From: Tubulanus polymorphus
Lineage: Eukaryota; Nemertea; Palaeonemertea; Tubulaniformes; Tubulanidae
Length of the DNA stretch: 64,000 bases
Direction of reading: 5' to 3'
Assembly (NCBI RefSeq): GCF_964204645.1
Contig: NC_134032.1
Span: 12,456,275 to 12,520,274 of the forward strand
In this document: one piece after another, positions 1 to 64,000 of the stretch
Position numbering within the stretch: position 1 is the stretch's first letter
Layout of the letters: every line of letters starts with the position of its first letter
Position numbers and translations under genes: made by a program
The notes under the pieces: generated by a model
The model's database searches: none
What the model saw: only the letters and a program-made list of their open reading frames with translations
What the model was told of the DNA's origin: nothing

Positions 1-328
1 GATGTGACAATCAATCTTTCTAAAAAATTAATCAAATTCTAATCTTATAGGCCTAACAGGGAGCAGTCCCCCTCATTTGATTGATTTTTATGAAAAATCC
101 AAGCGATGTAAAGCCAATACAAACAAATACTGGTTTATTTATTTCATAGAAGAGTTCTATGGTTATTTTCTATGCACCTTACAAACCCATCACGAACCCA
201 AGGATTCAGGGGTTTAAGTATCAAACTTTGGCAATGAAACTTGAGATTTTATTGATTAAAGAAACCTAATTTTGGCTATAAAATTTTGAACAAATTTCTT
301 ATCAATTTGAAAAAAAAAATGTTTATAC

Positions 329-837
329 CTTGTAGAAACTGAAGATTTTCATCTTCTGCTACGAATTTCGCCAAAGTATTGTAAACGACGTTATTCGGGT
401 CATCTCCTTCTTCCATGCAACTAACGGCTAAATCTTCGATGAACAGTTCCTGAAATATAAAATTGAAAAAAAAAAATCTTGGCATCAGAACTAGAACGAA
501 AAATAGCTTCACATCTGGTAACTATCAATAGGGAACCGGTTTGATATTCATAAGTAATTTTATGAGTTGTAATCAATTGTTTAATTGATACGCGCTACGC
601 GCCCGAATAATTTCAACCGGACCTTGTTCGATAATTAGCGCGACAATGATAGACTATTTCGCTACTTACGGCCGCTCTGGTGACTAAAAACAGTGAATCA
701 TTACTGATTGTGGTAACATCGGGAGAACTCTTCATTATAGTTCTGATTCGCGATATCGGCAGCAGAAGACCACCCGGTTTTATCGACGGTTTCGTCGGGC
801 TTTTATTCGCCGATGTATTTAGCTGCTTTTCGGCCAT
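329..837 (-). CDS. CHRAC1: CHRAC1-like histone-fold subunit (5' two exons, partial)
   Basis: Small histone-fold protein of the CHRAC chromatin-remodelling complex (and POLE3 partner family). Two coding exons are seen: 670-837 (ATG at 837-835, 56 codons, donor GTAAGT) and 329-449 (acceptor TTTCAG, 40 codons plus one base, donor GTATAA). The phases match (0, then 1). The first exon reads LLLPISRIRTIMKSSPDV, the typical alpha-1/L1 part of a CHRAC15/NF-YC-type histone fold. The second starts ELFIEDLA and ends ENLQFLQ, matching alpha-2 to alpha-3. The remaining C-terminal exon(s) must lie left of base 1; I found no convincing exon in 1-328. The gene is head to head with SLFNL1. Family assignment is from recognised similarity; POLE4-like proteins are the main alternative but fit less well. 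Confidence 0.88.
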
Positions 838-1315
838 GTTTGATTCGAATCGTTCTCCGGCGATTCGGATCTAATAGCGAGTGTCGACTTCCGTTTCTGG
901 GCAGCTGTTTACAAATGGCCGCCGGTGTCGCGATGTCGTCGCGGCGATGTTGAAACGATGACAAATCTCGTCGAACAACGAATGTCACAATATGGGAAGG
1001 CAATTAGCGCAATTCTAGATGCGTTTTGAAACAGATAATTGAAATTTTGAAACAGTGGGATTCGTAAATATAAGAGAAATTCTCCCCCCAACAAACAAAA
1101 CACGTTTTGACATCCTCTCCTCGATTCGAATCAGTCCAGACAGAAGAAGAAAGTTCACTCAATTTTGACATAATCAGTACCCAGGAGCTGCGGTTGCTCC
1201 AAAGTTGGTAAGAGTTAATCAGAGGATCAGAGTTCTTGTTACTATATGGTTTTCAAAACACATTTTGACATCTCAAATCAGAAAGTTCACTCAATTTTGA
1301 CTTAATAATCAGGAC

Positions 1316-1453
1316 CCCCAGGGATCAGTTTCTCAAAAGTTGGTTACAGTTATCCAGCGGATAGTTGACATGATGAAAATAAAAATGTTGATTGTAAAAT
1401 GGGTATTTATCCGCCTGTTATCTGAAACCAACCTTTTTGAGCAACTGGCCCGT
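1316..1453. repeat. Foldback MITE-like element, 'ccagttgctcaaa' family
   Basis: The left arm (about 1316-1362) and right arm (about 1407-1453) are imperfect inverted copies: CAGTTTCTCAAAAGTTGGTT on the left against AACCAACCTTTTTGAGCAAC on the right, ending in related ATCC/GGAT strings next to a loop of about 44 bp. A second member of the family forms the outer element at 23977-24244. No coding capacity. Confidence 0.6.
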
Positions 1454-1551
1454 GGATCCAGTTCCACAGTCATGAGTTAGCGTTAACTCATTGAAAATGA
1501 ACTAACGTTTACTCAGAGTTAACTCTAACCCACAACTGTGGAACTGGGTCC
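1454..1551. repeat. Foldback MITE-like element, 'ggatccagttccacagt' family
   Basis: It begins GGATCCAGTTCCACAGT and ends ACTGTGGAACTGGGTCC, a near-perfect 17-bp inverted repeat, with inner GTTAACTCA/TGAGTTAAC-type palindromic strings. Relatives lie at 3938-4082, 5481-5575, 23599-23690 and, split by another transposon, around 21500-23035. It abuts the preceding foldback and ends about 110 bp before the likely SLFNL1 start codon. Confidence 0.6.
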
Positions 1552-1664
1552 TTAATTGTAAACTGACAAAACTGTCAATGAGAAAATTTAATCACCAGAT
1601 CATCCAGGAAGAAACAACCAGAGTCATGAAGAATGGATCATCATTTTTATTTGAAGCCGACAAA

Positions 1665-3787
1665 ATGGCCACCAGCATCATCCCCGACGACACCGCAATA
1701 TTCATCGGAAACCTACGCGACGACGTTCCCGCGTATCGACTACGCGAAACGCTGCGGGAACTCGCGCGAGAATTCGGCGTTAAAATCGCGCGCAAATCGA
1801 TCCACATCGTGCAACGCCCGACCGGCGGTTCGAGCTTCGCGTATTTATACCTCGAAAACTCGCGACAACAAACCGACCTGCTCAACGCCCTGTCGTCGGT
1901 CGCAGCATCCGATTCGACCGTCGATTTGAAATCCGTCTGTCTCTCGGAATTAGTGTCGCCGTGGAAACAACTGCGAGTCGAATGTAAAATGGAACGCGTT
2001 CGAAAACGGCACGAACGCGAACGGAATCACGTTTTGAAACGATTCAATCGGGATTCGACGGATTTTACGCGATTGAGCCGTGGATTCGAGGAATCGACCG
2101 ACGCCTCCGCTGAGATCGACGATGATCAACGCGAAGAACCGCCGTGTCATCATCGGCAGCCGTGCGTGTCGGCGAGCTGTCCGGCTTCGATGCCGTCCAG
2201 ATCAACGATGACCGACTCCGCCGTCAATCGGGTTTATATCCGCGGACAGGAGCTGACACAGACGGAATCACGATTCGTCGAGTATAAAAGCGGCGCCGGG
2301 AACTTCATTCATAAACATTTCAAACGGTGTTTGTTGAAATACACGGTCGGATTTCTGAACAGCGAAGGAGGAACACTTTATATCGGAGTCCTAGATTCAG
2401 GTCAGTCTCATGCATTACAAATGATTGCAGTTCACAAGATGACCCTGAAATTTGATAAGGAGAAACAAGATATTAATTCTTTTAGCCTGAGTAGTGATTG
2501 GATCTGATACAGCTTTTTCAGAAATGATAGCAACCTTCATAAATCCCCTTTGCTTGAAAAATCCTAACCTAACACATTTTCAGATGATGTCATATATCAT
2601 TAGGGTTTTTTGGAGGCAGTCATCTCATCCTCAATGCCCTCAGAATCTCTACCGCAGTTTCTAAAATTCTGTTTTAAAAATCTATTTTCTGTTTTGTTTA
2701 TTTAGGGCATGTGAGTGGAATAGATTTGGATCGTAAAAACGAAGATAAGCTCAGGTTAAAAATAGACAGCTGGATTAAAACCATACAACCTCCTGTATAC
2801 CCTCATATGTATCATATAGATATAATACCGGTACTACATTCAGATTATAACGCCGGTAAGAGCCACACCTTTCCCCTACCCCATCACATGTACATAAACC
2901 TACTACTTACACTGAGGAACCGCGACATCAGCTATCCTGGTAGATGACATAACAAGCACTCAGTCCTCAAATGTTTTCAAAATTAGTTCATTTTCTATGA
3001 GATTTGAAATGAATTTTTTAGGCTCCTGAGTCCATGCATGACCACAGAACCCACCAAATATATACATACTGGTATAGTTTTTGTTAATTGTTGAATTAAT
3101 TAAGAAAACAGTTCATTCCAAGTGAACAGTTCAATATTCCACCTTGAATCTGCAAGACTGAGGAGTTACTACTTTCGAAACTGGAAGATCCTTGCCTGTC
3201 ATAAGTGGAATCCTTGATTGCCACCTATTTCCTGATTGGAGCTTGTTTAGTGGGAAATAATTGAACAATTATGGCATCTTCTTCATTTGCAACAGTATTG
3301 CTTAAATTTTTGGGTTTTTTTTCAGGTGAATTAAAAGTGATCGAAATCCGTGTTAGTAAGGGTGAAACGCAAGACCAACTCTACGAGTACGGACAGAGTG
3401 AAGTTTATATCCGACGCGACGCCAGTTTACAGGGACCCTTAAAAGCCAGTGATATCATTACTTGGAGCAAAATGGTAGGATGTTAGGACTTAAATTGTTA
3501 AAATAATCAATTTTTGAAAATCGTCATCTTCCACATTATGTTAAATCTTGCGCGTAGATGTAACTTTTACAAAATGTTTTATATCCACTTTACGATGTTT
3601 TTTTTTTTTTCGGACGCAGAAATTATCGCGGGAACAGCATTTGAAAGAAGCGGAGATCTCGCAGCTACGAATCTCACAACAGCGTCTGCTCGAAAAAATC
3701 GAAGAGAAAGAAACGTACGCGAAACGCTTAGAATCGGAATTACGCGATATTTCCAAGAGTTCATCGCGAGTTTGTAACATTCTATGA
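1665..3787 (+). CDS. SLFNL1: Schlafen-like protein 1 (RRM-like + AlbA_2), 4 exons
   Basis: Exons 1665-2400, 2706-2855, 3326-3474 and 3620-3787 join in phase (1, 1, 0) to give 400 residues. The ATG at 1665 sits in AAAATGG; an in-frame ATG at 1578 would add 29 residues. Order of parts: an RRM-like N-terminus at about residues 12-80 (RNP2-like IFIGNL and RNP1-like FAYLYLE), a charged linker, an AlbA_2/Schlafen-core domain from about 203 (VEYKSGAG, then FLNSEGGTLYIGV), the conserved stretch YGQSEVYIRRDASLQGPL, a coiled-coil C-terminus, and a final CNIL that fits a CaaX prenylation box. The layout agrees with mammalian SLFNL1 as I remember it. Function is poorly known; AlbA_2 domains occur in Schlafen nucleases. 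The catalytic state cannot be judged here. Confidence 0.88.
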
Positions 3788-6041
3788 GTGTTTCTCTACG
3801 AGTTATGTATATCGGTTACTTCTTGTTTCCAATAAGTGCAACAACGAAAACCGTTTTAGGTTTTCAGTTAATTCGCTATTGGTTACTCAATGTTCTAAAT
3901 ATTAGAATGCTTTAAGCATAACCTTCATAAAACTAGCGCAGTTCCACTCATCTGGGTTAAAATTGACTCTTAGAGCTGAAACGTCCCAGGACACAGAGAT
4001 GTCATTTGGAACACCAATTTAAAATCATTATCATTCGATCTTTGGTTTAAATATCAACTTTTCCAGTGGAACTGGGTCCTTGATCTCATTGAAATTGCTC
4101 AATATTTGCGTTAGACTTCTGCTGCTCAGTAACTGACTATCCTCCTGGTAGAATTTTACCAGTCCTCATTTTTAATTGAGTTTAAGAGTTTACTGTATTT
4201 CTTTAACTCTTCCTCAATTATTTGAAATTTAGTCAAGAAAGGGAGGGGAGGATAATTACTGGCTTTCACGAGCCTATCACAGATCCGTCTTTACTGATGA
4301 TGATGATGAGAGTCTACTCTATTTAAAGTAGACACTACCGATAAGTCAATCATCTAATATACATGTAATAAAATTTCTGTAATTAAACTGTCCTAGGGCT
4401 TTCATAAAATGCTTTTTACACTGCATAATGAACCAATCAATTAATATTTGCGATTAAAAATTATACGGTACTTGCACATTTTTATAACTGATTATGTCTC
4501 AATGAATCTTACTGTGATCAATCGTGTGAAAAATTCAATTGGAGGAATGAAATTTTGATTAAATTTTCAGTAAATATATAGTGATACGGGTATAATGAAA
4601 TTAATGTTAAATGCTTTCCAAAAGAAACTTGTTATTTGTTTAAAAAGAGCTTTTTATATTTACTGAAACGTTATATAAAAATAAATATGTAACTTATACT
4701 CAAAATTTACAATTTGTAATATAGATTTTACCAAAAATACATAAAGAGGATGTGTTTTTTTATTTTACAGTGTATCGTTAAAGGTGTATAACATTTTTTA
4801 TGAAATAGATTATAAAATAATGTAACCTTATGTTGTGTCATGTTTTGGCTATTTTCTTGATCGCAGATCCAGGTCTGGTTATATTACCAAGAGCCATTCG
4901 CTTTGAAATTGAACAAAGGCAAGGGCCAGACTTGAACACCGTCTCTCAACTGGGTCTGTGATACTTTATCACCATTCTTCCAATTTCTGATCATTCGTAC
5001 TTCGCTCTCAGGACCCAGAGACGTCTTCAATTGACAATGAACTATAAATACCTGACATGATATATTATCAGCGAGCTTTCAAAATGTGGTTGTCAATACT
5101 TCACTCATGTTCAAGATATTTTCAATTGAAAACAAACTCAGACATTAGGCATTTATGAGCAGACTTTCAAATACTGGTCTTCCACACTATAATGATGAAT
5201 GCCTGAAAGGAAGGCTCCAGGACTACACGCCTAAGAATTTGGGCCGAACAGGATGACCGTCTTTAAACTTGATAAAACTGGTAAATTAACTATGAAAAGA
5301 ACCACATATTCAGTTTCTGATTATTGCCGCAATCATTTTCATTTTAATCTGCGTTCAATATAAATCGCTTTTCATGAATCAATAAAAAATAACATTTATG
5401 CAGTATTGATTGCGAATACCACGTTGCAGTTCGCCTCAACTAGGGGTCAGCGAAGTTGAATCTTGATCTACGCACGGGGATTCAGTTCCACAGTCAAAAT
5501 TAGTTCCGTTTAAGTTTAAATCCAGCAAAGAATCAATCGCATTTAACTCACTCTTTAGAACTGTGGATTCAGTGTTATATCCATCATTTCAAAATGAATT
5601 ATCTCTTCGGCGGTGAAATCATTGCCTAATCCACACTAATCCTCTCATATCAGATTATCTCAAATAATCTAAACTATGTGTCTTTGACTAGTTAATCGTA
5701 TTATTCACATATTTACAATCCGACGTCTCCTATTGCTTTCACGTCGGTTTATTTCTGAAATAAAAAATAATTTTTTCACTTTTTCATTCGTCTTTAGTTT
5801 TGAGACCAAATGACTCCTTGTCATAGATAGAAACCTTTATAACTTGAATAATATGTAATTAATTATCTTCAATTCGCATTACATATATATATATCACTCA
5901 TATAGTAATTAGAAATTGTTTCTAATAAATTAGCTTTAGTCTTATTTTCATACGTAAATACGATATCGAAATCTAATCGCTTGCACTACTATGCCTGGAG
6001 AGGGGAAATGTAACAACCGAAAATATTTGCAACAATGAATA
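3788..6041. other. Intergenic, 3' of SLFNL1 and VPS11; repeat relics
   Basis: No coding exon recognised. An AATAAA at 4367-4372, about 580 bp after the SLFNL1 stop, is a possible poly(A) signal. Two relics of the 'agttccacag' foldback family lie at about 3938-4082 and 5481-5575. About 4950-5215 holds diverged ~95-bp tandem copies (shared words: ATTTTCAATTGA, GACATTAG, TTTCAAATA) that recur inside VPS11 at 12140-12395. A short (AT)n run lies at about 5883-5895. The rest is AT-rich single-copy-looking DNA. Confidence 0.5.
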
Positions 6042-6392
6042 TGGTGAACCCCGATATACAGCCCTCCCATATACCGCCACCTCCAGGTTTTCTCAATGTA
6101 CGTCTTTTTACAAATCCATTGTAAAACACCCCCGATATAACGCCATACTCTCTATACTGCAACCTCCGCCTACCACCAGGTTTTCTCAATGTACATCTCT
6201 AATCAAATACATAGTAAAACACCCCCAATATACCACTATACTCTCTATACTGCCACCCCTGCCAACCGCCAGGTTTTCTCAATGTACAACTCTTTACAAA
6301 TATATAGTTAAACACCTCCAATATACCGTACCATACTCTATACCGCCAAAATCGTTCTGCACCGATGAGGGCGGTACATCGAGGATTGACTG
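6042..6392. repeat. TA-flanked MITE with internal 93-bp tandem triplication
   Basis: The right end ATCGAGGATTGACTG followed by TA, and the left start GTGAACCCCGATATAC, are inverted relatives of the ends of the element at 63256-63438. Inside, the word CCAGGTTTTCTCAATGTAC starts at 6083, 6176 and 6269, giving an exact 93-bp period over three diverged copies. Pogo/Tigger-type terminal repeats are the nearest known pattern (inference). It lies just downstream of the VPS11 stop codon, probably in or near the 3' UTR. Confidence 0.65.
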
Positions 6393-6436
6393 TATATTTA
6401 CTCATTACGAAATGAGATTTGTACTCGTATTTGCTA

Positions 6437-9400
6437 TTATGATTTCTCAACGATTCGAACGCTCCGCCCGAGATTTACCTTCATAACTCCTCGACCGAAA
6501 TAATCGGCGATCACAGAGAATCCGTCTTGAGACACTTTCAGTTGTTGTTGGAATTGTTCGCCGAGGGATCGACTCTGCTCCTGAGCGCGGATTATGTCGA
6601 CGACTTTACGATTTTCGCCCGTACAAACGATACACTCGTTAGCGTTTTCGGCGTAGTTCTCCAAACATCTGAAAAAGCAAAATTTGTGATTTTTTACAAC
6701 TACCGGTATTGAAGACATTAAATGTCTCAAAACGTCGAACCCGTTAATGACGCCGTAAGTGGCCCTCAGCGGGTTGTGGAACAGAAACCTTGAAACTGCT
6801 AATAATAACCTGTGTGGCCAGGGCTGCTAACCTCTAAAAAATGCTTCAGTAATAAATCAAATTATTTTCATCAACATTTCTTTGAAATATGAAAGAAAAT
6901 GTTCAAATTAATCAGAAATAAACAGTAAGACCTTCAGTAACATGTTTCAGATTTCTGTTTGCATCAAACAAATCAATCAGTATTTTTCATCAAAACATAG
7001 TAACAAAATACTGAAAATCGGGAACAGTTGGCAGCTCTGTGTGGCCCTCGGAGGATTGAGGGGGAAAAGACGCCTTCAACCTGCTATGAATAATACCCTC
7101 AGCAGATCGAGAGTAAAAGATACCTCAAACTTGCTAATAATACCTCGTGTGGATTTCATACCTGTTTTTAAGAGCGGTGCTCAGCGGGTTGAGGAGAAAA
7201 GATACCTCAAACCTGCTAGTAATAGTGGCACTCAGTAGGTTACAGAAATGAACTCTTTCTACTTACTGATGATGGTAGGAATGTTGACACAGGAAATGCA
7301 CGGATGGTAATTCTAAATCGTGTTTACAGACGCAACATTTCGAAACTTGGAATATTTTCGCCGAAGTATTGATCTCTTCGATTTGTTTACGCATTTTCTC
7401 CGTTTCGGTTTTGTATTGTTTGATCAGACGTTCGTCCTCTGATATTTGGTCGTTTTCCAGTTGCATTCGACGCGTGATGTAATCCTAGAAAACAGAAACC
7501 GGAATACAGTCGACTCACTCCTAACGATCACCCGGTCCTGAGAGTGCCTGGTTCGCGGCGCTCTGTATACAGCATGTTCTATGAGCTCTCAAATTGTTTT
7601 TTCAAGAGTTTACTGGGCACAGATGATCAACTTTTAGCGAAAGTTCTAAGGTGCTTCTAGAGAATTGAATTTGCTGCCAGCTTGATAACACGGTGCCAAT
7701 TGTCAAATACAAATATACTCGCAGGTCGACACTGGAGCTGTTACATAATCAGCCTTTGTTTAAAATTGACCAATGAGCCTTGAGAATGAATTGAGTTTGC
7801 GCACATTCCAGCCAGTCAGAAACTGTGTTATTCGCGTGCGCTATATGCAAATATATAATTGTGAATAGGAAGAATCAGCTACATTAGTAGTGTCACTGGT
7901 GAAAGAACTGGACATACGAGTATAGTACAATAACCACACTCAAACGTGGTGGACGGATAATAGGATAAAAACCCACTATATACATAATTATAGAGATCAT
8001 CGTCAGGGGGCGATTTCCACACACCTGACGATGATCTCTAGGGTGAGATCGAAACGTTGTGTATTTTATATGTTTTAGATTTTTTTATTAAATAAATCAT
8101 CGATTTTAAAATTCTTTTAATTTGTATATAGTGGGTTTTTATTCTATTGTACATGATATTAGTAGCTGGGCAGCAAATGTGTTAATAATCTCCCGCCCTT
8201 ATGTACGCTGAACTGACCTTGATAACGGCTAAAGTAGCGGTTGAATTGTTGGCTAGAGTTTGCACGACTAACAGCGGCGGTAACAGATTCTGTTCGTCGA
8301 TGTGAGTCAACACTTCCATGATCTGAGTACGACAGTTATCCTCGCGTTTCGCGAAATACGACAACGCCTGAACCCATAAACTAGGATCGGTCATCCTATG
8401 AATAACAAAAATAATACATCATTCTATTGAATAGAATATCGTGTTATCAGTAACAGGATTTTCAGCGTCTTACAAAGACGTCAGGGAGATATGATATCTC
8501 CAGGTGGCCACTTTTATTTGACATATTTTTTCCCCGATTATCCCCTGATCTTTAACTTGATCTTTTTTTTGAAAATTCCCTGACTTTTCAAGGAAAAGGA
8601 AATTCTCTGACTTTTCCCTGATTTTCAGGTAAGTGGCCATCGTATTAATGGATTGGGAATTTCAACACTACACTGTGAGGGGTGTTTCACGAGGATTCAC
8701 CAGGTATCGCAAGTAGTCAATTGCCAGGAACACTCGCAAAAAATGGAGCCTAAATCCGAGTATACAGAAATTAACTTGAAACTCTTACCCAAATTTCTTG
8801 CATTTACTGATAATATCGATATACTCGCTGTGTTCCATGTGATATCTCAGAATCTGTGAATATCTGAAACACCACAAAATATTTATTCAAATCTTGAATT
8901 AATCTGTTGAATAGTTTTTGACCAAGAATTCAGTGTTTTTCACTTACAATTTCGCCTTTTCGTACATGAAAAGAATTCCATCTTTGAAGTCGTTCATTTG
9001 GCATAGAACTAGCGCTTGGTTGACGTCGTAACCAGCCTGTCGCCATAAAAAATAGTTGTTAAATTTAAAACTTTTAACATTGAAATTAGCCAAATCATAA
9101 ATTTCACTAGATGATAAAACTTTTTCAATCAGAAATAAATGTCAAGTATCTCAGGAAATCTACAAGTTGTGCGACTGTAGTGTCAAATGATAATGGTAAA
9201 CCTCACTCACTTCTGGATTTTGTAATAAATCTAATAACTTTCGCTCTTTAGTCGTTTTCCTCTGAAACAAAGTCGAAAAAACATCATAATTCATAGATTG
9301 ATAATTCATGATAATTTGGCCACTTTTGACTTGGTTGCTTTTTCCCTGACTAACCCCTGACACGCGTGTTGTTGTTTTTCCTGACTTGCTCTGCTGAGAA

Positions 9401-12400
9401 TTCGATCAGTGAACTCAAATACCGGTGAAACTCAAATACCGGTTTCATAAAACAGATGGACACTGTTTGATTTTACCCGCGATCTAACAATCTCAACAAA
9501 TTTCACTGATATTGTCCCGATTTTCTCCTATTTCATAAATCCCTAACTTTTTAAAAGAAAAGAAAACCTCCTGACTATTCCCTGATTTCCACGTTAAGTG
9601 GCCAACCCGATTATTCACAGGGAGTAACCGATGAAAAAATTAATGGACATACGGTACTCACCGATGGGTCTTTCTCATGAGTGATCTCCTGAAGGTAAAG
9701 TTCTATAAGAGTTGTGTAGACTAAACTCGGCGAATTCGGTTGAACCTGAAAACAGTTCCACACGTTTCAAATTTCTGTTTCTCAAGAGTTAATATCTTAA
9801 ATGAACAAATTTCTACGAATGAGCGACTTACTCTGACCATGTGCTCGAGAAATTCTGTCAATCTTTCCGAATTATTCACGAATATATGAATGAACTCGTC
9901 GGCGTACGATTTCTGAACTCTCGCAGTTAGCGACGAATCAATCACTGAAAACATCGGTCAGAAAATTCAGACGCAAAATCGCAGTCTGGTCCGCAAAATA
10001 TCTGAGCAAACTAAGAAGCCGTCTGTACATAGACCGTTGGCCATCTTCGGTTGATAATGATACTGTGGAACCTCGTTACAACGAACTTGGATATGATTCA
10101 GCAGTTATAACAAATATAGAATTTCGCCCCGAGTAAGAAAATTTGATTAATCTCATTCTGGATATAACGAACTATCGGTTATATATATATATATATATAA
10201 CATATTTTCTGGTCCCCAGGGGCCGGTTCCATAGTCACGACTTAAGACCAAAAGTGGTCTGAAAACCTTAAGACTGGTCTTAAGTTGTTAGATTGGCTAT
10301 AGAACTAAGTTTGTCTTAGACCGGTCTTAAGTCTATGCTCTGTCTATGGAACCGGCCCCTGAAGTAACGAGGTTCCACTGTATGATGATGATGATGATAT
10401 GATATTAACTTGTTTTTCTAGAATAATTGTTTTGAGAAATGAAACATTAACGAACCCATTCCCAGTGCAGAGTGCAAGCTGGTTTCATCGACAATGGGTT
10501 CTGAAAATTTGAAACCCTGATTTAATACAAAATTGCCGTGGCAAATTCATTAATCATCAAGGTCAAGGAGGAGCAACATTTTCCGGCTAGACGACGTGCA
10601 TATCGATGGGACAACTCTGATCAAAATTCAGTTCATTTTCAATCAACTTTCATCAAGCTTTTTAACTTTCCTTTGATAGAAATCAGATAAATCATGCTTC
10701 AGTCTCGATAAATTCCGAATGATCTTCAGGGTTCACATAAAGTCTATTCACCATTCATAGAATTGGTGCAATTAAGAATAGATTTTAACTGAATCTGAGA
10801 AGAAATCTGGCATCTGAGTGCCGGCTAGTGACACCTGGTGAATCAAATCTGAAACTTCAATTGCCACAGTCAAAGAAAGAGCCCTCATTAGAAGTATGAC
10901 AGCTAATGGCGAATATATCAAATCTATTAGATAGTTTACTACACTTACTATTCGAAGGTCTATAATCAGTGCAGAGTCGTTTCAGTAATTCTGTAGTTTG
11001 TATCGGTACCTCACTCATCAGAACTTTACCGTAGGTTTTCAAATTATGTTCAGCCTGTGAAAAAATACAGTAGACTACGTCTCTTATTGCGCTTAAGTTG
11101 AAACTGGTTAAAAAAAACTGAGTAAGAGTTTGTGAAATACGATAGTAGACTCTGTCTCTTATTGCGGCTGAGACTGGTAAAATACTACCCACACATGGTG
11201 TTGAATACTGACTGAGAGTTTGTGAAATACAGTAGACCCAGTCTCTTACTGCGGCAAAGTTGAGACTGGTAAAATCCTACCCCGACTTGGTGTTAAATAC
11301 TGACTGAGAGTTTGTGAAATACAGTAGACCCAGTCTCTTACTGCAGCAAAGTTGAGTCTGGTAAAATTCTAACCCAGGTTGGTGTTGAATACTGAGTAAG
11401 AGTTTGGAAATACAGTAGACTCGGTCTCTTTCTGCGGTTGAGACTGGTAAAATCCTACCCAGACTCGGCATTAAACATCGAGTAAGAGTTTATGAAAACG
11501 TATCTCACCTGATCGAACTCTAATTTTCCAATGTACTCTAGGGCCGCTTTATAATCTTTGATGTCCTCGAGTTGTATTTTCAAATACCAGTCGTGTTGCT
11601 GGTGTGTTTCCGCCAGATAGAGGGCGTGTTCGTAGTAACCTGCTTGGCGACAAACTTTAATCGCGGTTTCCACGTCGAAATCAACCTCGCGATCTTTCGT
11701 CTGAAAATTGAAAAAGATTCTGTACAATTTTTGTAAATCTGGCAAATGAGGATTCATTAGTGTGCAGTAGATCAACTACTGTAGCAATAGGGGATTCAAA
11801 TTGTGGCAAGTGAGGATCCACCAGCTGTCACTAGCGTGCAGTAGGACATCAACTAATGTTCGAATAGAGGATTCTACTAGGCAAGGAATTGATGCGTACC
11901 TTGATAAAAGCGTCGAGTTTAGAATCATCTTTCAGTTTAGTGTAACAGTTCAACAGTAACGTAGTGTGGTCTTCAGTCGCTAACATTGCCTTGTGTAACG
12001 CCTGCAGATAGGCCGTCAAATTGTGGATCCTCTGAGCATCTAAAAACTAGAGAAAGGAGAACAAAAATTTTACCTCAGAAAATTTGAAACTCGACTGTGA
12101 ACAATACGCTTTATGCGTGTATCAATCTTGATCCTCTTTCACACATTTGATACTTTATCACTATTATGATTCTAATATTTGATCATTTAGACTTCGCATG
12201 TGTACGAGAGTCAGCGACAACGTTTATTTGGAAGATGACTACAAACGCCAGACATTTGACATTTTATGAGCGTTCTTTCAAAAAGTGATCGTCCACAGAC
12301 ATTTTCAATTGAGAATGAACGAACAGCAAACGCCGGACATTAGACAATTTATCAGCCAATTTTCAAATATTGATCATCCACACACTTCACACCATAAGGG

Positions 12401-15400
12401 CTGTTCCAGACTGTAGATCAATACCTGCTTTATACAATACAAATTATTTTTATAATAATTATGTTTACTCACCTTCCTGATGACGTAAGAAGCCTCTAAT
12501 TTGCCAATTGTTTTGATATATTCGCTGATCGCGCCGTCGTGATCGCCTTTACTGTATAAATGATCACCATATTGTCGGAATATATCGATCAAACCGTCCT
12601 GATCATACTGCTGTCGTTTGGCCAAACTAAACACACGTAAACAAACATCACCGTTTAAAAATTGACGTAAATTATAAAATCAGAATGTTAAAATGGAGCT
12701 TACAAAATTTTTCTTAGAACATTTCTTTTTTTAAAACAAAATCAAGTATTTAACAGTTACTCACTTGATCGCTAACGGGTAAAGATTTTTTCGGAATAAC
12801 ATGTCGAGTTTGGTTTGAGTGTCTTTTTCTTGTAGGTGGTACAACTGAAACGAAAATCAGACATGAGATTATCATCTAGGCGAGCAGATATTCGAGGGAG
12901 GTTGGTTTCCTTAGACAAATGACTAATTCAACTGAAGAAATCGACGATTATGAAGTAAAACTAACGACGGATTTTGTTGTTTCGATTCAAATGCTTCCAG
13001 ATATTCTCAAAACAAGATTTATTTTCTTAAAGTCATATGTGCTGTCTGTAGTAGCTAGAATATAATCACTGAGGAGAAACCTTTCGAGTGGAATTCACTT
13101 GGGGAAAACATTTTCACTTCACAGTGAATTCCAACTTCCCCAAAATCAACTGCTCATTGATTGTATTGCTAGACTACTCTCTAGGAAATCTGTTATGAAA
13201 ATAGCTGATATCAGAACGATAACCACACTCAAACTTGGTGAACGGAAAATAAGATAAAAACCCACTATCTACGAATTAAAAGAATTTAAAAACAAGAATT
13301 TATTTATTCAATCTAAAATATATAGAATACAGGACGAATTATATCTCACCCTAGAAATCATCGTCAGGTGTCGTGTATTCTATATATTTTAGATTGAATA
13401 AATAAATTCTTGTTTTTAAATTCTTTTAATCTGTAGATAGTCGGTTTTTATCTTAACAGCTGATATCATTTGAACCCTGTAGTTTCCTTCGTACAAAGGG
13501 CTTTTTCTTAAAAATGCGGGAGGCTGTTGAGGCGAAACTTTCGAAGCAGACGAACCTTTCTATCGCCCCCGACGACGTAGAGCGAGCCCCATTCGCAGAC
13601 GACGTCGATCACTTCCGGAATCGGCGCCGAATACGCGATAAACTTATTGTTTATATCGTAAACCGTGACTAGATTCAAATCGAAACCTTGAGCGCTGAAA
13701 TCAGATCCAAACAAATTGAAATTAAATTGAATCCGTTACGACAGGACTTTCAGGAAATATTTCATCCATTTCGTTAAAGAATTCTTACTTCGGTCGAGCT
13801 AAAACTTTGTTGTCTTTGCTGACGACGACCAGGTAACCGCGGAACCAGTGCAATTGTAGTTTGTCGCTGTCGAAAGCCAAACACTGACCCCGTTCATCAG
13901 GTTGATAGAAATATACAGCCTAAAATGAACGAATATAGATAAATATGTTTACAAGCAGCGACTAAATTTCTATGATAGAACCTGGGGTCACTCTGACATA
14001 TCTGTGGATGTCATGATTTGGATATTTTCGGAGCCACTCCTATTCTATACATGCGCGATAACTAGATAGTGGTATCCTATGATTGAATTTGAATACAATG
14101 CAAAGAAACATCTGCAACTTTCTAGTTTAAACACAACTGATCAGCTACAAACTAGGTTTGAAGAATATTCACAATGATACAAATGTGACCTAAGAGTGAC
14201 GACTTTCAAATGATCTTAGTTTCACTGAAAAGCTGGATTCACCGTACGATTGATTTTGAAGATATTTGAATTGATGATTTTGTGCAACTGTCTCTATGTT
14301 GCCCCCCCCCCCATAATTAACCGTCTCATTCAAAAACAACTGATTTTATTTGAGAAGATACACAATATCCGTGTATGATGATGATGAGAGAAATCCCACA
14401 ATAACGAAGCCAAGATTGAAAAATTCTATATCAGAATGATTGTATTTGAGGAGCGACGTTTCGGCTAACAACTGTAACCCATCATCAGTACGCCTGATGA
14501 TGGCTAACAGTTGTTAGCCGAAACGTCGCTCCTCAAATACAATCATTCTGATATAGAATTTTTCAACTGATTTTAACACCATCCACTTACGTCGTTTCGA
14601 CCGATGACAAACTGATGATCCAAGGTCACGTCCGTCTGCACCGAGCATTTCATCGCGCAACCGTGACGATCCAATATCGCCTGAAATACAATAAAATCAG
14701 TCCGAAAATGATGAAGATGGCCCAATGAATCGAATAATCATTTCCATTTGAAAATATTGGTTGAAAACAATTTTCTAAATCACTACCTTCTTGTCTTTGT
14801 CTTTATCTTTCGCGCCAACGGTTATCGCCATAGTTACGTGTTCAGTCGAGAGGAACACGATCGGACTGTTGCCGACCATTCGAATCGCGATTCCAGTGAT
14901 TCGATGTTGACCTTCATGCACCAGACGCTGTTTACTGTGTCTGAAAAATTTAAAATCTTTTAAAATTTCATCAGATTTGCCTTTTTTAGAAAACTTTTTC
15001 CAAATTTTGTTTGTACTGTCTTCAAGATTTCATACGAAAGTCCAATCGAACTTACCGTTCTTTGGTGACATCTCCTTTAAACAATACGACTGATCCATTT
15101 TCGAATCCAACCGCTAAATAGTTTAGATTCTCGTGCACAGAGATGCAAGTAACCTGAGAACGTAACCGAATTCATTAATACAAACATCTGTTATTTCAAG
15201 GGATAAAATGAGGTTATGCTAACTTACCGGAGTTGGATTATTTCCCGGAATCGCTCGAACTATTCTCGAACAAGTTGGAATTCCACTTTTGTCGATCTGA
15301 AAATTCAAGGATAATATAAATTTTATTTTCAGTCATCCTTGTTGGGAGGGGTGAGGTCCTATTTTGATGTTACTACCTTATCGAGGTTCCAAACTTTGAT

Positions 15401-17000
15401 CAAAGGGTTTGTCCCTGGTTCATCTTCCTGAAATCAATCAAATTTTTTCAATAAATCAGCAATTCTGCTTAACACTTTCATGCATTTTATTCCACCCAAT
15501 ATCAATCAACCTTCGCTACTGAATCACTCAAAAGTTGATATTGAATCAAGTCTAAAATTGTCTAAAAATGTATGACGTTCCTAAATTGTTTGATTGGTTA
15601 TACCACTAATTGGTCTTGATGTTAAGCCTTCACCGTTGCAGTGTAGGGCTAATTGCACAGTGCACAGTCATGCTTCTAGATTTAAGCCCAGTCATAAGAC
15701 AATCTAAGTTCTATAGCCAATCTTTTAACCCTTTCAGTGCATCTACACCGCAATGTCGTGTATAAATCAGTGATAGATTTTGCTAGTACACCGCACTGTG
15801 GTGTATTGATGAAATGAGTAATTAGCTCTTTTGAAAAATGGCAGCACCTGTCAAACATAGTGAAATATTAGTAACTAACGATACACCGCGCTGCGGTGTA
15901 GACACACTTTAGTGGTATTCCCCGTTATTCAACAAACTAGGGCGGAATTTTCAAAAATTTTCAAATTATCTCCAGCACTTTAGGGTATTAATTAGTCAGC
16001 ACTGAAAGGGTTAAAGACTTATTTCAGGATTTAAAACCACTTTAAAAATTAGCCTAAATCATGAATGTACAACTGGGCTGGGTTTTGAATTTAGACCCAT
16101 TTCACATTATGAAAAGTCATAATATTTCCACAGGTTGTCACTCACCCCGACTGTAACTAGAATGTTATGTTGTTTGAGTTGGAATAAATGCGTGACTCTG
16201 ATGGCGTACGCGGCGAACGACGTCACTTGTAACTGACGGTTAATGAAATACAACTTCCCCTCGCAATCAGCGATGAGAATCTGACCGCGACCACTCGCGC
16301 AGGCGGTCACTATCACCTCCTGAAAATATCAAATCAAAACATTTCTAGGTTAATGGCATAGGCTAGTGTAGCATTCAGGGTTTTTTCCACCTTAAAATAG
16401 GGATTGATCCTGTTATTTTATTTTATTGGTAGATTTTGTTTGATTTGTTGTAGGCCTAACTTGGTGTACGTACAAATCTCTCACACCTGCCGGGAACGAA
16501 ACAGGGGGTTTGCTTTTGAAATATGAAACCTAAGTACAGATTTTTTAGTTTTATGGTAAGGGTAATGAAGGGGTTTAGAAGGCTAGGGGTTAGGTTTCTT
16601 TAAAGGGGTAGGTTTAGGTAAGGGTCTTGGTTGAAAGGTTAGCTTTCTCTTCCATCATCGTGCCGTGTCATTCATTATTCTTATCGACTTACCCGAAGTT
16701 TATCAAAAGGTTCATCTGTTCCAGGGAGTTTGACAACTTCTTTGTCGAAGAAATTAAATCTTTTCCACTGAAAAACGAGTCAATGAACGCTGTCAGTACT
16801 ATTTCGGAGAATTCTTAAACTGAACGGTAGAAGGCTAGACTACACTTTCGGCAACAAATCGAGTTAAATAAACAGTTTAGTCAATTAATTAAAGTTCGCT
16901 GGTTCAAAAATTAATTCTATTTACTCATTCTTGATTTGATGATACTCCAGAAATTATCTGTCAACGAAATAAATTAGCAAAATACCTGAAAAATAGCCAT
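6437..17000 (-). CDS. VPS11: VPS11, RING-finger core subunit of HOPS/CORVET, 23 coding exons
   Basis: Coding exons in transcript order: 16986-17000, 16693-16767, 16146-16319, 15377-15427, 15228-15296, 15056-15153, 14787-14940, 14591-14680, 13789-13919, 13556-13694, 12765-12844, 12473-12626, 11900-12046, 11509-11700, 10949-11054, 9832-9944, 9662-9745, 9211-9261, 8948-9036, 8789-8863, 8218-8395, 7267-7484, 6437-6668. All phases agree; the sum is 2715 nt, 904 residues. Start MAIFQWKRFNFFDKE; first coding exon only 15 nt. The N-terminal half is a beta-propeller (LRVTHL-type words, PLIKVWNLDK), then a clathrin-repeat solenoid (DFDVETAIKVCRQAGYYEHA; YLKIQLEDIKDY), a coiled coil (about 760-800) and a RING-H2 with ligands C805, C808, C821, H823, H826, C829, C840, C843. 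It ends soon after ADYFGRGV. VPS11 bridges the Vps-C core in endosome/lysosome tethering. Exon 10 uses the weak donor GTTCGT. Confidence 0.95.
6820..7038. mobile_element. hAT-like MITE with 8-bp target duplication (copy 1)
   Basis: The element starts AGGGCTGCTAACC and ends AGTTGGCAGCTCT, imperfect terminal inverted repeats, flanked on both sides by the identical 8-mer GTGTGGCC (6812-6819 and 7039-7046). The 219 bp are non-coding and align along their length with 60938-61137. An 8-bp target duplication is the hallmark of hAT transposons (established knowledge); the hAT assignment rests on that and the terminal sequence. It lies in the last VPS11 intron. Confidence 0.75.
7040..7250. repeat. Diverged ~75-bp tandem repeat in the last VPS11 intron
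   Basis: Repeated words such as GTGGCCCTC, CTCAGCGGGTTG, GATACCTCAAACCTGCTA and GCTAATAATA recur about every 75 bp, with one copy on the left side of the hAT-like MITE (6755-6815). The MITE therefore landed within this minisatellite. The intron is bounded by coding exons 6437-6668 and 7267-7484. Confidence 0.55.
7960..8147. repeat. Foldback element with 'aaaacccactat' terminal repeats
   Basis: The left end ATAAAAACCCACTATATAC (about 7964) and right end GTATATAGTGGGTTTTTAT (about 8124) are perfect inverted repeats. Inside, GATCATCGTCAGG and CCTGACGATGATC form a second inverted pair, followed by GATCTC-loop-GAGATC and GAAACG. The sequence just left (ACCACACTCAAAC to GGACGG) is shared with the element at 13214-13457. 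It sits in a VPS11 intron. Confidence 0.6.
8503..8640. repeat. Foldback element with 'agtggcca' ends and 'ccctgactttt' interior
   Basis: It begins GGTGGCCACTT and ends AAGTGGCCAT, with pyrimidine-rich CCCTGA/CTTTTCC words between. A longer related copy runs about 9315-9605 (TTGGCCACTTTT to GTTAAGTGGCCAA), and a third relic may lie near 56512-56545. Non-coding, in a VPS11 intron. Superfamily not determined. Confidence 0.5.
9315..9605. repeat. Foldback element, 'agtggcca' family, longer copy
   Basis: The terminal words TTGGCCACTTTT and GTTAAGTGGCCAA are inverted; the interior shares CCCTGA and TCCCTGATTT words with 8503-8640. It contains the direct duplication ACTCAAATACCGGT near 9414-9443. 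In a VPS11 intron between exons 9211-9261 and 9662-9745. Confidence 0.5.
10063..10380. mobile_element. Pogo/Tigger-like MITE, TA-flanked, with nested insertion
   Basis: The left end CTGTGGAACCTCGTTACAACG is close to the reverse complement of the right end, TAACGAGGTTCCACTG, and both ends are flanked by TA (10061-10062 and 10381-10382). Terminal repeats of the type CAGTGGAACCTCGTTA with TA target duplications are typical of the pogo/Tigger branch of Tc1-mariner (established knowledge). No transposase is present. A (TA)n run lies at about 10181-10199. A second element (10218-10360) sits inside its right half. In a VPS11 intron. Confidence 0.7.
10218..10360. mobile_element. Nested 143-bp foldback MITE, 'aggggccggttccatag' family
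   Basis: A perfect 17-bp terminal inverted repeat, AGGGGCCGGTTCCATAG (10218-10234) and CTATGGAACCGGCCCCT (10344-10360). The interior is also palindromic, with several CTTAAGAC/GTCTTAAG words. It interrupts the pogo-like MITE 10063-10380 and is therefore younger. Relatives are 24009-24150 and the broken copy around 15640-16090. Confidence 0.75.
11040..11500. repeat. Minisatellite of ~92-100 bp in a VPS11 intron
   Basis: Four to five tandem copies share GAGTTTGTGAAATACAGTAG, CAGTCTCTTACTGCGGC and GAGACTGGTAAAATCCTACC. The same unit appears in reverse orientation near the right end of the window (about 61430-61660) and as a fragment near 4140-4195, so this is a dispersed family that expands locally. 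Confidence 0.7.
12140..12395. repeat. Diverged ~95-bp tandem repeat, shared with 4950-5215
   Basis: Units contain ATTTTCAATTGA, CGCCGGACATTAGACA, TTTATCAGCC and TTTTCAAATATTGATC in this order; the same words in the same order appear at 4950-5215 outside the gene. Lies in the VPS11 intron between exons 11900-12046 and 12473-12626. No coding potential. Confidence 0.5.
13214..13457. mobile_element. Foldback element with 11-bp target duplication
   Basis: The element is flanked on both sides by the identical 11-mer AGCTGATATCA (13203-13213 and 13458-13468). Its outer arms (GATAAAAACCCACTAT and ATAGTCGGTTTTTATC) and a longer inner pair (AAGAATTTATTTATTCAATC and its complement) make a large hairpin. 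It shares ends, the ATCATCGTCAGG word and the ACCACACTCAAAC flank with 7925-8147. An 11-bp duplication is unlike cut-and-paste DNA transposons with fixed short duplications and is closer to Penelope-type or target-primed insertions (inference). Confidence 0.65.
14416..14566. repeat. 151-bp hairpin with perfect 60-bp arms
   Basis: Bases 14416-14475 and 14507-14566 are exact reverse complements over 60 bp. The 31-bp loop itself contains CCATCATCAG and CTGATGATGG, so almost the whole element folds on itself. On the plus strand CTGATGA is followed by GGCTAAC-AGTT-GTTAGCC and GAAAC, resembling part of a hammerhead ribozyme core. It lies in the VPS11 intron between exons 13789-13919 and 14591-14680; the right arm ends 25 bp from the exon edge. 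Confidence 0.85.
15729..16010. mobile_element. TTAA-flanked piggyBac-like MITE
   Basis: The ends are CCCTTTCAGTGC and GCACTGAAAGGG, a perfect 12-bp inverted repeat flanked by TTAA at 15725-15728 and 16011-16014. TTAA duplication with CCC-starting ends is typical of piggyBac (established knowledge). The interior holds three short palindromes built on ACACCGC and GCGGTGT. It is inserted in an older foldback element of the family at 10218-10360, pieces of which remain at about 15640-15724 and 16015-16085. In a VPS11 intron. Confidence 0.75.
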
Positions 17001-19315
17001 CCTCTTTTCCTCTTACTTTTGACAGCGCTCAAAGCGATGCCTTTAGTCTACTGCGCTACTTCACTCCGCGTACTCGAGATTGGCATCATACCTACCGCGC
17101 CTATTCCGCGTACTTTAGTAAGTGAAATTGTTAATCCGAATGCGACACGTCGAGTAGTCCAACCGAATGCGTCCTCGCTTGCCAGGGTTTGATTGCCTCC
17201 GTCCCAATATAGAATAGGGTCCAACCGAGCAATGGAATGGTCCACGCTTGCACCTGATTGGCGAGAAAAAACTGATCAGCATACAAAACCAGAAGTCTCA
17301 TGGAACCATTGGAAAATTCAAAGTTTCACTAACTGGTCGAATTTCCTTCAAAAATTTCTTAAATAAAAGAAATTGCACTTCGAACAATAAGAGAAAAATC
17401 CTTTCGGTGTATAAAGCTTACTTATTTATTTTAGACGTAATACATTTTTAATAAAAGATTTGTCGAATAAGGCCCACTTTCATGAAAATCCCTGTTAAAA
17501 TGAGACTGGGCCTGGGAACACGTGAGGGGTTGGTTACAATGATTTTTAACAAGCACCAACTTAATGAGATTAAAATTAACAAGGCATAGGTTACTAATAT
17601 ACTAGTAACTAATTCAATAGAATCTTGCATTTATGATGATGGATGCCTCCTAAATCCCCCTATGACATCAACAAATTTGATCTAAAGATCAAATCACTAG
17701 TAAGCAATTTGATGATGTCATAAGACGGATTTCTAGGTATCATCTTTCACAGAAGAATCTACAAGCTAACATACTTTTCCATTATCATATTCGGGTCTTA
17801 AAAGAGACTAGAGACGTTATGACTTTCTACACGATCATTCAGTATAAAAATTTCAAAACAAAAACATAAAAGACATCATTTAACACACTGATAGCACCAA
17901 TACCATTGACTGCCAGCTGGGTGGGGTTTATACTGTCCCTTTCGGACAAGTGGCCAATTTTCTCACTGCCGCCTTTCTCCTCGTGAAAAAATAACCAATA
18001 ACCCCTCACATTCTAAACCACATTTGGTCGAATTGATTTCTTCCAAATTTTATCTTCTGACACCGAAGTGAGGCAGTGTTTACTGCACAACCAGAGTGCG
18101 AGGTAGCCGAAGTCTGTGGTAGAATTTTTTCAGTGTCCGTTAATCTCTTTTGAGTGTCACAAGTATCGATTGCATTTTTCACTCGAGTATTTTTCTTTTT
18201 TGGTTCAAACGCTGGTTGTTCGCAGTGAACTGTAAATACAGAATTCAGAAATAAGCATTACCGGTAGTTATCACCCTGCACTCCACTATTTTTCGCTAAT
18301 GACCTTTTCACTCGAATGAATTTAGTCAGATAACTTTTCTCCACCTGTAAATACCCCTCATTTTAGTTTTGCTGTATTTTTCAATCTTTATAAATTGATA
18401 TCGATTTCAATCTTCTAAATACGTAAGATCTATGTTGATCGTAAAAAACTTAGTCATTTCAGAAGGTGAAATGGTCTTTTATCCAAACCACCCAAAATAA
18501 TTCTAAGAAACAGAAGTAATAGTAAATGTACAGAAGTTAGTTAGTTATTATGTACAGTAACAGTTCTTTATAATGGCACTATTGGGACCAATGAAAAATG
18601 ATGGTATTAAAGAATTTAGCATTAGCGTTATATAGAAAGGTATTTTCAATGAATCTGAGTTGGATTGAATGAATTAGTTTTCTAAACGTTTGCGTTGAGT
18701 GAGCACAGGTATTAACTAGGGGTTCAGGGAGACCATGCCCACTTGAGAAGTGGTTTCAAAAGCTCAACAATCTAACAGTTTCAATATTCAACACCCCCAT
18801 ATATACCATATACAAAAACCAATGACCTTGAAACTCACCACAATCATAGAACATGTCAGCAGCTACGATTTTGTAATTTATTGTGGTAACAAAATATGCC
18901 TAGTTACCCAAACCGTAAGGAAATACTAAGTTATTCTACTATTCAACGCCCCCTAGTGACTATATAGAATAACTAATGACCTTGAAACTCACCACAATCA
19001 TAGATCGTGGTTCCTACAGAACCATCGATATGAAATTTGAGGGGTATTTGAGGGGCTTTTGAGGGTATGTTCACCAAATTTGAGGGTCATTTTTAACGAC
19101 GAAAACCTAATTGATACACAAAACAGTACCAGTAGAATACTTGGCATGTTCATAGAACATGTCAGCAGTTACGATTTTGTAATTGATTGTGATAATAAAA
19201 CATGCCTTGGTACCTATTCAACATGGAAATACGACGGACGAAAAGTAAACGCAATAGCCCGCTGGGCTAAAGTGGGCCAAAAAGGAGGATGGCAGCTTTA
19301 TAAAAGACTTTCACT
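17001..19315. other. Intergenic: VPS11 upstream region and tetraspan 3' region
   Basis: No exon recognised. The first ~260 bp hold the VPS11 5' end and probably its promoter; a minus-strand CCAATCAG lies near 17255-17265 and the repeated word ATCCGAATGCGACACGTC/CCAACCGAATGCG is at about 17132-17170. About 17636-17750 is a foldback (GATGCCTCCTAAATCC against GGATTTCTAGGTATCATC). About 18780-19210 holds three diverged copies of a segment with words such as TGACCTTGAAACTCACCACA, ATAGAACATGTCAGCAG and ACGATTTTGTAATT. The rest is AT-rich with nothing else visible. Confidence 0.45.
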
Positions 19316-20808
19316 CTACCTATCGATAGCGATGGCGTCGTCGTACGTAGGTGGTGGAGCCGGTACGACCTGTTCGTACGAGGGCGGAGGAGAGCTGTAA
19401 GCAGCAGCAGACGGATTGTTGTCTTCAGATCGTCGTCGTCGGCTCGTTTCGGCTAGTCTCGCCGGTCCCAACTCGGTCGAATAATCTAATATTCGAGGCT
19501 CGTACGTTCTCGTTTGATCTGAAATGGAAAGATTTTCGAAAAACTATTTCTTATTTCGAAACTTCGCTCTTTTAATTCAAACCCTCAGACCACTGGTGGT
19601 CATAAAACCTGGTCTATAAAACCCACCCTCGGAGTTTAAGTTCAAACTGATCAATAAATTTACCAGCCCATGCAGATGCTAACAGTGTCTAGGGTTGAAA
19701 ATAAACTGTTCTCTGAAACCAGCCTCAAAGCCCAGTTTCACAAAAAGGATTAAGGCCTAAATCGATTTAAGATAAACTGAATTAATGAAGTAAGTTTAAC
19801 CTTTTTGGAAAACGGGGTCCAGGGGTTTTAAGTTAAAACTGATCTCTGAAACCAGCCTCAGGGTTGGTTTCATGAAAAAGTTTTTAAGCTCATATCAGTT
19901 GTTAAGTTTGAATTGTTTTCCTCATTGAAAACAAGAACTAACCAATGGCAATTACACTAAAAATATTAGTTAAACTTCTTCGTGAAACTGGATCCAGGGA
20001 TAAAAGTTGAAACTGGTTTACGCAACCCAGCCCCCGTGATAAAAGTTTAAACCGGTCTATAAAACCAGTCACTGGTCTTAACCACAGGAGGATGAATTAA
20101 GTGGTTACCTTGCGGGTTAAGATGAATCGCTTGGAATGGCCGTGCTCTTTCCGAAGGCATTTCGTCCCCCATCGTCGGTCCATTAACCGTAATATCTCGT
20201 GAGGGATCACACAAGGCGCGCATCCCGCGTATAACCTTCCGTTTATACCCGATCGCGATCTTCGTGCAAATCATCGTCGGCACGGCGGCCATCAGATCGG
20301 TAACCGCGGCAACGATCGCCGGAATCGCCGCGAACGACATCATCAAATAACCGTCGCATTCTCGTTTCAACGTCGGAAACTCCTTCAATTGTTCGCCGCG
20401 GTAATCGTAACATTTCTCGGCGCCGACCGACGCGGCGATATCGCGAGCGTTCACCGAAAACCCGATCACCGTCGACGCGTACATCGTGCAGAAAAAACAA
20501 CAACGGAAATTGCGTTTTAAAAAACGCCCGGCCGGATGGTAGTAGTTCGATAAACTGATGATCAGAGCCACGGAGTAGACGATCAGCTGACCGACGTACA
20601 AGAAACCGAGGAACATCACGTAGCCTGTTTGCTCGCCGAGATAGATGAACACGATCGGTAGAATCGAAACGGCAAACGCGAGCACGTGCAAAATTGGTCC
20701 GAACGAGACCCAGTGTTTCGAACAGCACGGCAGATCGTTGACGACCGCTCGGTCGACGTCGTCCCAATTATTACGAGCATCATCACGCTGGCTCACTCTC
20801 CTAGACAT
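19316..20808 (-). CDS. Four-pass membrane protein with C-terminal PPxY motifs, family unknown
   Basis: Two exons: 20109-20808 (ATG at 20808, 233 codons plus one base, donor GTAACC) and 19316-19518 (acceptor TTTCAG, completes an Asp codon, 66 codons, TAG). Product 300 residues. Hydrophobic segments are at about 35-57, 62-87, 101-121 and 153-178, separated by a very short first loop and a ~30-residue loop with C133 and C151. Both ends should then be cytosolic. The tail carries RRRR (260-263) and two PPxY motifs, PPSY at 278-281 and PPTY at 289-292, known docking sites for WW domains of NEDD4-family ubiquitin ligases and YAP/TAZ-type proteins. I do not recognise the family; it is not a CD9-type tetraspanin (no CCG) and not clearly MARVEL. 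Exon 1 has GC-rich coding-like base use. Confidence 0.85.
19590..20100. repeat. Cluster of foldback relics in the tetraspan gene's intron
   Basis: Words of the type TCTGAAACCAGCCTCA, AAGTTCAAACTGATC and CAGTTTCACAAAAAGG against CTTCGTGAAACTGGATCCAGGG recur, some inverted. At least two foldback pieces are visible (about 19730-19810 and 19862-19998). The cluster lies between the tetraspan exons (intron 19519-20108). Confidence 0.5.
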
Positions 20809-21556
20809 TTCTGGAAAGTCTCTTCTACTGCTGGAAAGAAAATACGATGGTTAATTCTAATCGTTTTTAATGGGATTCGAACTCGATTATTGAAGGAAAC
20901 CCGTTCAAAACCCGATTTGCTTTTAATTCAGCCTCACGAATACCTACATCTATATATCATTTTCTTCAGAAAATTATTTCCTTTCGGGAATTTGAGCCTA
21001 TGTTTAGTTTACCTGAGTTTGAAATCTTTTAGGAATGAAAAAGCGATGCAAATCGGGAAGTCATTAAAAATCGCACCGCTCAATCAACAGGTGACGGTTT
21101 GACGCAATGAAGCAGGGCACATAGATTTCTGTGCACCGTCAAGAGGGTGGCTTCGAATCCCAGCTGAGGCAACACAATTAGAATGTCAAATAGACAACAC
21201 AATCTAACAATCTAACTAGATTGTCAAATAGACAACTTGAACTTAAACATATATTTATTGTGCCGTATATAACGTTTATACATAGGATAAGACATGCAAT
21301 AAATTTACAGAACAAAACATTGAAGAATGACATTTAATATAAAGTGTATAAGGCATAAAACATATATACAAGAAATAATTAATATAGACGTAACAAGTAC
21401 CACTGGGATTATATGCATGTTTATCCTCTATTCAGTACTGTAACTGATGCACAATGAATCAGTCACAGTTGACTTGTAGAGCCAACTCCACACAGTTGAG
21501 TCTAGTCCCTGACTACAGAATCAGTTCATTTTCTGTGAGCAACTCTGAGTCAAATC
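20809..21556. other. Upstream of the tetraspan gene; tRNA-like sequence inside
   Basis: The tetraspan 5' UTR and promoter should lie at the left end; no core promoter motif is clear. About 21100-21170 has a tRNA-like stretch: GCACA-loop-TGTGC as a possible anticodon arm, then GGTGGCTTCGAATCCC, which fits an internal B-box of RNA polymerase III. It is followed by direct repeats of TGTCAAATAGACAAC (near 21183 and 21221). This may be a tRNA-derived SINE or a decayed tRNA; no clean cloverleaf can be drawn. The remainder is AT-rich. Confidence 0.35.
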
Positions 21557-21560
21557 TTAA

Positions 21561-22998
21561 AGGGTAACTGACACTTTTTAAAAGATTTTCTACTTTTTAC
21601 ACTAAACTATATATTATAGTATACAATAAGGCTAGGTGATTTCATAATTGGACAAATCTTTTCAATCTAGTCAGAATTCATGATTTTGATGTTCGCGCAC
21701 CTGTTCAGTGTGTACATTGCTTCTGCTGAACGCGTGGTACTGTGTCTATTAATAGAACTACGTCACTAAAGTAACGGCTCGGAAATGATGTCTATAGAAA
21801 TGAATAGGAAATAAGCTACAAGAGCAATTCAACTTAATTTTATACCTATTTGGCATTCGAATTGAGACAAAATGCCTCTTGATTTTGAAAGTCTACATAT
21901 TAATGATTATACTTAACTGTTGAATGGACCATATCCGTTCCAACTAAGCGCAAAAATAGGATTTGAATAGCAATCCATGGCATTTTCTAGTAGACAGCAG
22001 GGAACACGGATGTTTAAATCATCGTTTTGTAATATCATTTAGTGATAGTAAGTAAGATCATGGTTAGATCTAAGAATATTTTGACTAATGAACTGATGAT
22101 GAAACTTAGACAGAATTAGCCGCAAGAATAATTTCAATTCTTTTCTTGAAATATACCTCGTATTGGTAGCGGCTTTGGTCACAAAATAAGAATATTTCCT
22201 CATCCATCCTATTTTAAAACTTAGAAATAACATTTGTGAAAGATTTGTCATGTAATCTATCAAAACTCTTCTGCAGCGTGAAACTTTAATCGAAAAACAT
22301 TATTCCTTTGAATATTTGTTGTAAAGCTGTAGAAATTTATGAAAGTTTTTGTAGAGTTTTGAAGTGTTAGTTTTAAAACTAGGCCTACTTAGTCTTAAAT
22401 GACTTTGAAAAATAGTAAACGAATATGAATCTATTTATTCTTTAGCGAGATCGAAATCTGTGATTACATAAGACACTGTAGTATGCTTGTGGTGCTGAAC
22501 TATAGGTGAACTATGGAGCAGCAGTAACAGTGCTGAGAGCTTAGCATAGTGTACTTTAAAATAGCTTCATAGCAGCGGATTGAAATCTGCATCTTCAATT
22601 TGATCGATTTAGCCTATTCAAATTACTCATTGATTCTTTGAAATAGGTTTATGCAATAGACAATAGATCCTTTTAACTCCCTGGCCAGTTTCAAAGCTGT
22701 AAAACAATCTGGCATTGAGATATAACAAGAAAATACACGCAGTTTCCTCAAAATTCAACACATTTCTATAGACGCTATTTCTCAGCTCTGCCTGTAATGA
22801 CGTTGCAGCGCGCACCTGCTGATTTAGCCGACGCTGAACAGTAAGCGATGTAAACAACGAAATGAGGTCAAAAATCTTGTTACAAAATCACAAATTGCGC
22901 GTTAACTAAACATTTTGGAACAGAACGGTTGAAGATGAGTGTATAGATCAATAGAATACATCATATTTTGAAATAAAAAAAAAAGTGTCAGTTACCCT
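21561..22998. mobile_element. 1.44-kb TTAA-flanked DNA transposon derivative
   Basis: The ends AGGGTAACTGACACTTTTT and its inverse AAAAAGTGTCAGTTACCCT are perfect inverted repeats of 19 bp, flanked by TTAA at 21557-21560 and 22999-23002. The target duplication points to piggyBac-type insertion (inference). The interior is AT-rich; the longest open frames are under 80 codons and resemble no transposase, so the copy is non-autonomous. The sequences joining across it (CTCTGAGTCAAATC and CCCACAACTG) recreate a member of the foldback family at 1454-1551, so the insertion is nested and younger than that element. Confidence 0.75.
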
Positions 22999-23002
22999 TT
23001 AA

Positions 23003-23976
23003 CCCACAACTGCTGTTGGAACTGAATCCAGGGACTTCCAGCAGCACACTCAAGATCCATCAAACCGAATAAAAATTTCGCTTAAGAGATTCAATTAATT
23101 TATTCACATGATTGAATTATGATACAAATACATCTTATATAAAAGTTAGTCGTTGACACTCTTCATAAGTTGTTTTTGCTTGACTCATTCTGGAATTGTT
23201 TTCTGAATGACTGTGTATTTTTCAAAAACACAACCTTTCCATAGGCTGCAAAATAAAATCAAACATGAAAATATAGTAGATCTCTGAGATACACAAATTC
23301 CAAGAAGTTGGAGCAAGGTTTGGTCATTACAGGCAGAGTATTATGCCATCCATTCCGGCGTAAGCAGAGTTCAGTCTAAGCAATGATTCAAAATCTATTC
23401 CAGGAGTTTGCTGTGCCCTTTTGGAGATACAATGGCAATATTTTTCAAGGGCATTTATTCCCACCCGTAACTAATTAGACAGGACTCCACAGTGCAAGAT
23501 TCAGCTAATTCTTCTAATGTCCCTCAAGTTCCTAGAAGTTGTATGAAAACACACTAAAATTTCAAAATTTTCTAGATCCTTGTTTTGGCAACCTAACCAG
23601 GATCTGGTTCCACAGTTTGTGAGTTAGGGTTCACTCAAGAGTTAGAATTAGTTCATTTTCAATCACACCGAACTGTGGCACTGGGTCCTGGATACTTAAC
23701 TTGCCCTTTATCAGTGTATGCCCTTTTCATTTCTTTGTGCTCCTGTCAAAGTCTGCCCCTGGATCAATTCCTGATGGCTGCAAGGTATGCACGATAATCA
23801 AGGACAATTGACTCCTTGAGAACATGAAGAGGCAAACAACTCCAGATTAACACGGTGTCTTTTGGGGCAGGTGATAATCTGATGTGATCAGCTCCGGGAT
23901 AAACGGAGTCCAGGGTGTGCGACAATCACACGCATTAGCTCCCTGGCCAGCAGAGTCCAGGGCACAAACAATAAGG
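23003..23976. other. Intergenic, foldback relics
   Basis: The right half of the foldback element split by the TTAA transposon lies at 23003-23036. A further copy runs 23599-23690 (GGATCTGGTTCCACAG against CTGTGGCACTGGGTCC). Words such as GGAGTCCAGGG and GAGTCCAGGGC recur at 23900-23963. On the minus strand a possible short last exon begins after TTTTGCAG at about 23248 and reads YGKVVFLKNTQSF before a stop near 23170; this is weak. Confidence 0.4.
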
Positions 23977-24244
23977 GGCCAGTTGCTCAAAGGATGGTTA
24001 AAGAGAACTGGGGCTGGTTCCTCAGTTGAGACTTAAGTCCAAAAATGGTCTTAGATTTTAAGATTGGTCTTAAGCTGTTAGATTGGTTATAGGCCAAAGA
24101 TAGTCTTTAACTGGTCTTAAGTCTAAGCCATGACTATGGAACCGGCCCCTGGTGGATAAATACCATAGCAACAATGGACTTTTAATTGTCACTATGTCAA
24201 CTATCCACTGGTTAACTCTAACCAACTTTTGAGCAACTGGCCCC
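23977..24244. mobile_element. Foldback MITE with a second foldback MITE nested inside
   Basis: The outer ends are GGGGCCAGTTGCTCAAA (23977) and TTTGAGCAACTGGCCCC (ending 24244), a perfect 17-bp inverted repeat related to 1316-1453. Inside, 24009-24150 is a second foldback starting TGGGGCTGGTTCC and ending GGAACCGGCCCCT, a relative of 10218-10360. The inner copy breaks the left arm region of the outer one and is therefore younger. Confidence 0.7.
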
Positions 24245-24325
24245 AGAAGCAATTCGACTCCCAGGTAAATGGAGTCTTCTGCATCTCACAAGTATGAAAT
24301 CATAAGAAATCAATAAACAACGAAC

Positions 24326-24460
24326 CTGAGAAATTTTTTCCTGTAACATTTGTCTGACATCATGGAACACCTGGTTCAACAACAGCTGCAAACCAATATA
24401 GTAGCCATCTGACTCCGAATTCTGAGAACCTATGTCATTTAATCCTCGGTTTTGACCGGG
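24326..24460 (-). other. Possible coding exon of an unidentified gene
   Basis: On the minus strand 45 codons are open between a TGA at 24463-24461 and a CAG|GTTCG donor-like site at 24326. The reading (LNDIGSQNSESDGYYIG, then LLLNQVFHDVRQMLQEKISQ) has coding-like composition, and TTTGCAG precedes the second part. A start ATG follows TTTCAG at about 24490 in another frame. No partner exon joins cleanly: the candidate at about 23170-23248 is out of phase. I do not recognise a family and it may be chance. Confidence 0.22.
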
Positions 24461-25429
24461 TCACCCGTTTCGAATTTTCCTGACCACTCATCTGAAATTA
24501 TAGAAAAAAGATTACAGTGACCAAATGGTCTCGCGTCTATTAAGGAACGTTTTTAGTTTTCAGTTTAGTACAATAGATGTTAATTTTATCCCGCAGACAC
24601 ACAGGACGGATTTCAAGGAGAACTAATCTTTGCGGTACTTATGATTATAGACAGAATCTTAACACACTTAAGTGTGCTGCAGCTCTTTGAACAGTAGGCC
24701 ATACACTAATTGCATAACCTTATAGAAATAAATCGAGTTCGATCCTATCAATCCTATGTGTTTCGGCCCTTGTGCGAAACATGGTACATACGTACACTAG
24801 AATCAGCTTAAACCATTTTCTTATTCACGAATAAGAAAATAAGATTCATCTTATCGCAAACCATGTTTCTATTTCGTTAGTGGTTATGGTGCTTCACCGA
24901 GGTAGGGCCTGCTGTACATGCACAAAACAAAAAGGGTGCATGCAGGGCGTTATCCTCAGTGCGGTTCGTCGGATTTGCACAACGAAAAAATTTCATGAAC
25001 GAAAAAAACCTTCACCTTCAAAACATACAAACAGAATAACATATAACAATATTTTCTAAGGAATTGAACCTAAGAAATAGTATTTTATGGTCTATCTAAG
25101 ACTGACATTATTATCATTAATTCTAATCATTAATTACTCAATTGATTACTATTATGGCTAACTAAAAATTCACTATCTAAAAATACCTTAATACTCTATC
25201 TACCCTACATGTACCTTACCCTTTAATGTATCTATATGGATTTTAGGCTGAATGAATTATCATAGCTGATAACTATAGAATAAACTGTAAATTATCATAA
25301 ACTACCTTATCAATTATCCTTTTAATTTTAGGCTGAATAAATTATCATAACTGTTAACTAGAATTAACTTAATCAACTATCATAAATTACCTTATCAATT
25401 ATCCTTTTAATTACTGTAGTAACCTTAGA
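24461..25429. other. AT-rich intergenic DNA with local repeats
   Basis: No gene seen. From about 25080 there are recurring AT-rich words (AATTATCATAA, CTACCTTATCAATTATCC, CTTTTAATT) at 25255-25410, and the stretch 25130-25270 is echoed by 26620-26790 on the other side of the next repeat block (CCTTTAATGTAT, TATAGAATAAA-type words). This is the outer, most diverged shell of the satellite domain. Confidence 0.4.
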
Positions 25430-26590
25430 AACCAGACTCGACAAGCAGCCCTGAACTTGGGCTTGAGAAAATGAAATACCAAAACTGAACCTCTCCGACA
25501 AATTGAGATACAAGAAACCTGAACCTAACCTGGAAACCGGTCCAGACTATGTCTGGGCTAGGCCTTTTAAAAGCAAGACCAAACCAGTAAAACCTAGAGA
25601 AAATCGAAAAACTGGATCGGACTTCTCACAACGCTGGCGTATTCGGACTGACTTATCGACACGGATTTCAACTTTTTCGGTAGTGTATCGGACTACCTTA
25701 TCGGCGCGGATTTCGACGTTTTTGGTCGCGATTTTTCGGATTAACTTAATGGACACTGGTCCAGACAAGCGATGTCTGAGCTAGGTCTTAAAAAGCAAGA
25801 CCAAACCAGTGAAACCGAGAAAAAAAATCAGCACCTTTGGAGAGTCTTCGGAAGATGAAAGATCCAAACAAAACAAACATCCAACCAAATGAGACCTCGA
25901 ACGAACCTAACTTGGACACCAGTCTTGAGAAAATAGAATACCAAAACTAAACCTCTCCGACAAATTGAATGAGTTTTCGAGAAACCTGAACCTAATTACT
26001 CGGAAACCGGTCCAGACTAGTCTGGGCTAGGCCTTTGAAAAAGACCAAACCGGTGAAACCTAGAGAAAATCTAAAAGGCAGAACGGACTTCTCACAAAGT
26101 ATTCGGACTAGCTTATTGACGCGGATTCGGCGCTTTCGGTAGCATAATTCCGACTAGCTTATCGGCACGGATTTGACACATTCGGTAGTGTTTTCGGACT
26201 AGCTTATCGGCACGGATTTGACACATTCGGTAGTGTTTTCAGACTAGCTTATCGGCACGGATACGACACATTCGGTAGTGTTTTCGGACTAGCTTCGGCA
26301 CAGATTCGAAATTTTCGGTAGCATATCGGAGTAATTTAGCAGACACTGGTCCAGACAATTGCGATGTCTGAGCTAGGTCTTGAAAAGCAAGACCAAACCA
26401 GTGAAACCTAGAAAACAATCAGCACCTTTGGAGAGTCTTCGGAAGATGAAAGGTCCAAACAAAACAAAAGTCCAACCTAAAGAGACGTGAGATACTAGAA
26501 CCTAACTTGAACACTGATCCAGACAAGCAATGTCTGGGTAGGTCTTAAAAAGCAAGACCAAACCAACTACTTTTAATTCATCTAATCTTA
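25430..26590. repeat. Complex diverged tandem repeat, ~0.5-kb unit with inner 45-bp repeats
   Basis: Two long copies and a partial third share, in the same order, GAGAAAAT, CCTCTCCGACAAATTGA, GGAAACCGGTCCAGAC, GGACTTCTCACAA, then CACTGGTCCAGACA, AAGCAAGACCAAACCAGTG and CACCTTTGGAGAGTCTTCGG. Inside the second copy (about 26107-26335) a 45-bp unit with GACTAGCTTATCGGCACGG and TTCGGTAGTGTT is amplified four to five times. Short open frames here are by-products of the repeats. Confidence 0.65.
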
Positions 26591-26799
26591 GTCTTTGAAT
26601 ATGTAACTTATTATCAATTATAACTATCATTAATACCTAAATCGCTGATGACTATAACTCTATCTTGCCTCTCCTTATAATTACTCTTACCCTATAACGT
26701 TAAAGGTATCTTATCCTTTAATGTATTTACACGGAATTTTTAGAATAAATAAATTAACCTTAATACTTTTTAATTTACCATTATCATAAATTACCTCAA

Positions 26800-27630
26800 G
26801 AACCTGAAAGCAAAATGGCCGAAGCCATGGATTAAATATCATACAAGACAGGCTTAAAAATGTGGAATATATTCACGTATATCAGTTAACATCTCTCCAG
26901 TCTTCCGATCAGTCTTCCGATAAACATCTTCAGTCATCTAATCAGTTTTCATCTCTTGCCAGTTTTCATCTTAAGTCTTCTCATCAGGTAACATCTCATT
27001 CGGTCTTCTTGTCAGTTTTCATCGTCAGTTTTCGTCTTTCCATCACTTTTCCTCTTCACATCTCTCACTTGATGAACTAAAGAACAAAAAGCCCGGCCGA
27101 AGCCAAACATTTAATAGTGCGAAAAATGAAACCAATGATGACTTATCAGTAGTTTTCATCTTTGGTCTTCTCATCAGTTAACATCATCATCAGTCATTGT
27201 ATCAGTTCGGTCCCCATCAGTAAACATCTTTTTCGGTCTTCTGATCGATAAACATCATCTTCGGTCTTCTCATCAGTTTTATCTTCGGCCCACATCAGTA
27301 AACATCTTTTTCGGTCTTCTGATCGATAAACATCATCGTCGGTCTTCTCATCAGTTTTACCTTCGGCCACCATCAGTAAACATCTTTTTCGGTCTTCTGA
27401 TGGATAAACATCATCTTTGGTCTTCTCATCAGATTTATCTTCAGTCCCTATCAGTAAACATCTTTTTCGGTCTTCTCATTGATAAACATCATCTTCAGTC
27501 TTCTCATCAGTTAACATCTTTTTCAGTCTTCTCATTGATAAACATTATCTTCAGTGTTCTCATCACCATCTTCAATCATCTTATCCGTTTTCCTCATCAC
27601 GTCTCTCGGCATTTAACCAAAGTTCCTGAA
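26800..27630. repeat. Left-edge minisatellite (78-bp type) of the satellite domain
   Basis: Tandem words CATCTTCGGTCTTCTCATCAG, CATCTTTTTCGGTCTTC and GATCGATAAACATCATC (each built on a ~26-bp subunit) recur. Around 27076-27110 and 26810-26835, diverged forms of the satellite word AAAGCATGGCCAAAGCCAAAC appear (AAAGCCCGGCCGAAGCCAAAC), so this is the oldest-looking end of the array. No gene. Confidence 0.7.
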
Positions 27631-28505
27631 CTTAAAAACAAAAAGCATGGCCAAAGCCAAACATGCGATGTTGCAAGTATTATGCTTAAGGTGTGGGCAG
27701 AGGGAGTGGAGTGTGTAAGTTTTGGGTTAATAGCTTAAGGCTTTAGATGGTTTAACAGAATATAGCTTAAGGCTTTAGGAATTTTTGTTTAGGGTATAGA
27801 GGGTATTGGTTTAAGGTCTATATGCATAGGGTTTGGGCTCAGTATGTGTAGTTTGATCAAGATTTAGTGGATAATGGATTAGAGGGTTTTTGCCTAGAAG
27901 GATTTAAGTGAATAGGTTTAGGGAATCAAGTCTGGTTTAGGGTGGGTCTAAAGAGTAAGGTTTTAGAGACCATAGGTTAACGGTATCAAGTCAGTAGGTT
28001 TGAGTTTAAAGGATCTATTTGGTTGGGGCTTAGGGACTATAGGTTTACAGTCTCAGCCATTGAGAAAGGATTTTGAAAACAAATCCGTCTTATTCCATTT
28101 AAAGCGTTTCCCAAGAAAGTGAAAAACACAATCCTGGAAAACAGAATTGTTGGCAGAAAATTCTGGACGGAAATTTCCTGAAATCTGTGAAGTGTCAATT
28201 CCAGCAACATACGTCTGTCTTCGGGCTTCGCATCAGTTTTATTTTGGTCCCCATCAGTGAACATCTTTTTCGGTCTTCTGATCGATAAACATCATCTTCG
28301 GTCTTTTCATCAGTTTTATCTTCGGTCCTCATCAGTAAATATCATTTTCGGTCTTCTGATCGATAAACATCATCTTCGGTCTTCTCATCGCTTCTATCTT
28401 CGGTCCACATTAGTAAACATCTTTCTTTTCATCAATGAACATCATCTTCGGTCTTCTCATCAGTTTTCCTCATCACATCTCTTTGCATTTAACCAAACTG
28501 CCTGA
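27631..28505. repeat. Left-edge diverged satellite unit with extra segment
   Basis: 27631-28060 is a diverged G-module (GTTTAGGG-rich) of the core satellite. It is followed at about 28061-28225 by a segment absent from every core unit (AAGAAAGTGAAAAACACAAT, GAATTGTTGGCAGAAAATTC, AAATTTCCTGAAATCTGTGA) and then by several 78-bp minisatellite copies to about 28440. The same extra segment returns at 53680-53790 on the right edge. Confidence 0.75.
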
Positions 28506-31500
28506 ACTTTAAAACAAAAAGCATGGCCAAAGCCAAACATGCGATAATGCAAGTATTACGATTAAGATGCGGGCAGAGGGAGGAGGGGCTCGGGGGCTAT
28601 GGGTTTAGAGTGTGTAAGTTTTGAATTAATAGCTTAAGGCTTTAGAGGGTTTAAGAGAATATAGCTTAAGGCTTTAGGAACTTAAGGTTTAGGGTTTAGA
28701 GGGTGTTGGTTTAGAGGGTATTGGTTTAGGGTCTAAAGGATTTAATCTAGAGGGTTTCGGTTTAGAATCTGTCGGTTAAACATTTAGTGGATAAGGGGTT
28801 AGAGGGTTTTTACTTTGAAAGGATTTAAGTTAATAGGTTTAGGGTATCAAGTCTGGTTTAGGATTAATAGGGTCTAAAGGGTAAAGTTTTAGAGACTATA
28901 GGTTTAAGGTGTTAAGTAAGTAGGTTTAGGTTTAAAGGATACGTATGGTTGGGGCTTAAGAGACCATAGGTTTACAGTCTCAGCCATTGAGAAAGGATCT
29001 TGAACACAAATCTGTCTCACGACGACTTGTGTTTCCAGTTTTCTCATCAGTAAACGTCTGCGCTTATCTTGTCAGCTTTCATCTCCTCGAGACTTCTTGC
29101 CAGTTTTCATCTTCAGTCTTGCCATTAGGTAACATCTCCTTTGGATCTTATCAGTGTTCTTCACCACATCTCTTTGCATTTAACCAAACTTCCTGAACTT
29201 AAAAACAAAAAGCATGGCCAAAGCCAAACATGCGATAATGCAAGTATTACGATTAAGATGCGGGCAGAGGGAGGAGGGGCTCGGGGGCTATGGGTTTAGA
29301 GTGTGTAAGTTTTGAATTAATAGCTTAAGGCTTTAGAGGGTTTAAGAGAATATAGCTTAAAGCTTTAGGAACTTAAGGTTTAGGGTTTAGAGGGTGTTGG
29401 TTTAGAGGGTATTGGTTTAGGGTCTCAAGGATTTAATCTAGAGGGTTTCGGTTTAGAATCTGTCGGTTAAACATTTAGTGGATAAGGGGTTAGAGGGTTT
29501 TAAGTTAATAGGTTTAGGGTATCAAGTCTGGTTTAGGATTAAGAGGGTCTAAAGGGTAAAGTTTTAGAGACTATAAGTTTAAGGTATTAAGTAAGTAGGT
29601 TTAGGTTTTCAAGGATACGTATGGTTGGGGCTTAAGAGACTATAGGTTTACAGTCTCAGCCATTGAGAAAGGATCTTGAAAACAAATCTGTCTCACGACG
29701 ACTAGTGTTTCCAGTCTTCTCATCAGTAAACATCTTCGCTTATCTTGTCAGCTTTCATCTCCTCGAGACTTCTTGCCAGTTTTCATCTTCAGTCTTGCCA
29801 TTAGGTAACATCTCCTTTGGATCTTATCAGTTTTCTTCACCACATCTCTTTGCATTTAACCAAACTTCCTGAACTTAAAAACAAAAAGCATGGCCAAAGC
29901 CAAACATGCGATAATGCAAGTATTACGGTTAAGATGCGGGCAGAGGGAGGAGGGGCTCGGGGGCCATGGGTTTAGAGTGTGTAAGTTTTGAATTAATAGC
30001 TTAAGGCTTTAGAGGATTTAAGAGAATATAGCTTAAGGCTTTAGGAACTTAAGGTTTAGGGTTTAGAGGGTGTTGGTTTAGAGGGTATTGGTTTAGGGTC
30101 TAAAGGATTTAATCTAGAGGGTTTCGGTTTAGAATCTGTCGGTTAAACATTTAGTGGATAAGGGGTTAGAGGGTTTTTGCTTGGAAGGGATTTAAGTTAA
30201 TAGGTTTAGGGTATCAAGTCTGGTTTAGGATTAAGAGGGTCTAAAGGGTAAAGTTTTAGAGACTATAGGCTTAAGGTATTAAGTTAGTAGGTTTAGGTTT
30301 AAAGGATACGTATGGTTGGGGCTTAAGAGACTATAGGTTTACAGTCTCAGCCATTGAGAAAGGATCTTGAAAACAAATCTGTCTGACGACGACTTGTGTT
30401 TCCAGTCTTCTAATCAGTAATCGTCTGCGCTTATCTTGTCAGCTTTCATCTCCTCGAGACTTCTTGCCAGTTTTCATCTTCAGTCTTGCCATTAGGTAAC
30501 ATCTCCTTTGGATCTCATCAGTTTTCTTCACCACATCTCTTTGCATTTAACCAAACTTCCTGAACTTAAAAACAAAAAGCATGGCCAAAGCCAAACATGC
30601 GATAATGCAAGTATTACGATTAAGATGCGGGCAGAGGGAGGAGGGGCTCGGGGGCTATGGGTTTAGAGTGTGTAAGTTTTGAATTAATAGCTTAAGGCTT
30701 TAGAGAGTTTAAGAGAATATAGCTTAAGGCTTTAGGAACTTAAGGTTTAGGGTTTAGAGGGTGTTGGTTTAGAGGGTATTGGTTTAGGGTCTCAAGGATT
30801 TAATCTAGAGGGTTTCGGTTTAGAATCTGTCGGTTAAACATTTAGTGGATAAGGGGTTAGAGGGTTTTGCTTGGAAGGGATTTAAGTTAATAGGTTTAGG
30901 GTATCAAGTCTGGTTTAGGGTTCAGAGGGTCTAAAGGGTAAAGTTTTAGAGACTATAGGTTTAAGGTATTAAGTAAGTAGGTTTAGGTTTTAAAGGATAC
31001 GTATGGTTGGGGCTTAAGAGACTATAGGTTTACAGTCTCAGCCATTGAGAAAGGATCTTGAAAACAAATCTGTCTCACAACGACAAGTGTTTCCAGTCTT
31101 CTCATCAGTAAACATCTTCGCTTATCTTGTCAGCTTTCATCTCCTCGAGACTTCTTGCCAGTTTTCATCTTCAGTCTTGCCATTAGGTAACATCTCCTTT
31201 GGATCTTATCAGTTTTCTTCACCACATCTCTTTGCATTTAACCAAACTTCCTGAACTTAAAAACAAAAAGCATGGCCAAAGCCAAACATGCGATAATGCA
31301 AGTATTACGGTTAAGATGCGGGCAGAGGGAGGAGGGGCTCGGGGGCTATGGGTTTAGAGTGTGTAAGTTTTGAATTAATAGCTTAAGGCTTAAGTGGGTT
31401 TAAGAGAATATAGCTTAAGGCTTTAGGAACTTAAGGTTTAGGGTTTAGAGGGTGTTGGTTTAGAGGGTATTGGTTTAGGGTCTCAAGGATTTAATCTAGA

Positions 31501-34500
31501 GGGTTTGGGTTTAGAATCTGTCGGTTAAACATTTAGTGGATAAGGGGTTAGAGGGTTTTTGCTTGGAAGGGATTTAAGTTAATAGGTTTAGGATATCAAG
31601 TCTGGTTTAGGATTAAGAGGGTCTAAAGGGTAAAGTTTTAGAGACTATAGGCTTAAGGTATTAAGTTAGTAGGTTTAGGTTTAAAGGATATGTATGGTTG
31701 GGGCTTAAGAGACTATAGGTTTACAGTCTCAGCCATTGAGAAAGGATCTTGAAAACAAATCTGTCTGACGACGACTTGTGTTTCCAGTCTTCTCATCAGT
31801 AATCGTCTGCGCTTATCTTGTCAGCTTTCATCTCCTCGAGACTTCTTGCCAGTTTTCATCTTCAGTCTTGCCATTAGGTAACATCTCCTTTGGATCTCAT
31901 CAGTTTTCTTCACCACATCTCTTTGCATTTAACCAAACTTCCTGAACTTAAAAACAAAAAGCATGGCCAAAGCCAAACATGCGATAATGCAAGTATTACG
32001 ATTAAGATGCGGGCAGAGGGAGGAGGGGCTCGGGGGCTATGGGTTTAGAGTGTGTAAGTTTTGAATTAATAGCTTAAGGCTTTAGAGGGTTTAAGACAAT
32101 ATAGCTTAAGGCTTTAGGAACTTAAGGTTTAGGGTTTAGAGGGTGTTGGTTTAGAGGGTATTGGTTTAGGGTCTCAAGGATTTAATCTAGAGGGTTTGGG
32201 TTTAGAATCTGTCGGTTAAACATTTAGTGGATAAGGGGTTAGAGGGTTTTGCTTGGAAGGGATTTAAGTTAATAGGTTTAGGGTATCAAGTCTGGTTTAG
32301 GGTTCAGAGGGTCTAAAGGGTAAAGTTTTAGAGACTATAGGTTTAAGGTATTAAGTAAGTAGGTTTAGGTTTTAAAGGATACTTATGGTTGGGGCTTAAG
32401 AGACTATAGGTTTACAGTCTCAGCCATTGAGAAAGGATCTTGAAAACAAATCTGTCTCACAACGACAAGTGTTTCCAGTCTTCTCATCAGTAAACATCTT
32501 CGCTTATCTTGTCAGCTTTCATCTCCTCGAGACTTCTTGCCAGTTTTCATCTTCAGTCTTGCCATTAGGTAACATCTCCTTTGGATCTTATCAGTTTTCT
32601 TCACCACATCTCTTTGCATTTAACCAAACTTCCTGAACTTAAAAACAAAAAGCATGGCCAAAGCCAAACATGCGATAATGCAAGTATTACGGTTAAGATG
32701 CGGGCAGAGGGAGGAGGGGCTCGGGGGCTATGGGTTTAGAGTGTGTAAGTTTTGAATTAATAGCTTAAGGCTTAAGTGGGTTTAAGAGAATATAGCTTAA
32801 GGCTTTAGGAACTTAAGGTTTAGGGTTTAGAGGGTGTTGGTTTAGAGGGTATTGGTTTAGGGTCTCAAGGATTTAATCTAGAGGGTTTGGGTTTAGAATC
32901 TGTCGGTTAAACATTTAGTGGATAAGGGGTTAGAGGGTTTTTGCTTGGAAGGGATTTAAGTTAATAGGTTTAGGGTATCAAGTCTGGTTTAGGATTAAGA
33001 GGGTCTAAAGGGTAAAGTTTTAGAGACTATAGGCTTAAGGTATTAAGTTAGTAGGTTTAGGTTTAAAGGATATGTATGGTTGGGGCTTAAGAGACTATAG
33101 GTTTACAGTCTCAGCCATTGAGAAAGGATCTTGAAAACAAATCTGTCTCACGACGACTAGTGTTTCCAGTCTTCTCATCAGTAAACATCTTCGCTTATCT
33201 TGTCAGCTTTCATCTCCTCGAGACTTCTTGCCAGTTTTCATCTTCAGTCTTGCCATTAGGTAACATCTCCTTTGGATCTCATCAGTTTTCTTCACCACAT
33301 CTCTTTGCATTTAACCAAACTTCCTGAACTTAAAAACAAAAAGCATGGCCAAAGCCAAACATGCGATAATGCAAGTATTACGATTAAGATGCGGGCAGAG
33401 GGAGGAGGGGCTCGGGGGCTATGGGTTTAGAGTGTGTAAGTTTTGAATTAATAGCTTAAGGCTTTAGAGGGTTTAAGAGAATATAGCTTAAGGCTTTAGG
33501 AACTTAAGGTTTAGGGTTTAGAGGGTGTTGGTTTAGAGGGTATTGGTTTAGGGTCTCAAGGATTTAATCTAGAGGGTTTCGGTTTAGAATCTGTCGGTTA
33601 AACATTTAGTGGATAAGGGGTTAGAGGGTTTTGCTTGGAAGGGATTTAAGTTAATAGGTTTAGGGTATCAAGTCTGGTTTAGGGTTCAGAGGGTCTAAAG
33701 GGTAATTTTAGAGACTATAGGTTTAAGGTATTAAGTAAGTAGGTTTAGGTTTTAAAGGATACGTATGGTTGGGGCTTAAGAGACTATAGGTTTACAGTCT
33801 CAGCCATTGAGAAAGGATCTTGAAAACAAATCTGTCTCACAACGACAAGTGTTTCCAGTCTTCTCATCAGTAAACATCTTCGCTTATCTTGTCAGCTTTC
33901 ATCTCCTCGAGACTTCTTGCCAGTTTTCATCTTCAGTCTTGCCATTAGGTAACATCTCCTTTGGATCTTATCAGTTTTCTTCACCACATCTCTTTGCATT
34001 TAACCAAACTTCCTGAACTTAAAAACAAAAAGCATGGCCAAAGCCAAACATGCGATAATGCAAGTATTACGGTTAAGATGCGGGCAGAGGGAGGAGGGGC
34101 TCGGGGGCTATGGGTTTAGAGTGTGTAAGTTTTGAATTAATAGCTTAAGGCTTTAGTGGGTTTAAGAGAATATAGCTTAAGGCTTTAGGAACTTAAGGTT
34201 TAGGGTTTAGAGGGTGTTGGTTTAGAGGGTATTGGTTTAGGGTCTCAAGGATTTAATCTAGAGGGTTTCGGTTTAGAATCTGTCGGTTAAACATCTAGTG
34301 GATAAGGGGTTAGAGGGTTTTTACTTTGAAGGGATTTAAGTTAATAGGTTTAGGGTATCAAGTCTGGTTTAGGATTAATAGGGTCTAAAGGGAAAAGTTT
34401 TAGAGACTCTAGATTTAAGGTATTAAGTAAGTAGGTTTAGGTTTAAAGGATACGTATGGTTGAGGCTTAAGAGACCATAGGTTTACAGTCTCAGCCATTG

Positions 34501-37500
34501 AGAAAGGATCTTGAACACAAATCTGTCTCACGACGACTTGTGTTTCCAGTCTTCTCATCAGTAAACGTCTGCGCTTATCTTGTCAGCTTTCATCTCCTCG
34601 AGACTTCTTGCCAGTTTTCATCTTCAGTCTTGCCATTAGGTAACATCTCCTTTGGATCTTATCAGTGTTCTTCACCACATCTCTTTGCATTTAACCAAAC
34701 TTCCTGAACTTAAAAACAAAAAGCATGGCCAAAGCCAAACATGCGATAATGCAAGTATTACGATTAAGATGCGGGCAGAGGGAGGAGGGGCTCGGGGACT
34801 ATGGGTTTAGAGTGTGTAAGTTTTGAATTAATAGCTTAAGGCTTTAGAGGGTTTAAGAGAATATAGCTTAAGGCTTTAGGAACTTAAGGTTTAGGGTTTA
34901 GAGGGTGTTGGTTTAGAGGGTATTGGTTTAGGGTCTCAAGGATTTAATCTAGAGGGTTTCGGTTTAGAATCTGTCGGTTAAACATTTAGTGGATAAGGGG
35001 TTAGAGGGTTTTAAGTTAATAGGTTTAGGGTATCAAGTCTGGTTTAGGATTAAGAGGGTCTAAAGGGTAAAGTTTTAGAGACTATAAGTTTAAGGTATTA
35101 AGTAAGTAGGTTTAGGTTTTCAAGGATACGTATGGTTGGGGCTTAAGAGACTATAGGTTTACAGTCTCAGCCATTGAGAAAGGATCTTGAAAACAAATCT
35201 GTCTCACGACGACTAGTGTTTCCAGTCTTCTCATCAGTAAACATCTTCGCTTATCTTGTCAGCTTTCATCTCCTCGAGACTTCTTGCCAGTTTTCATCTT
35301 CAGTCTTGCCATTAGGTAACATCTCCTTTGGATCTTATCAGTTTTCTTCACCACATCTCTTTGCATTTAACCAAACTTCCTGAACTTAAAAACAAAAAGC
35401 ATGGCCAAAGCCAAACATGCGATAATGCAAGTATTACGGTTAAGATGCGGGCAGAGGGAGGAGGGGCTCGGGAGCTATGGGTTTAGAGTGTGTAAGTTTT
35501 GAATTAATAGCTTAAGGCTTTAGTGGGTTTAAGAGAATATAGCTTAAGGCTTTAGGAACTTAAGGTTTAGGGTTTAGAGGGTGTTGGTTTAGAGGGTATT
35601 GGTTTAGGGTCTAAAGGATTTAATCTAGAGGGTTTCGGTTTAGAATCTGTCGGTTAAACATTTAGTGGATAAGGGGTTAGAGGGTTTTTGCTTGGAAGGG
35701 ATTTAAGTTAATAGGTTTAGGATATCAAGTCTGGTTTAGGATTAAGAGGGTCTAAAGGGTAAAGTTTTAGAGACTATAGGTTTAGGGTATTAAGTAAGTA
35801 GGTTTAGGTTTGAAGGATACGTATGGTTGGGGCTTAAGAGACTATAGGTTTACAGTCTCAGCCATTGAGAAAGGATCTTGAAAACAAATCTGTCTCACAA
35901 CGACAAGTGTTTCCAGTCTTCTCATCAGTAAACATCTTCGCTTATCTTGTCAGCTTTCATCTCCTCGAGACTTCTTGCCAGTTTTCATCTTCAGTCTTGC
36001 CATTAGGTAACATCTCCTTTGGATCTTATCAGTTTTCTTCACCACATCTCTTTGCATTTAACCAAACTTCCTGATCTTAAAAACAAAAAGCATGGCCAAA
36101 GCCAAACATGCGATAATGCAAGTATTACGATTAAGATGCGGGCAGAGGGAGGAGGGGCTCAGGGGCTATGGGTTTAGAGTGTGTAAGTTTTGAATTAATA
36201 GCTTAAGGCTTTAGAGGGTTTAAGAGAATATAGCTTAAGGCTTTAGGAACTTAAGGTTTAGGGTTTAGAGGGTGTTGGTTTAGAGGGTATTGGTTTAGGG
36301 TCTCAAGGATTTAATCTAGAGGGTTTGGGTTTAGAATCTGTCGGTTAAACATTTAGTGGATAAGGGGTTAGAGGGTTTTTGCTTGGAAGGGATTTAAGTT
36401 AATAGGTTTAGGGTATCAAGTCTGGTTTAGGATTAAAAGGGTCTAAAGGGTAAAGTTTTAGAGACTATTAGTTTAAGGTATTAAGTAAGTAGGTTTAGGT
36501 TTAAAGGATACGTATGGTTGGGGCTTAAGAGACTATAGGTTTACAGTCTCAGCCATTGAGAAAGGATCTTGAAAACAAATCTGTCTCACGACGACTAGTG
36601 TTTCCAGTCTTCTCATCAGTAAACATCTTCGCTTATCTTGTCAGCTTTCATCTCCTCGAGACTTCTTGCCAGTTTTCATCTTCAGTCTTGCCATTAGGTA
36701 ACATCTCCTTTGGATCTTATCAGTTTTCTTCACCACATCTCTTTGCATTTAACCAAACTTCCTGAACTTAAAAACAAAAAGCATGGCCAAAGCCAAACAT
36801 GCGATAATGCAAGTATTACGGTTAAGATGCGGGCAGAGGGAGGAGGGGCTCGGGGGCTATGGGTTTAGAGTGTGTAAGTTTTGAATTAATAGCTTAAGGC
36901 TTTAGAGGGTTTAAGAGAATATAGCTTAAGGCTTTAGGAACTTAAGGTTTAGGGTTTAGAGGGTGTTGGTTTAGAGGGTATTGGTTTAGGGTCTAAAGGA
37001 TTTAATCTAGAGGGTTTCGGTTTAGAATCTGTCGGTTAAACATTTAGTGGATAAGGGGTTAGAGGGTTTAAGTTAATAGGTTTAGGGTATCAAGTCTGGT
37101 TTAGGATTAAGAGGGTCTAAAGGGTAAAGTTTTAGAGACTAGAAGTTTAAGGTATTAAGTAAGTAGGTTTAGGTTTTAAAGGATACGTATGGTTGGGGCT
37201 TAAGAGACTATAGGTTTACAGTCTCAGCCATTGAGAAAGGATCTTGAAAACAAATCTGTCTCACGACGACTAGTGTTTCCAGTCTTCTCATCAGTAAACA
37301 TCTTCGCCTATCTTGTCAGCTTTCATCTCCTCGAGACTTCTTGCCAGTTTTCATCTTCAGTCTTGCCATTAGGTAACATCTCCTTTGGATCTTATCAGTT
37401 TTCTTCACCACATCTCTTTGCATTTAACCAAACTTCCTGAACTTAAAAACAAAAAGCATGGCCAAAGCCAAACATGCGATAATGCAAGTATTACGGTTAA

Positions 37501-40500
37501 GATGCGGGCAGAGGGAGGAGGGGCTCGGGGGCCATGGGTTTAGAGTGTGTAAGTTTTGAATTAATAGCTTAAGGCTTTAGAGGGTTTAAGAGAATATAGC
37601 TTAAGGCTTTAGGAACTTAAGGTTTAGGGTTTAGAGGGTGTTGGTTTAGAGGGTATTGGTTTAGGGTCTAAAGGATTTAATCTAGAGGGTTTCGGTTTAG
37701 AATCTGTCGGTTAAACATTTAGTGGATAAGGGGTTAGAGGGTTTTTGCTTGGAAGGGATTTAAGTTAATAGGTTTAGGGTATCAAGTCTGGTTTAGGATT
37801 AAGAGGGTCTAAAGGGTAAAGTTTTAGAGACTATAGGTTTAAGGTATCAAGTAAGTAGGTTTAGGTTTTAAAGGATACGTATGGTTGGGGCTTAAGAGAC
37901 TATAATAGGTTTACAATCTCAGCCATTGAGAAAGGATCTTGAACACAAATCTGTCTCACGACGACTTGTGTTTCCAGTCTTCTCATCAGTAAACGTCTGC
38001 GCTTATCTTGTCAGCTTTCATCTCCTCGAGACTTCTTGCCAGTTTTCATCTTCAGTCTTGCCATTAGGTAACATCTGCTTTGGATCTTATCAGTGTTCTT
38101 CACCACATCTCTTTGCATTTAACCAAACTTCCTGAACTTAAAAACAAAAAGCATGGCCAAAGCCAAACATGCGATAATGCAAGTATTACGGTTAAGATGC
38201 GGGCAAAGGGAGGAGGGGCTCGGGGGCTATGGGTTTAGAGTGTGTAAGTTTTGAATTAATAGCTTAAGGCTTTAGAGGGTTTAAGAGAATATAGCTTAAG
38301 GCTTTAGGAACTTAAGGTTTAGGGTTTAGAGGGTGTTGGTTTAGAGGGTATTGGTTTAGGGTCTCAAGGATTTAATCTAGAGGGTTTCGGTTTAGAATCT
38401 GTCGGTTAAAAATTTAGTGCATAAGGGGTTAGAGGGTTTTAAGTTAATAGGTTTAGGGTATCAAGTCTGGTTTAGGATTAAGAGGGTCTAAAGGGTAAAG
38501 TTTTAGAGACTATAAGTTTAAGGTATTAAGTAAGTAGGTTTAGGTTTTAAAGGATACATATGGTTGAGGCTTAAGAGACTATAGGTTTACAGTCTCAGCC
38601 ATTGAGAAAGGATCTTGAAAACAAATCTGTCTCACGATGACTAGTGTTTCCAGTCTTCTCATCAGTAAACATCTTCGCTTATCTTGTCAGCTTTCATCTC
38701 CTCGAGACTTCTTGCCAGTTTTCATCTTCAGTCTTGCCATTAGGTAACATCTCCTTTGGATCTTATCAGTTTTCTTCACCACATCTCTTTGCATTTAACC
38801 AAACTTCCTGAACTTAAAAACAAAAAGCATGGCCAAAGCCAAACATGCGATAATGCAAGTATTACGGTTAAGATGCGGGCAGAGGGAGGAGGGGCTCGGG
38901 GGCTATGGGTTTAGAGTGTGTAAGTTTTGAATTAATAGCTTAAGGCTTTAGAGGGTTTAAGAGAATATAGCTTAAGGCTTTAGGAACTTAAGGTTTAGGG
39001 TTTAGAGGGTGTTGGTTTAGAGGGTATTGGTTTAGGGTCTAAAGGATTTAATCTAGAGGGTTTCGGTTTAGAATCTGTCGGTTAAACATTTAGTGGATAA
39101 GGGGTTAGAGGGTTTAAGTTAATAGGTTTAGGGTATCAAGTCTGGTTTAGGATTAAGAGGGTCTAAAGGGTCAAGTTTTAGAGACTAGAAGTTTAAGGTA
39201 TTAAGTAAGTAGGTTTAGGTTTTAAAGGATACGTATGGTTGGGGCTTAAGAGACTATAGGTTTACAGTCTCAGCCATTGAGAAAGGATCTTGAAAACAAA
39301 TCTGTCTCACGACGACTAGTGTTTCCAGTCTTCTCATCAGTAAACATCTTCGCTTATCTTGTCAGCTTTCATCTCCTCGAGACTTCTTGCCAGTTTTCAT
39401 CTTCAGTCTTGCCATTAGGTAACATCTCCTTTGGATCTTATCAGTTTTCTTCACCACATCTCTTTGCATTTAACCAAACTTCCTGAACTTAAAAACAAAA
39501 AGCATGGCCAAAGCCAAACATGCGATAATGCAAGTATTACGGTTAAGATGCGAACAGAGGGAGGAGGGGCTCGGGGGCTATGGGTTTAGAGTGTGTAAGT
39601 TTTGAATTAATAGCTTAAGGCTTTAGAGGGTTTAAGAGAATATAGCTTAAGGCTTTAGGAACTTAAGGTTTAGGGTTTAGAGGGTGTTGGTTTAGAGGGT
39701 ATTGGTTTAGGGTCTCAAGGATTTAATCTAGAGGGTTTCGGTTTAGAATCTGTCGGTTAAACATTTAGTGGATAAGGGGTTAGAGGGTTTTGCTTGGAAG
39801 GGATTTAAGTTAATAGGTTTAGGGTATCAAGTCTGGTTTAGGGTTCAGAGGGTCTAAAGGGTAAAGTTTTAGAGACTATAGGTTTAAGGTATTAAGTAAG
39901 TAGGTTTAGGTTTTAAAGGATACGTATGGTTGGGGCTTAAGAGACTATAGGTTTACAGTCTCAGCCATTGAGAAAGGATCTTGAAAACAAATCTGTCTCA
40001 CGACGACTAGTGTTTCCAGTCTTCTCATCAGTAAACATCTTCGCTTATCTTGTCAGCTTTCATCTCCTCGAGACTTCTTGCCAGTTTTCATCTTCAGTCT
40101 TGCCATTAGGTAACATCTCCTTTGGATCTTATCAGTTTTCTTCACCACATCTCTTTGCATTTAACCAAACTTCCTGAACTTAAAAACAAAAAGCATGGCC
40201 AAAGCCAAACATGCGATAATGCAAGTATTACGGTTAAGATGCGGGCAGAGGGAGGAGGGGCTCGGGGGCTATGGCTTTAGAGTGTGTAAGTTTTGAATTA
40301 ATAGCTTAAGGCTTTAGTGGGTTTAAGAGAATATAGCTTAAGGCTTTAGGAACTTAAGGTTTAGGGTTTAGAGGGTGTTGGTTTAGAGGGTGTTGGTTTA
40401 GAGGGTATTGGTTTAGGGTCTCAAGGATTTAATCTAGAGGGTTTCGGTTTAGAATCTGTCGGTTAAACATTTAGTGGATAAGGGGTTAGAGGGTTTTTAC

Positions 40501-43500
40501 TTTGAAGGATTTAAGTTAATAGGTTTAGGGTATCAAGTCTGGTTTAGGATTAATAGGGTCTAAAGGGTAAAGTTTTAGAGACTATAGGTTTAAGGTATTA
40601 AGTAAGTAGGTTTAGGTTTAAAGGATACGTATGGTTGGGGCTTAAGAGACCATAGGTTTACAGTCTCAGCCATTGAGAAAGGATCTTGAACACAAATCTG
40701 TCTCACGACGACTTGTGTTTCCAGTCTTCTCATCAGTAAACGTCTGCGCTTATCTTGTCAGCTTTCATCTCCTCGAGACTTCTTGCCAGTTTTCATCTTC
40801 AGTCTTGCCATTAGGTAACATCTCCTTTGGATCTTATCAGTGTTCTTCACCACATCTCTTTGCATTTAACCAAACTTCCTGAACTTAAAAACAAAAAGCA
40901 TGGCCAAAGCCAAACATGCGATAATGCAAGTATTACGATTAAGATGCGGGCAGAGGGAGGAGGGGCTCGGGGGCTATGGGTTTAGAGTGTGTAAGTTTTG
41001 AATTAATAGCTTAAGGCTTTAGAGGGTTTAAGAGAATATAGCTTAAGGCTTTAGGAACTTAAGGTTTAGGGTTTAGAGGGTGTTGGTTTAGAGGGTATTG
41101 GTTTAGGGTCTCAAGGATTTAATCTAGAGGGTTTCGGTTTAGAATCTGTCGGTTAAACATTTAGTGAATAAGGGGTTAGAGGGTTTTAAGTTAATAGGTT
41201 TAGGGTATCAAGTCTGGTTTAGGATTAAGAGGGTCTAAAGGGTAAAGTTTTAGAGACTATAAGTTTAAGGTATTAAGTAAGTAGGTTTAGGTTTTCAAGG
41301 ATACGTATGGTTGGGGCTTAAGAGACTATAGGTTTACAGTCTCAGCCATTGAGAAAGGATCTTGAAAACAAATCTGTCTCACGACGACTAGTGTTTCCAG
41401 TCTTCTCATCAGTAAACATCTTCGCTTATCTTGTCAGCTTTCATCTCCTCGAGACTTCTTGCCAGTTTTCATCTTCAGTCTTGCCATTAGGTAACATCTC
41501 CTTTGGATCTTATCAGTTTTCTTCACCACATCTCTTTGCATTTAACCAAACTTCCTGAACTTAAAAACAAAAAGCATGGCCAAAGCCAAACATGCGATAA
41601 TGCAAGTATTACGGTTAAGATGCGGGCAGAGGGAGGAGGGGCTCGGGGGCCATGGGTTTAGAGTGTGTAAGTTTTGAATTAATAGCTTAAGGCTTTAGAG
41701 GATTTAAGAGAATATAGCTTAAGGCTTTAGGAACTTAAGGTTTAGGGTTTAGAGGGTGTTGGTTTAGAGGGTATTGGTTTAGGGTCTAAAGGATTTAATC
41801 TAGAGGGTTTCGGTTTAGAATCTGTCGGTTAAACATTTAGTGGATAAGGGGTTAGAGGGTTTTTGCTTAGAAGGGATTTAAGTTAATAGGTTTAGGGTAT
41901 CAAGTCTGGTTTAGGATTAAGAGGGTCTAAAGGGTAAAGTTTTAGAGACTATAGGCTTAAGGTATTAAGTTAGTAGGTTTAGGTTTAAAGGATACGTATG
42001 GTTGGGGCTAAAGAGACTATAGGTTTACAGTCTCAGCCATTGAGAAAGGATCTTGAAAACAAATCTGTCTCACAACGACAAGTGTTTCCAGTCTTCTCAT
42101 CAGTAATCGTCTGCGCTTATCTTGTCAGCTTTCATCTCCTCGAGACTTCTTGCCAGTTTTCATCTTCAGTCTTGCCATTAGGTAACATCTCCTTTGGATC
42201 TCATCAGTTTTCTTCACCACATCTCTTTGCATTTAACCAAACTTCCTGAACTTAAAAACAAAAAGCATGGCCAAAGCCAAACATGCGATAATGCAAGTAT
42301 TACGATTAAGATGCGGGCAGAGGGAGGAGGGGCTCGGGGGCTATGGGTTTAGAGTGTGTAAGTTTTGAATTAATAGCTTAAGGCTTTAGAGGGTTTAAGA
42401 GAATATAGCTTAAGGCTTTAGGAACTTAAGGTTTAGGGTTTAGAGGGTGTTGGTTTAGAGGGTATTGGTTTAGGGTCTAAAGGATTTAATCTAGAGGGTT
42501 TCGGTTTAGAATCTGTCGGTTAAACATTTAGTGGATAAGGGGTTAGAGGGTTTAAGTTAATAGGTTTAGGGTATCAAGTCTGGTTTAGGATTAAGAGGGT
42601 CTAAAGGGTAAAGTTTTAGAGACTAGAAGTTTAAGGTATTAAGTAAGTAGGTTTAGGTTTTAAAGGATACGTATGGTTGGGGCTTAAGAGACTATAGGTT
42701 TACAGTCTCAGCCATTGAGAAAGGATCTTGAAAACAAATCTGTCTCACGACGACTAGTGTTTCCAGTCTTCTCATCAGTAAACATCTTCGCTTATCTTGT
42801 CAGCTTTCATCTCCTCGAGACTTCTTGCCAGTTTTCATCTTCAGTCTTGCCATTAGGTAACATCTCCTTTGGATCTTATCAGTTTTCTTCACCACATCTC
42901 TTTGCATTTAACCAAACTTCCTGAACTTAAAAACAAAAAGCATGGCCAAAGCCAAACATGCGATAATGCAAGTATTACGGTTAAGATGCGGGCAGAGGGA
43001 GGAGGGGCTCGGGGGCCATGGGTTTAGAGTGTGTAAGTTTTGAATTAATAGCTTAAGGCTTTAGAGGGTTTAAGAGAATATAGCTTAAGGCTTTAGGAAC
43101 TTAAGGTTTAGGGTTTAGAGGGTGTTGGTTTAGAGGGTATTGGTTTAGGGTCTAAAGGATTTAATCTAGAGGGTTTCGGTTTAGAATCTGTCGGTTAAAC
43201 ATTTAGTGGATAAGGGGTTAGAGGGTTTTTGCTTGGAAGGGATTTAAGTTAATAGGTTTAGGGTATCAAGTCTGGTTTAGGATTAAGAGGGTCTAAAGGG
43301 TAAAGTTTTAGAGACTATAGGTTTAAGGTATCAAGTAAGTAGGTTTAGGTTTTAAAGGATACGTATGGTTGGGGCTTAAGAGACTATAATAGGTTTACAA
43401 TCTCAGCCATTGAGAAAGGATCTTGAACACAAATCTGTCTCACGACGACTTGTGTTTCCAGTCTTCTCATCAGTAAACGTCTGCGCTTATCTTGTCAGCT

Positions 43501-46500
43501 TTCATCTCCTCGAGACTTCTTGCCAGTTTTCATCTTCAGTCTTGCCATTAGGTAACATCTGCTTTGGATCTTATCAGTGTTCTTCACCACATCTCTTTGC
43601 ATTTAACCAAACTTCCTGAACTTAAAAACAAAAAGCATGGCCAAAGCCAAACATGCGATAATGCAAGTATTACGATTAAGATGCGGGCAGAGGGAGGAGG
43701 GGCTCGGGGGCTATGGGTTTAGAGTGTGTAAGTTTTGAATTAATAGCTTAAGGCTTTAGAGGGTTTAAGAGAATATAGCTTAAGGCTTTAGGAACTTAAG
43801 GTTTAGGGTTTAGAGGGTGTTGGTTTAGAGGGTATTGGTTTAGGGTCTCAAAGATTTAATCTAGAGGGTTTCGGTTTAGAATCTGTCGGTTAAACATTTA
43901 GTGGATAAGGGGTTAGAGGGTTTTAAGTTAATAGGTTTAGGGTATCAAGTCTGGTTTAGGATTAAGAGGGTCTAAAGGGTAAAGTTTTAGAGACTATAAG
44001 TTTAAGGTATTAAGTAAGTAGGTTTAGGTTTTAAAGGATACGTATGGTTGAGGCTTAAGAGACTATAGGTTTACAGTCTCAGCCATTGAGAAAGGATCTT
44101 GAAAACAAATCTGTCTCACGATGACTAGTGTTTCCAGTCTTCTCATCAGTAAACATCTTCGCTTATCTTGTCAGCTTTCATCTCCTCGAGACTTCTTGCC
44201 AGTTTTCATCTTCAGTCTTGCCATTAGGTAACATCTCCTTTGGATCTTATCAGTTTTCTTCACCACATCTCTTTGCATTTAACCAAACTTCCTGAACTTA
44301 AAAACAAAAAGCATGGCCAAAGCCAAACATGCGATAATGCAAGTATTACGGTTAAGATGCGGGCAGAGGGAGGAGGGGCTCGGGGGCTATGGGTTTAGAG
44401 TGTGTAAGTTTTGAATTAATAGCTTAAGGCTTTAGAGGGTTTAAGAGAATATAGCTTAAGGCTTTAGGAACTTAAGGTTTAGGGTTTAGAGGGTGTTGGT
44501 TTAGAGGGTATTGGTTTAGGGTCTAAAGGATTTAATCTAGAGGGTTTCGGTTTAGAATCTGTCGGTTAAACATTTAGTGGATAAGGGGTTAGAGGGTTTT
44601 TGCTTGGAAGGGATTTAAGTTAATAGGTTTAGGGTATCAAGTCTGGTTTAGGATTAAGAGGGTCTAAAGGGTAAAGTTTTAGAGACTATAGGCTTAAGGT
44701 ATTAAGTAAGTAGGTTTAGGTTTTTAAGGATACGTATGGTTGGGGCTTAAGAGACTATAGGTTTACAGTCTCAGCCATTGAGAAAGGATCTTGAAAACAA
44801 ATCTGTCTCACGACGACTAGTGTTTCCAGTCTTCTCATCAGTAAACATCTTCGCTTATCTTGTCAGCTTTCATCTCCTCGAGACTTCTTGCCAGTTTTCA
44901 TCTTCAGTCTTGCCATTAGGTAACATCTCCTTTGGATCTTATCAGTTTTCTTCACCACATCTCTTTGCATTTAACCAAACTTCCTGAACTTAAAAACAAA
45001 AAGCATGGCCAAAGCCAAACATGCGATAATGCAAGTATTACGGTTAAGATGCGGGCAGAGGGAGGAGGGGCTCGGGGGCTATGGGTTTAGAGTGTGTAAG
45101 TTTTGAATTAATAGCTTAAGGCTTTAGAGGGTTTAAGAGAATATAGCTTAAGGCTTTAGGAACTTAAGGTTTAGGGTTTAGAGGGTGTTGGTTTAGAGGG
45201 TATTGGTTTAGGGTCTAAAGGATTTAATCTAGAGGGTTTCGGTTTAGAATCTGTCGGTTAAACATTTAGTGGATAAGGGGTTAGAGGGTTTTTGCTTGGA
45301 AGGGATTTAAGTTAATAGGTTTAGGGTATCAAGTCTGGTTTAGGATTAAAAGGGTCTAAAGGGTAAAGTTTTAGAGACTATAAGTTTAAGGTATTAAGTA
45401 AGTAGGTTTAGGTTTTAAAGGATACGTATGGTTGGGGCTTAAGAGACTATAGGTTTACAGTCTCAGCCATTGAGAAAGGATCTTGAAAACAAATCTGTCT
45501 CACGACGACTAGTGTTTCCAGTCTTCTCATCAGTAAACATCTTCGCTTATCTTGTCAGCTTTCATCTCCTCGAGACTTCTTGCCAGTTTTCATCTTCAGT
45601 CTTGCCATTAGGTAACATCTCCTTTGGATCTTATCAGTTTTCTTCACCACATCTCTTTGCATTTAACCAAACTTCCTGAACTTAAAAACAAAAAGCATGG
45701 CCAAAGCCAAACATGCGATAATGCAAGTATTACGGTTAAGATGCGGGCAGAGGGAGGAGGGGCTCGGGGGCTATGGGTTTAGAGTGTGTAAGTTTTGAAT
45801 TAATAGCTTAAGGCTTTAGAGGGTTTAAGAGAATATAGCTTAAGGCTTTAGGAACTTAAGGTTTAGGGTTTAGAGGGTGTTGGTTTAGAGGGTATTGGTT
45901 TAGGGTCTAAAGGATTTAATCTAGAGGGTTTCGGTTTAGAATCTGTCGGTTAAACATTTAGTGGATAAGGGGTTAGAGGGTTTTAAGTTAATAGGTTTAG
46001 GGTATCAAGTCTGGTTTAGGATTAAGAGGGTCTAAAGGGTAAAGTTTTAGAGACTATAGGCTTAAGGTATTAAGTTAGTAGGTTTAGGTTTAAAGGATAT
46101 GTATGGTTGGGGCTTAAGAGACTATAAGTTTACAGTCTCGGCCATTGAGAAAGGATCTTGAAAACAAATCTGTCTGACGACGACTTGTGTTTCCAGTCTT
46201 CTCATCAGTAATCGTCTGCGCTTATCTTGTCAGCTTTCATCTCCTCGAGACTTCTTGCCAGTTTTCATCTTCAGTCTTGCCATTAGGTAACATCTCCTTT
46301 GGATCTCATCAGTTTTCTTCACCACATCTCTTTGCATTTAACCAAACTTCCTGAACTTAAAAACAAAAAGCATGGCCAAAGCCAAACATGCGATAATGCA
46401 AGTATTACGATTAAGATGCGGGCAGAGGGAGGAGGGGCTCGGGGGCTATGGGTTTAGAGTGTGTAAGTTTTGAATTAATAGCTTAAGGCTTTAGAGGGTT

Positions 46501-49500
46501 TAAGAGAATATAGCTTAAGGCTTTAGGAACTTAAGGTTTAGGGTTTAGAGGGTGTTGGTTTAGAGGGTATTGGTTTAGGGTCTCAAGGATTTAATCTAGA
46601 GGGTTTGGGTTTAGAATCTGTCGGTTAAACATTTAGTGGATAAGGGGTTAGAGGGTTTTGCTTGGAAGGGATTTAAGTTAATAGGTTTAGGGTATCAAGT
46701 CTGGTTTAGGGTTCAGAGGGTCTAAAGGGTAAAGTTTTAGAGACTATAGGTTTAAGGTATTAAGTAAGTAGGTTTAGGTTTTAAAGGATACGTATGGTTG
46801 GGGCTTAAGAGACTATAGGTTTACAGTCTCAGCCATTGAGAAAGGATCTTGAAAACAAATCTGTCTCACAACGACAAGTGTTTCCAGTCTTCTCATCAGT
46901 AAACATCTTCGCTTATCTTGTCAGCTTTCATCTCCTCGAGACTTCTTGCCAGTTTTCATCTTCAGTCTTGCCATTAGGTAACATCTCCTTTGGATCTTAT
47001 CAGTTTTCTTCACCACATCTCTTTGCATTTAACCAAACTTCCTGAACTTAAAAACAAAAAGCATGGCCAAAGCCAAACATGCGATAATGCAAGTATTACG
47101 GTTAAGATGCGGGCAGAGGGAGGAGGGGCTCGGGGGCTATGGGTTTAGAGTGTGTAAGTTTTGAATTAATAGCTTAAGGCTTTAGTGGGTTTAAGAGAAT
47201 ATAGCTTAAGGCTTTAGGAACTTAAGGTTTAGGGTTTAGAGGGTGTTGGTTTAGAGGGTATTGGTTTAGGGTCTCAAGGATTTAATCTAGAGGGTTTCGG
47301 TTTAGAATCTGTCGGTTAAACATTTAGTGGATAAGGGGTTAGAGGGTTTTTACTTTGAAGGGATTTAAGTTAATAGGTTTAGGGTATCAAGTCTGGTTTA
47401 GGATTAAGAGGGTCTAAAGGGTAAAGTTTTAGAGACTATAGGCTTAAGGTATTAAGTTAGTAGGTTTAGGTTTAAAGGATACGTATGGTTGGGGCTTAAG
47501 AGACTATAGGTTTACAGTCTCAGCCATTGAGAAAGGATCTTGAAAACAAATCTGTCTCACAACGACAAGTGTTTCCAGTCTTCTCATCAGTAATCGTCTG
47601 CGCTTATCTTGTCAGCTTTCATCTCCTCGAGACTTCTTGCCAGTTTTCATCTTCAGTCTTGCCATTAGGTAACATCTCCTTTGGATCTTATCAGTGTTCT
47701 TCACCACATCTCTTTGCATTTAACCAAACTTCCTGAACTTAAAAACAAAAAGCATGGCCAAAGCCAAACATGCGATAATGCAAGTATTACGATTAAGATG
47801 CGGGCAGAGGGAGGAGGGGCTCGGGGGCTATGGGTTTAGAGTGTGTAAGTTTTGAATTAATAGCTTAAGGCTTTAGAGGGTTTAAGAGAATATAGCTTAA
47901 GGCTTTAGGAACTTAAGGTTTAGGGTTTAGAGGGTGTTGGTTTAGAGGGTATTGGTTTAGGGTCTAAAGGATTTAATCTAGAGGGTTTCGGTTTAGAATC
48001 TGTCGGTTAAACATTTAGTGGATAAGGGGTTAGAGGGTTTAAGTTAATAGGTTTAGGGTATCAAGTCTGGTTTAGGATTAAGAGGGTCTAAAGGGTAAAG
48101 TTTTAGAGACTAGAAGTTTAAGGTATTAAGTAAGTAGGTTTAGGTTTTAAAGGATACGTATGGTTGGGGCTTAAGAGACTATAGGTTTACAGTCTCAGCC
48201 ATTGAGAAAGGATCTTGAAAACAAATCTGTCTCACGACGACTAGTGTTTCCAGTCTTCTCATCAGTAAACATCTTCGCTTATCTTGTCAGCTTTCATCTC
48301 CTCGAGACTTCTTGCCAGTTTTCATCTTCAGTCTTGCCATTAGGTAACATCTCCTTTGGATCTAATCAGTTTTCTTCACCACATCTCTTTGCATTTAACC
48401 AAACTTCCTGAACTTAAAAACAAAAAGCATGGCCAAAGCCAAACATGCGATAATGCAAGTATTACGGTTAAGATGCGGGCAGAGGGAGGAGGGGCTCGGG
48501 GGCCATGGGTTTAGAGTGTGTAAGTTTTGAATTAATAGCTTAAGGCTTTAGAGGGTTTAAGAGAATATAGCTTAAGGCTTTAGGAACTTAAGGTTTAGGG
48601 TTTAGAGGGTGTTGGTTTAGAGGGTATTGGTTTAGGGTCTAAAGGATTTAATCTAGAGGGTTTCGGTTTAGAATCTGTCGGTTAAACATTTAGTGGATAA
48701 GGGGTTAGAGGGTTTTTGCTTGGAAGGGATTTAAGTTAATAGGTTTAGGGTATCAAGTCTGGTTTAGGATTAAGAGGGTCTAAAGGGTAAAGTTTTAGAG
48801 ACTATAGGTTTAAGGTATCAAGTAAGTAGGTTTAGGTTTTAAAGGATACGTATGGTTGGGGCTTAAGAGACTATAATAGGTTTACAATCTCAGCCATTGA
48901 GAAAGGATCTTGAACACAAATCTGTCTCACGACGACTTGTGTTTCCAGTCTTCTCATCAGTAAACGTCTGCGCTTATCTTGTCAGCTTTCATCTCCTCGA
49001 GACTTCTTGCCAGTTTTCATCTTCAGTCTTGCCATTAGGTAACATCTGCTTTGGATCTTATCAGTGTTCTTCACCACATCTCTTTGCATTTAACCAAACT
49101 TCCTGAACTTAAAAACAAAAAGCATGGCCAAAGCCAAACATGCGATAATGCAAGTATTACGATTAAGATGCGGGCAGAGGGAGGAGGGGCTCGGGGGCTA
49201 TGGGTTTAGAGTGTGTAAGTTTTGAATTAATAGCTTAAGGCTTTAGAGGGTTTAAGAGAATATAGCTTAAGGCTTTAGGAACTTAAGGTTTAGGGTTTAG
49301 AGGGTGTTGGTTTAGAGGGTATTGGTTTAGGGTCTCAAGGATTTAATCTAGAGGGTTTCGGTTTAGAATCTGTCGGTTAAACATTTAGTGAATAAGGGGT
49401 TAGAGGGTTTTAAGTTAATAGGTTTAGGGTATCAAGTCTGGTTTAGGATTAAGAGGGTCTAAAGGGTAAAGTTTTAGAGACTATAAGTTTAAGGTATTAA

Positions 49501-52500
49501 GTAAGTAGGTTTAGGTTTTCAAGGATACGTATGGTTGGGGCTTAAGAGACTATAGGTTTACAGTCTCAGCCATTGAGAAAGGATCTTGAAAACAAATCTG
49601 TCTCACGACGACTAGTGTTTCCAGTCTTCTCATCAGTAAACATCTTCGCTTATCTTGTCAGCTTTCATCTCCTCGAGACTTCTTGCCAGTTTTCATCTTC
49701 AGTCTTGCCATTAGGTAACATCTCCTTTGGATCTTATCAGTTTTCTTCACCACATCTCTTTGCATTTAACCAAACTTCCTGAACTTAAAAACAAAAAGCA
49801 TGGCCAAAGCCAAACATGCGATAATGCAAGTATTACGGTTAAGATGCGGGCAGAGGGAGGAGGGGCTCGGGGGCCATGGGTTTAGAGTGTGTAAGTTTTG
49901 AATTAATAGCTTAAGGCTTTAGAGGATTTGAGAATATAGCTTAAGGCTTTAGGAACTTAAGGTTTAGGGTTTAGAGGGTGTTGGTTTAGAGGGTATTGGT
50001 TTAGGGTCTAAAGGATTTAATCTAGAGGGTTTCGGTTTAGAATCTGTCGGTTAAACATTTAGTGGATAAGGGGTTAGAGGGTTTTTGCTTAGAAGGGATT
50101 TAAGTTAATAGGTTTAGGGTATCAAGTCTGGTTTAGGATTAAGAGGGTCTAAAGGGTAAAGTTTTAGAGACTATAGGCTTAAGGTATTAAGTTAGTAGGT
50201 TTAGGTTTAAAGGATACGTATGGTTGGGGCTTAAGAGACTATAGGTTTACAGTCTCAGCCATTGAGAAAGGATCTTGAAAACAAATCTGTCTCACAACGA
50301 CAAGTGTTTCCAGTCTTCTCATCAGTAATCGTCTGCGCTTATCTTGTCAGCTTTCATCTCCTCGAGACTTCTTGCCAGTTTTCATCTTCAGACTTGCCAT
50401 TAGGTAACATCTACTTTGGATCTCATCAGTTTTCTTCACCACATCTCTTTGCATTTAACCAAACTTCCTGAACTTAAAAACAAAAAGCATGGCCAAAGCC
50501 AAACATGCGATAATGCAAGTATTACGGTTAAGATGCGGGCAGAGGGAGGAGGGGCTCGGGGGCTATGGGTTTAGAGTGTGTAAGTTTTGAATTAATAGCT
50601 TAAGGCTTTAGTGGGTTTAAGAGAATATAGCTTAAGGCTTTAGGAACTTAAGGTTTAGGGTTTAGAGGGTGTTGGTTTAGAGGGTATTGGTTTAGGGTCT
50701 CAAGGATTTAATCTAGAGGGTTTCGGTTTAGAATCTGTCGGTTTAACATTTAGTGGATAAGGGGTTAGAGGGTTTTTACTTTGAAGGGATTTAAGTTAAT
50801 AGGTTTAGGGTATCAAGTCTGGTTTAGGATTAATAGGGTCTAAAGGGTAAAGTTTTAGAGACTATAGGTTTAAGGTATTAAGTAAGTAGGTTTAGGTTTA
50901 AAGGATACGTATGGTTGGGGCTTAAGAGACCATAGGTTTACAGTCTCAGCCATAGAGAAAGGATCTTGAACACAAATCTGTCTCACGACGACTTGTGTTT
51001 CCAGTCTTCTCATCAGTAAACGTCTGCGCTTATCTTGTCAGCTTTCATCTCCTCGAGACTTCTTGCCAGTTTTCATCTTCAGTCTTGCCATTAGGTAACA
51101 TCTCCTTTGGATCTTATCAGTGTTCTTCACCACATCTCTTTGCATTTAACCAAACTTCCTGAACTTAAAAACAAAAAGCATGGCCAAAGCCAAACATGCG
51201 ATAATGCAAGTATTACGATTAAGATGCGGGCAGAGGGAGGAGGGGCTCGGGGGCTATGGGTTTAGAGTGTGTAAGTTTTGAATTAATAGCTTAAGGCTTT
51301 AGAGGGTTTAAGAGAATATAGCTTAAGGCTTTAGGAACTTAAGGTTTAGGGTTTAGAGGGTGTTGGTTTAGAGGGTATTGGTTTAGGGTCTCAAGGATTT
51401 AATCTAGAGGGTTTCGGTTTAGAATCTGTCGGTTAAACATTTAGTGAATAAGAGGTTAGAGGGTTTTAAGTTAATAGGTTTAGGGTATCAAGTCTGGTTT
51501 AGGATTAAGAGGGTCTAAAGGGTAAAGTTTTAGAGACTATAAGTTTAAGGTATTAAGTAAGTAGGTTTAGGTTTTCAAGGATACGTATGGTTGGGGCTTA
51601 AGAGACTATAGGTTTACAGTCTCAGCCATTGAGAAAGGATCTTGAAAACAAATCTGTCTCACGACGACTAGTGTTTCCAGTCTTCTCATCAGTAAACATC
51701 TTCGCTTATCTTGTCAGCTTTCATCTCCTCGAGACTTCTTGCCAGTTTTCATCTTCAGTCTTGCCATTAGGTAACATCTCCTTTGGATCTTATCAGTTTT
51801 CTTCACCACATCTATTTGCATTTAACCAAACTTCCTGAACTTAAAAACAAAAAGCATGGCCAAAGCCAAACATGCGATAATGCAAGTATTACGGTTAAGA
51901 TGCGGGCAGAGGGAGGAGGGGCTCGGGGGCCATGGGTTTAGAGTGTGTAAGTTTTGAATTAATAGCTTAAGGCTTTAGAGGATTTGAGAATATAGCTTAA
52001 GGCTTTAGGAACTTAAGGTTTAGGGTTTAGAGGGTGTTGGTTTAGAGGGTATTGGTTTAGGGTCTAAAGGATTTAATCTAGAGGGTTTCGGTTTAGAATC
52101 TGTCGGTTAAACATTTAGTGGATAAGGGGTTAGAGGGTTTTTGCTTAGAAGGGATTTAAGTTAATAGGTTTAGGGTATCAAGTCTGGTTTAGGATTAAGA
52201 GGGTCTAAAGGGTAAAGTTTTAGAGACTATAGGCTTAAGGTATTAAGTTAGTAGGTTTAGGTTTAAAGGATACGTATGGTTGGGGCTTAAGAGACTATAG
52301 GTTTACAGTCTCAGCCATTGAGAAAGGATCTTGAAAACAAATCTGTCTCACAACGACAAGTGTTTCCAGTCTTCTCATCAGTAATCGTCTGCGCTTATCT
52401 TGTCAGCTTTCATCTCCTCGAGACTTCTTGCCAGTTTTCATCTTCAGACTTGCCATTAGGTAACATCTACTTTGGATCTCATCAGTTTTCTTCACCACAT

Positions 52501-53219
52501 CTCTTTGCATTTAACCAAACTTCCTGAACTTAAAAACAAAAAGCATGGCCAAAGCCAAACATGCGATAATGCAAGTATTACGGTTAAGATGCGGGCAGAG
52601 GGAGGAGGGGCTCGGGGGCTATGGGTTTAGAGTGTGTAAGTTTTGAATTAATAGCTTAAGGCTTTAGTGGGTTTAAGAGAATATAGCTTAAGGCTTTAGG
52701 AACTTAAGGTTTAGGGTTTAGAGGGTGTTGGTTTAGAGGGTATTGGTTTAGGGTCTCAAGGATTTAATCTAGAGGGTTTCGGTTTAGAATCTGTCGGTTT
52801 AACATTTAGTGGATAAGGGGTTAGAGGGTTTTTACTTTGAAGGGATTTAAGTTAATAGGTTTAGGGTATCAAGTCTGGTTTAGGGTTCAGAGGGTCTAAA
52901 GGGTAAAGTTTTAGAGACTATAGGTTTAAGGTATTAAGTAAGTAGGTTTAGGTTTTAAAGGATACGTATGGTTGGGGCTTAAGAGACTATAGGTTTACAG
53001 TCTCAGCCATTGAGAAAGGATCTTGAAAACAAATCTGTCTCACAACGACAAGTGTTTCCAGTCTTCTCATCAGTAAACATCTTCGCTTATCTTGTCAGCT
53101 TTCATCTCCTCGAGACTTGCCAGTTTTCATCTTCAGTCTTGCCATTAGGTAACATCTCCTTTGGATCTTATCAGTTTTCTTCACCACATCTCTTTGCATT
53201 TAACCAAACTTCCTGAACT
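28506..53219. repeat. Core satellite array: 36 units of ~690 bp with higher-order structure
   Basis: Thirty-six near-identical head-to-tail units. Using the word CATTGAGAAAGG as marker (CATAGAGAAAGG in one), unit starts fall at 28987, 29663, 30354, 31045 and so on to 53010, with lengths of 675-705 bp. Each unit has a G-module (GCATGGCCAAAGCC, a G-run cluster, then degenerate GTTTAG/TTTAGGG words) and a short pyrimidine-rich M-module (TCATCAGTAAACATCTT, TCATCTCCTCGAGACTTC) related to the 78-bp minisatellite. A 69-codon open frame in most units starts with TTG, and stops or loses its start in six of the 36, so I do not call it a gene. Variant types are ordered non-randomly (see findings). No centromere or telomere function can be inferred from sequence alone. 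Confidence 0.95.
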
Positions 53220-54530
53220 TGCATGGCCAAAGCCAAACATGCAATAATGCAAGTATTACGGTTAAGATGCGGGCAGAGGGAGGAGGGGCTCAGGGGCTTG
53301 GAGTACGTTTTGAATCAATAGCTTAAGACTTTAGAGGGTTTAAGAGAATGTAGCTTAAGGCTTTTGGAACTTTAGGTTTAGGGTTTAGAGGGTATTGGTA
53401 TAGGGTCTATATGCGTAGTGTTTAAAGTCTTCAGGTTTAAGATTTAGTCAAGAGGGTTTGGGTTCAGAATGTGTTAAGGATTTAGTGGAGGGTTTTTGCT
53501 TTAGAGTTAATATGTTTGGGGAACCAAGTCTGGTTTAGGGTTAAGAGGGTCTAAAGGGTAAGGTTTAAGAGACTATAGGTTTAGGGTATCAAGTCAGTAG
53601 GTTTAGGGTTTAGAGGGTCTGTTTGGTTGGGGCTTTGAGGCTATAGGTTTACAGTCTCAGCTATTGAGATATATGTTTCCCCAAGAAAGTGAAAAACACA
53701 ATACTGGAAAATAGAATTGTTGGCAGAAAATTCTGGACAGAAATTTCCTGAAATCTGTAAAGTGTCAATTCCGGCAATATTCGTTTGTCTTCCGTATTCT
53801 CATCAGTTTTATCTTCGCTCCCCATCAGTAAACATCTTTTTCGGTCTTGTGATCAATAAACATCATCTTTGGTCTTCTCATCACTTCTATCTTCGGTCCA
53901 CATCAGTAAACATCTTTTTCGGTCTTGTGATCAATAAACATCATCTTCGGTCTTCTCATCGCTTCTATCTTCAGTCCACATCAGTAAACATCTTTTTCGG
54001 TCTTGTGATCAATAAACATCATCTTTGGTCTTCTCATCGCTTCTATCTTCGGTCCACATCAGTAAACATCTTTCTTGGTCTTTTCATCAATGAACATCAT
54101 CTTCAGCCTTCTCATCAGTTATCCTCATCACATCTGTTTGCATTTAACCAAACTGCCTGAACTTAAAAAAAGCATGGCCAAAGCCAAACATGCGATAATG
54201 CAAGCATTATGGTTAAGATGCGGGCAGAGGGAGGAGGGGCTCAGAGGCTTTAGGAACTTTAGGTTTAGGGTTTAGTGGGTATTGGTTCAGGGTCTATATG
54301 CCTAGGCTTTAAAGTCTCCAGGTTTAGGATTTTGTCTAGAAGGTTTGGGTTCAGAATCTGTAGCTTAAAGATTTAGTGGATAAGGGGTCAGAGGGTTTTT
54401 GCTTAGAAGGATTAGAGTTAATAGGTTTAGGGTATAAAGTCTGGTTTAGGGTGGGTCTAAAAGGTAAGTAGAGACTATAGGTTTGAGGTAGCAAGTCAGT
54501 AGGTTCAGGGTTTAGAGGGTCTATTTGGTT
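53220..54530. repeat. Right-edge diverged satellite units
   Basis: 53220-53670 is a diverged G-module with many substitutions and deletions. 53680-53790 is the extra segment also found at 28061-28225. 53795-54165 is a block of 78-bp minisatellite copies, and 54170-54530 is a second, shortened G-module. A 147-codon frame at 53717-54160 is a translation of the minisatellite (26-codon period), not a recognisable protein. Confidence 0.8.
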
Positions 54531-55165
54531 ATATCTTCGGTCCCAATCAGTAAACATCTTTTACAGTCTTCTGATCGATAAACATCATCTTCGATCTTCT
54601 CATCAGTTTTATCTTCGGTCCACATCAGTAAACATCTTTTTCGGTCTTCTGATCGATAAACATCATCTTCGGTCTTCTCATCAGTTTTATCTTCCATCTG
54701 TATCAGTATACATCTTTTTCGGTCTTCTGATCGATAAACATCATCTTCGGTCTTCTCATCAGTCTTATCTTCGGTCCCCATCAGTAAACATCTTTTTCGG
54801 TCTTCTGATCGATAAACATCATCTTCGGTCTTCTCATCGATAAACATCATCTTCGGTCTTCTCATCTGTTTTATCTTCAGTCCCCATTAGTAAACATGTT
54901 TTTCGGTCTTCTGATCGATAAACATCATCTTCGGTCTTTTCATCTGTTTTATCTTCCATCTGTATCAGTATACACCTTTTCGGTCTTCTGATCGATAAAC
55001 ATCGTCTTCGGTCTTCTCATCAGTTTTATCTTCGGTCCCCATCAGTAAACATCTTTTTCGGTCTTCACATCGATAAACATCGTCTTCGGCTTTCTCATCA
55101 GTTTTATCTTAGTCCCCATCAATGCGCATCATTTTCGGTCTCTTCATCAGTTTTCCCTATCACAT
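54531..55165. repeat. Right-edge 78-bp minisatellite block
   Basis: About eight 78-bp units, each made of three ~26-bp subunits: CATCATCTTCGGTCTTCTC, ATCTTCGGTCCCCATCAG and CATCTTTTTCGGTCTTCTG followed by ATCGATAAA. Since 78 is divisible by three, both strands keep long open frames; the minus-strand one (114 codons) repeats TEDDVYRSEDRKRC. It ends abruptly at about 55165, where the SINE-like sequence begins. Confidence 0.8.
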
Positions 55166-55189
55166 CCCTCGGATCCAACACCCGTCGAT

Positions 55190-55370
55190 TTCACGAACTT
55201 GGATATCCATGGCCTGTGAAAACTGGGTCCTCCATAGGAGAATGACTTCAGATCCCAATGATATGAGATGTAGTTTTGTAGGGAAAATGGTTCTTCCTGA
55301 GCAGGGTTTGAGCATCCGTTTCACTGCGCATAAGACGTGCGCTCTACTAAGCTATCATTGCTGTCTGTAG
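55190..55370 (-). mobile_element. tRNA-derived SINE-like element (copy 1)
   Basis: On the minus strand TAGCTTAGTAGAGCGCACG matches an RNA polymerase III A-box (TRGYNNARNNG), and about 35 bp later GATGCTCAAACCC is B-box-like. The following ~110 bp (AAAACTACAT, GGATCTGAAGTCATTCTCC, GGATATCCAAGTTCGTGA) align with the copy at 56826-57010. A tRNA-like head joined to a shared body is the SINE layout (established knowledge). It borders the right end of the satellite domain. Confidence 0.6.
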
Positions 55371-56825
55371 CACACAGAGCTTTTAGGATGTCCTTTTGTA
55401 GTTTAACCGCAGCTGTCGGAAATGTTGGAGAGATGTAGGAATTTATAATAATATAATACTTCTTCAATTATCTCCTATTTACAAAAGATATAATAATACA
55501 AAATAATACAATTTCATAACCAGATTTCAGCATCAGATTGTAAAAAAGGGGAAAGGACAATGGGGATTCAATCCATAATAGTTCCTTATGAAAATTTGAT
55601 TAATTCCCCTTCAGAAAGAACCTTTCCTATTTTTTTCCCTATTCATTGGGAGGTTGTAACTACATACTTCAAACATTAATGATAATTGAAGTGCCAGGTA
55701 ACCAGCTAGTGCGCTTTTACCAGCTGTTTTTGATTCTTTTTCCTCGGGCTGCCCATTTATTCATAAAAAAAAAAACTACTGTCATCAACTCTCCACTAGC
55801 ATACCAGGTACCTCGAATTAATTTGCCCTATTTCGAATATACCATATACATATCTTAGATTGAAAACCCCCTTTTGGCTGATGATGTAAGTTAGTTGACA
55901 GAATAGAGTTTAAATAGATGTGTGCAGGGAAAGCATGAAGCGCCACCACCAGTCATTTGGAAGCATCCAATCAATGACATGTAATGGTCCGGTAATTTTG
56001 ATTTAATCTAAATTGCTAGCGAACAGTCAACGATAACAGCAGTTGAAGACTAACTGTTGATGAAAGATGAGAAATTCAAAATGGCTTCTAGTTACCTTGA
56101 CCTAAGACCTACTGTACCTAAAATTCCATCATTCACTCCTAGTCCCTACAGTTGTACCTACTTACTTTAAACTAACTATGAGGAAGAGCCTGGAAATGGT
56201 AGAGCTCCGAAATGAAAAATACAAAATGGCTTCCAGTGACATTGCCCTTAGACCTACAACTTTTAATCCTGGTCTAGCTTTTTAGTCCCTAGGACAACCT
56301 GTCCACTGAATTTTACCTAGCTAGCTCAAACCATTTATTTACTTAACTAAATAAGAACCAACAAAGTACCTAAAATTTCATCGGTCGTCACTCCTAGTCC
56401 CTTCAGTTTTACCTAATTATCTTTAACTGGCTACGAGTTAGAGCCTGGAACTTATGAAAAAATACAAAATGGCTTCCTGTGATCTTGACCCTACAGGATG
56501 CAAAATCCTGACGTTAAGTGGTTTTCTCTGATTTCTAATGGCCACCCTACAGAAAACACCTTGCAACCTTTACCAATGTAAAAAATACAGGGTTGAGGCG
56601 CCTAGAAAAGTACCACACCAAAACAGCTCCCAAATACCAGAAACCAAAATGGTGCACGCCTACTCAGCGCAATTAACTCTGGAAATTAAGCATTTAGGCT
56701 TAAAAACAGACCAAATAACATCTCCATAGAGACATGAGAGATACAGAAGAGGTATTTCTTCATTTCCGATTCGGATTTGTAATGCCGCGACGTCCACGTA
56801 ATTGCCTCCTAAAGGCCCTGTACGC
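55371..56825. other. Gene-poor DNA; ~200-bp diverged tandem repeat at 56070-56500
   Basis: No exon recognised. Near 56081, 56224 and 56466 the word AAAATGGCTTCC (or close) recurs, linked to CACTCCTAGTCCCT, TTTACCTA and GAGCCTGGAA, showing a diverged tandem or dispersed repeat. About 56512-56545 has TTAAGTGG and ATGGCCACC, a possible relic of the foldback family at 8503-8640. The rest is AT-rich. Confidence 0.45.
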
Positions 56826-57010
56826 TGCAGATAACAATGATTTTTCAGTAGAGCACGTATCTCATGCACAGTGAATCAGACGCTCGAACTCGGCTCAGGG
56901 AGTACCATCTTACCCCATAAAACTACATAATCAAATCATAAGGATCTTCATTCATTCTCCTTGTGAAAAAACCAATATCCGCAACCCAGGGTATCCAAGT
57001 TTCTTGAGAC
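56826..57010 (+). mobile_element. tRNA-derived SINE-like element (copy 2)
   Basis: Plus strand: CAGTAGAGCACG (A-box-like, diverged), GACGCTCGAACTCGGCTC (B-box-like), then AAAACTACAT, GGATCTTCATTCATTCTCC and GGTATCCAAGTTTCTTGA. It aligns with the minus-strand copy at 55190-55370 through head and body. No clear poly(A) tail or target duplication was found. Confidence 0.55.
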
Positions 57011-57159
57011 ATGAGAACTGGTTAGTGTTGTCAATGGTACTTGGGCTTACAACGGTTTCGATATACTACCAGTAAGTTCTCTTCATGACTCTTTGCACTG
57101 ATGGTCTACTTTCCTTATATTTTACTCTATGCTCAGGTTGGCTAGATTTCATCGTTCGC

Positions 57160-57960
57160 GGTAGAGACGATCACATTGTTCGATCCATCGGCGAAGAGCT
57201 TTGGTCTATCCACGGTTCCCTGTCTTTTCCATGGAAGTTTTGTATAGAATGTTTTTGTACGTGACTTCCTCTAGTTGTTATAATCAGCTTATCTTCAGTT
57301 CACAGTTACTGTTGTCGAAAATCTTGGTTTCTTATTTGAACAAGTATGGACTTATCCCGTCACTTTCCTAGTTTGCCGTGTTGTACCAGGGTCTTCGCTT
57401 GCGTTTGATATCAATCTCTGCGTACACGACATCTGATATTCCCGGCATGGTATCTGTTCATCGGACAAGTGTTGCAGTGTTGGATCAAGGGTATCTTCGC
57501 CACTGATGGGTTCTTTATCTATCTGAGTCAGGCCATGGTCATTCAGGCCTATGTACTTGAGTGGTACCTGGCTTTAGTTCTATTTCGTTTCAGTCCCATC
57601 TTGGTAAGTTAGTCTTCATCGATTAGGATTTGAATTGTTGACTGACGTGACTGCCTTTTCAACACTTTTGTAGAGTTCCTGGTATCGTAGGTCCTCGTTG
57701 AGTGGTTGAAGTGAATTCAGGAGCGATAACGCATCCCTGGCAAGTGAGGATGTATCATCGTTATATTTGATGCCTGTTTTTAGTCATTAGACTTGGTGTA
57801 TGCCCAGTTTGTTTGTGCCCGGAATGCCACATATTTATATTTTTTTCATACTGGCCTGTTTTTCTTCTGACAAGCGCCTTTGTTGAAGACCAGTGTAACC
57901 ATTGCCTTCTTCCAATCCAGTGGTAGATCTCCAGTGCTGAGTCAACTATTCCAAAATATT
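57160..57960 (-). pseudogene. Decayed non-LTR reverse transcriptase fragment
   Basis: The minus strand at about 57852-57941 reads LSTGDLPLDWKKAMVTLVFN then KG and NRPV before a stop. This is the recognisable start of the reverse transcriptase domain of jockey/CR1-type LINEs, where DW-K-A-VTPIFKKG leads into YRP. Downstream toward 57160 the frames are broken by stops and shifts, and no catalytic YxDD motif is visible. Extent beyond the recognised part is a guess based on base composition. Confidence 0.5.
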
Positions 57961-60937
57961 CCATATCCTATAGCATAAACAAGACATTTCAGTTTTAAGT
58001 TCATATATAAGCGCGTAAATCCAGGGAAACTTCTGCTTAGATACCCATGGAAGTGGTTTTTGCCCCAAACCCAACCAAACTTTTGAAATAATCAAAACAT
58101 TAGAAAGGAGGGGTATCCCAGTACAGGAATGCCAGTACATTCGAGCCGAATATTTTAGGGAATCCCCCACTGTGTTCGGTACTCTTACTCCGGACAAAAA
58201 CAATCCAGGGAATCCCCTATTTCATCGATCATCAATCTATCTCAATCACTGATTTCATACATTTCACAGCAAGAGCTTTACTGTTTACCCCGATTAAAGT
58301 TTCAATAAACAATTGGCCGATACGGATCAGTAACGGACAGTCACAATGAAATATAGATACGATATCGAATTATATTTGCAGTCTAAATTTAGCACAATTC
58401 TTGCGAGATTATCAGCAATCTGAAAATAAATCCAATCCAGTTTACGAGCCCCTATGCATTGACACCAACATCGTATTCAACTGTCACCTATCCGATTAGT
58501 AGAACTGGCAACATTGATTGGGGGATGTCTTCTCCATTCTATCTAGGAACTATTTTTAAATAGCAATCTTAAGAAGAATAGCAAATTTTTCTGACGTTCT
58601 GACGAAAAGAGAATTTAAAACAATTAATCAAAAGTAGCGATTTTAAAAAAAGAGCGAATCGTTCTGAATATTGGATAAAACATCAAAGAAAGTCATGAGA
58701 AAAAGCAAAATTTTTTTTGGGTTGGAGAAATAATTGATGAAAGAGTTGTTTTCAGATCTACTTGGAGTTGCGGAGAAAGATAAAAGTAGTGTAAATATGT
58801 GTTAGTAGTGCTACTTTTCCGGCGGTTTCGAAAATGTCGGATCCATAACGTGCATCTTTAAAAAATAGCGAATTTTCTTGACGTTCCGGTGAAAAGAGAA
58901 GTTAAACCAATAAATATATAAATAAATAAAAAACACATACCATATTCGAGTTCTCTGTACAACAACATAATACAACACCATCAGCAATCATTCCCTTTCA
59001 TGTTCCGAGAATTATGATATAGACCTCGAACTGAACGCCTGAAATAAATGATCGAATTTCATTTAAAAATTGATCATTTTTCATTTCGTTGAACTACGCG
59101 GCAAAAGCATTGAATCATTTTCCCAGAATTGCGGATAACCTGCTATCGGAAACGGGTTCTTAATATTTTCAAGTACAAAAGCCAGAACCATTTTTCAAAG
59201 AAGTTTTTGGGTTTACTTATTGTGTTTACCTCTAAAAATTTCTTAGTCGGCCATTGTTGTCTTTCACTATGTTAAAGTGATAACCAGCGGTAGGTAATCG
59301 ATGAACCTAGTCTAGTACCGTACAGGGTCTAACCATTGTTCCCCGAACAGTTTTAGGGGAACACGTAACAATTTAACGACTGTTATTCAGACTATCAATG
59401 AACCATAACCTAATGAGCATATGAAAGAAAAAATGTTGAATTAAGAAAATCATCCAACTTCAATCATCGGATTTAAGATCTAAGACAAATTCAACGGCTA
59501 AATACAGTGGGTATATTGAACACATTTCGTACCTTTAATTTTCGAAACCCATTTTTTTGTAACTTGCGTCGAAATCTGTTCTCTTATAAATCGCATCGAC
59601 CCTAGTGATCAAACCAATCTGGAAATCTGAAAAAAAAAATTTCAACCATCAAAAATTTAATTAAAAAATTCCAATCCCCGAAATTTCATCTAACAAAAAA
59701 AATTAATTTCTCTGATGAAGTTTATTCAAATCTTCGAAACCGTCAGAACAAATCATTAAATCATCAACTAGGCCTACTACGAAATTTTTTTGACATCTTG
59801 ATTCCGAAAAATCAAATCTGTGGATGAATTCCCAAAAAATTTTGATCCCTACCAATTTTATTCATTTTTAGATAAATTTCTTTTTCCCATATCATGAACC
59901 TGTTTTTGAGATAAGCCCAAACTTACCAGATGGTTTAGCCTATCATGTGGTGGATAAGGTTGCCCTGAAGAAGCTAATTAGTGTATAGCAGGCTAATTGT
60001 GCATTTTATTTAAAGAAAACAGCAGCAGCAATCTTCTGAGTCGAGTCGACGTCGTCAGCATGCTTTGAAATGACCAGTGGAAAATTACCTGCAGGTTTCG
60101 GGTACACTGGTTCCAGTTGAATTCATGTTCGACTTCTCTGTACAACAATACAATACAACACAATCACCTCCCCATTTGCATAATCATTTCTTTCATATTC
60201 CGTGACGCAGCCAGTCACCGGTAACCGGTCCCCACAAGACAAATGCAAACTTCAATATATACTGTATACACTTTATTGTGGGAAATTAATTTTCAATTCA
60301 TGTCACTTTGAAAACCACTGATTTGTTTGTAAACAACCGTTTGGATTAGCTCAAAATCCGTATTGAACTGATCACAACTTTTTAAGATAAATCCTGTTGT
60401 AAAATGACAGTATTTCAATTTGCACTGCTTGCTGCCTGGATTGCATCCAATTTGAAAAGATAATACAAAACCACAAACAAAACTGTTCTAAATAGTAAAA
60501 ACGTTTTATTGCAAAGTGCAGATAATCATTTCTGGTGACAAATGAAATAAAGATTTTTACACCTGATGAAAATTTGAATTCATGATCACAGTATTTTAAA
60601 CCGATATTTACTGACATGGTTGGAAGGATATATGAAAATATTTTCAATCATAAAGATTTTTCCAATTCAAATTACAAATTGGAACCCAACATTAGCCCTC
60701 GTTGTAACGATTAACCACAAAATGTTTATCTTTCTAAAATGGACTTATGCTTATGCTTGCAATTATGTCCTTTTACATGGTTATACAGCCTGAGCCATCA
60801 GACATTCACCATTACAGCATGAAGTCTAAGTTATTGAAAGTGTGCTGGTCTCTGAATTCATTTTCAGTTGTAAATGTCTCAGACAAGCATATTAAGTCCG
60901 GCCATAATCATAAATTGGAAGAATGGTATCGAATGTC
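57961..60937. other. Gene-poor AT-rich DNA
   Basis: I see no coding exon. Two stretches repeat each other loosely: about 58935-59000 and 60115-60200 share TTCTCTGTACAACAA, ATACAACACA and TTTCATATTCCG-type words. The near-duplicate phrases TTCTGACGTTCTGACGAAAAGAG (58590) and TTCTTGACGTTCCGGTGAAAAGAG (58873), shown here with their small differences, mark another local duplication. Otherwise nothing notable. Confidence 0.4.
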
Positions 60938-61137
60938 AGGGCTACCAACCTCTGACAAGTGCTAACAGTAACAAGTTGAATTTTTTTCATTAACACCTCA
61001 TTAAGAAATTGTTCAAATTAATCAGTAATCAACAGTAAGACCCTCAGTAACATCTTACATATCTCCTATCATACAAATCAAATCAGTATTTCTCGTTATA
61101 GAATGGTAACAAATACTGAAAATCAGTTGGCAGCTCT
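60938..61137. mobile_element. hAT-like MITE with 8-bp target duplication (copy 2)
   Basis: It starts AGGGCTACCAACC and ends AGTTGGCAGCTCT, flanked by CGAATGTC (60930-60937) and TGAATGTC (61138-61145), which match at seven of eight bases. Interior words (GTTCAAATTAATCAG, AACAGTAAGACC, TCAGTAACAT, AAATACTGAAAATC) follow the order in 6820-7038. Confidence 0.7.
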
Positions 61138-62123
61138 TGAATGTCTGAGGCTGGTCAAGGCTGCAGATCCATATCAACATCATGGACATTATAACCATTT
61201 GAATCAAATAAATAATTACTACGTTAAGTATAATATAATACAAATATATATAGTGGTCAAAATACATAAATAGCTCTAGATTCTAAATATATAGAACTCA
61301 ATACAAATATATGAAAGTATAAATACTTTTTTATGAATTCTTACAAACAGTCTTTATGAATTTTTGCTATCATTACATAGAATACTTCTAGAGACATGAT
61401 TAAAACATATAAAACAGTACAATCTAGGCTTCACCCCAATCTTACTCATTATTTGACTGCAACTTGGGGTAGAACTTTACCAGTCTCGATTTTACAAAAT
61501 AAGAGACAGAGTATACTGTCACAAACTCTTATTCAGTATTTGACACTAACTCGGGGTAGAATTTTGCCAACTTCTACCAACTGTTTCAACTTTACCACAG
61601 AGACACATAGTCTACAATATTTCTCAATCGAAGTAGAATTTTACCAAGTCTAAACTGTACCTTAGATTTTATAGCTGACATTACATGTATATAAAGCAGG
61701 GGTGGAAAATCGCAGCAAAAAAACAAGAGTGATTTATAAATACAAGCTAATAAGGCACAGTTTACCAAGCGTAAAAAATAGAATAATCTTACATCTCATA
61801 ACAATTTTACTCACACAGTACTTTTAAATATGTAACTAAACAAATTTCATACAATGCACAACTACAATGTTTCCCTTCTTGAGTAGATCTACGATCGGCT
61901 CCTCGAATTAAGATTCAAACAGCTTGTTAAAAAGTCTTGTACTATTGTAAAGCATTCTAACCATCCAATTAAGACAACTGTTTTACAATAGTGGCATTCT
62001 TCTTTTTTGATTTGATAAGTTCACATTGAAACATTTTCTAGACAGTTATCGCATTTATTCAAGGAACTTCTTACTCAGCTTTAATTCGATTTGAAACGAG
62101 AGTACCGATGAGTACCTGTTGAT
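61138..62123. other. 3' flank of the ADAM17-like gene; reversed minisatellite copy
   Basis: About 61430-61660 carries two to three copies of the unit expanded at 11040-11500, in opposite orientation (GGGGTAGAATTTTGCC, AAGAGACAGAGTATACTGTC, AAACTCTTATTCAGTATTTG). On the minus strand AATAAA (plus TTTATT, 62054-62059) lies 65 bp after the ADAM17-like stop and is a good poly(A) candidate. No other feature. Confidence 0.5.
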
Positions 62124-63648
62124 TTAAACGTGAGTACCCCGCGCGTATGGAACACCCGCCGATCTCTGTAGAGGCTGCATACGCACGACGCTACCCGCTA
62201 GGTTCCGCCTCGATTTCAATCCTCCGTCTTTAACCTTGATTTTATCTTTCTCGAAAATCAACTCACGGTTCTATAAAGGAATATTTGTTCAAAAACTTTA
62301 TCTCAAGTTTTTACTAGAATTCAATCTCAAATCAACCTATGAATCTCGTAACTTTCATATTTACACATTCTGCAAGTGAAGCACAGAACCCCTCCTCCAA
62401 AATTGACGTGTTCTGTGACCTACCTTTCCACTGTGCCAATCCCTTATTTCTCTTTCTTTCTGACGTCGTTTTCGATCCTACAAGATATTTTTTGGAAATC
62501 AAAAAACAAATCTTTTTTCATACAACTAGACATCTGATGATGTGGAGTCAAGGGCCATTCTATAGATAATTAACTAAGCTATTTCTTGACGTCCTAGATG
62601 GATTTATGAAGGCATCTGTCTTGAAAAAGGTCTACTGATAAAGGTACTACATAATTACTTGTTTACATCCTTCTCTAAAAAGATACTAAGGCAATTCCCT
62701 CAGAAATCCTCACTCAAATACACTAATTGTATATGTAATTTGCTGAAATATAAGGGGATTTGATGGAGCGGGGCATTTTGTAAAGGAAGCGAAAAAAACT
62801 TACAAAGTGACTGATTGTACAACTCGCTGGTATCCAAATAATCATCGAAAATACGATCACAGTTCCGACCATGTTGTCTCGCATGAATTTCACTGAAAAA
62901 TCACGAGTAAGAAAAACTCTACAAAATGTTCACTAAAAGTGGGAGAACGTCGACGAGTTGAGAAGTTTTCATTCCGATCGAATAAACACGTACCGAAAAG
63001 ATCTGGAGTCAAATTCTCGATGATTTTGAAGAAACGTTCGACCATGTCCTGAACGACCTTTTCACATTTACCCTACAAGAGACGAGAGAAAAAAAGTTAT
63101 TTAAGAGTAGTGAAAATGATAAGATTCGTACGAGGAGCCGTGTTAACTTTGAGTTGAATGAGTTAGGCCTAAATGTAGAGACTGAGAGATTGATAGCAAT
63201 TTATAGGTGCATTTGTTTTATTTAAGATATGAGCTTTAATCACTAATTCATAGTACAGTCAACCCCTGATATACCGCCCACATCGGTGCAGAAAGAATTT
63301 GGCGGTATAGAGAGTATGGCCGTATATCGGGGGTGTTTTACTATGTATTTGTATAGAGATGTACATTGAGAAAACCTGGCTGTAGGCGGGGGTGGCGGTA
63401 AAGTAAATGGGGGGGGTGGTATATCGGGGGGTTGACTGAAGTTTCACCAGGTAGATTTTCCTGGTGAAACTATGATGAAGCTCGGGGGTGTTTTGCGGAG
63501 AATTTCTGGTTGATACATACAGCGTTGCAGTAACCCTGCACGCAAGGCATGCCGTCGGGCAGGGACCACTGAGATCCATTTGACAGAATGTGAGGGATAC
63601 ACTTGCTTTTCTCATCCACACGACAACACCACTTACAAGATTCAGCAA
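62124..63648 (-). CDS. ADAM17: ADAM17 (TACE)-like sheddase, C-terminal four exons (partial)
   Basis: Membrane metalloprotease that releases ectodomains such as TNF and EGFR ligands. Visible exons in transcript order: 63521-63648, 62994-63072, 62804-62892, 62124-62270; phases agree (0, 1, 0) and the stop is TAA. About 146 residues: a cysteine-rich membrane-proximal domain (SCKWCCRV, then GMPCVQGYCNA), the juxtamembrane helix CEKVVQDMVERFFKIIENL, a transmembrane helix (NMVGTVIVFSMIIWIP) and a basic tail ending GTHV. The cysteine spacing and the GKCEK and DNxVG words are diagnostic for ADAM17 rather than ADAM10. The catalytic, disintegrin and pro-domain exons lie right of base 64000. The tail (about 50 residues) is much shorter than the ~130 of vertebrate ADAM17; its final T-x-V fits a class I PDZ ligand. 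The last exon is placed by splice sites and frame only. Confidence 0.88.
63256..63438. mobile_element. TA-flanked MITE, single-copy relative of 6042-6392
   Basis: The ends CAGTCAACCCCTGATATACC and GGTATATCGGGGGGTTGACTG are inverted repeats. TA precedes the element (63254-63255) and AA follows it, so the target duplication is probably mutated. The interior carries one reversed copy of the 93-bp unit that is tripled at 6083-6360. It sits in an intron of the ADAM17-like gene. Confidence 0.65.
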
Positions 63649-64000
63649 CTGAAATATATAATAACGGAAAATACAGAATCAGAAAACTTACTTGATAATG
63701 AGTACTGGTAACTGTATTTCACAAAGCTATGATCATTTTGGTAAAGCAATCATAATTTCAGATTGATCAGATTTTTTCACATCTTTACTATGATTTTTCA
63801 CAAAAAATATGTAATTTTTCACGTTGAAGTACGATTAAAAGCTGTTTTGATCACAATCTGGACAGATCAAAATAGAATTTCTCATACTTCAACATAGCTT
63901 GTACATAAATTTTTAGCTTCAGGATATATGGCGTAAAAGAAGTCAGAATATCATGAAAGAGACTTCACAATTATTTTTTTTTACTATTCTAGAGAAGAAA
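63649..64000. other. Intron of the ADAM17-like gene
   Basis: AT-rich sequence upstream (in transcript terms) of the first visible exon. I found no further exon before the window ends; the exon encoding the preceding part of the membrane-proximal/disintegrin region must lie beyond 64000. Confidence 0.5.

Follow-up and report, generated by a model that had tools for sequence, protein, structure and literature searches.

A tandem array of about 25 kb, lying on a chromosome arm beside genes, was described in an earlier note as a satellite with an eight-unit higher-order repeat of about 5.49 kb, in the layout known from centromeric alpha satellite. The locus raises the question of whether a block of eight units has indeed shaped the whole array, and of where such an array comes from and what, if anything, it does.

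The array, its unit and its edges

The window (the whole 64,000-nucleotide stretch analysed, C8:12456275-12520274) belongs to an assembly of 267.8 Mb in 77 contigs. Anchor positions confirm a real satellite array of 36 units in one orientation, bordered on both sides by degenerate units and minisatellites:

28521-53220, forward strand: core array of 36 head-to-tail units, 675-705 bp long and about 98% alike (limits from anchor positions)
27645-28090, forward strand: degenerate left edge unit, 79% identical to a core unit
53221-53669, forward strand: degenerate right edge unit, 80% identical to a core unit; a further one lies in pieces at 54172-54518
27206-28467, forward strand: 28/78-bp minisatellites, at 27206-27565 and 28218-28467, and on the other side of the array at 53788-54117 and 54528-55148

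When each gap run is counted as one change, two units differ by 14.2 changes on average, or 2.06% (all 630 pairs). In a tree, the 36 core units form a single clade (support 100/100), outside which fall both the units of a second locus on contig C6, described below, and the edge units, the two edge units grouping together. A homogeneous core thus stands between degenerate edges, the nearest edge units being 79-80% identical to it, as in satellites; such a core-and-edge pattern is typical of complex satellites.

The unit of about 690 bp is composite. One part is G-rich and full of GGTTTAG, and the other is related to the adjoining 28/78-bp minisatellites: pieces of the minisatellite regions on either side are matched by unit positions of about 512-642, and these matches extend to the stretch before the minisatellites. 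The GC skew stays between about +0.27 and +0.31 through 28521-53220. A derivation of the unit from telomeres was considered and rejected, as the G-rich part matches the dispersed GGTTTAGGG minisatellites, three of which were read or scanned, at 65-79% (85% in one 45-bp piece), a likeness that composition alone may explain.

One eight-unit step within a patchwork

The starting point of the earlier description was a 695-bp unit recurring at even distances, and this holds. The unit starts at 37456, 42940 and 48427 (37231, 42715 and 48202 in the earlier note, plus 225, the phase chosen here being different), at distances of 5484 and 5487 bp, that is, eight units. All three copies are identical, and each has a 675-bp unit on its left and a 676-bp unit on its right. 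The marker GACTATAATAGGTTTACAATC, previously taken for an insertion, does distinguish the variant, but it is not a pure insertion: it consists of a 3-bp insertion plus a substitution, and three other units compared possess the same stretch without either. Each marker string of the variant occurs three times in the window, and the first also three times in the genome (exact matches). The unit types and their order along the array define the following features:

37456-38150, forward strand: 695-bp variant, copy 1 (unit 14), identical to copies 2 and 3
42940-43634, forward strand: 695-bp variant, copy 2 (unit 22), identical to copies 1 and 3
48427-49121, forward strand: 695-bp variant, copy 3 (unit 30), identical to copies 1 and 2
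36781-38826, forward strand: triad of 675-, 695- and 676-bp units (units 13-15), recurring at 42265-44310 (units 21-23) and 47752-49797 (units 29-31)
36781-49797, forward strand: region with the eight-unit step (units 13-31), in which a block of about 5.49 kb is present about 2.4 times, only the triad remaining of the third copy
49759-50828, forward strand: longest perfect repeat, 1070 bp, with its second copy at 51815-52884, a lag of three units
29888-34031, forward strand: alternating pair of unit types (units 3-8), a two-unit pattern present three times, recognized from haplotypes and clustering

Lag 8 is a peak of similarity. Units eight apart differ by 11.54 changes on average, compared with 14.21 when the unit order is randomized (5000 shuffles; single-lag p = 0.0002), and the family-wise p over 27 lags (2-28; 4000 shuffles) is 0.0285. 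The observation also withstands the check that the earlier note had itself proposed, namely a unit tree in which neighbours are always closest and no excess appears at lag 8: with ties included, the nearest relative lies at distance eight for 11 of the 36 units and next door for two. Neighbouring units are even less alike than random ones (16.31 changes, z = +3.1).

Nevertheless, this similarity is confined to one region. Eleven consecutive lag-8 pairs (units 13-23 versus 21-31) average 5.7 differences, and no run of 11 units as good was seen at any lag tried in 2000 shuffles (shuffle p for runs of five and eight units: 0.0145 and 0.0225, respectively), whereas the remaining 17 of the 28 lag-8 pairs average 15.3, above the overall mean of 14.2. 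Pairs separated by six changes or fewer make up 8/28 at lag 8 versus 60/630 overall. Between block 1 (units 14-21) and block 2 (units 22-29), corresponding units differ by 0, 6, 6, 8, 17, 9, 9 and 1 changes, a mean of 7.0 per unit or about 1.0%; between block 2 and block 3 (units 30-36), the values are 0, 5, 15, 15, 19, 19 and 12 (mean 12.1), and block 3 differs from block 1 by 14.4 on average, its likeness being confined to positions 1 and 2. Since the run is limited to units 13-31 and decays in block 3, it is well supported that the middle of the array underwent duplication of a single eight-unit block, the third copy retaining only the triad around the 695-bp variant.

The array also shows copying at many other distances. 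Perfect repeats of at least 500 bp occur at 11 lags (1, 2, 3, 8, 12, 13, 16, 17, 19, 23 and 29). Lag 8 holds most of this sequence (3680 bp), followed by lag 3 (1603 bp) and lag 12 (1447 bp); the longest perfect repeat, however, is the 1070-bp one at lag 3, versus 974 and 882 bp for the best two at lag 8. In addition, all four combinations of variants are found in 187 of 703 site pairs, recombinant haplotypes that mark exchange between or inside units. The earlier proposal of block amplification combined with exchange within the array is borne out by these block copies and site pairs.

Could the block of about 5.49 kb still be the true amplification unit of the entire array, later blurred by the conversion of single units? 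Such a history would account for the lag-8 excess with its 11-pair run, for the closeness of blocks 1 and 2, for the three identical 695-bp units and for the wealth of perfect-repeat sequence at lag 8. It is harder to reconcile with a third block that matches at two positions only, with the 17 lag-8 pairs that are less alike than average, and with a whole-array comparison in which, whichever of the eight phases is chosen, the number of changes is 12.0-13.3 for corresponding units and 14.0-14.4 for the others. Even within the three blocks led by the variant, corresponding units differ by 1.59% (22 pairs) and units inside a block by 2.07% (77 pairs). We therefore consider this history unlikely, the more so as random unequal exchange usually produces peaks and runs as good. 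Contrary to what had been proposed for the full 25 kb, the array in its entirety is not an eight-unit repeat, and the order of its units is a patchwork.

The force of the lag-8 signal was gauged against simulated arrays of 36 units subjected to random block duplication, deletion and mutation (blocks of up to 4, 12 or 20 units and two mutation rates, giving six settings of 150 runs each). The simulated mean difference was 8.6-14.1, versus 14.2 observed, most runs thus being somewhat less diverse than the real array. Two contrasting results emerged:

— Peaks and runs like those observed are usual. Of the runs, 63-98% contained a peak with z of -3.4 or below among lags 2-28 (observed: -3.35 to -3.45), and 86-95% a lag of at least two holding the nearest relative of at least 11 units; an 11-unit run no worse than the observed one, once scaled by the mean difference, was present in 67-73%. 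A preferred eight-unit block is accordingly not needed, and a lag peak with evenly spaced variants is in itself no proof of a higher-order repeat, because random unequal exchange often produces one.

— Unlike neighbours are rare. Neighbours as unlike as here (excess of 2.0; observed, 2.1 differences) were seen in 0-15% of runs, and arrays with at most two nearest relatives next door in 6-83%. Either single-unit duplication is rare, therefore, or some blocks are preferred.

Multi-unit blocks are hence favoured over single-unit duplication. A preference for steps of eight may exist in addition, given the family-wise p of 0.0285 at lag 8, the 11 of 36 nearest relatives and the 7.0 changes between blocks 1 and 2.

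A sister locus and its homologous flanks

Contig C8 measures 16.68 Mb, and the array, at about 12.48-12.51 Mb, is situated well within it. VPS11 exons are present on the left, between 6.4 and 12.7 kb of the window (two of three frames above the Pfam cut-off). A weak disintegrin-domain match, below the Pfam cut-off, lies 0.9-1.4 kb beyond the right end of the window. The genes seen are of animal type, and an open frame with a Schlafen AlbA_2 domain occupies 1506-2504 of the window. The assembly contains at least 12 large contigs (C1-C12), nine of them of 11.5-32.1 Mb.

A search of the assembly for other arrays, as the earlier note had suggested, yielded one more locus of the full unit, at 6.219-6.241 Mb of C6 on the minus strand (best 21 of 22 candidates scored); the search used one unit and listed matches apart from the window's own core units, so that locus counts are lower bounds. 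The homology of the two loci extends into both flanks:

23139-27110, forward strand: left flank, homologous to a stretch of C6 that runs downwards from 6244780, in collinear pieces of 73-88% identity, with a sharp outer edge at 23139
55151-60210, forward strand: right flank, homologous to a stretch of C6 that reaches down to 6212920, in collinear pieces of 75-90% identity

The array thus sits within a 37-kb segment (23139-60210), for which one diverged relative was found, at C6:6212920-6244780 (L001-L005). The gene neighbourhoods of the two loci differ, an LMBR1 exon lying beside the one on C6, which likewise has an interior position on its contig. There, two copies of a right-flank module separate the array into three subarrays. 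A block with a period of about 9.3 kb occurs in two copies, which are 95.9% alike across 5.86 kb, and three sister pairs in the tree consist of C6 units that lie 9.1-9.4 kb from each other. Amplification on C6 involved not only the array but, along with it, about 2.5-2.9 kb of flank. Unit identity is 98.2% within C8, 90.0% within C6 and 87.9% between the loci (16 C6 units, five of them partial). Each array is accordingly more alike within itself than to the other, but the 16 C6 units do not fall on one side of a branch (two changes). These three values, together with the single C8 clade and the 79-80% identity of the edge units, fit a homogenization on C8 that is recent and local, and a composite unit that is old.

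A collapsed or wrongly expanded assembly appears scarcely credible as the source of the array: the longest perfect repeat, of 1070 bp, is shorter than long reads, the order of the variants differs along the array, and the second locus possesses homologous flanks and an array version of its own.

Two old copies of a large mobile element, of about 32-37 kb and carrying the satellite with it, would offer another account of the paired loci. Collinear homology on both sides next to different genes (LMBR1 on C6; VPS11 and the weak disintegrin match on C8) is what such an element would leave, and the left edge at 23139 is sharp; the right one, however, is blurred by a further 52-bp match. Moreover, no terminal repeat is apparent (the best end-to-end match in either orientation is 22 bp, with an E of 0.24), no transposase, integrase or polymerase was matched in Pfam among the 10 frames taken from the flanks and the C6 locus, and only two full loci are present among the flank-search matches listed, counts that are lower bounds. 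Parts of either end also recur beside the loci, as in segmental duplications. We thus hold a mobile element to be improbable. Some frames in the flanks look retroelement-like by eye, but they have no Pfam match, and retroelement remains are not claimed.

Several other repeats were noticed around the segment and elsewhere in the assembly. The right segment end (59010-59851) recurs about 8 kb to the right on C8 (L013; 67330-68060 in window numbering) at 66-77% identity. A repeat of about 145 bp at 24008-24152, probably a short mobile element, has matches, mostly of 87-96%, on each of C1-C12 (40 of 3767 first-look candidates scored). Just left of the segment edge, 22900-23004 contains 104-105 bp identical to places on C4, C6 and C9, and a segment of about 330 bp at 57936-58262 has matches of about 79% at many loci, several of which are arranged in tandem with a spacing of 1.28-1.42 kb. 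Telomere repeats are TTAGGG; as neither SL1 nor the TTAGGC repeat has an exact match, a nematode origin was rejected, and a search of the assembly for COX1 gave no match. Among the TTAGGG matches listed (first 100 of 1683), short TTAGGG tracts 7-22 kb apart occur at C4:25817-64566, at the contig start, and at C7:21563989-21571725, as if something had inserted into telomeres. Finally, stretches of degenerate GGGTTAGGGTTTAG repeats, about 1-2 kb long, are dispersed in the assembly (L006 900-2990, L008 500-2720 and L009 1103-2133), with further weak matches on C2, C4, C7 and C9; those on C3 and C10 have, by eye, their internal order and ends in common, and resemble a telomere-sequence-rich repeat family.

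Function, origin and comparison with known satellites

We found no sign of function in reading frames, RNA families or a conserved core, and the array is presumably without a function of its own. A coding repeat protein was rejected, as the longest stop-free frame in the array has 86 codons and most unit lengths are not divisible by three (691, 676, 695, 689 and 692 are not; 675, 678 and 705 are). The window contains no Rfam match at the gathering threshold and no tRNA according to ARAGORN; three Rfam matches below that threshold, all in the edge regions, were put down to chance. Between C8 and C6 (11 full C6 units), the best 50-bp window reaches a conservation of 0.975, versus a 99% limit of 0.987 for shuffled columns, so that a conserved core acting as a protein-binding box was set aside. 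The C8 unit contains 11 CpG sites, the bases of which have a match of 0.64 in C6, compared with an overall 0.89, as if these sites had decayed through methylation. A centromeric role is unlikely, because the unit appears to form no more than two short arrays, which occupy two of the 12 or more large contigs.

One could still imagine the C8 and C6 loci as a functional pair, whose G-rich strand would be kept homogeneous for some action in the nucleus. The array might then be, for example, a template for repetitive RNA or a binding platform, and multi-unit exchange steps would maintain its copy number. The features that invite this idea are a four-run G-quadruplex motif, present once per unit in all 36 C8 units, the excess of G over C (skew of about 0.3) and the telomere-like GGTTTAG runs. 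As a conserved function, however, the motif was rejected, since only 6 of 16 C6 units carry it and 80 of 1000 shuffles of one unit contain it as well. We rate a functional pair as very unlikely.

The reading that we prefer, with a probability of roughly 0.78, is that of a non-coding and probably non-centromeric complex satellite, local in extent, present at two paralogous loci and evolving by unequal exchange. The composite unit of about 690 bp would have existed before a segment of some 30-37 kb came onto both C8 and C6, as the homologous flanks on both sides suggest. Later, the C8 array would have re-expanded and been homogenized through unequal exchange of blocks of variable size, one of them of eight units, with exchange inside units added to that of blocks; the expected outcome is a core that is homogeneous, edges that are degenerate and unit types arranged as a patchwork. 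The blocks were probably made by unequal crossing-over, rather than by rolling-circle or other replication-based amplification. The array is therefore mostly ordinary: its patchwork is expected from misaligned recombination, and it has no eight-part unit of the centromeric kind. Its interest lies in being a compact, fully assembled example of satellite growth, with two sister loci at different stages, in a series that would lead from minisatellite to composite unit, then to multi-unit blocks and to the 9.3-kb block.

The part of the general satellite and centromere literature available to us contains no account of this array, an absence that says little. In alpha-satellite higher-order repeats, the monomers of a block are about 70% identical, and neighbouring blocks up to 97-100% (PMC8122249). 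The array studied here resembles them in having a duplicated multi-unit block and unit types defined by shared variants. On the other hand, units within its block are about 98% alike rather than about 70%, only part of the array contains further copies of the block, and the array lies inside a contig. An excess of similarity at a single lag is present (lag 8, p = 0.0285), but it is matched in 63-98% of simulated runs, and block copies far more alike than monomers throughout the array were not found (1.59% versus 2.07%; no lag-8 likeness outside units 13-31). The likeness to centromeric alpha satellite that the earlier note had drawn for the whole array is too strong, even though the observation behind it is sound and one eight-unit step is real.

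Satellite repeats within gene-bearing chromosome arms are also known from insects. Euchromatic copies of the Drosophila 1.688 satellite are described as short arrays in which the number of repeats is mostly six or fewer, and those of Tribolium as monomers, the large blocks of the same satellites lying elsewhere (PMC10048060). The array shares their setting but differs in having 36 units at a single locus, and no large block of its unit is present among the matches listed.

The closest comparison is with complex satellite DNA, the concerted evolution of which is attributed to unequal crossover under Smith's model (PMC8122249). The tandem non-coding units, the homogeneous core with degenerate edges, the array-specific homogenization and the block duplications of several sizes are features that the present array shares with such DNA. 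It departs from it in its long composite unit (about 690 bp), its short array (25 kb) and its restriction to few places, with at least two loci, and only two among the matches listed, in an assembly of 268 Mb.
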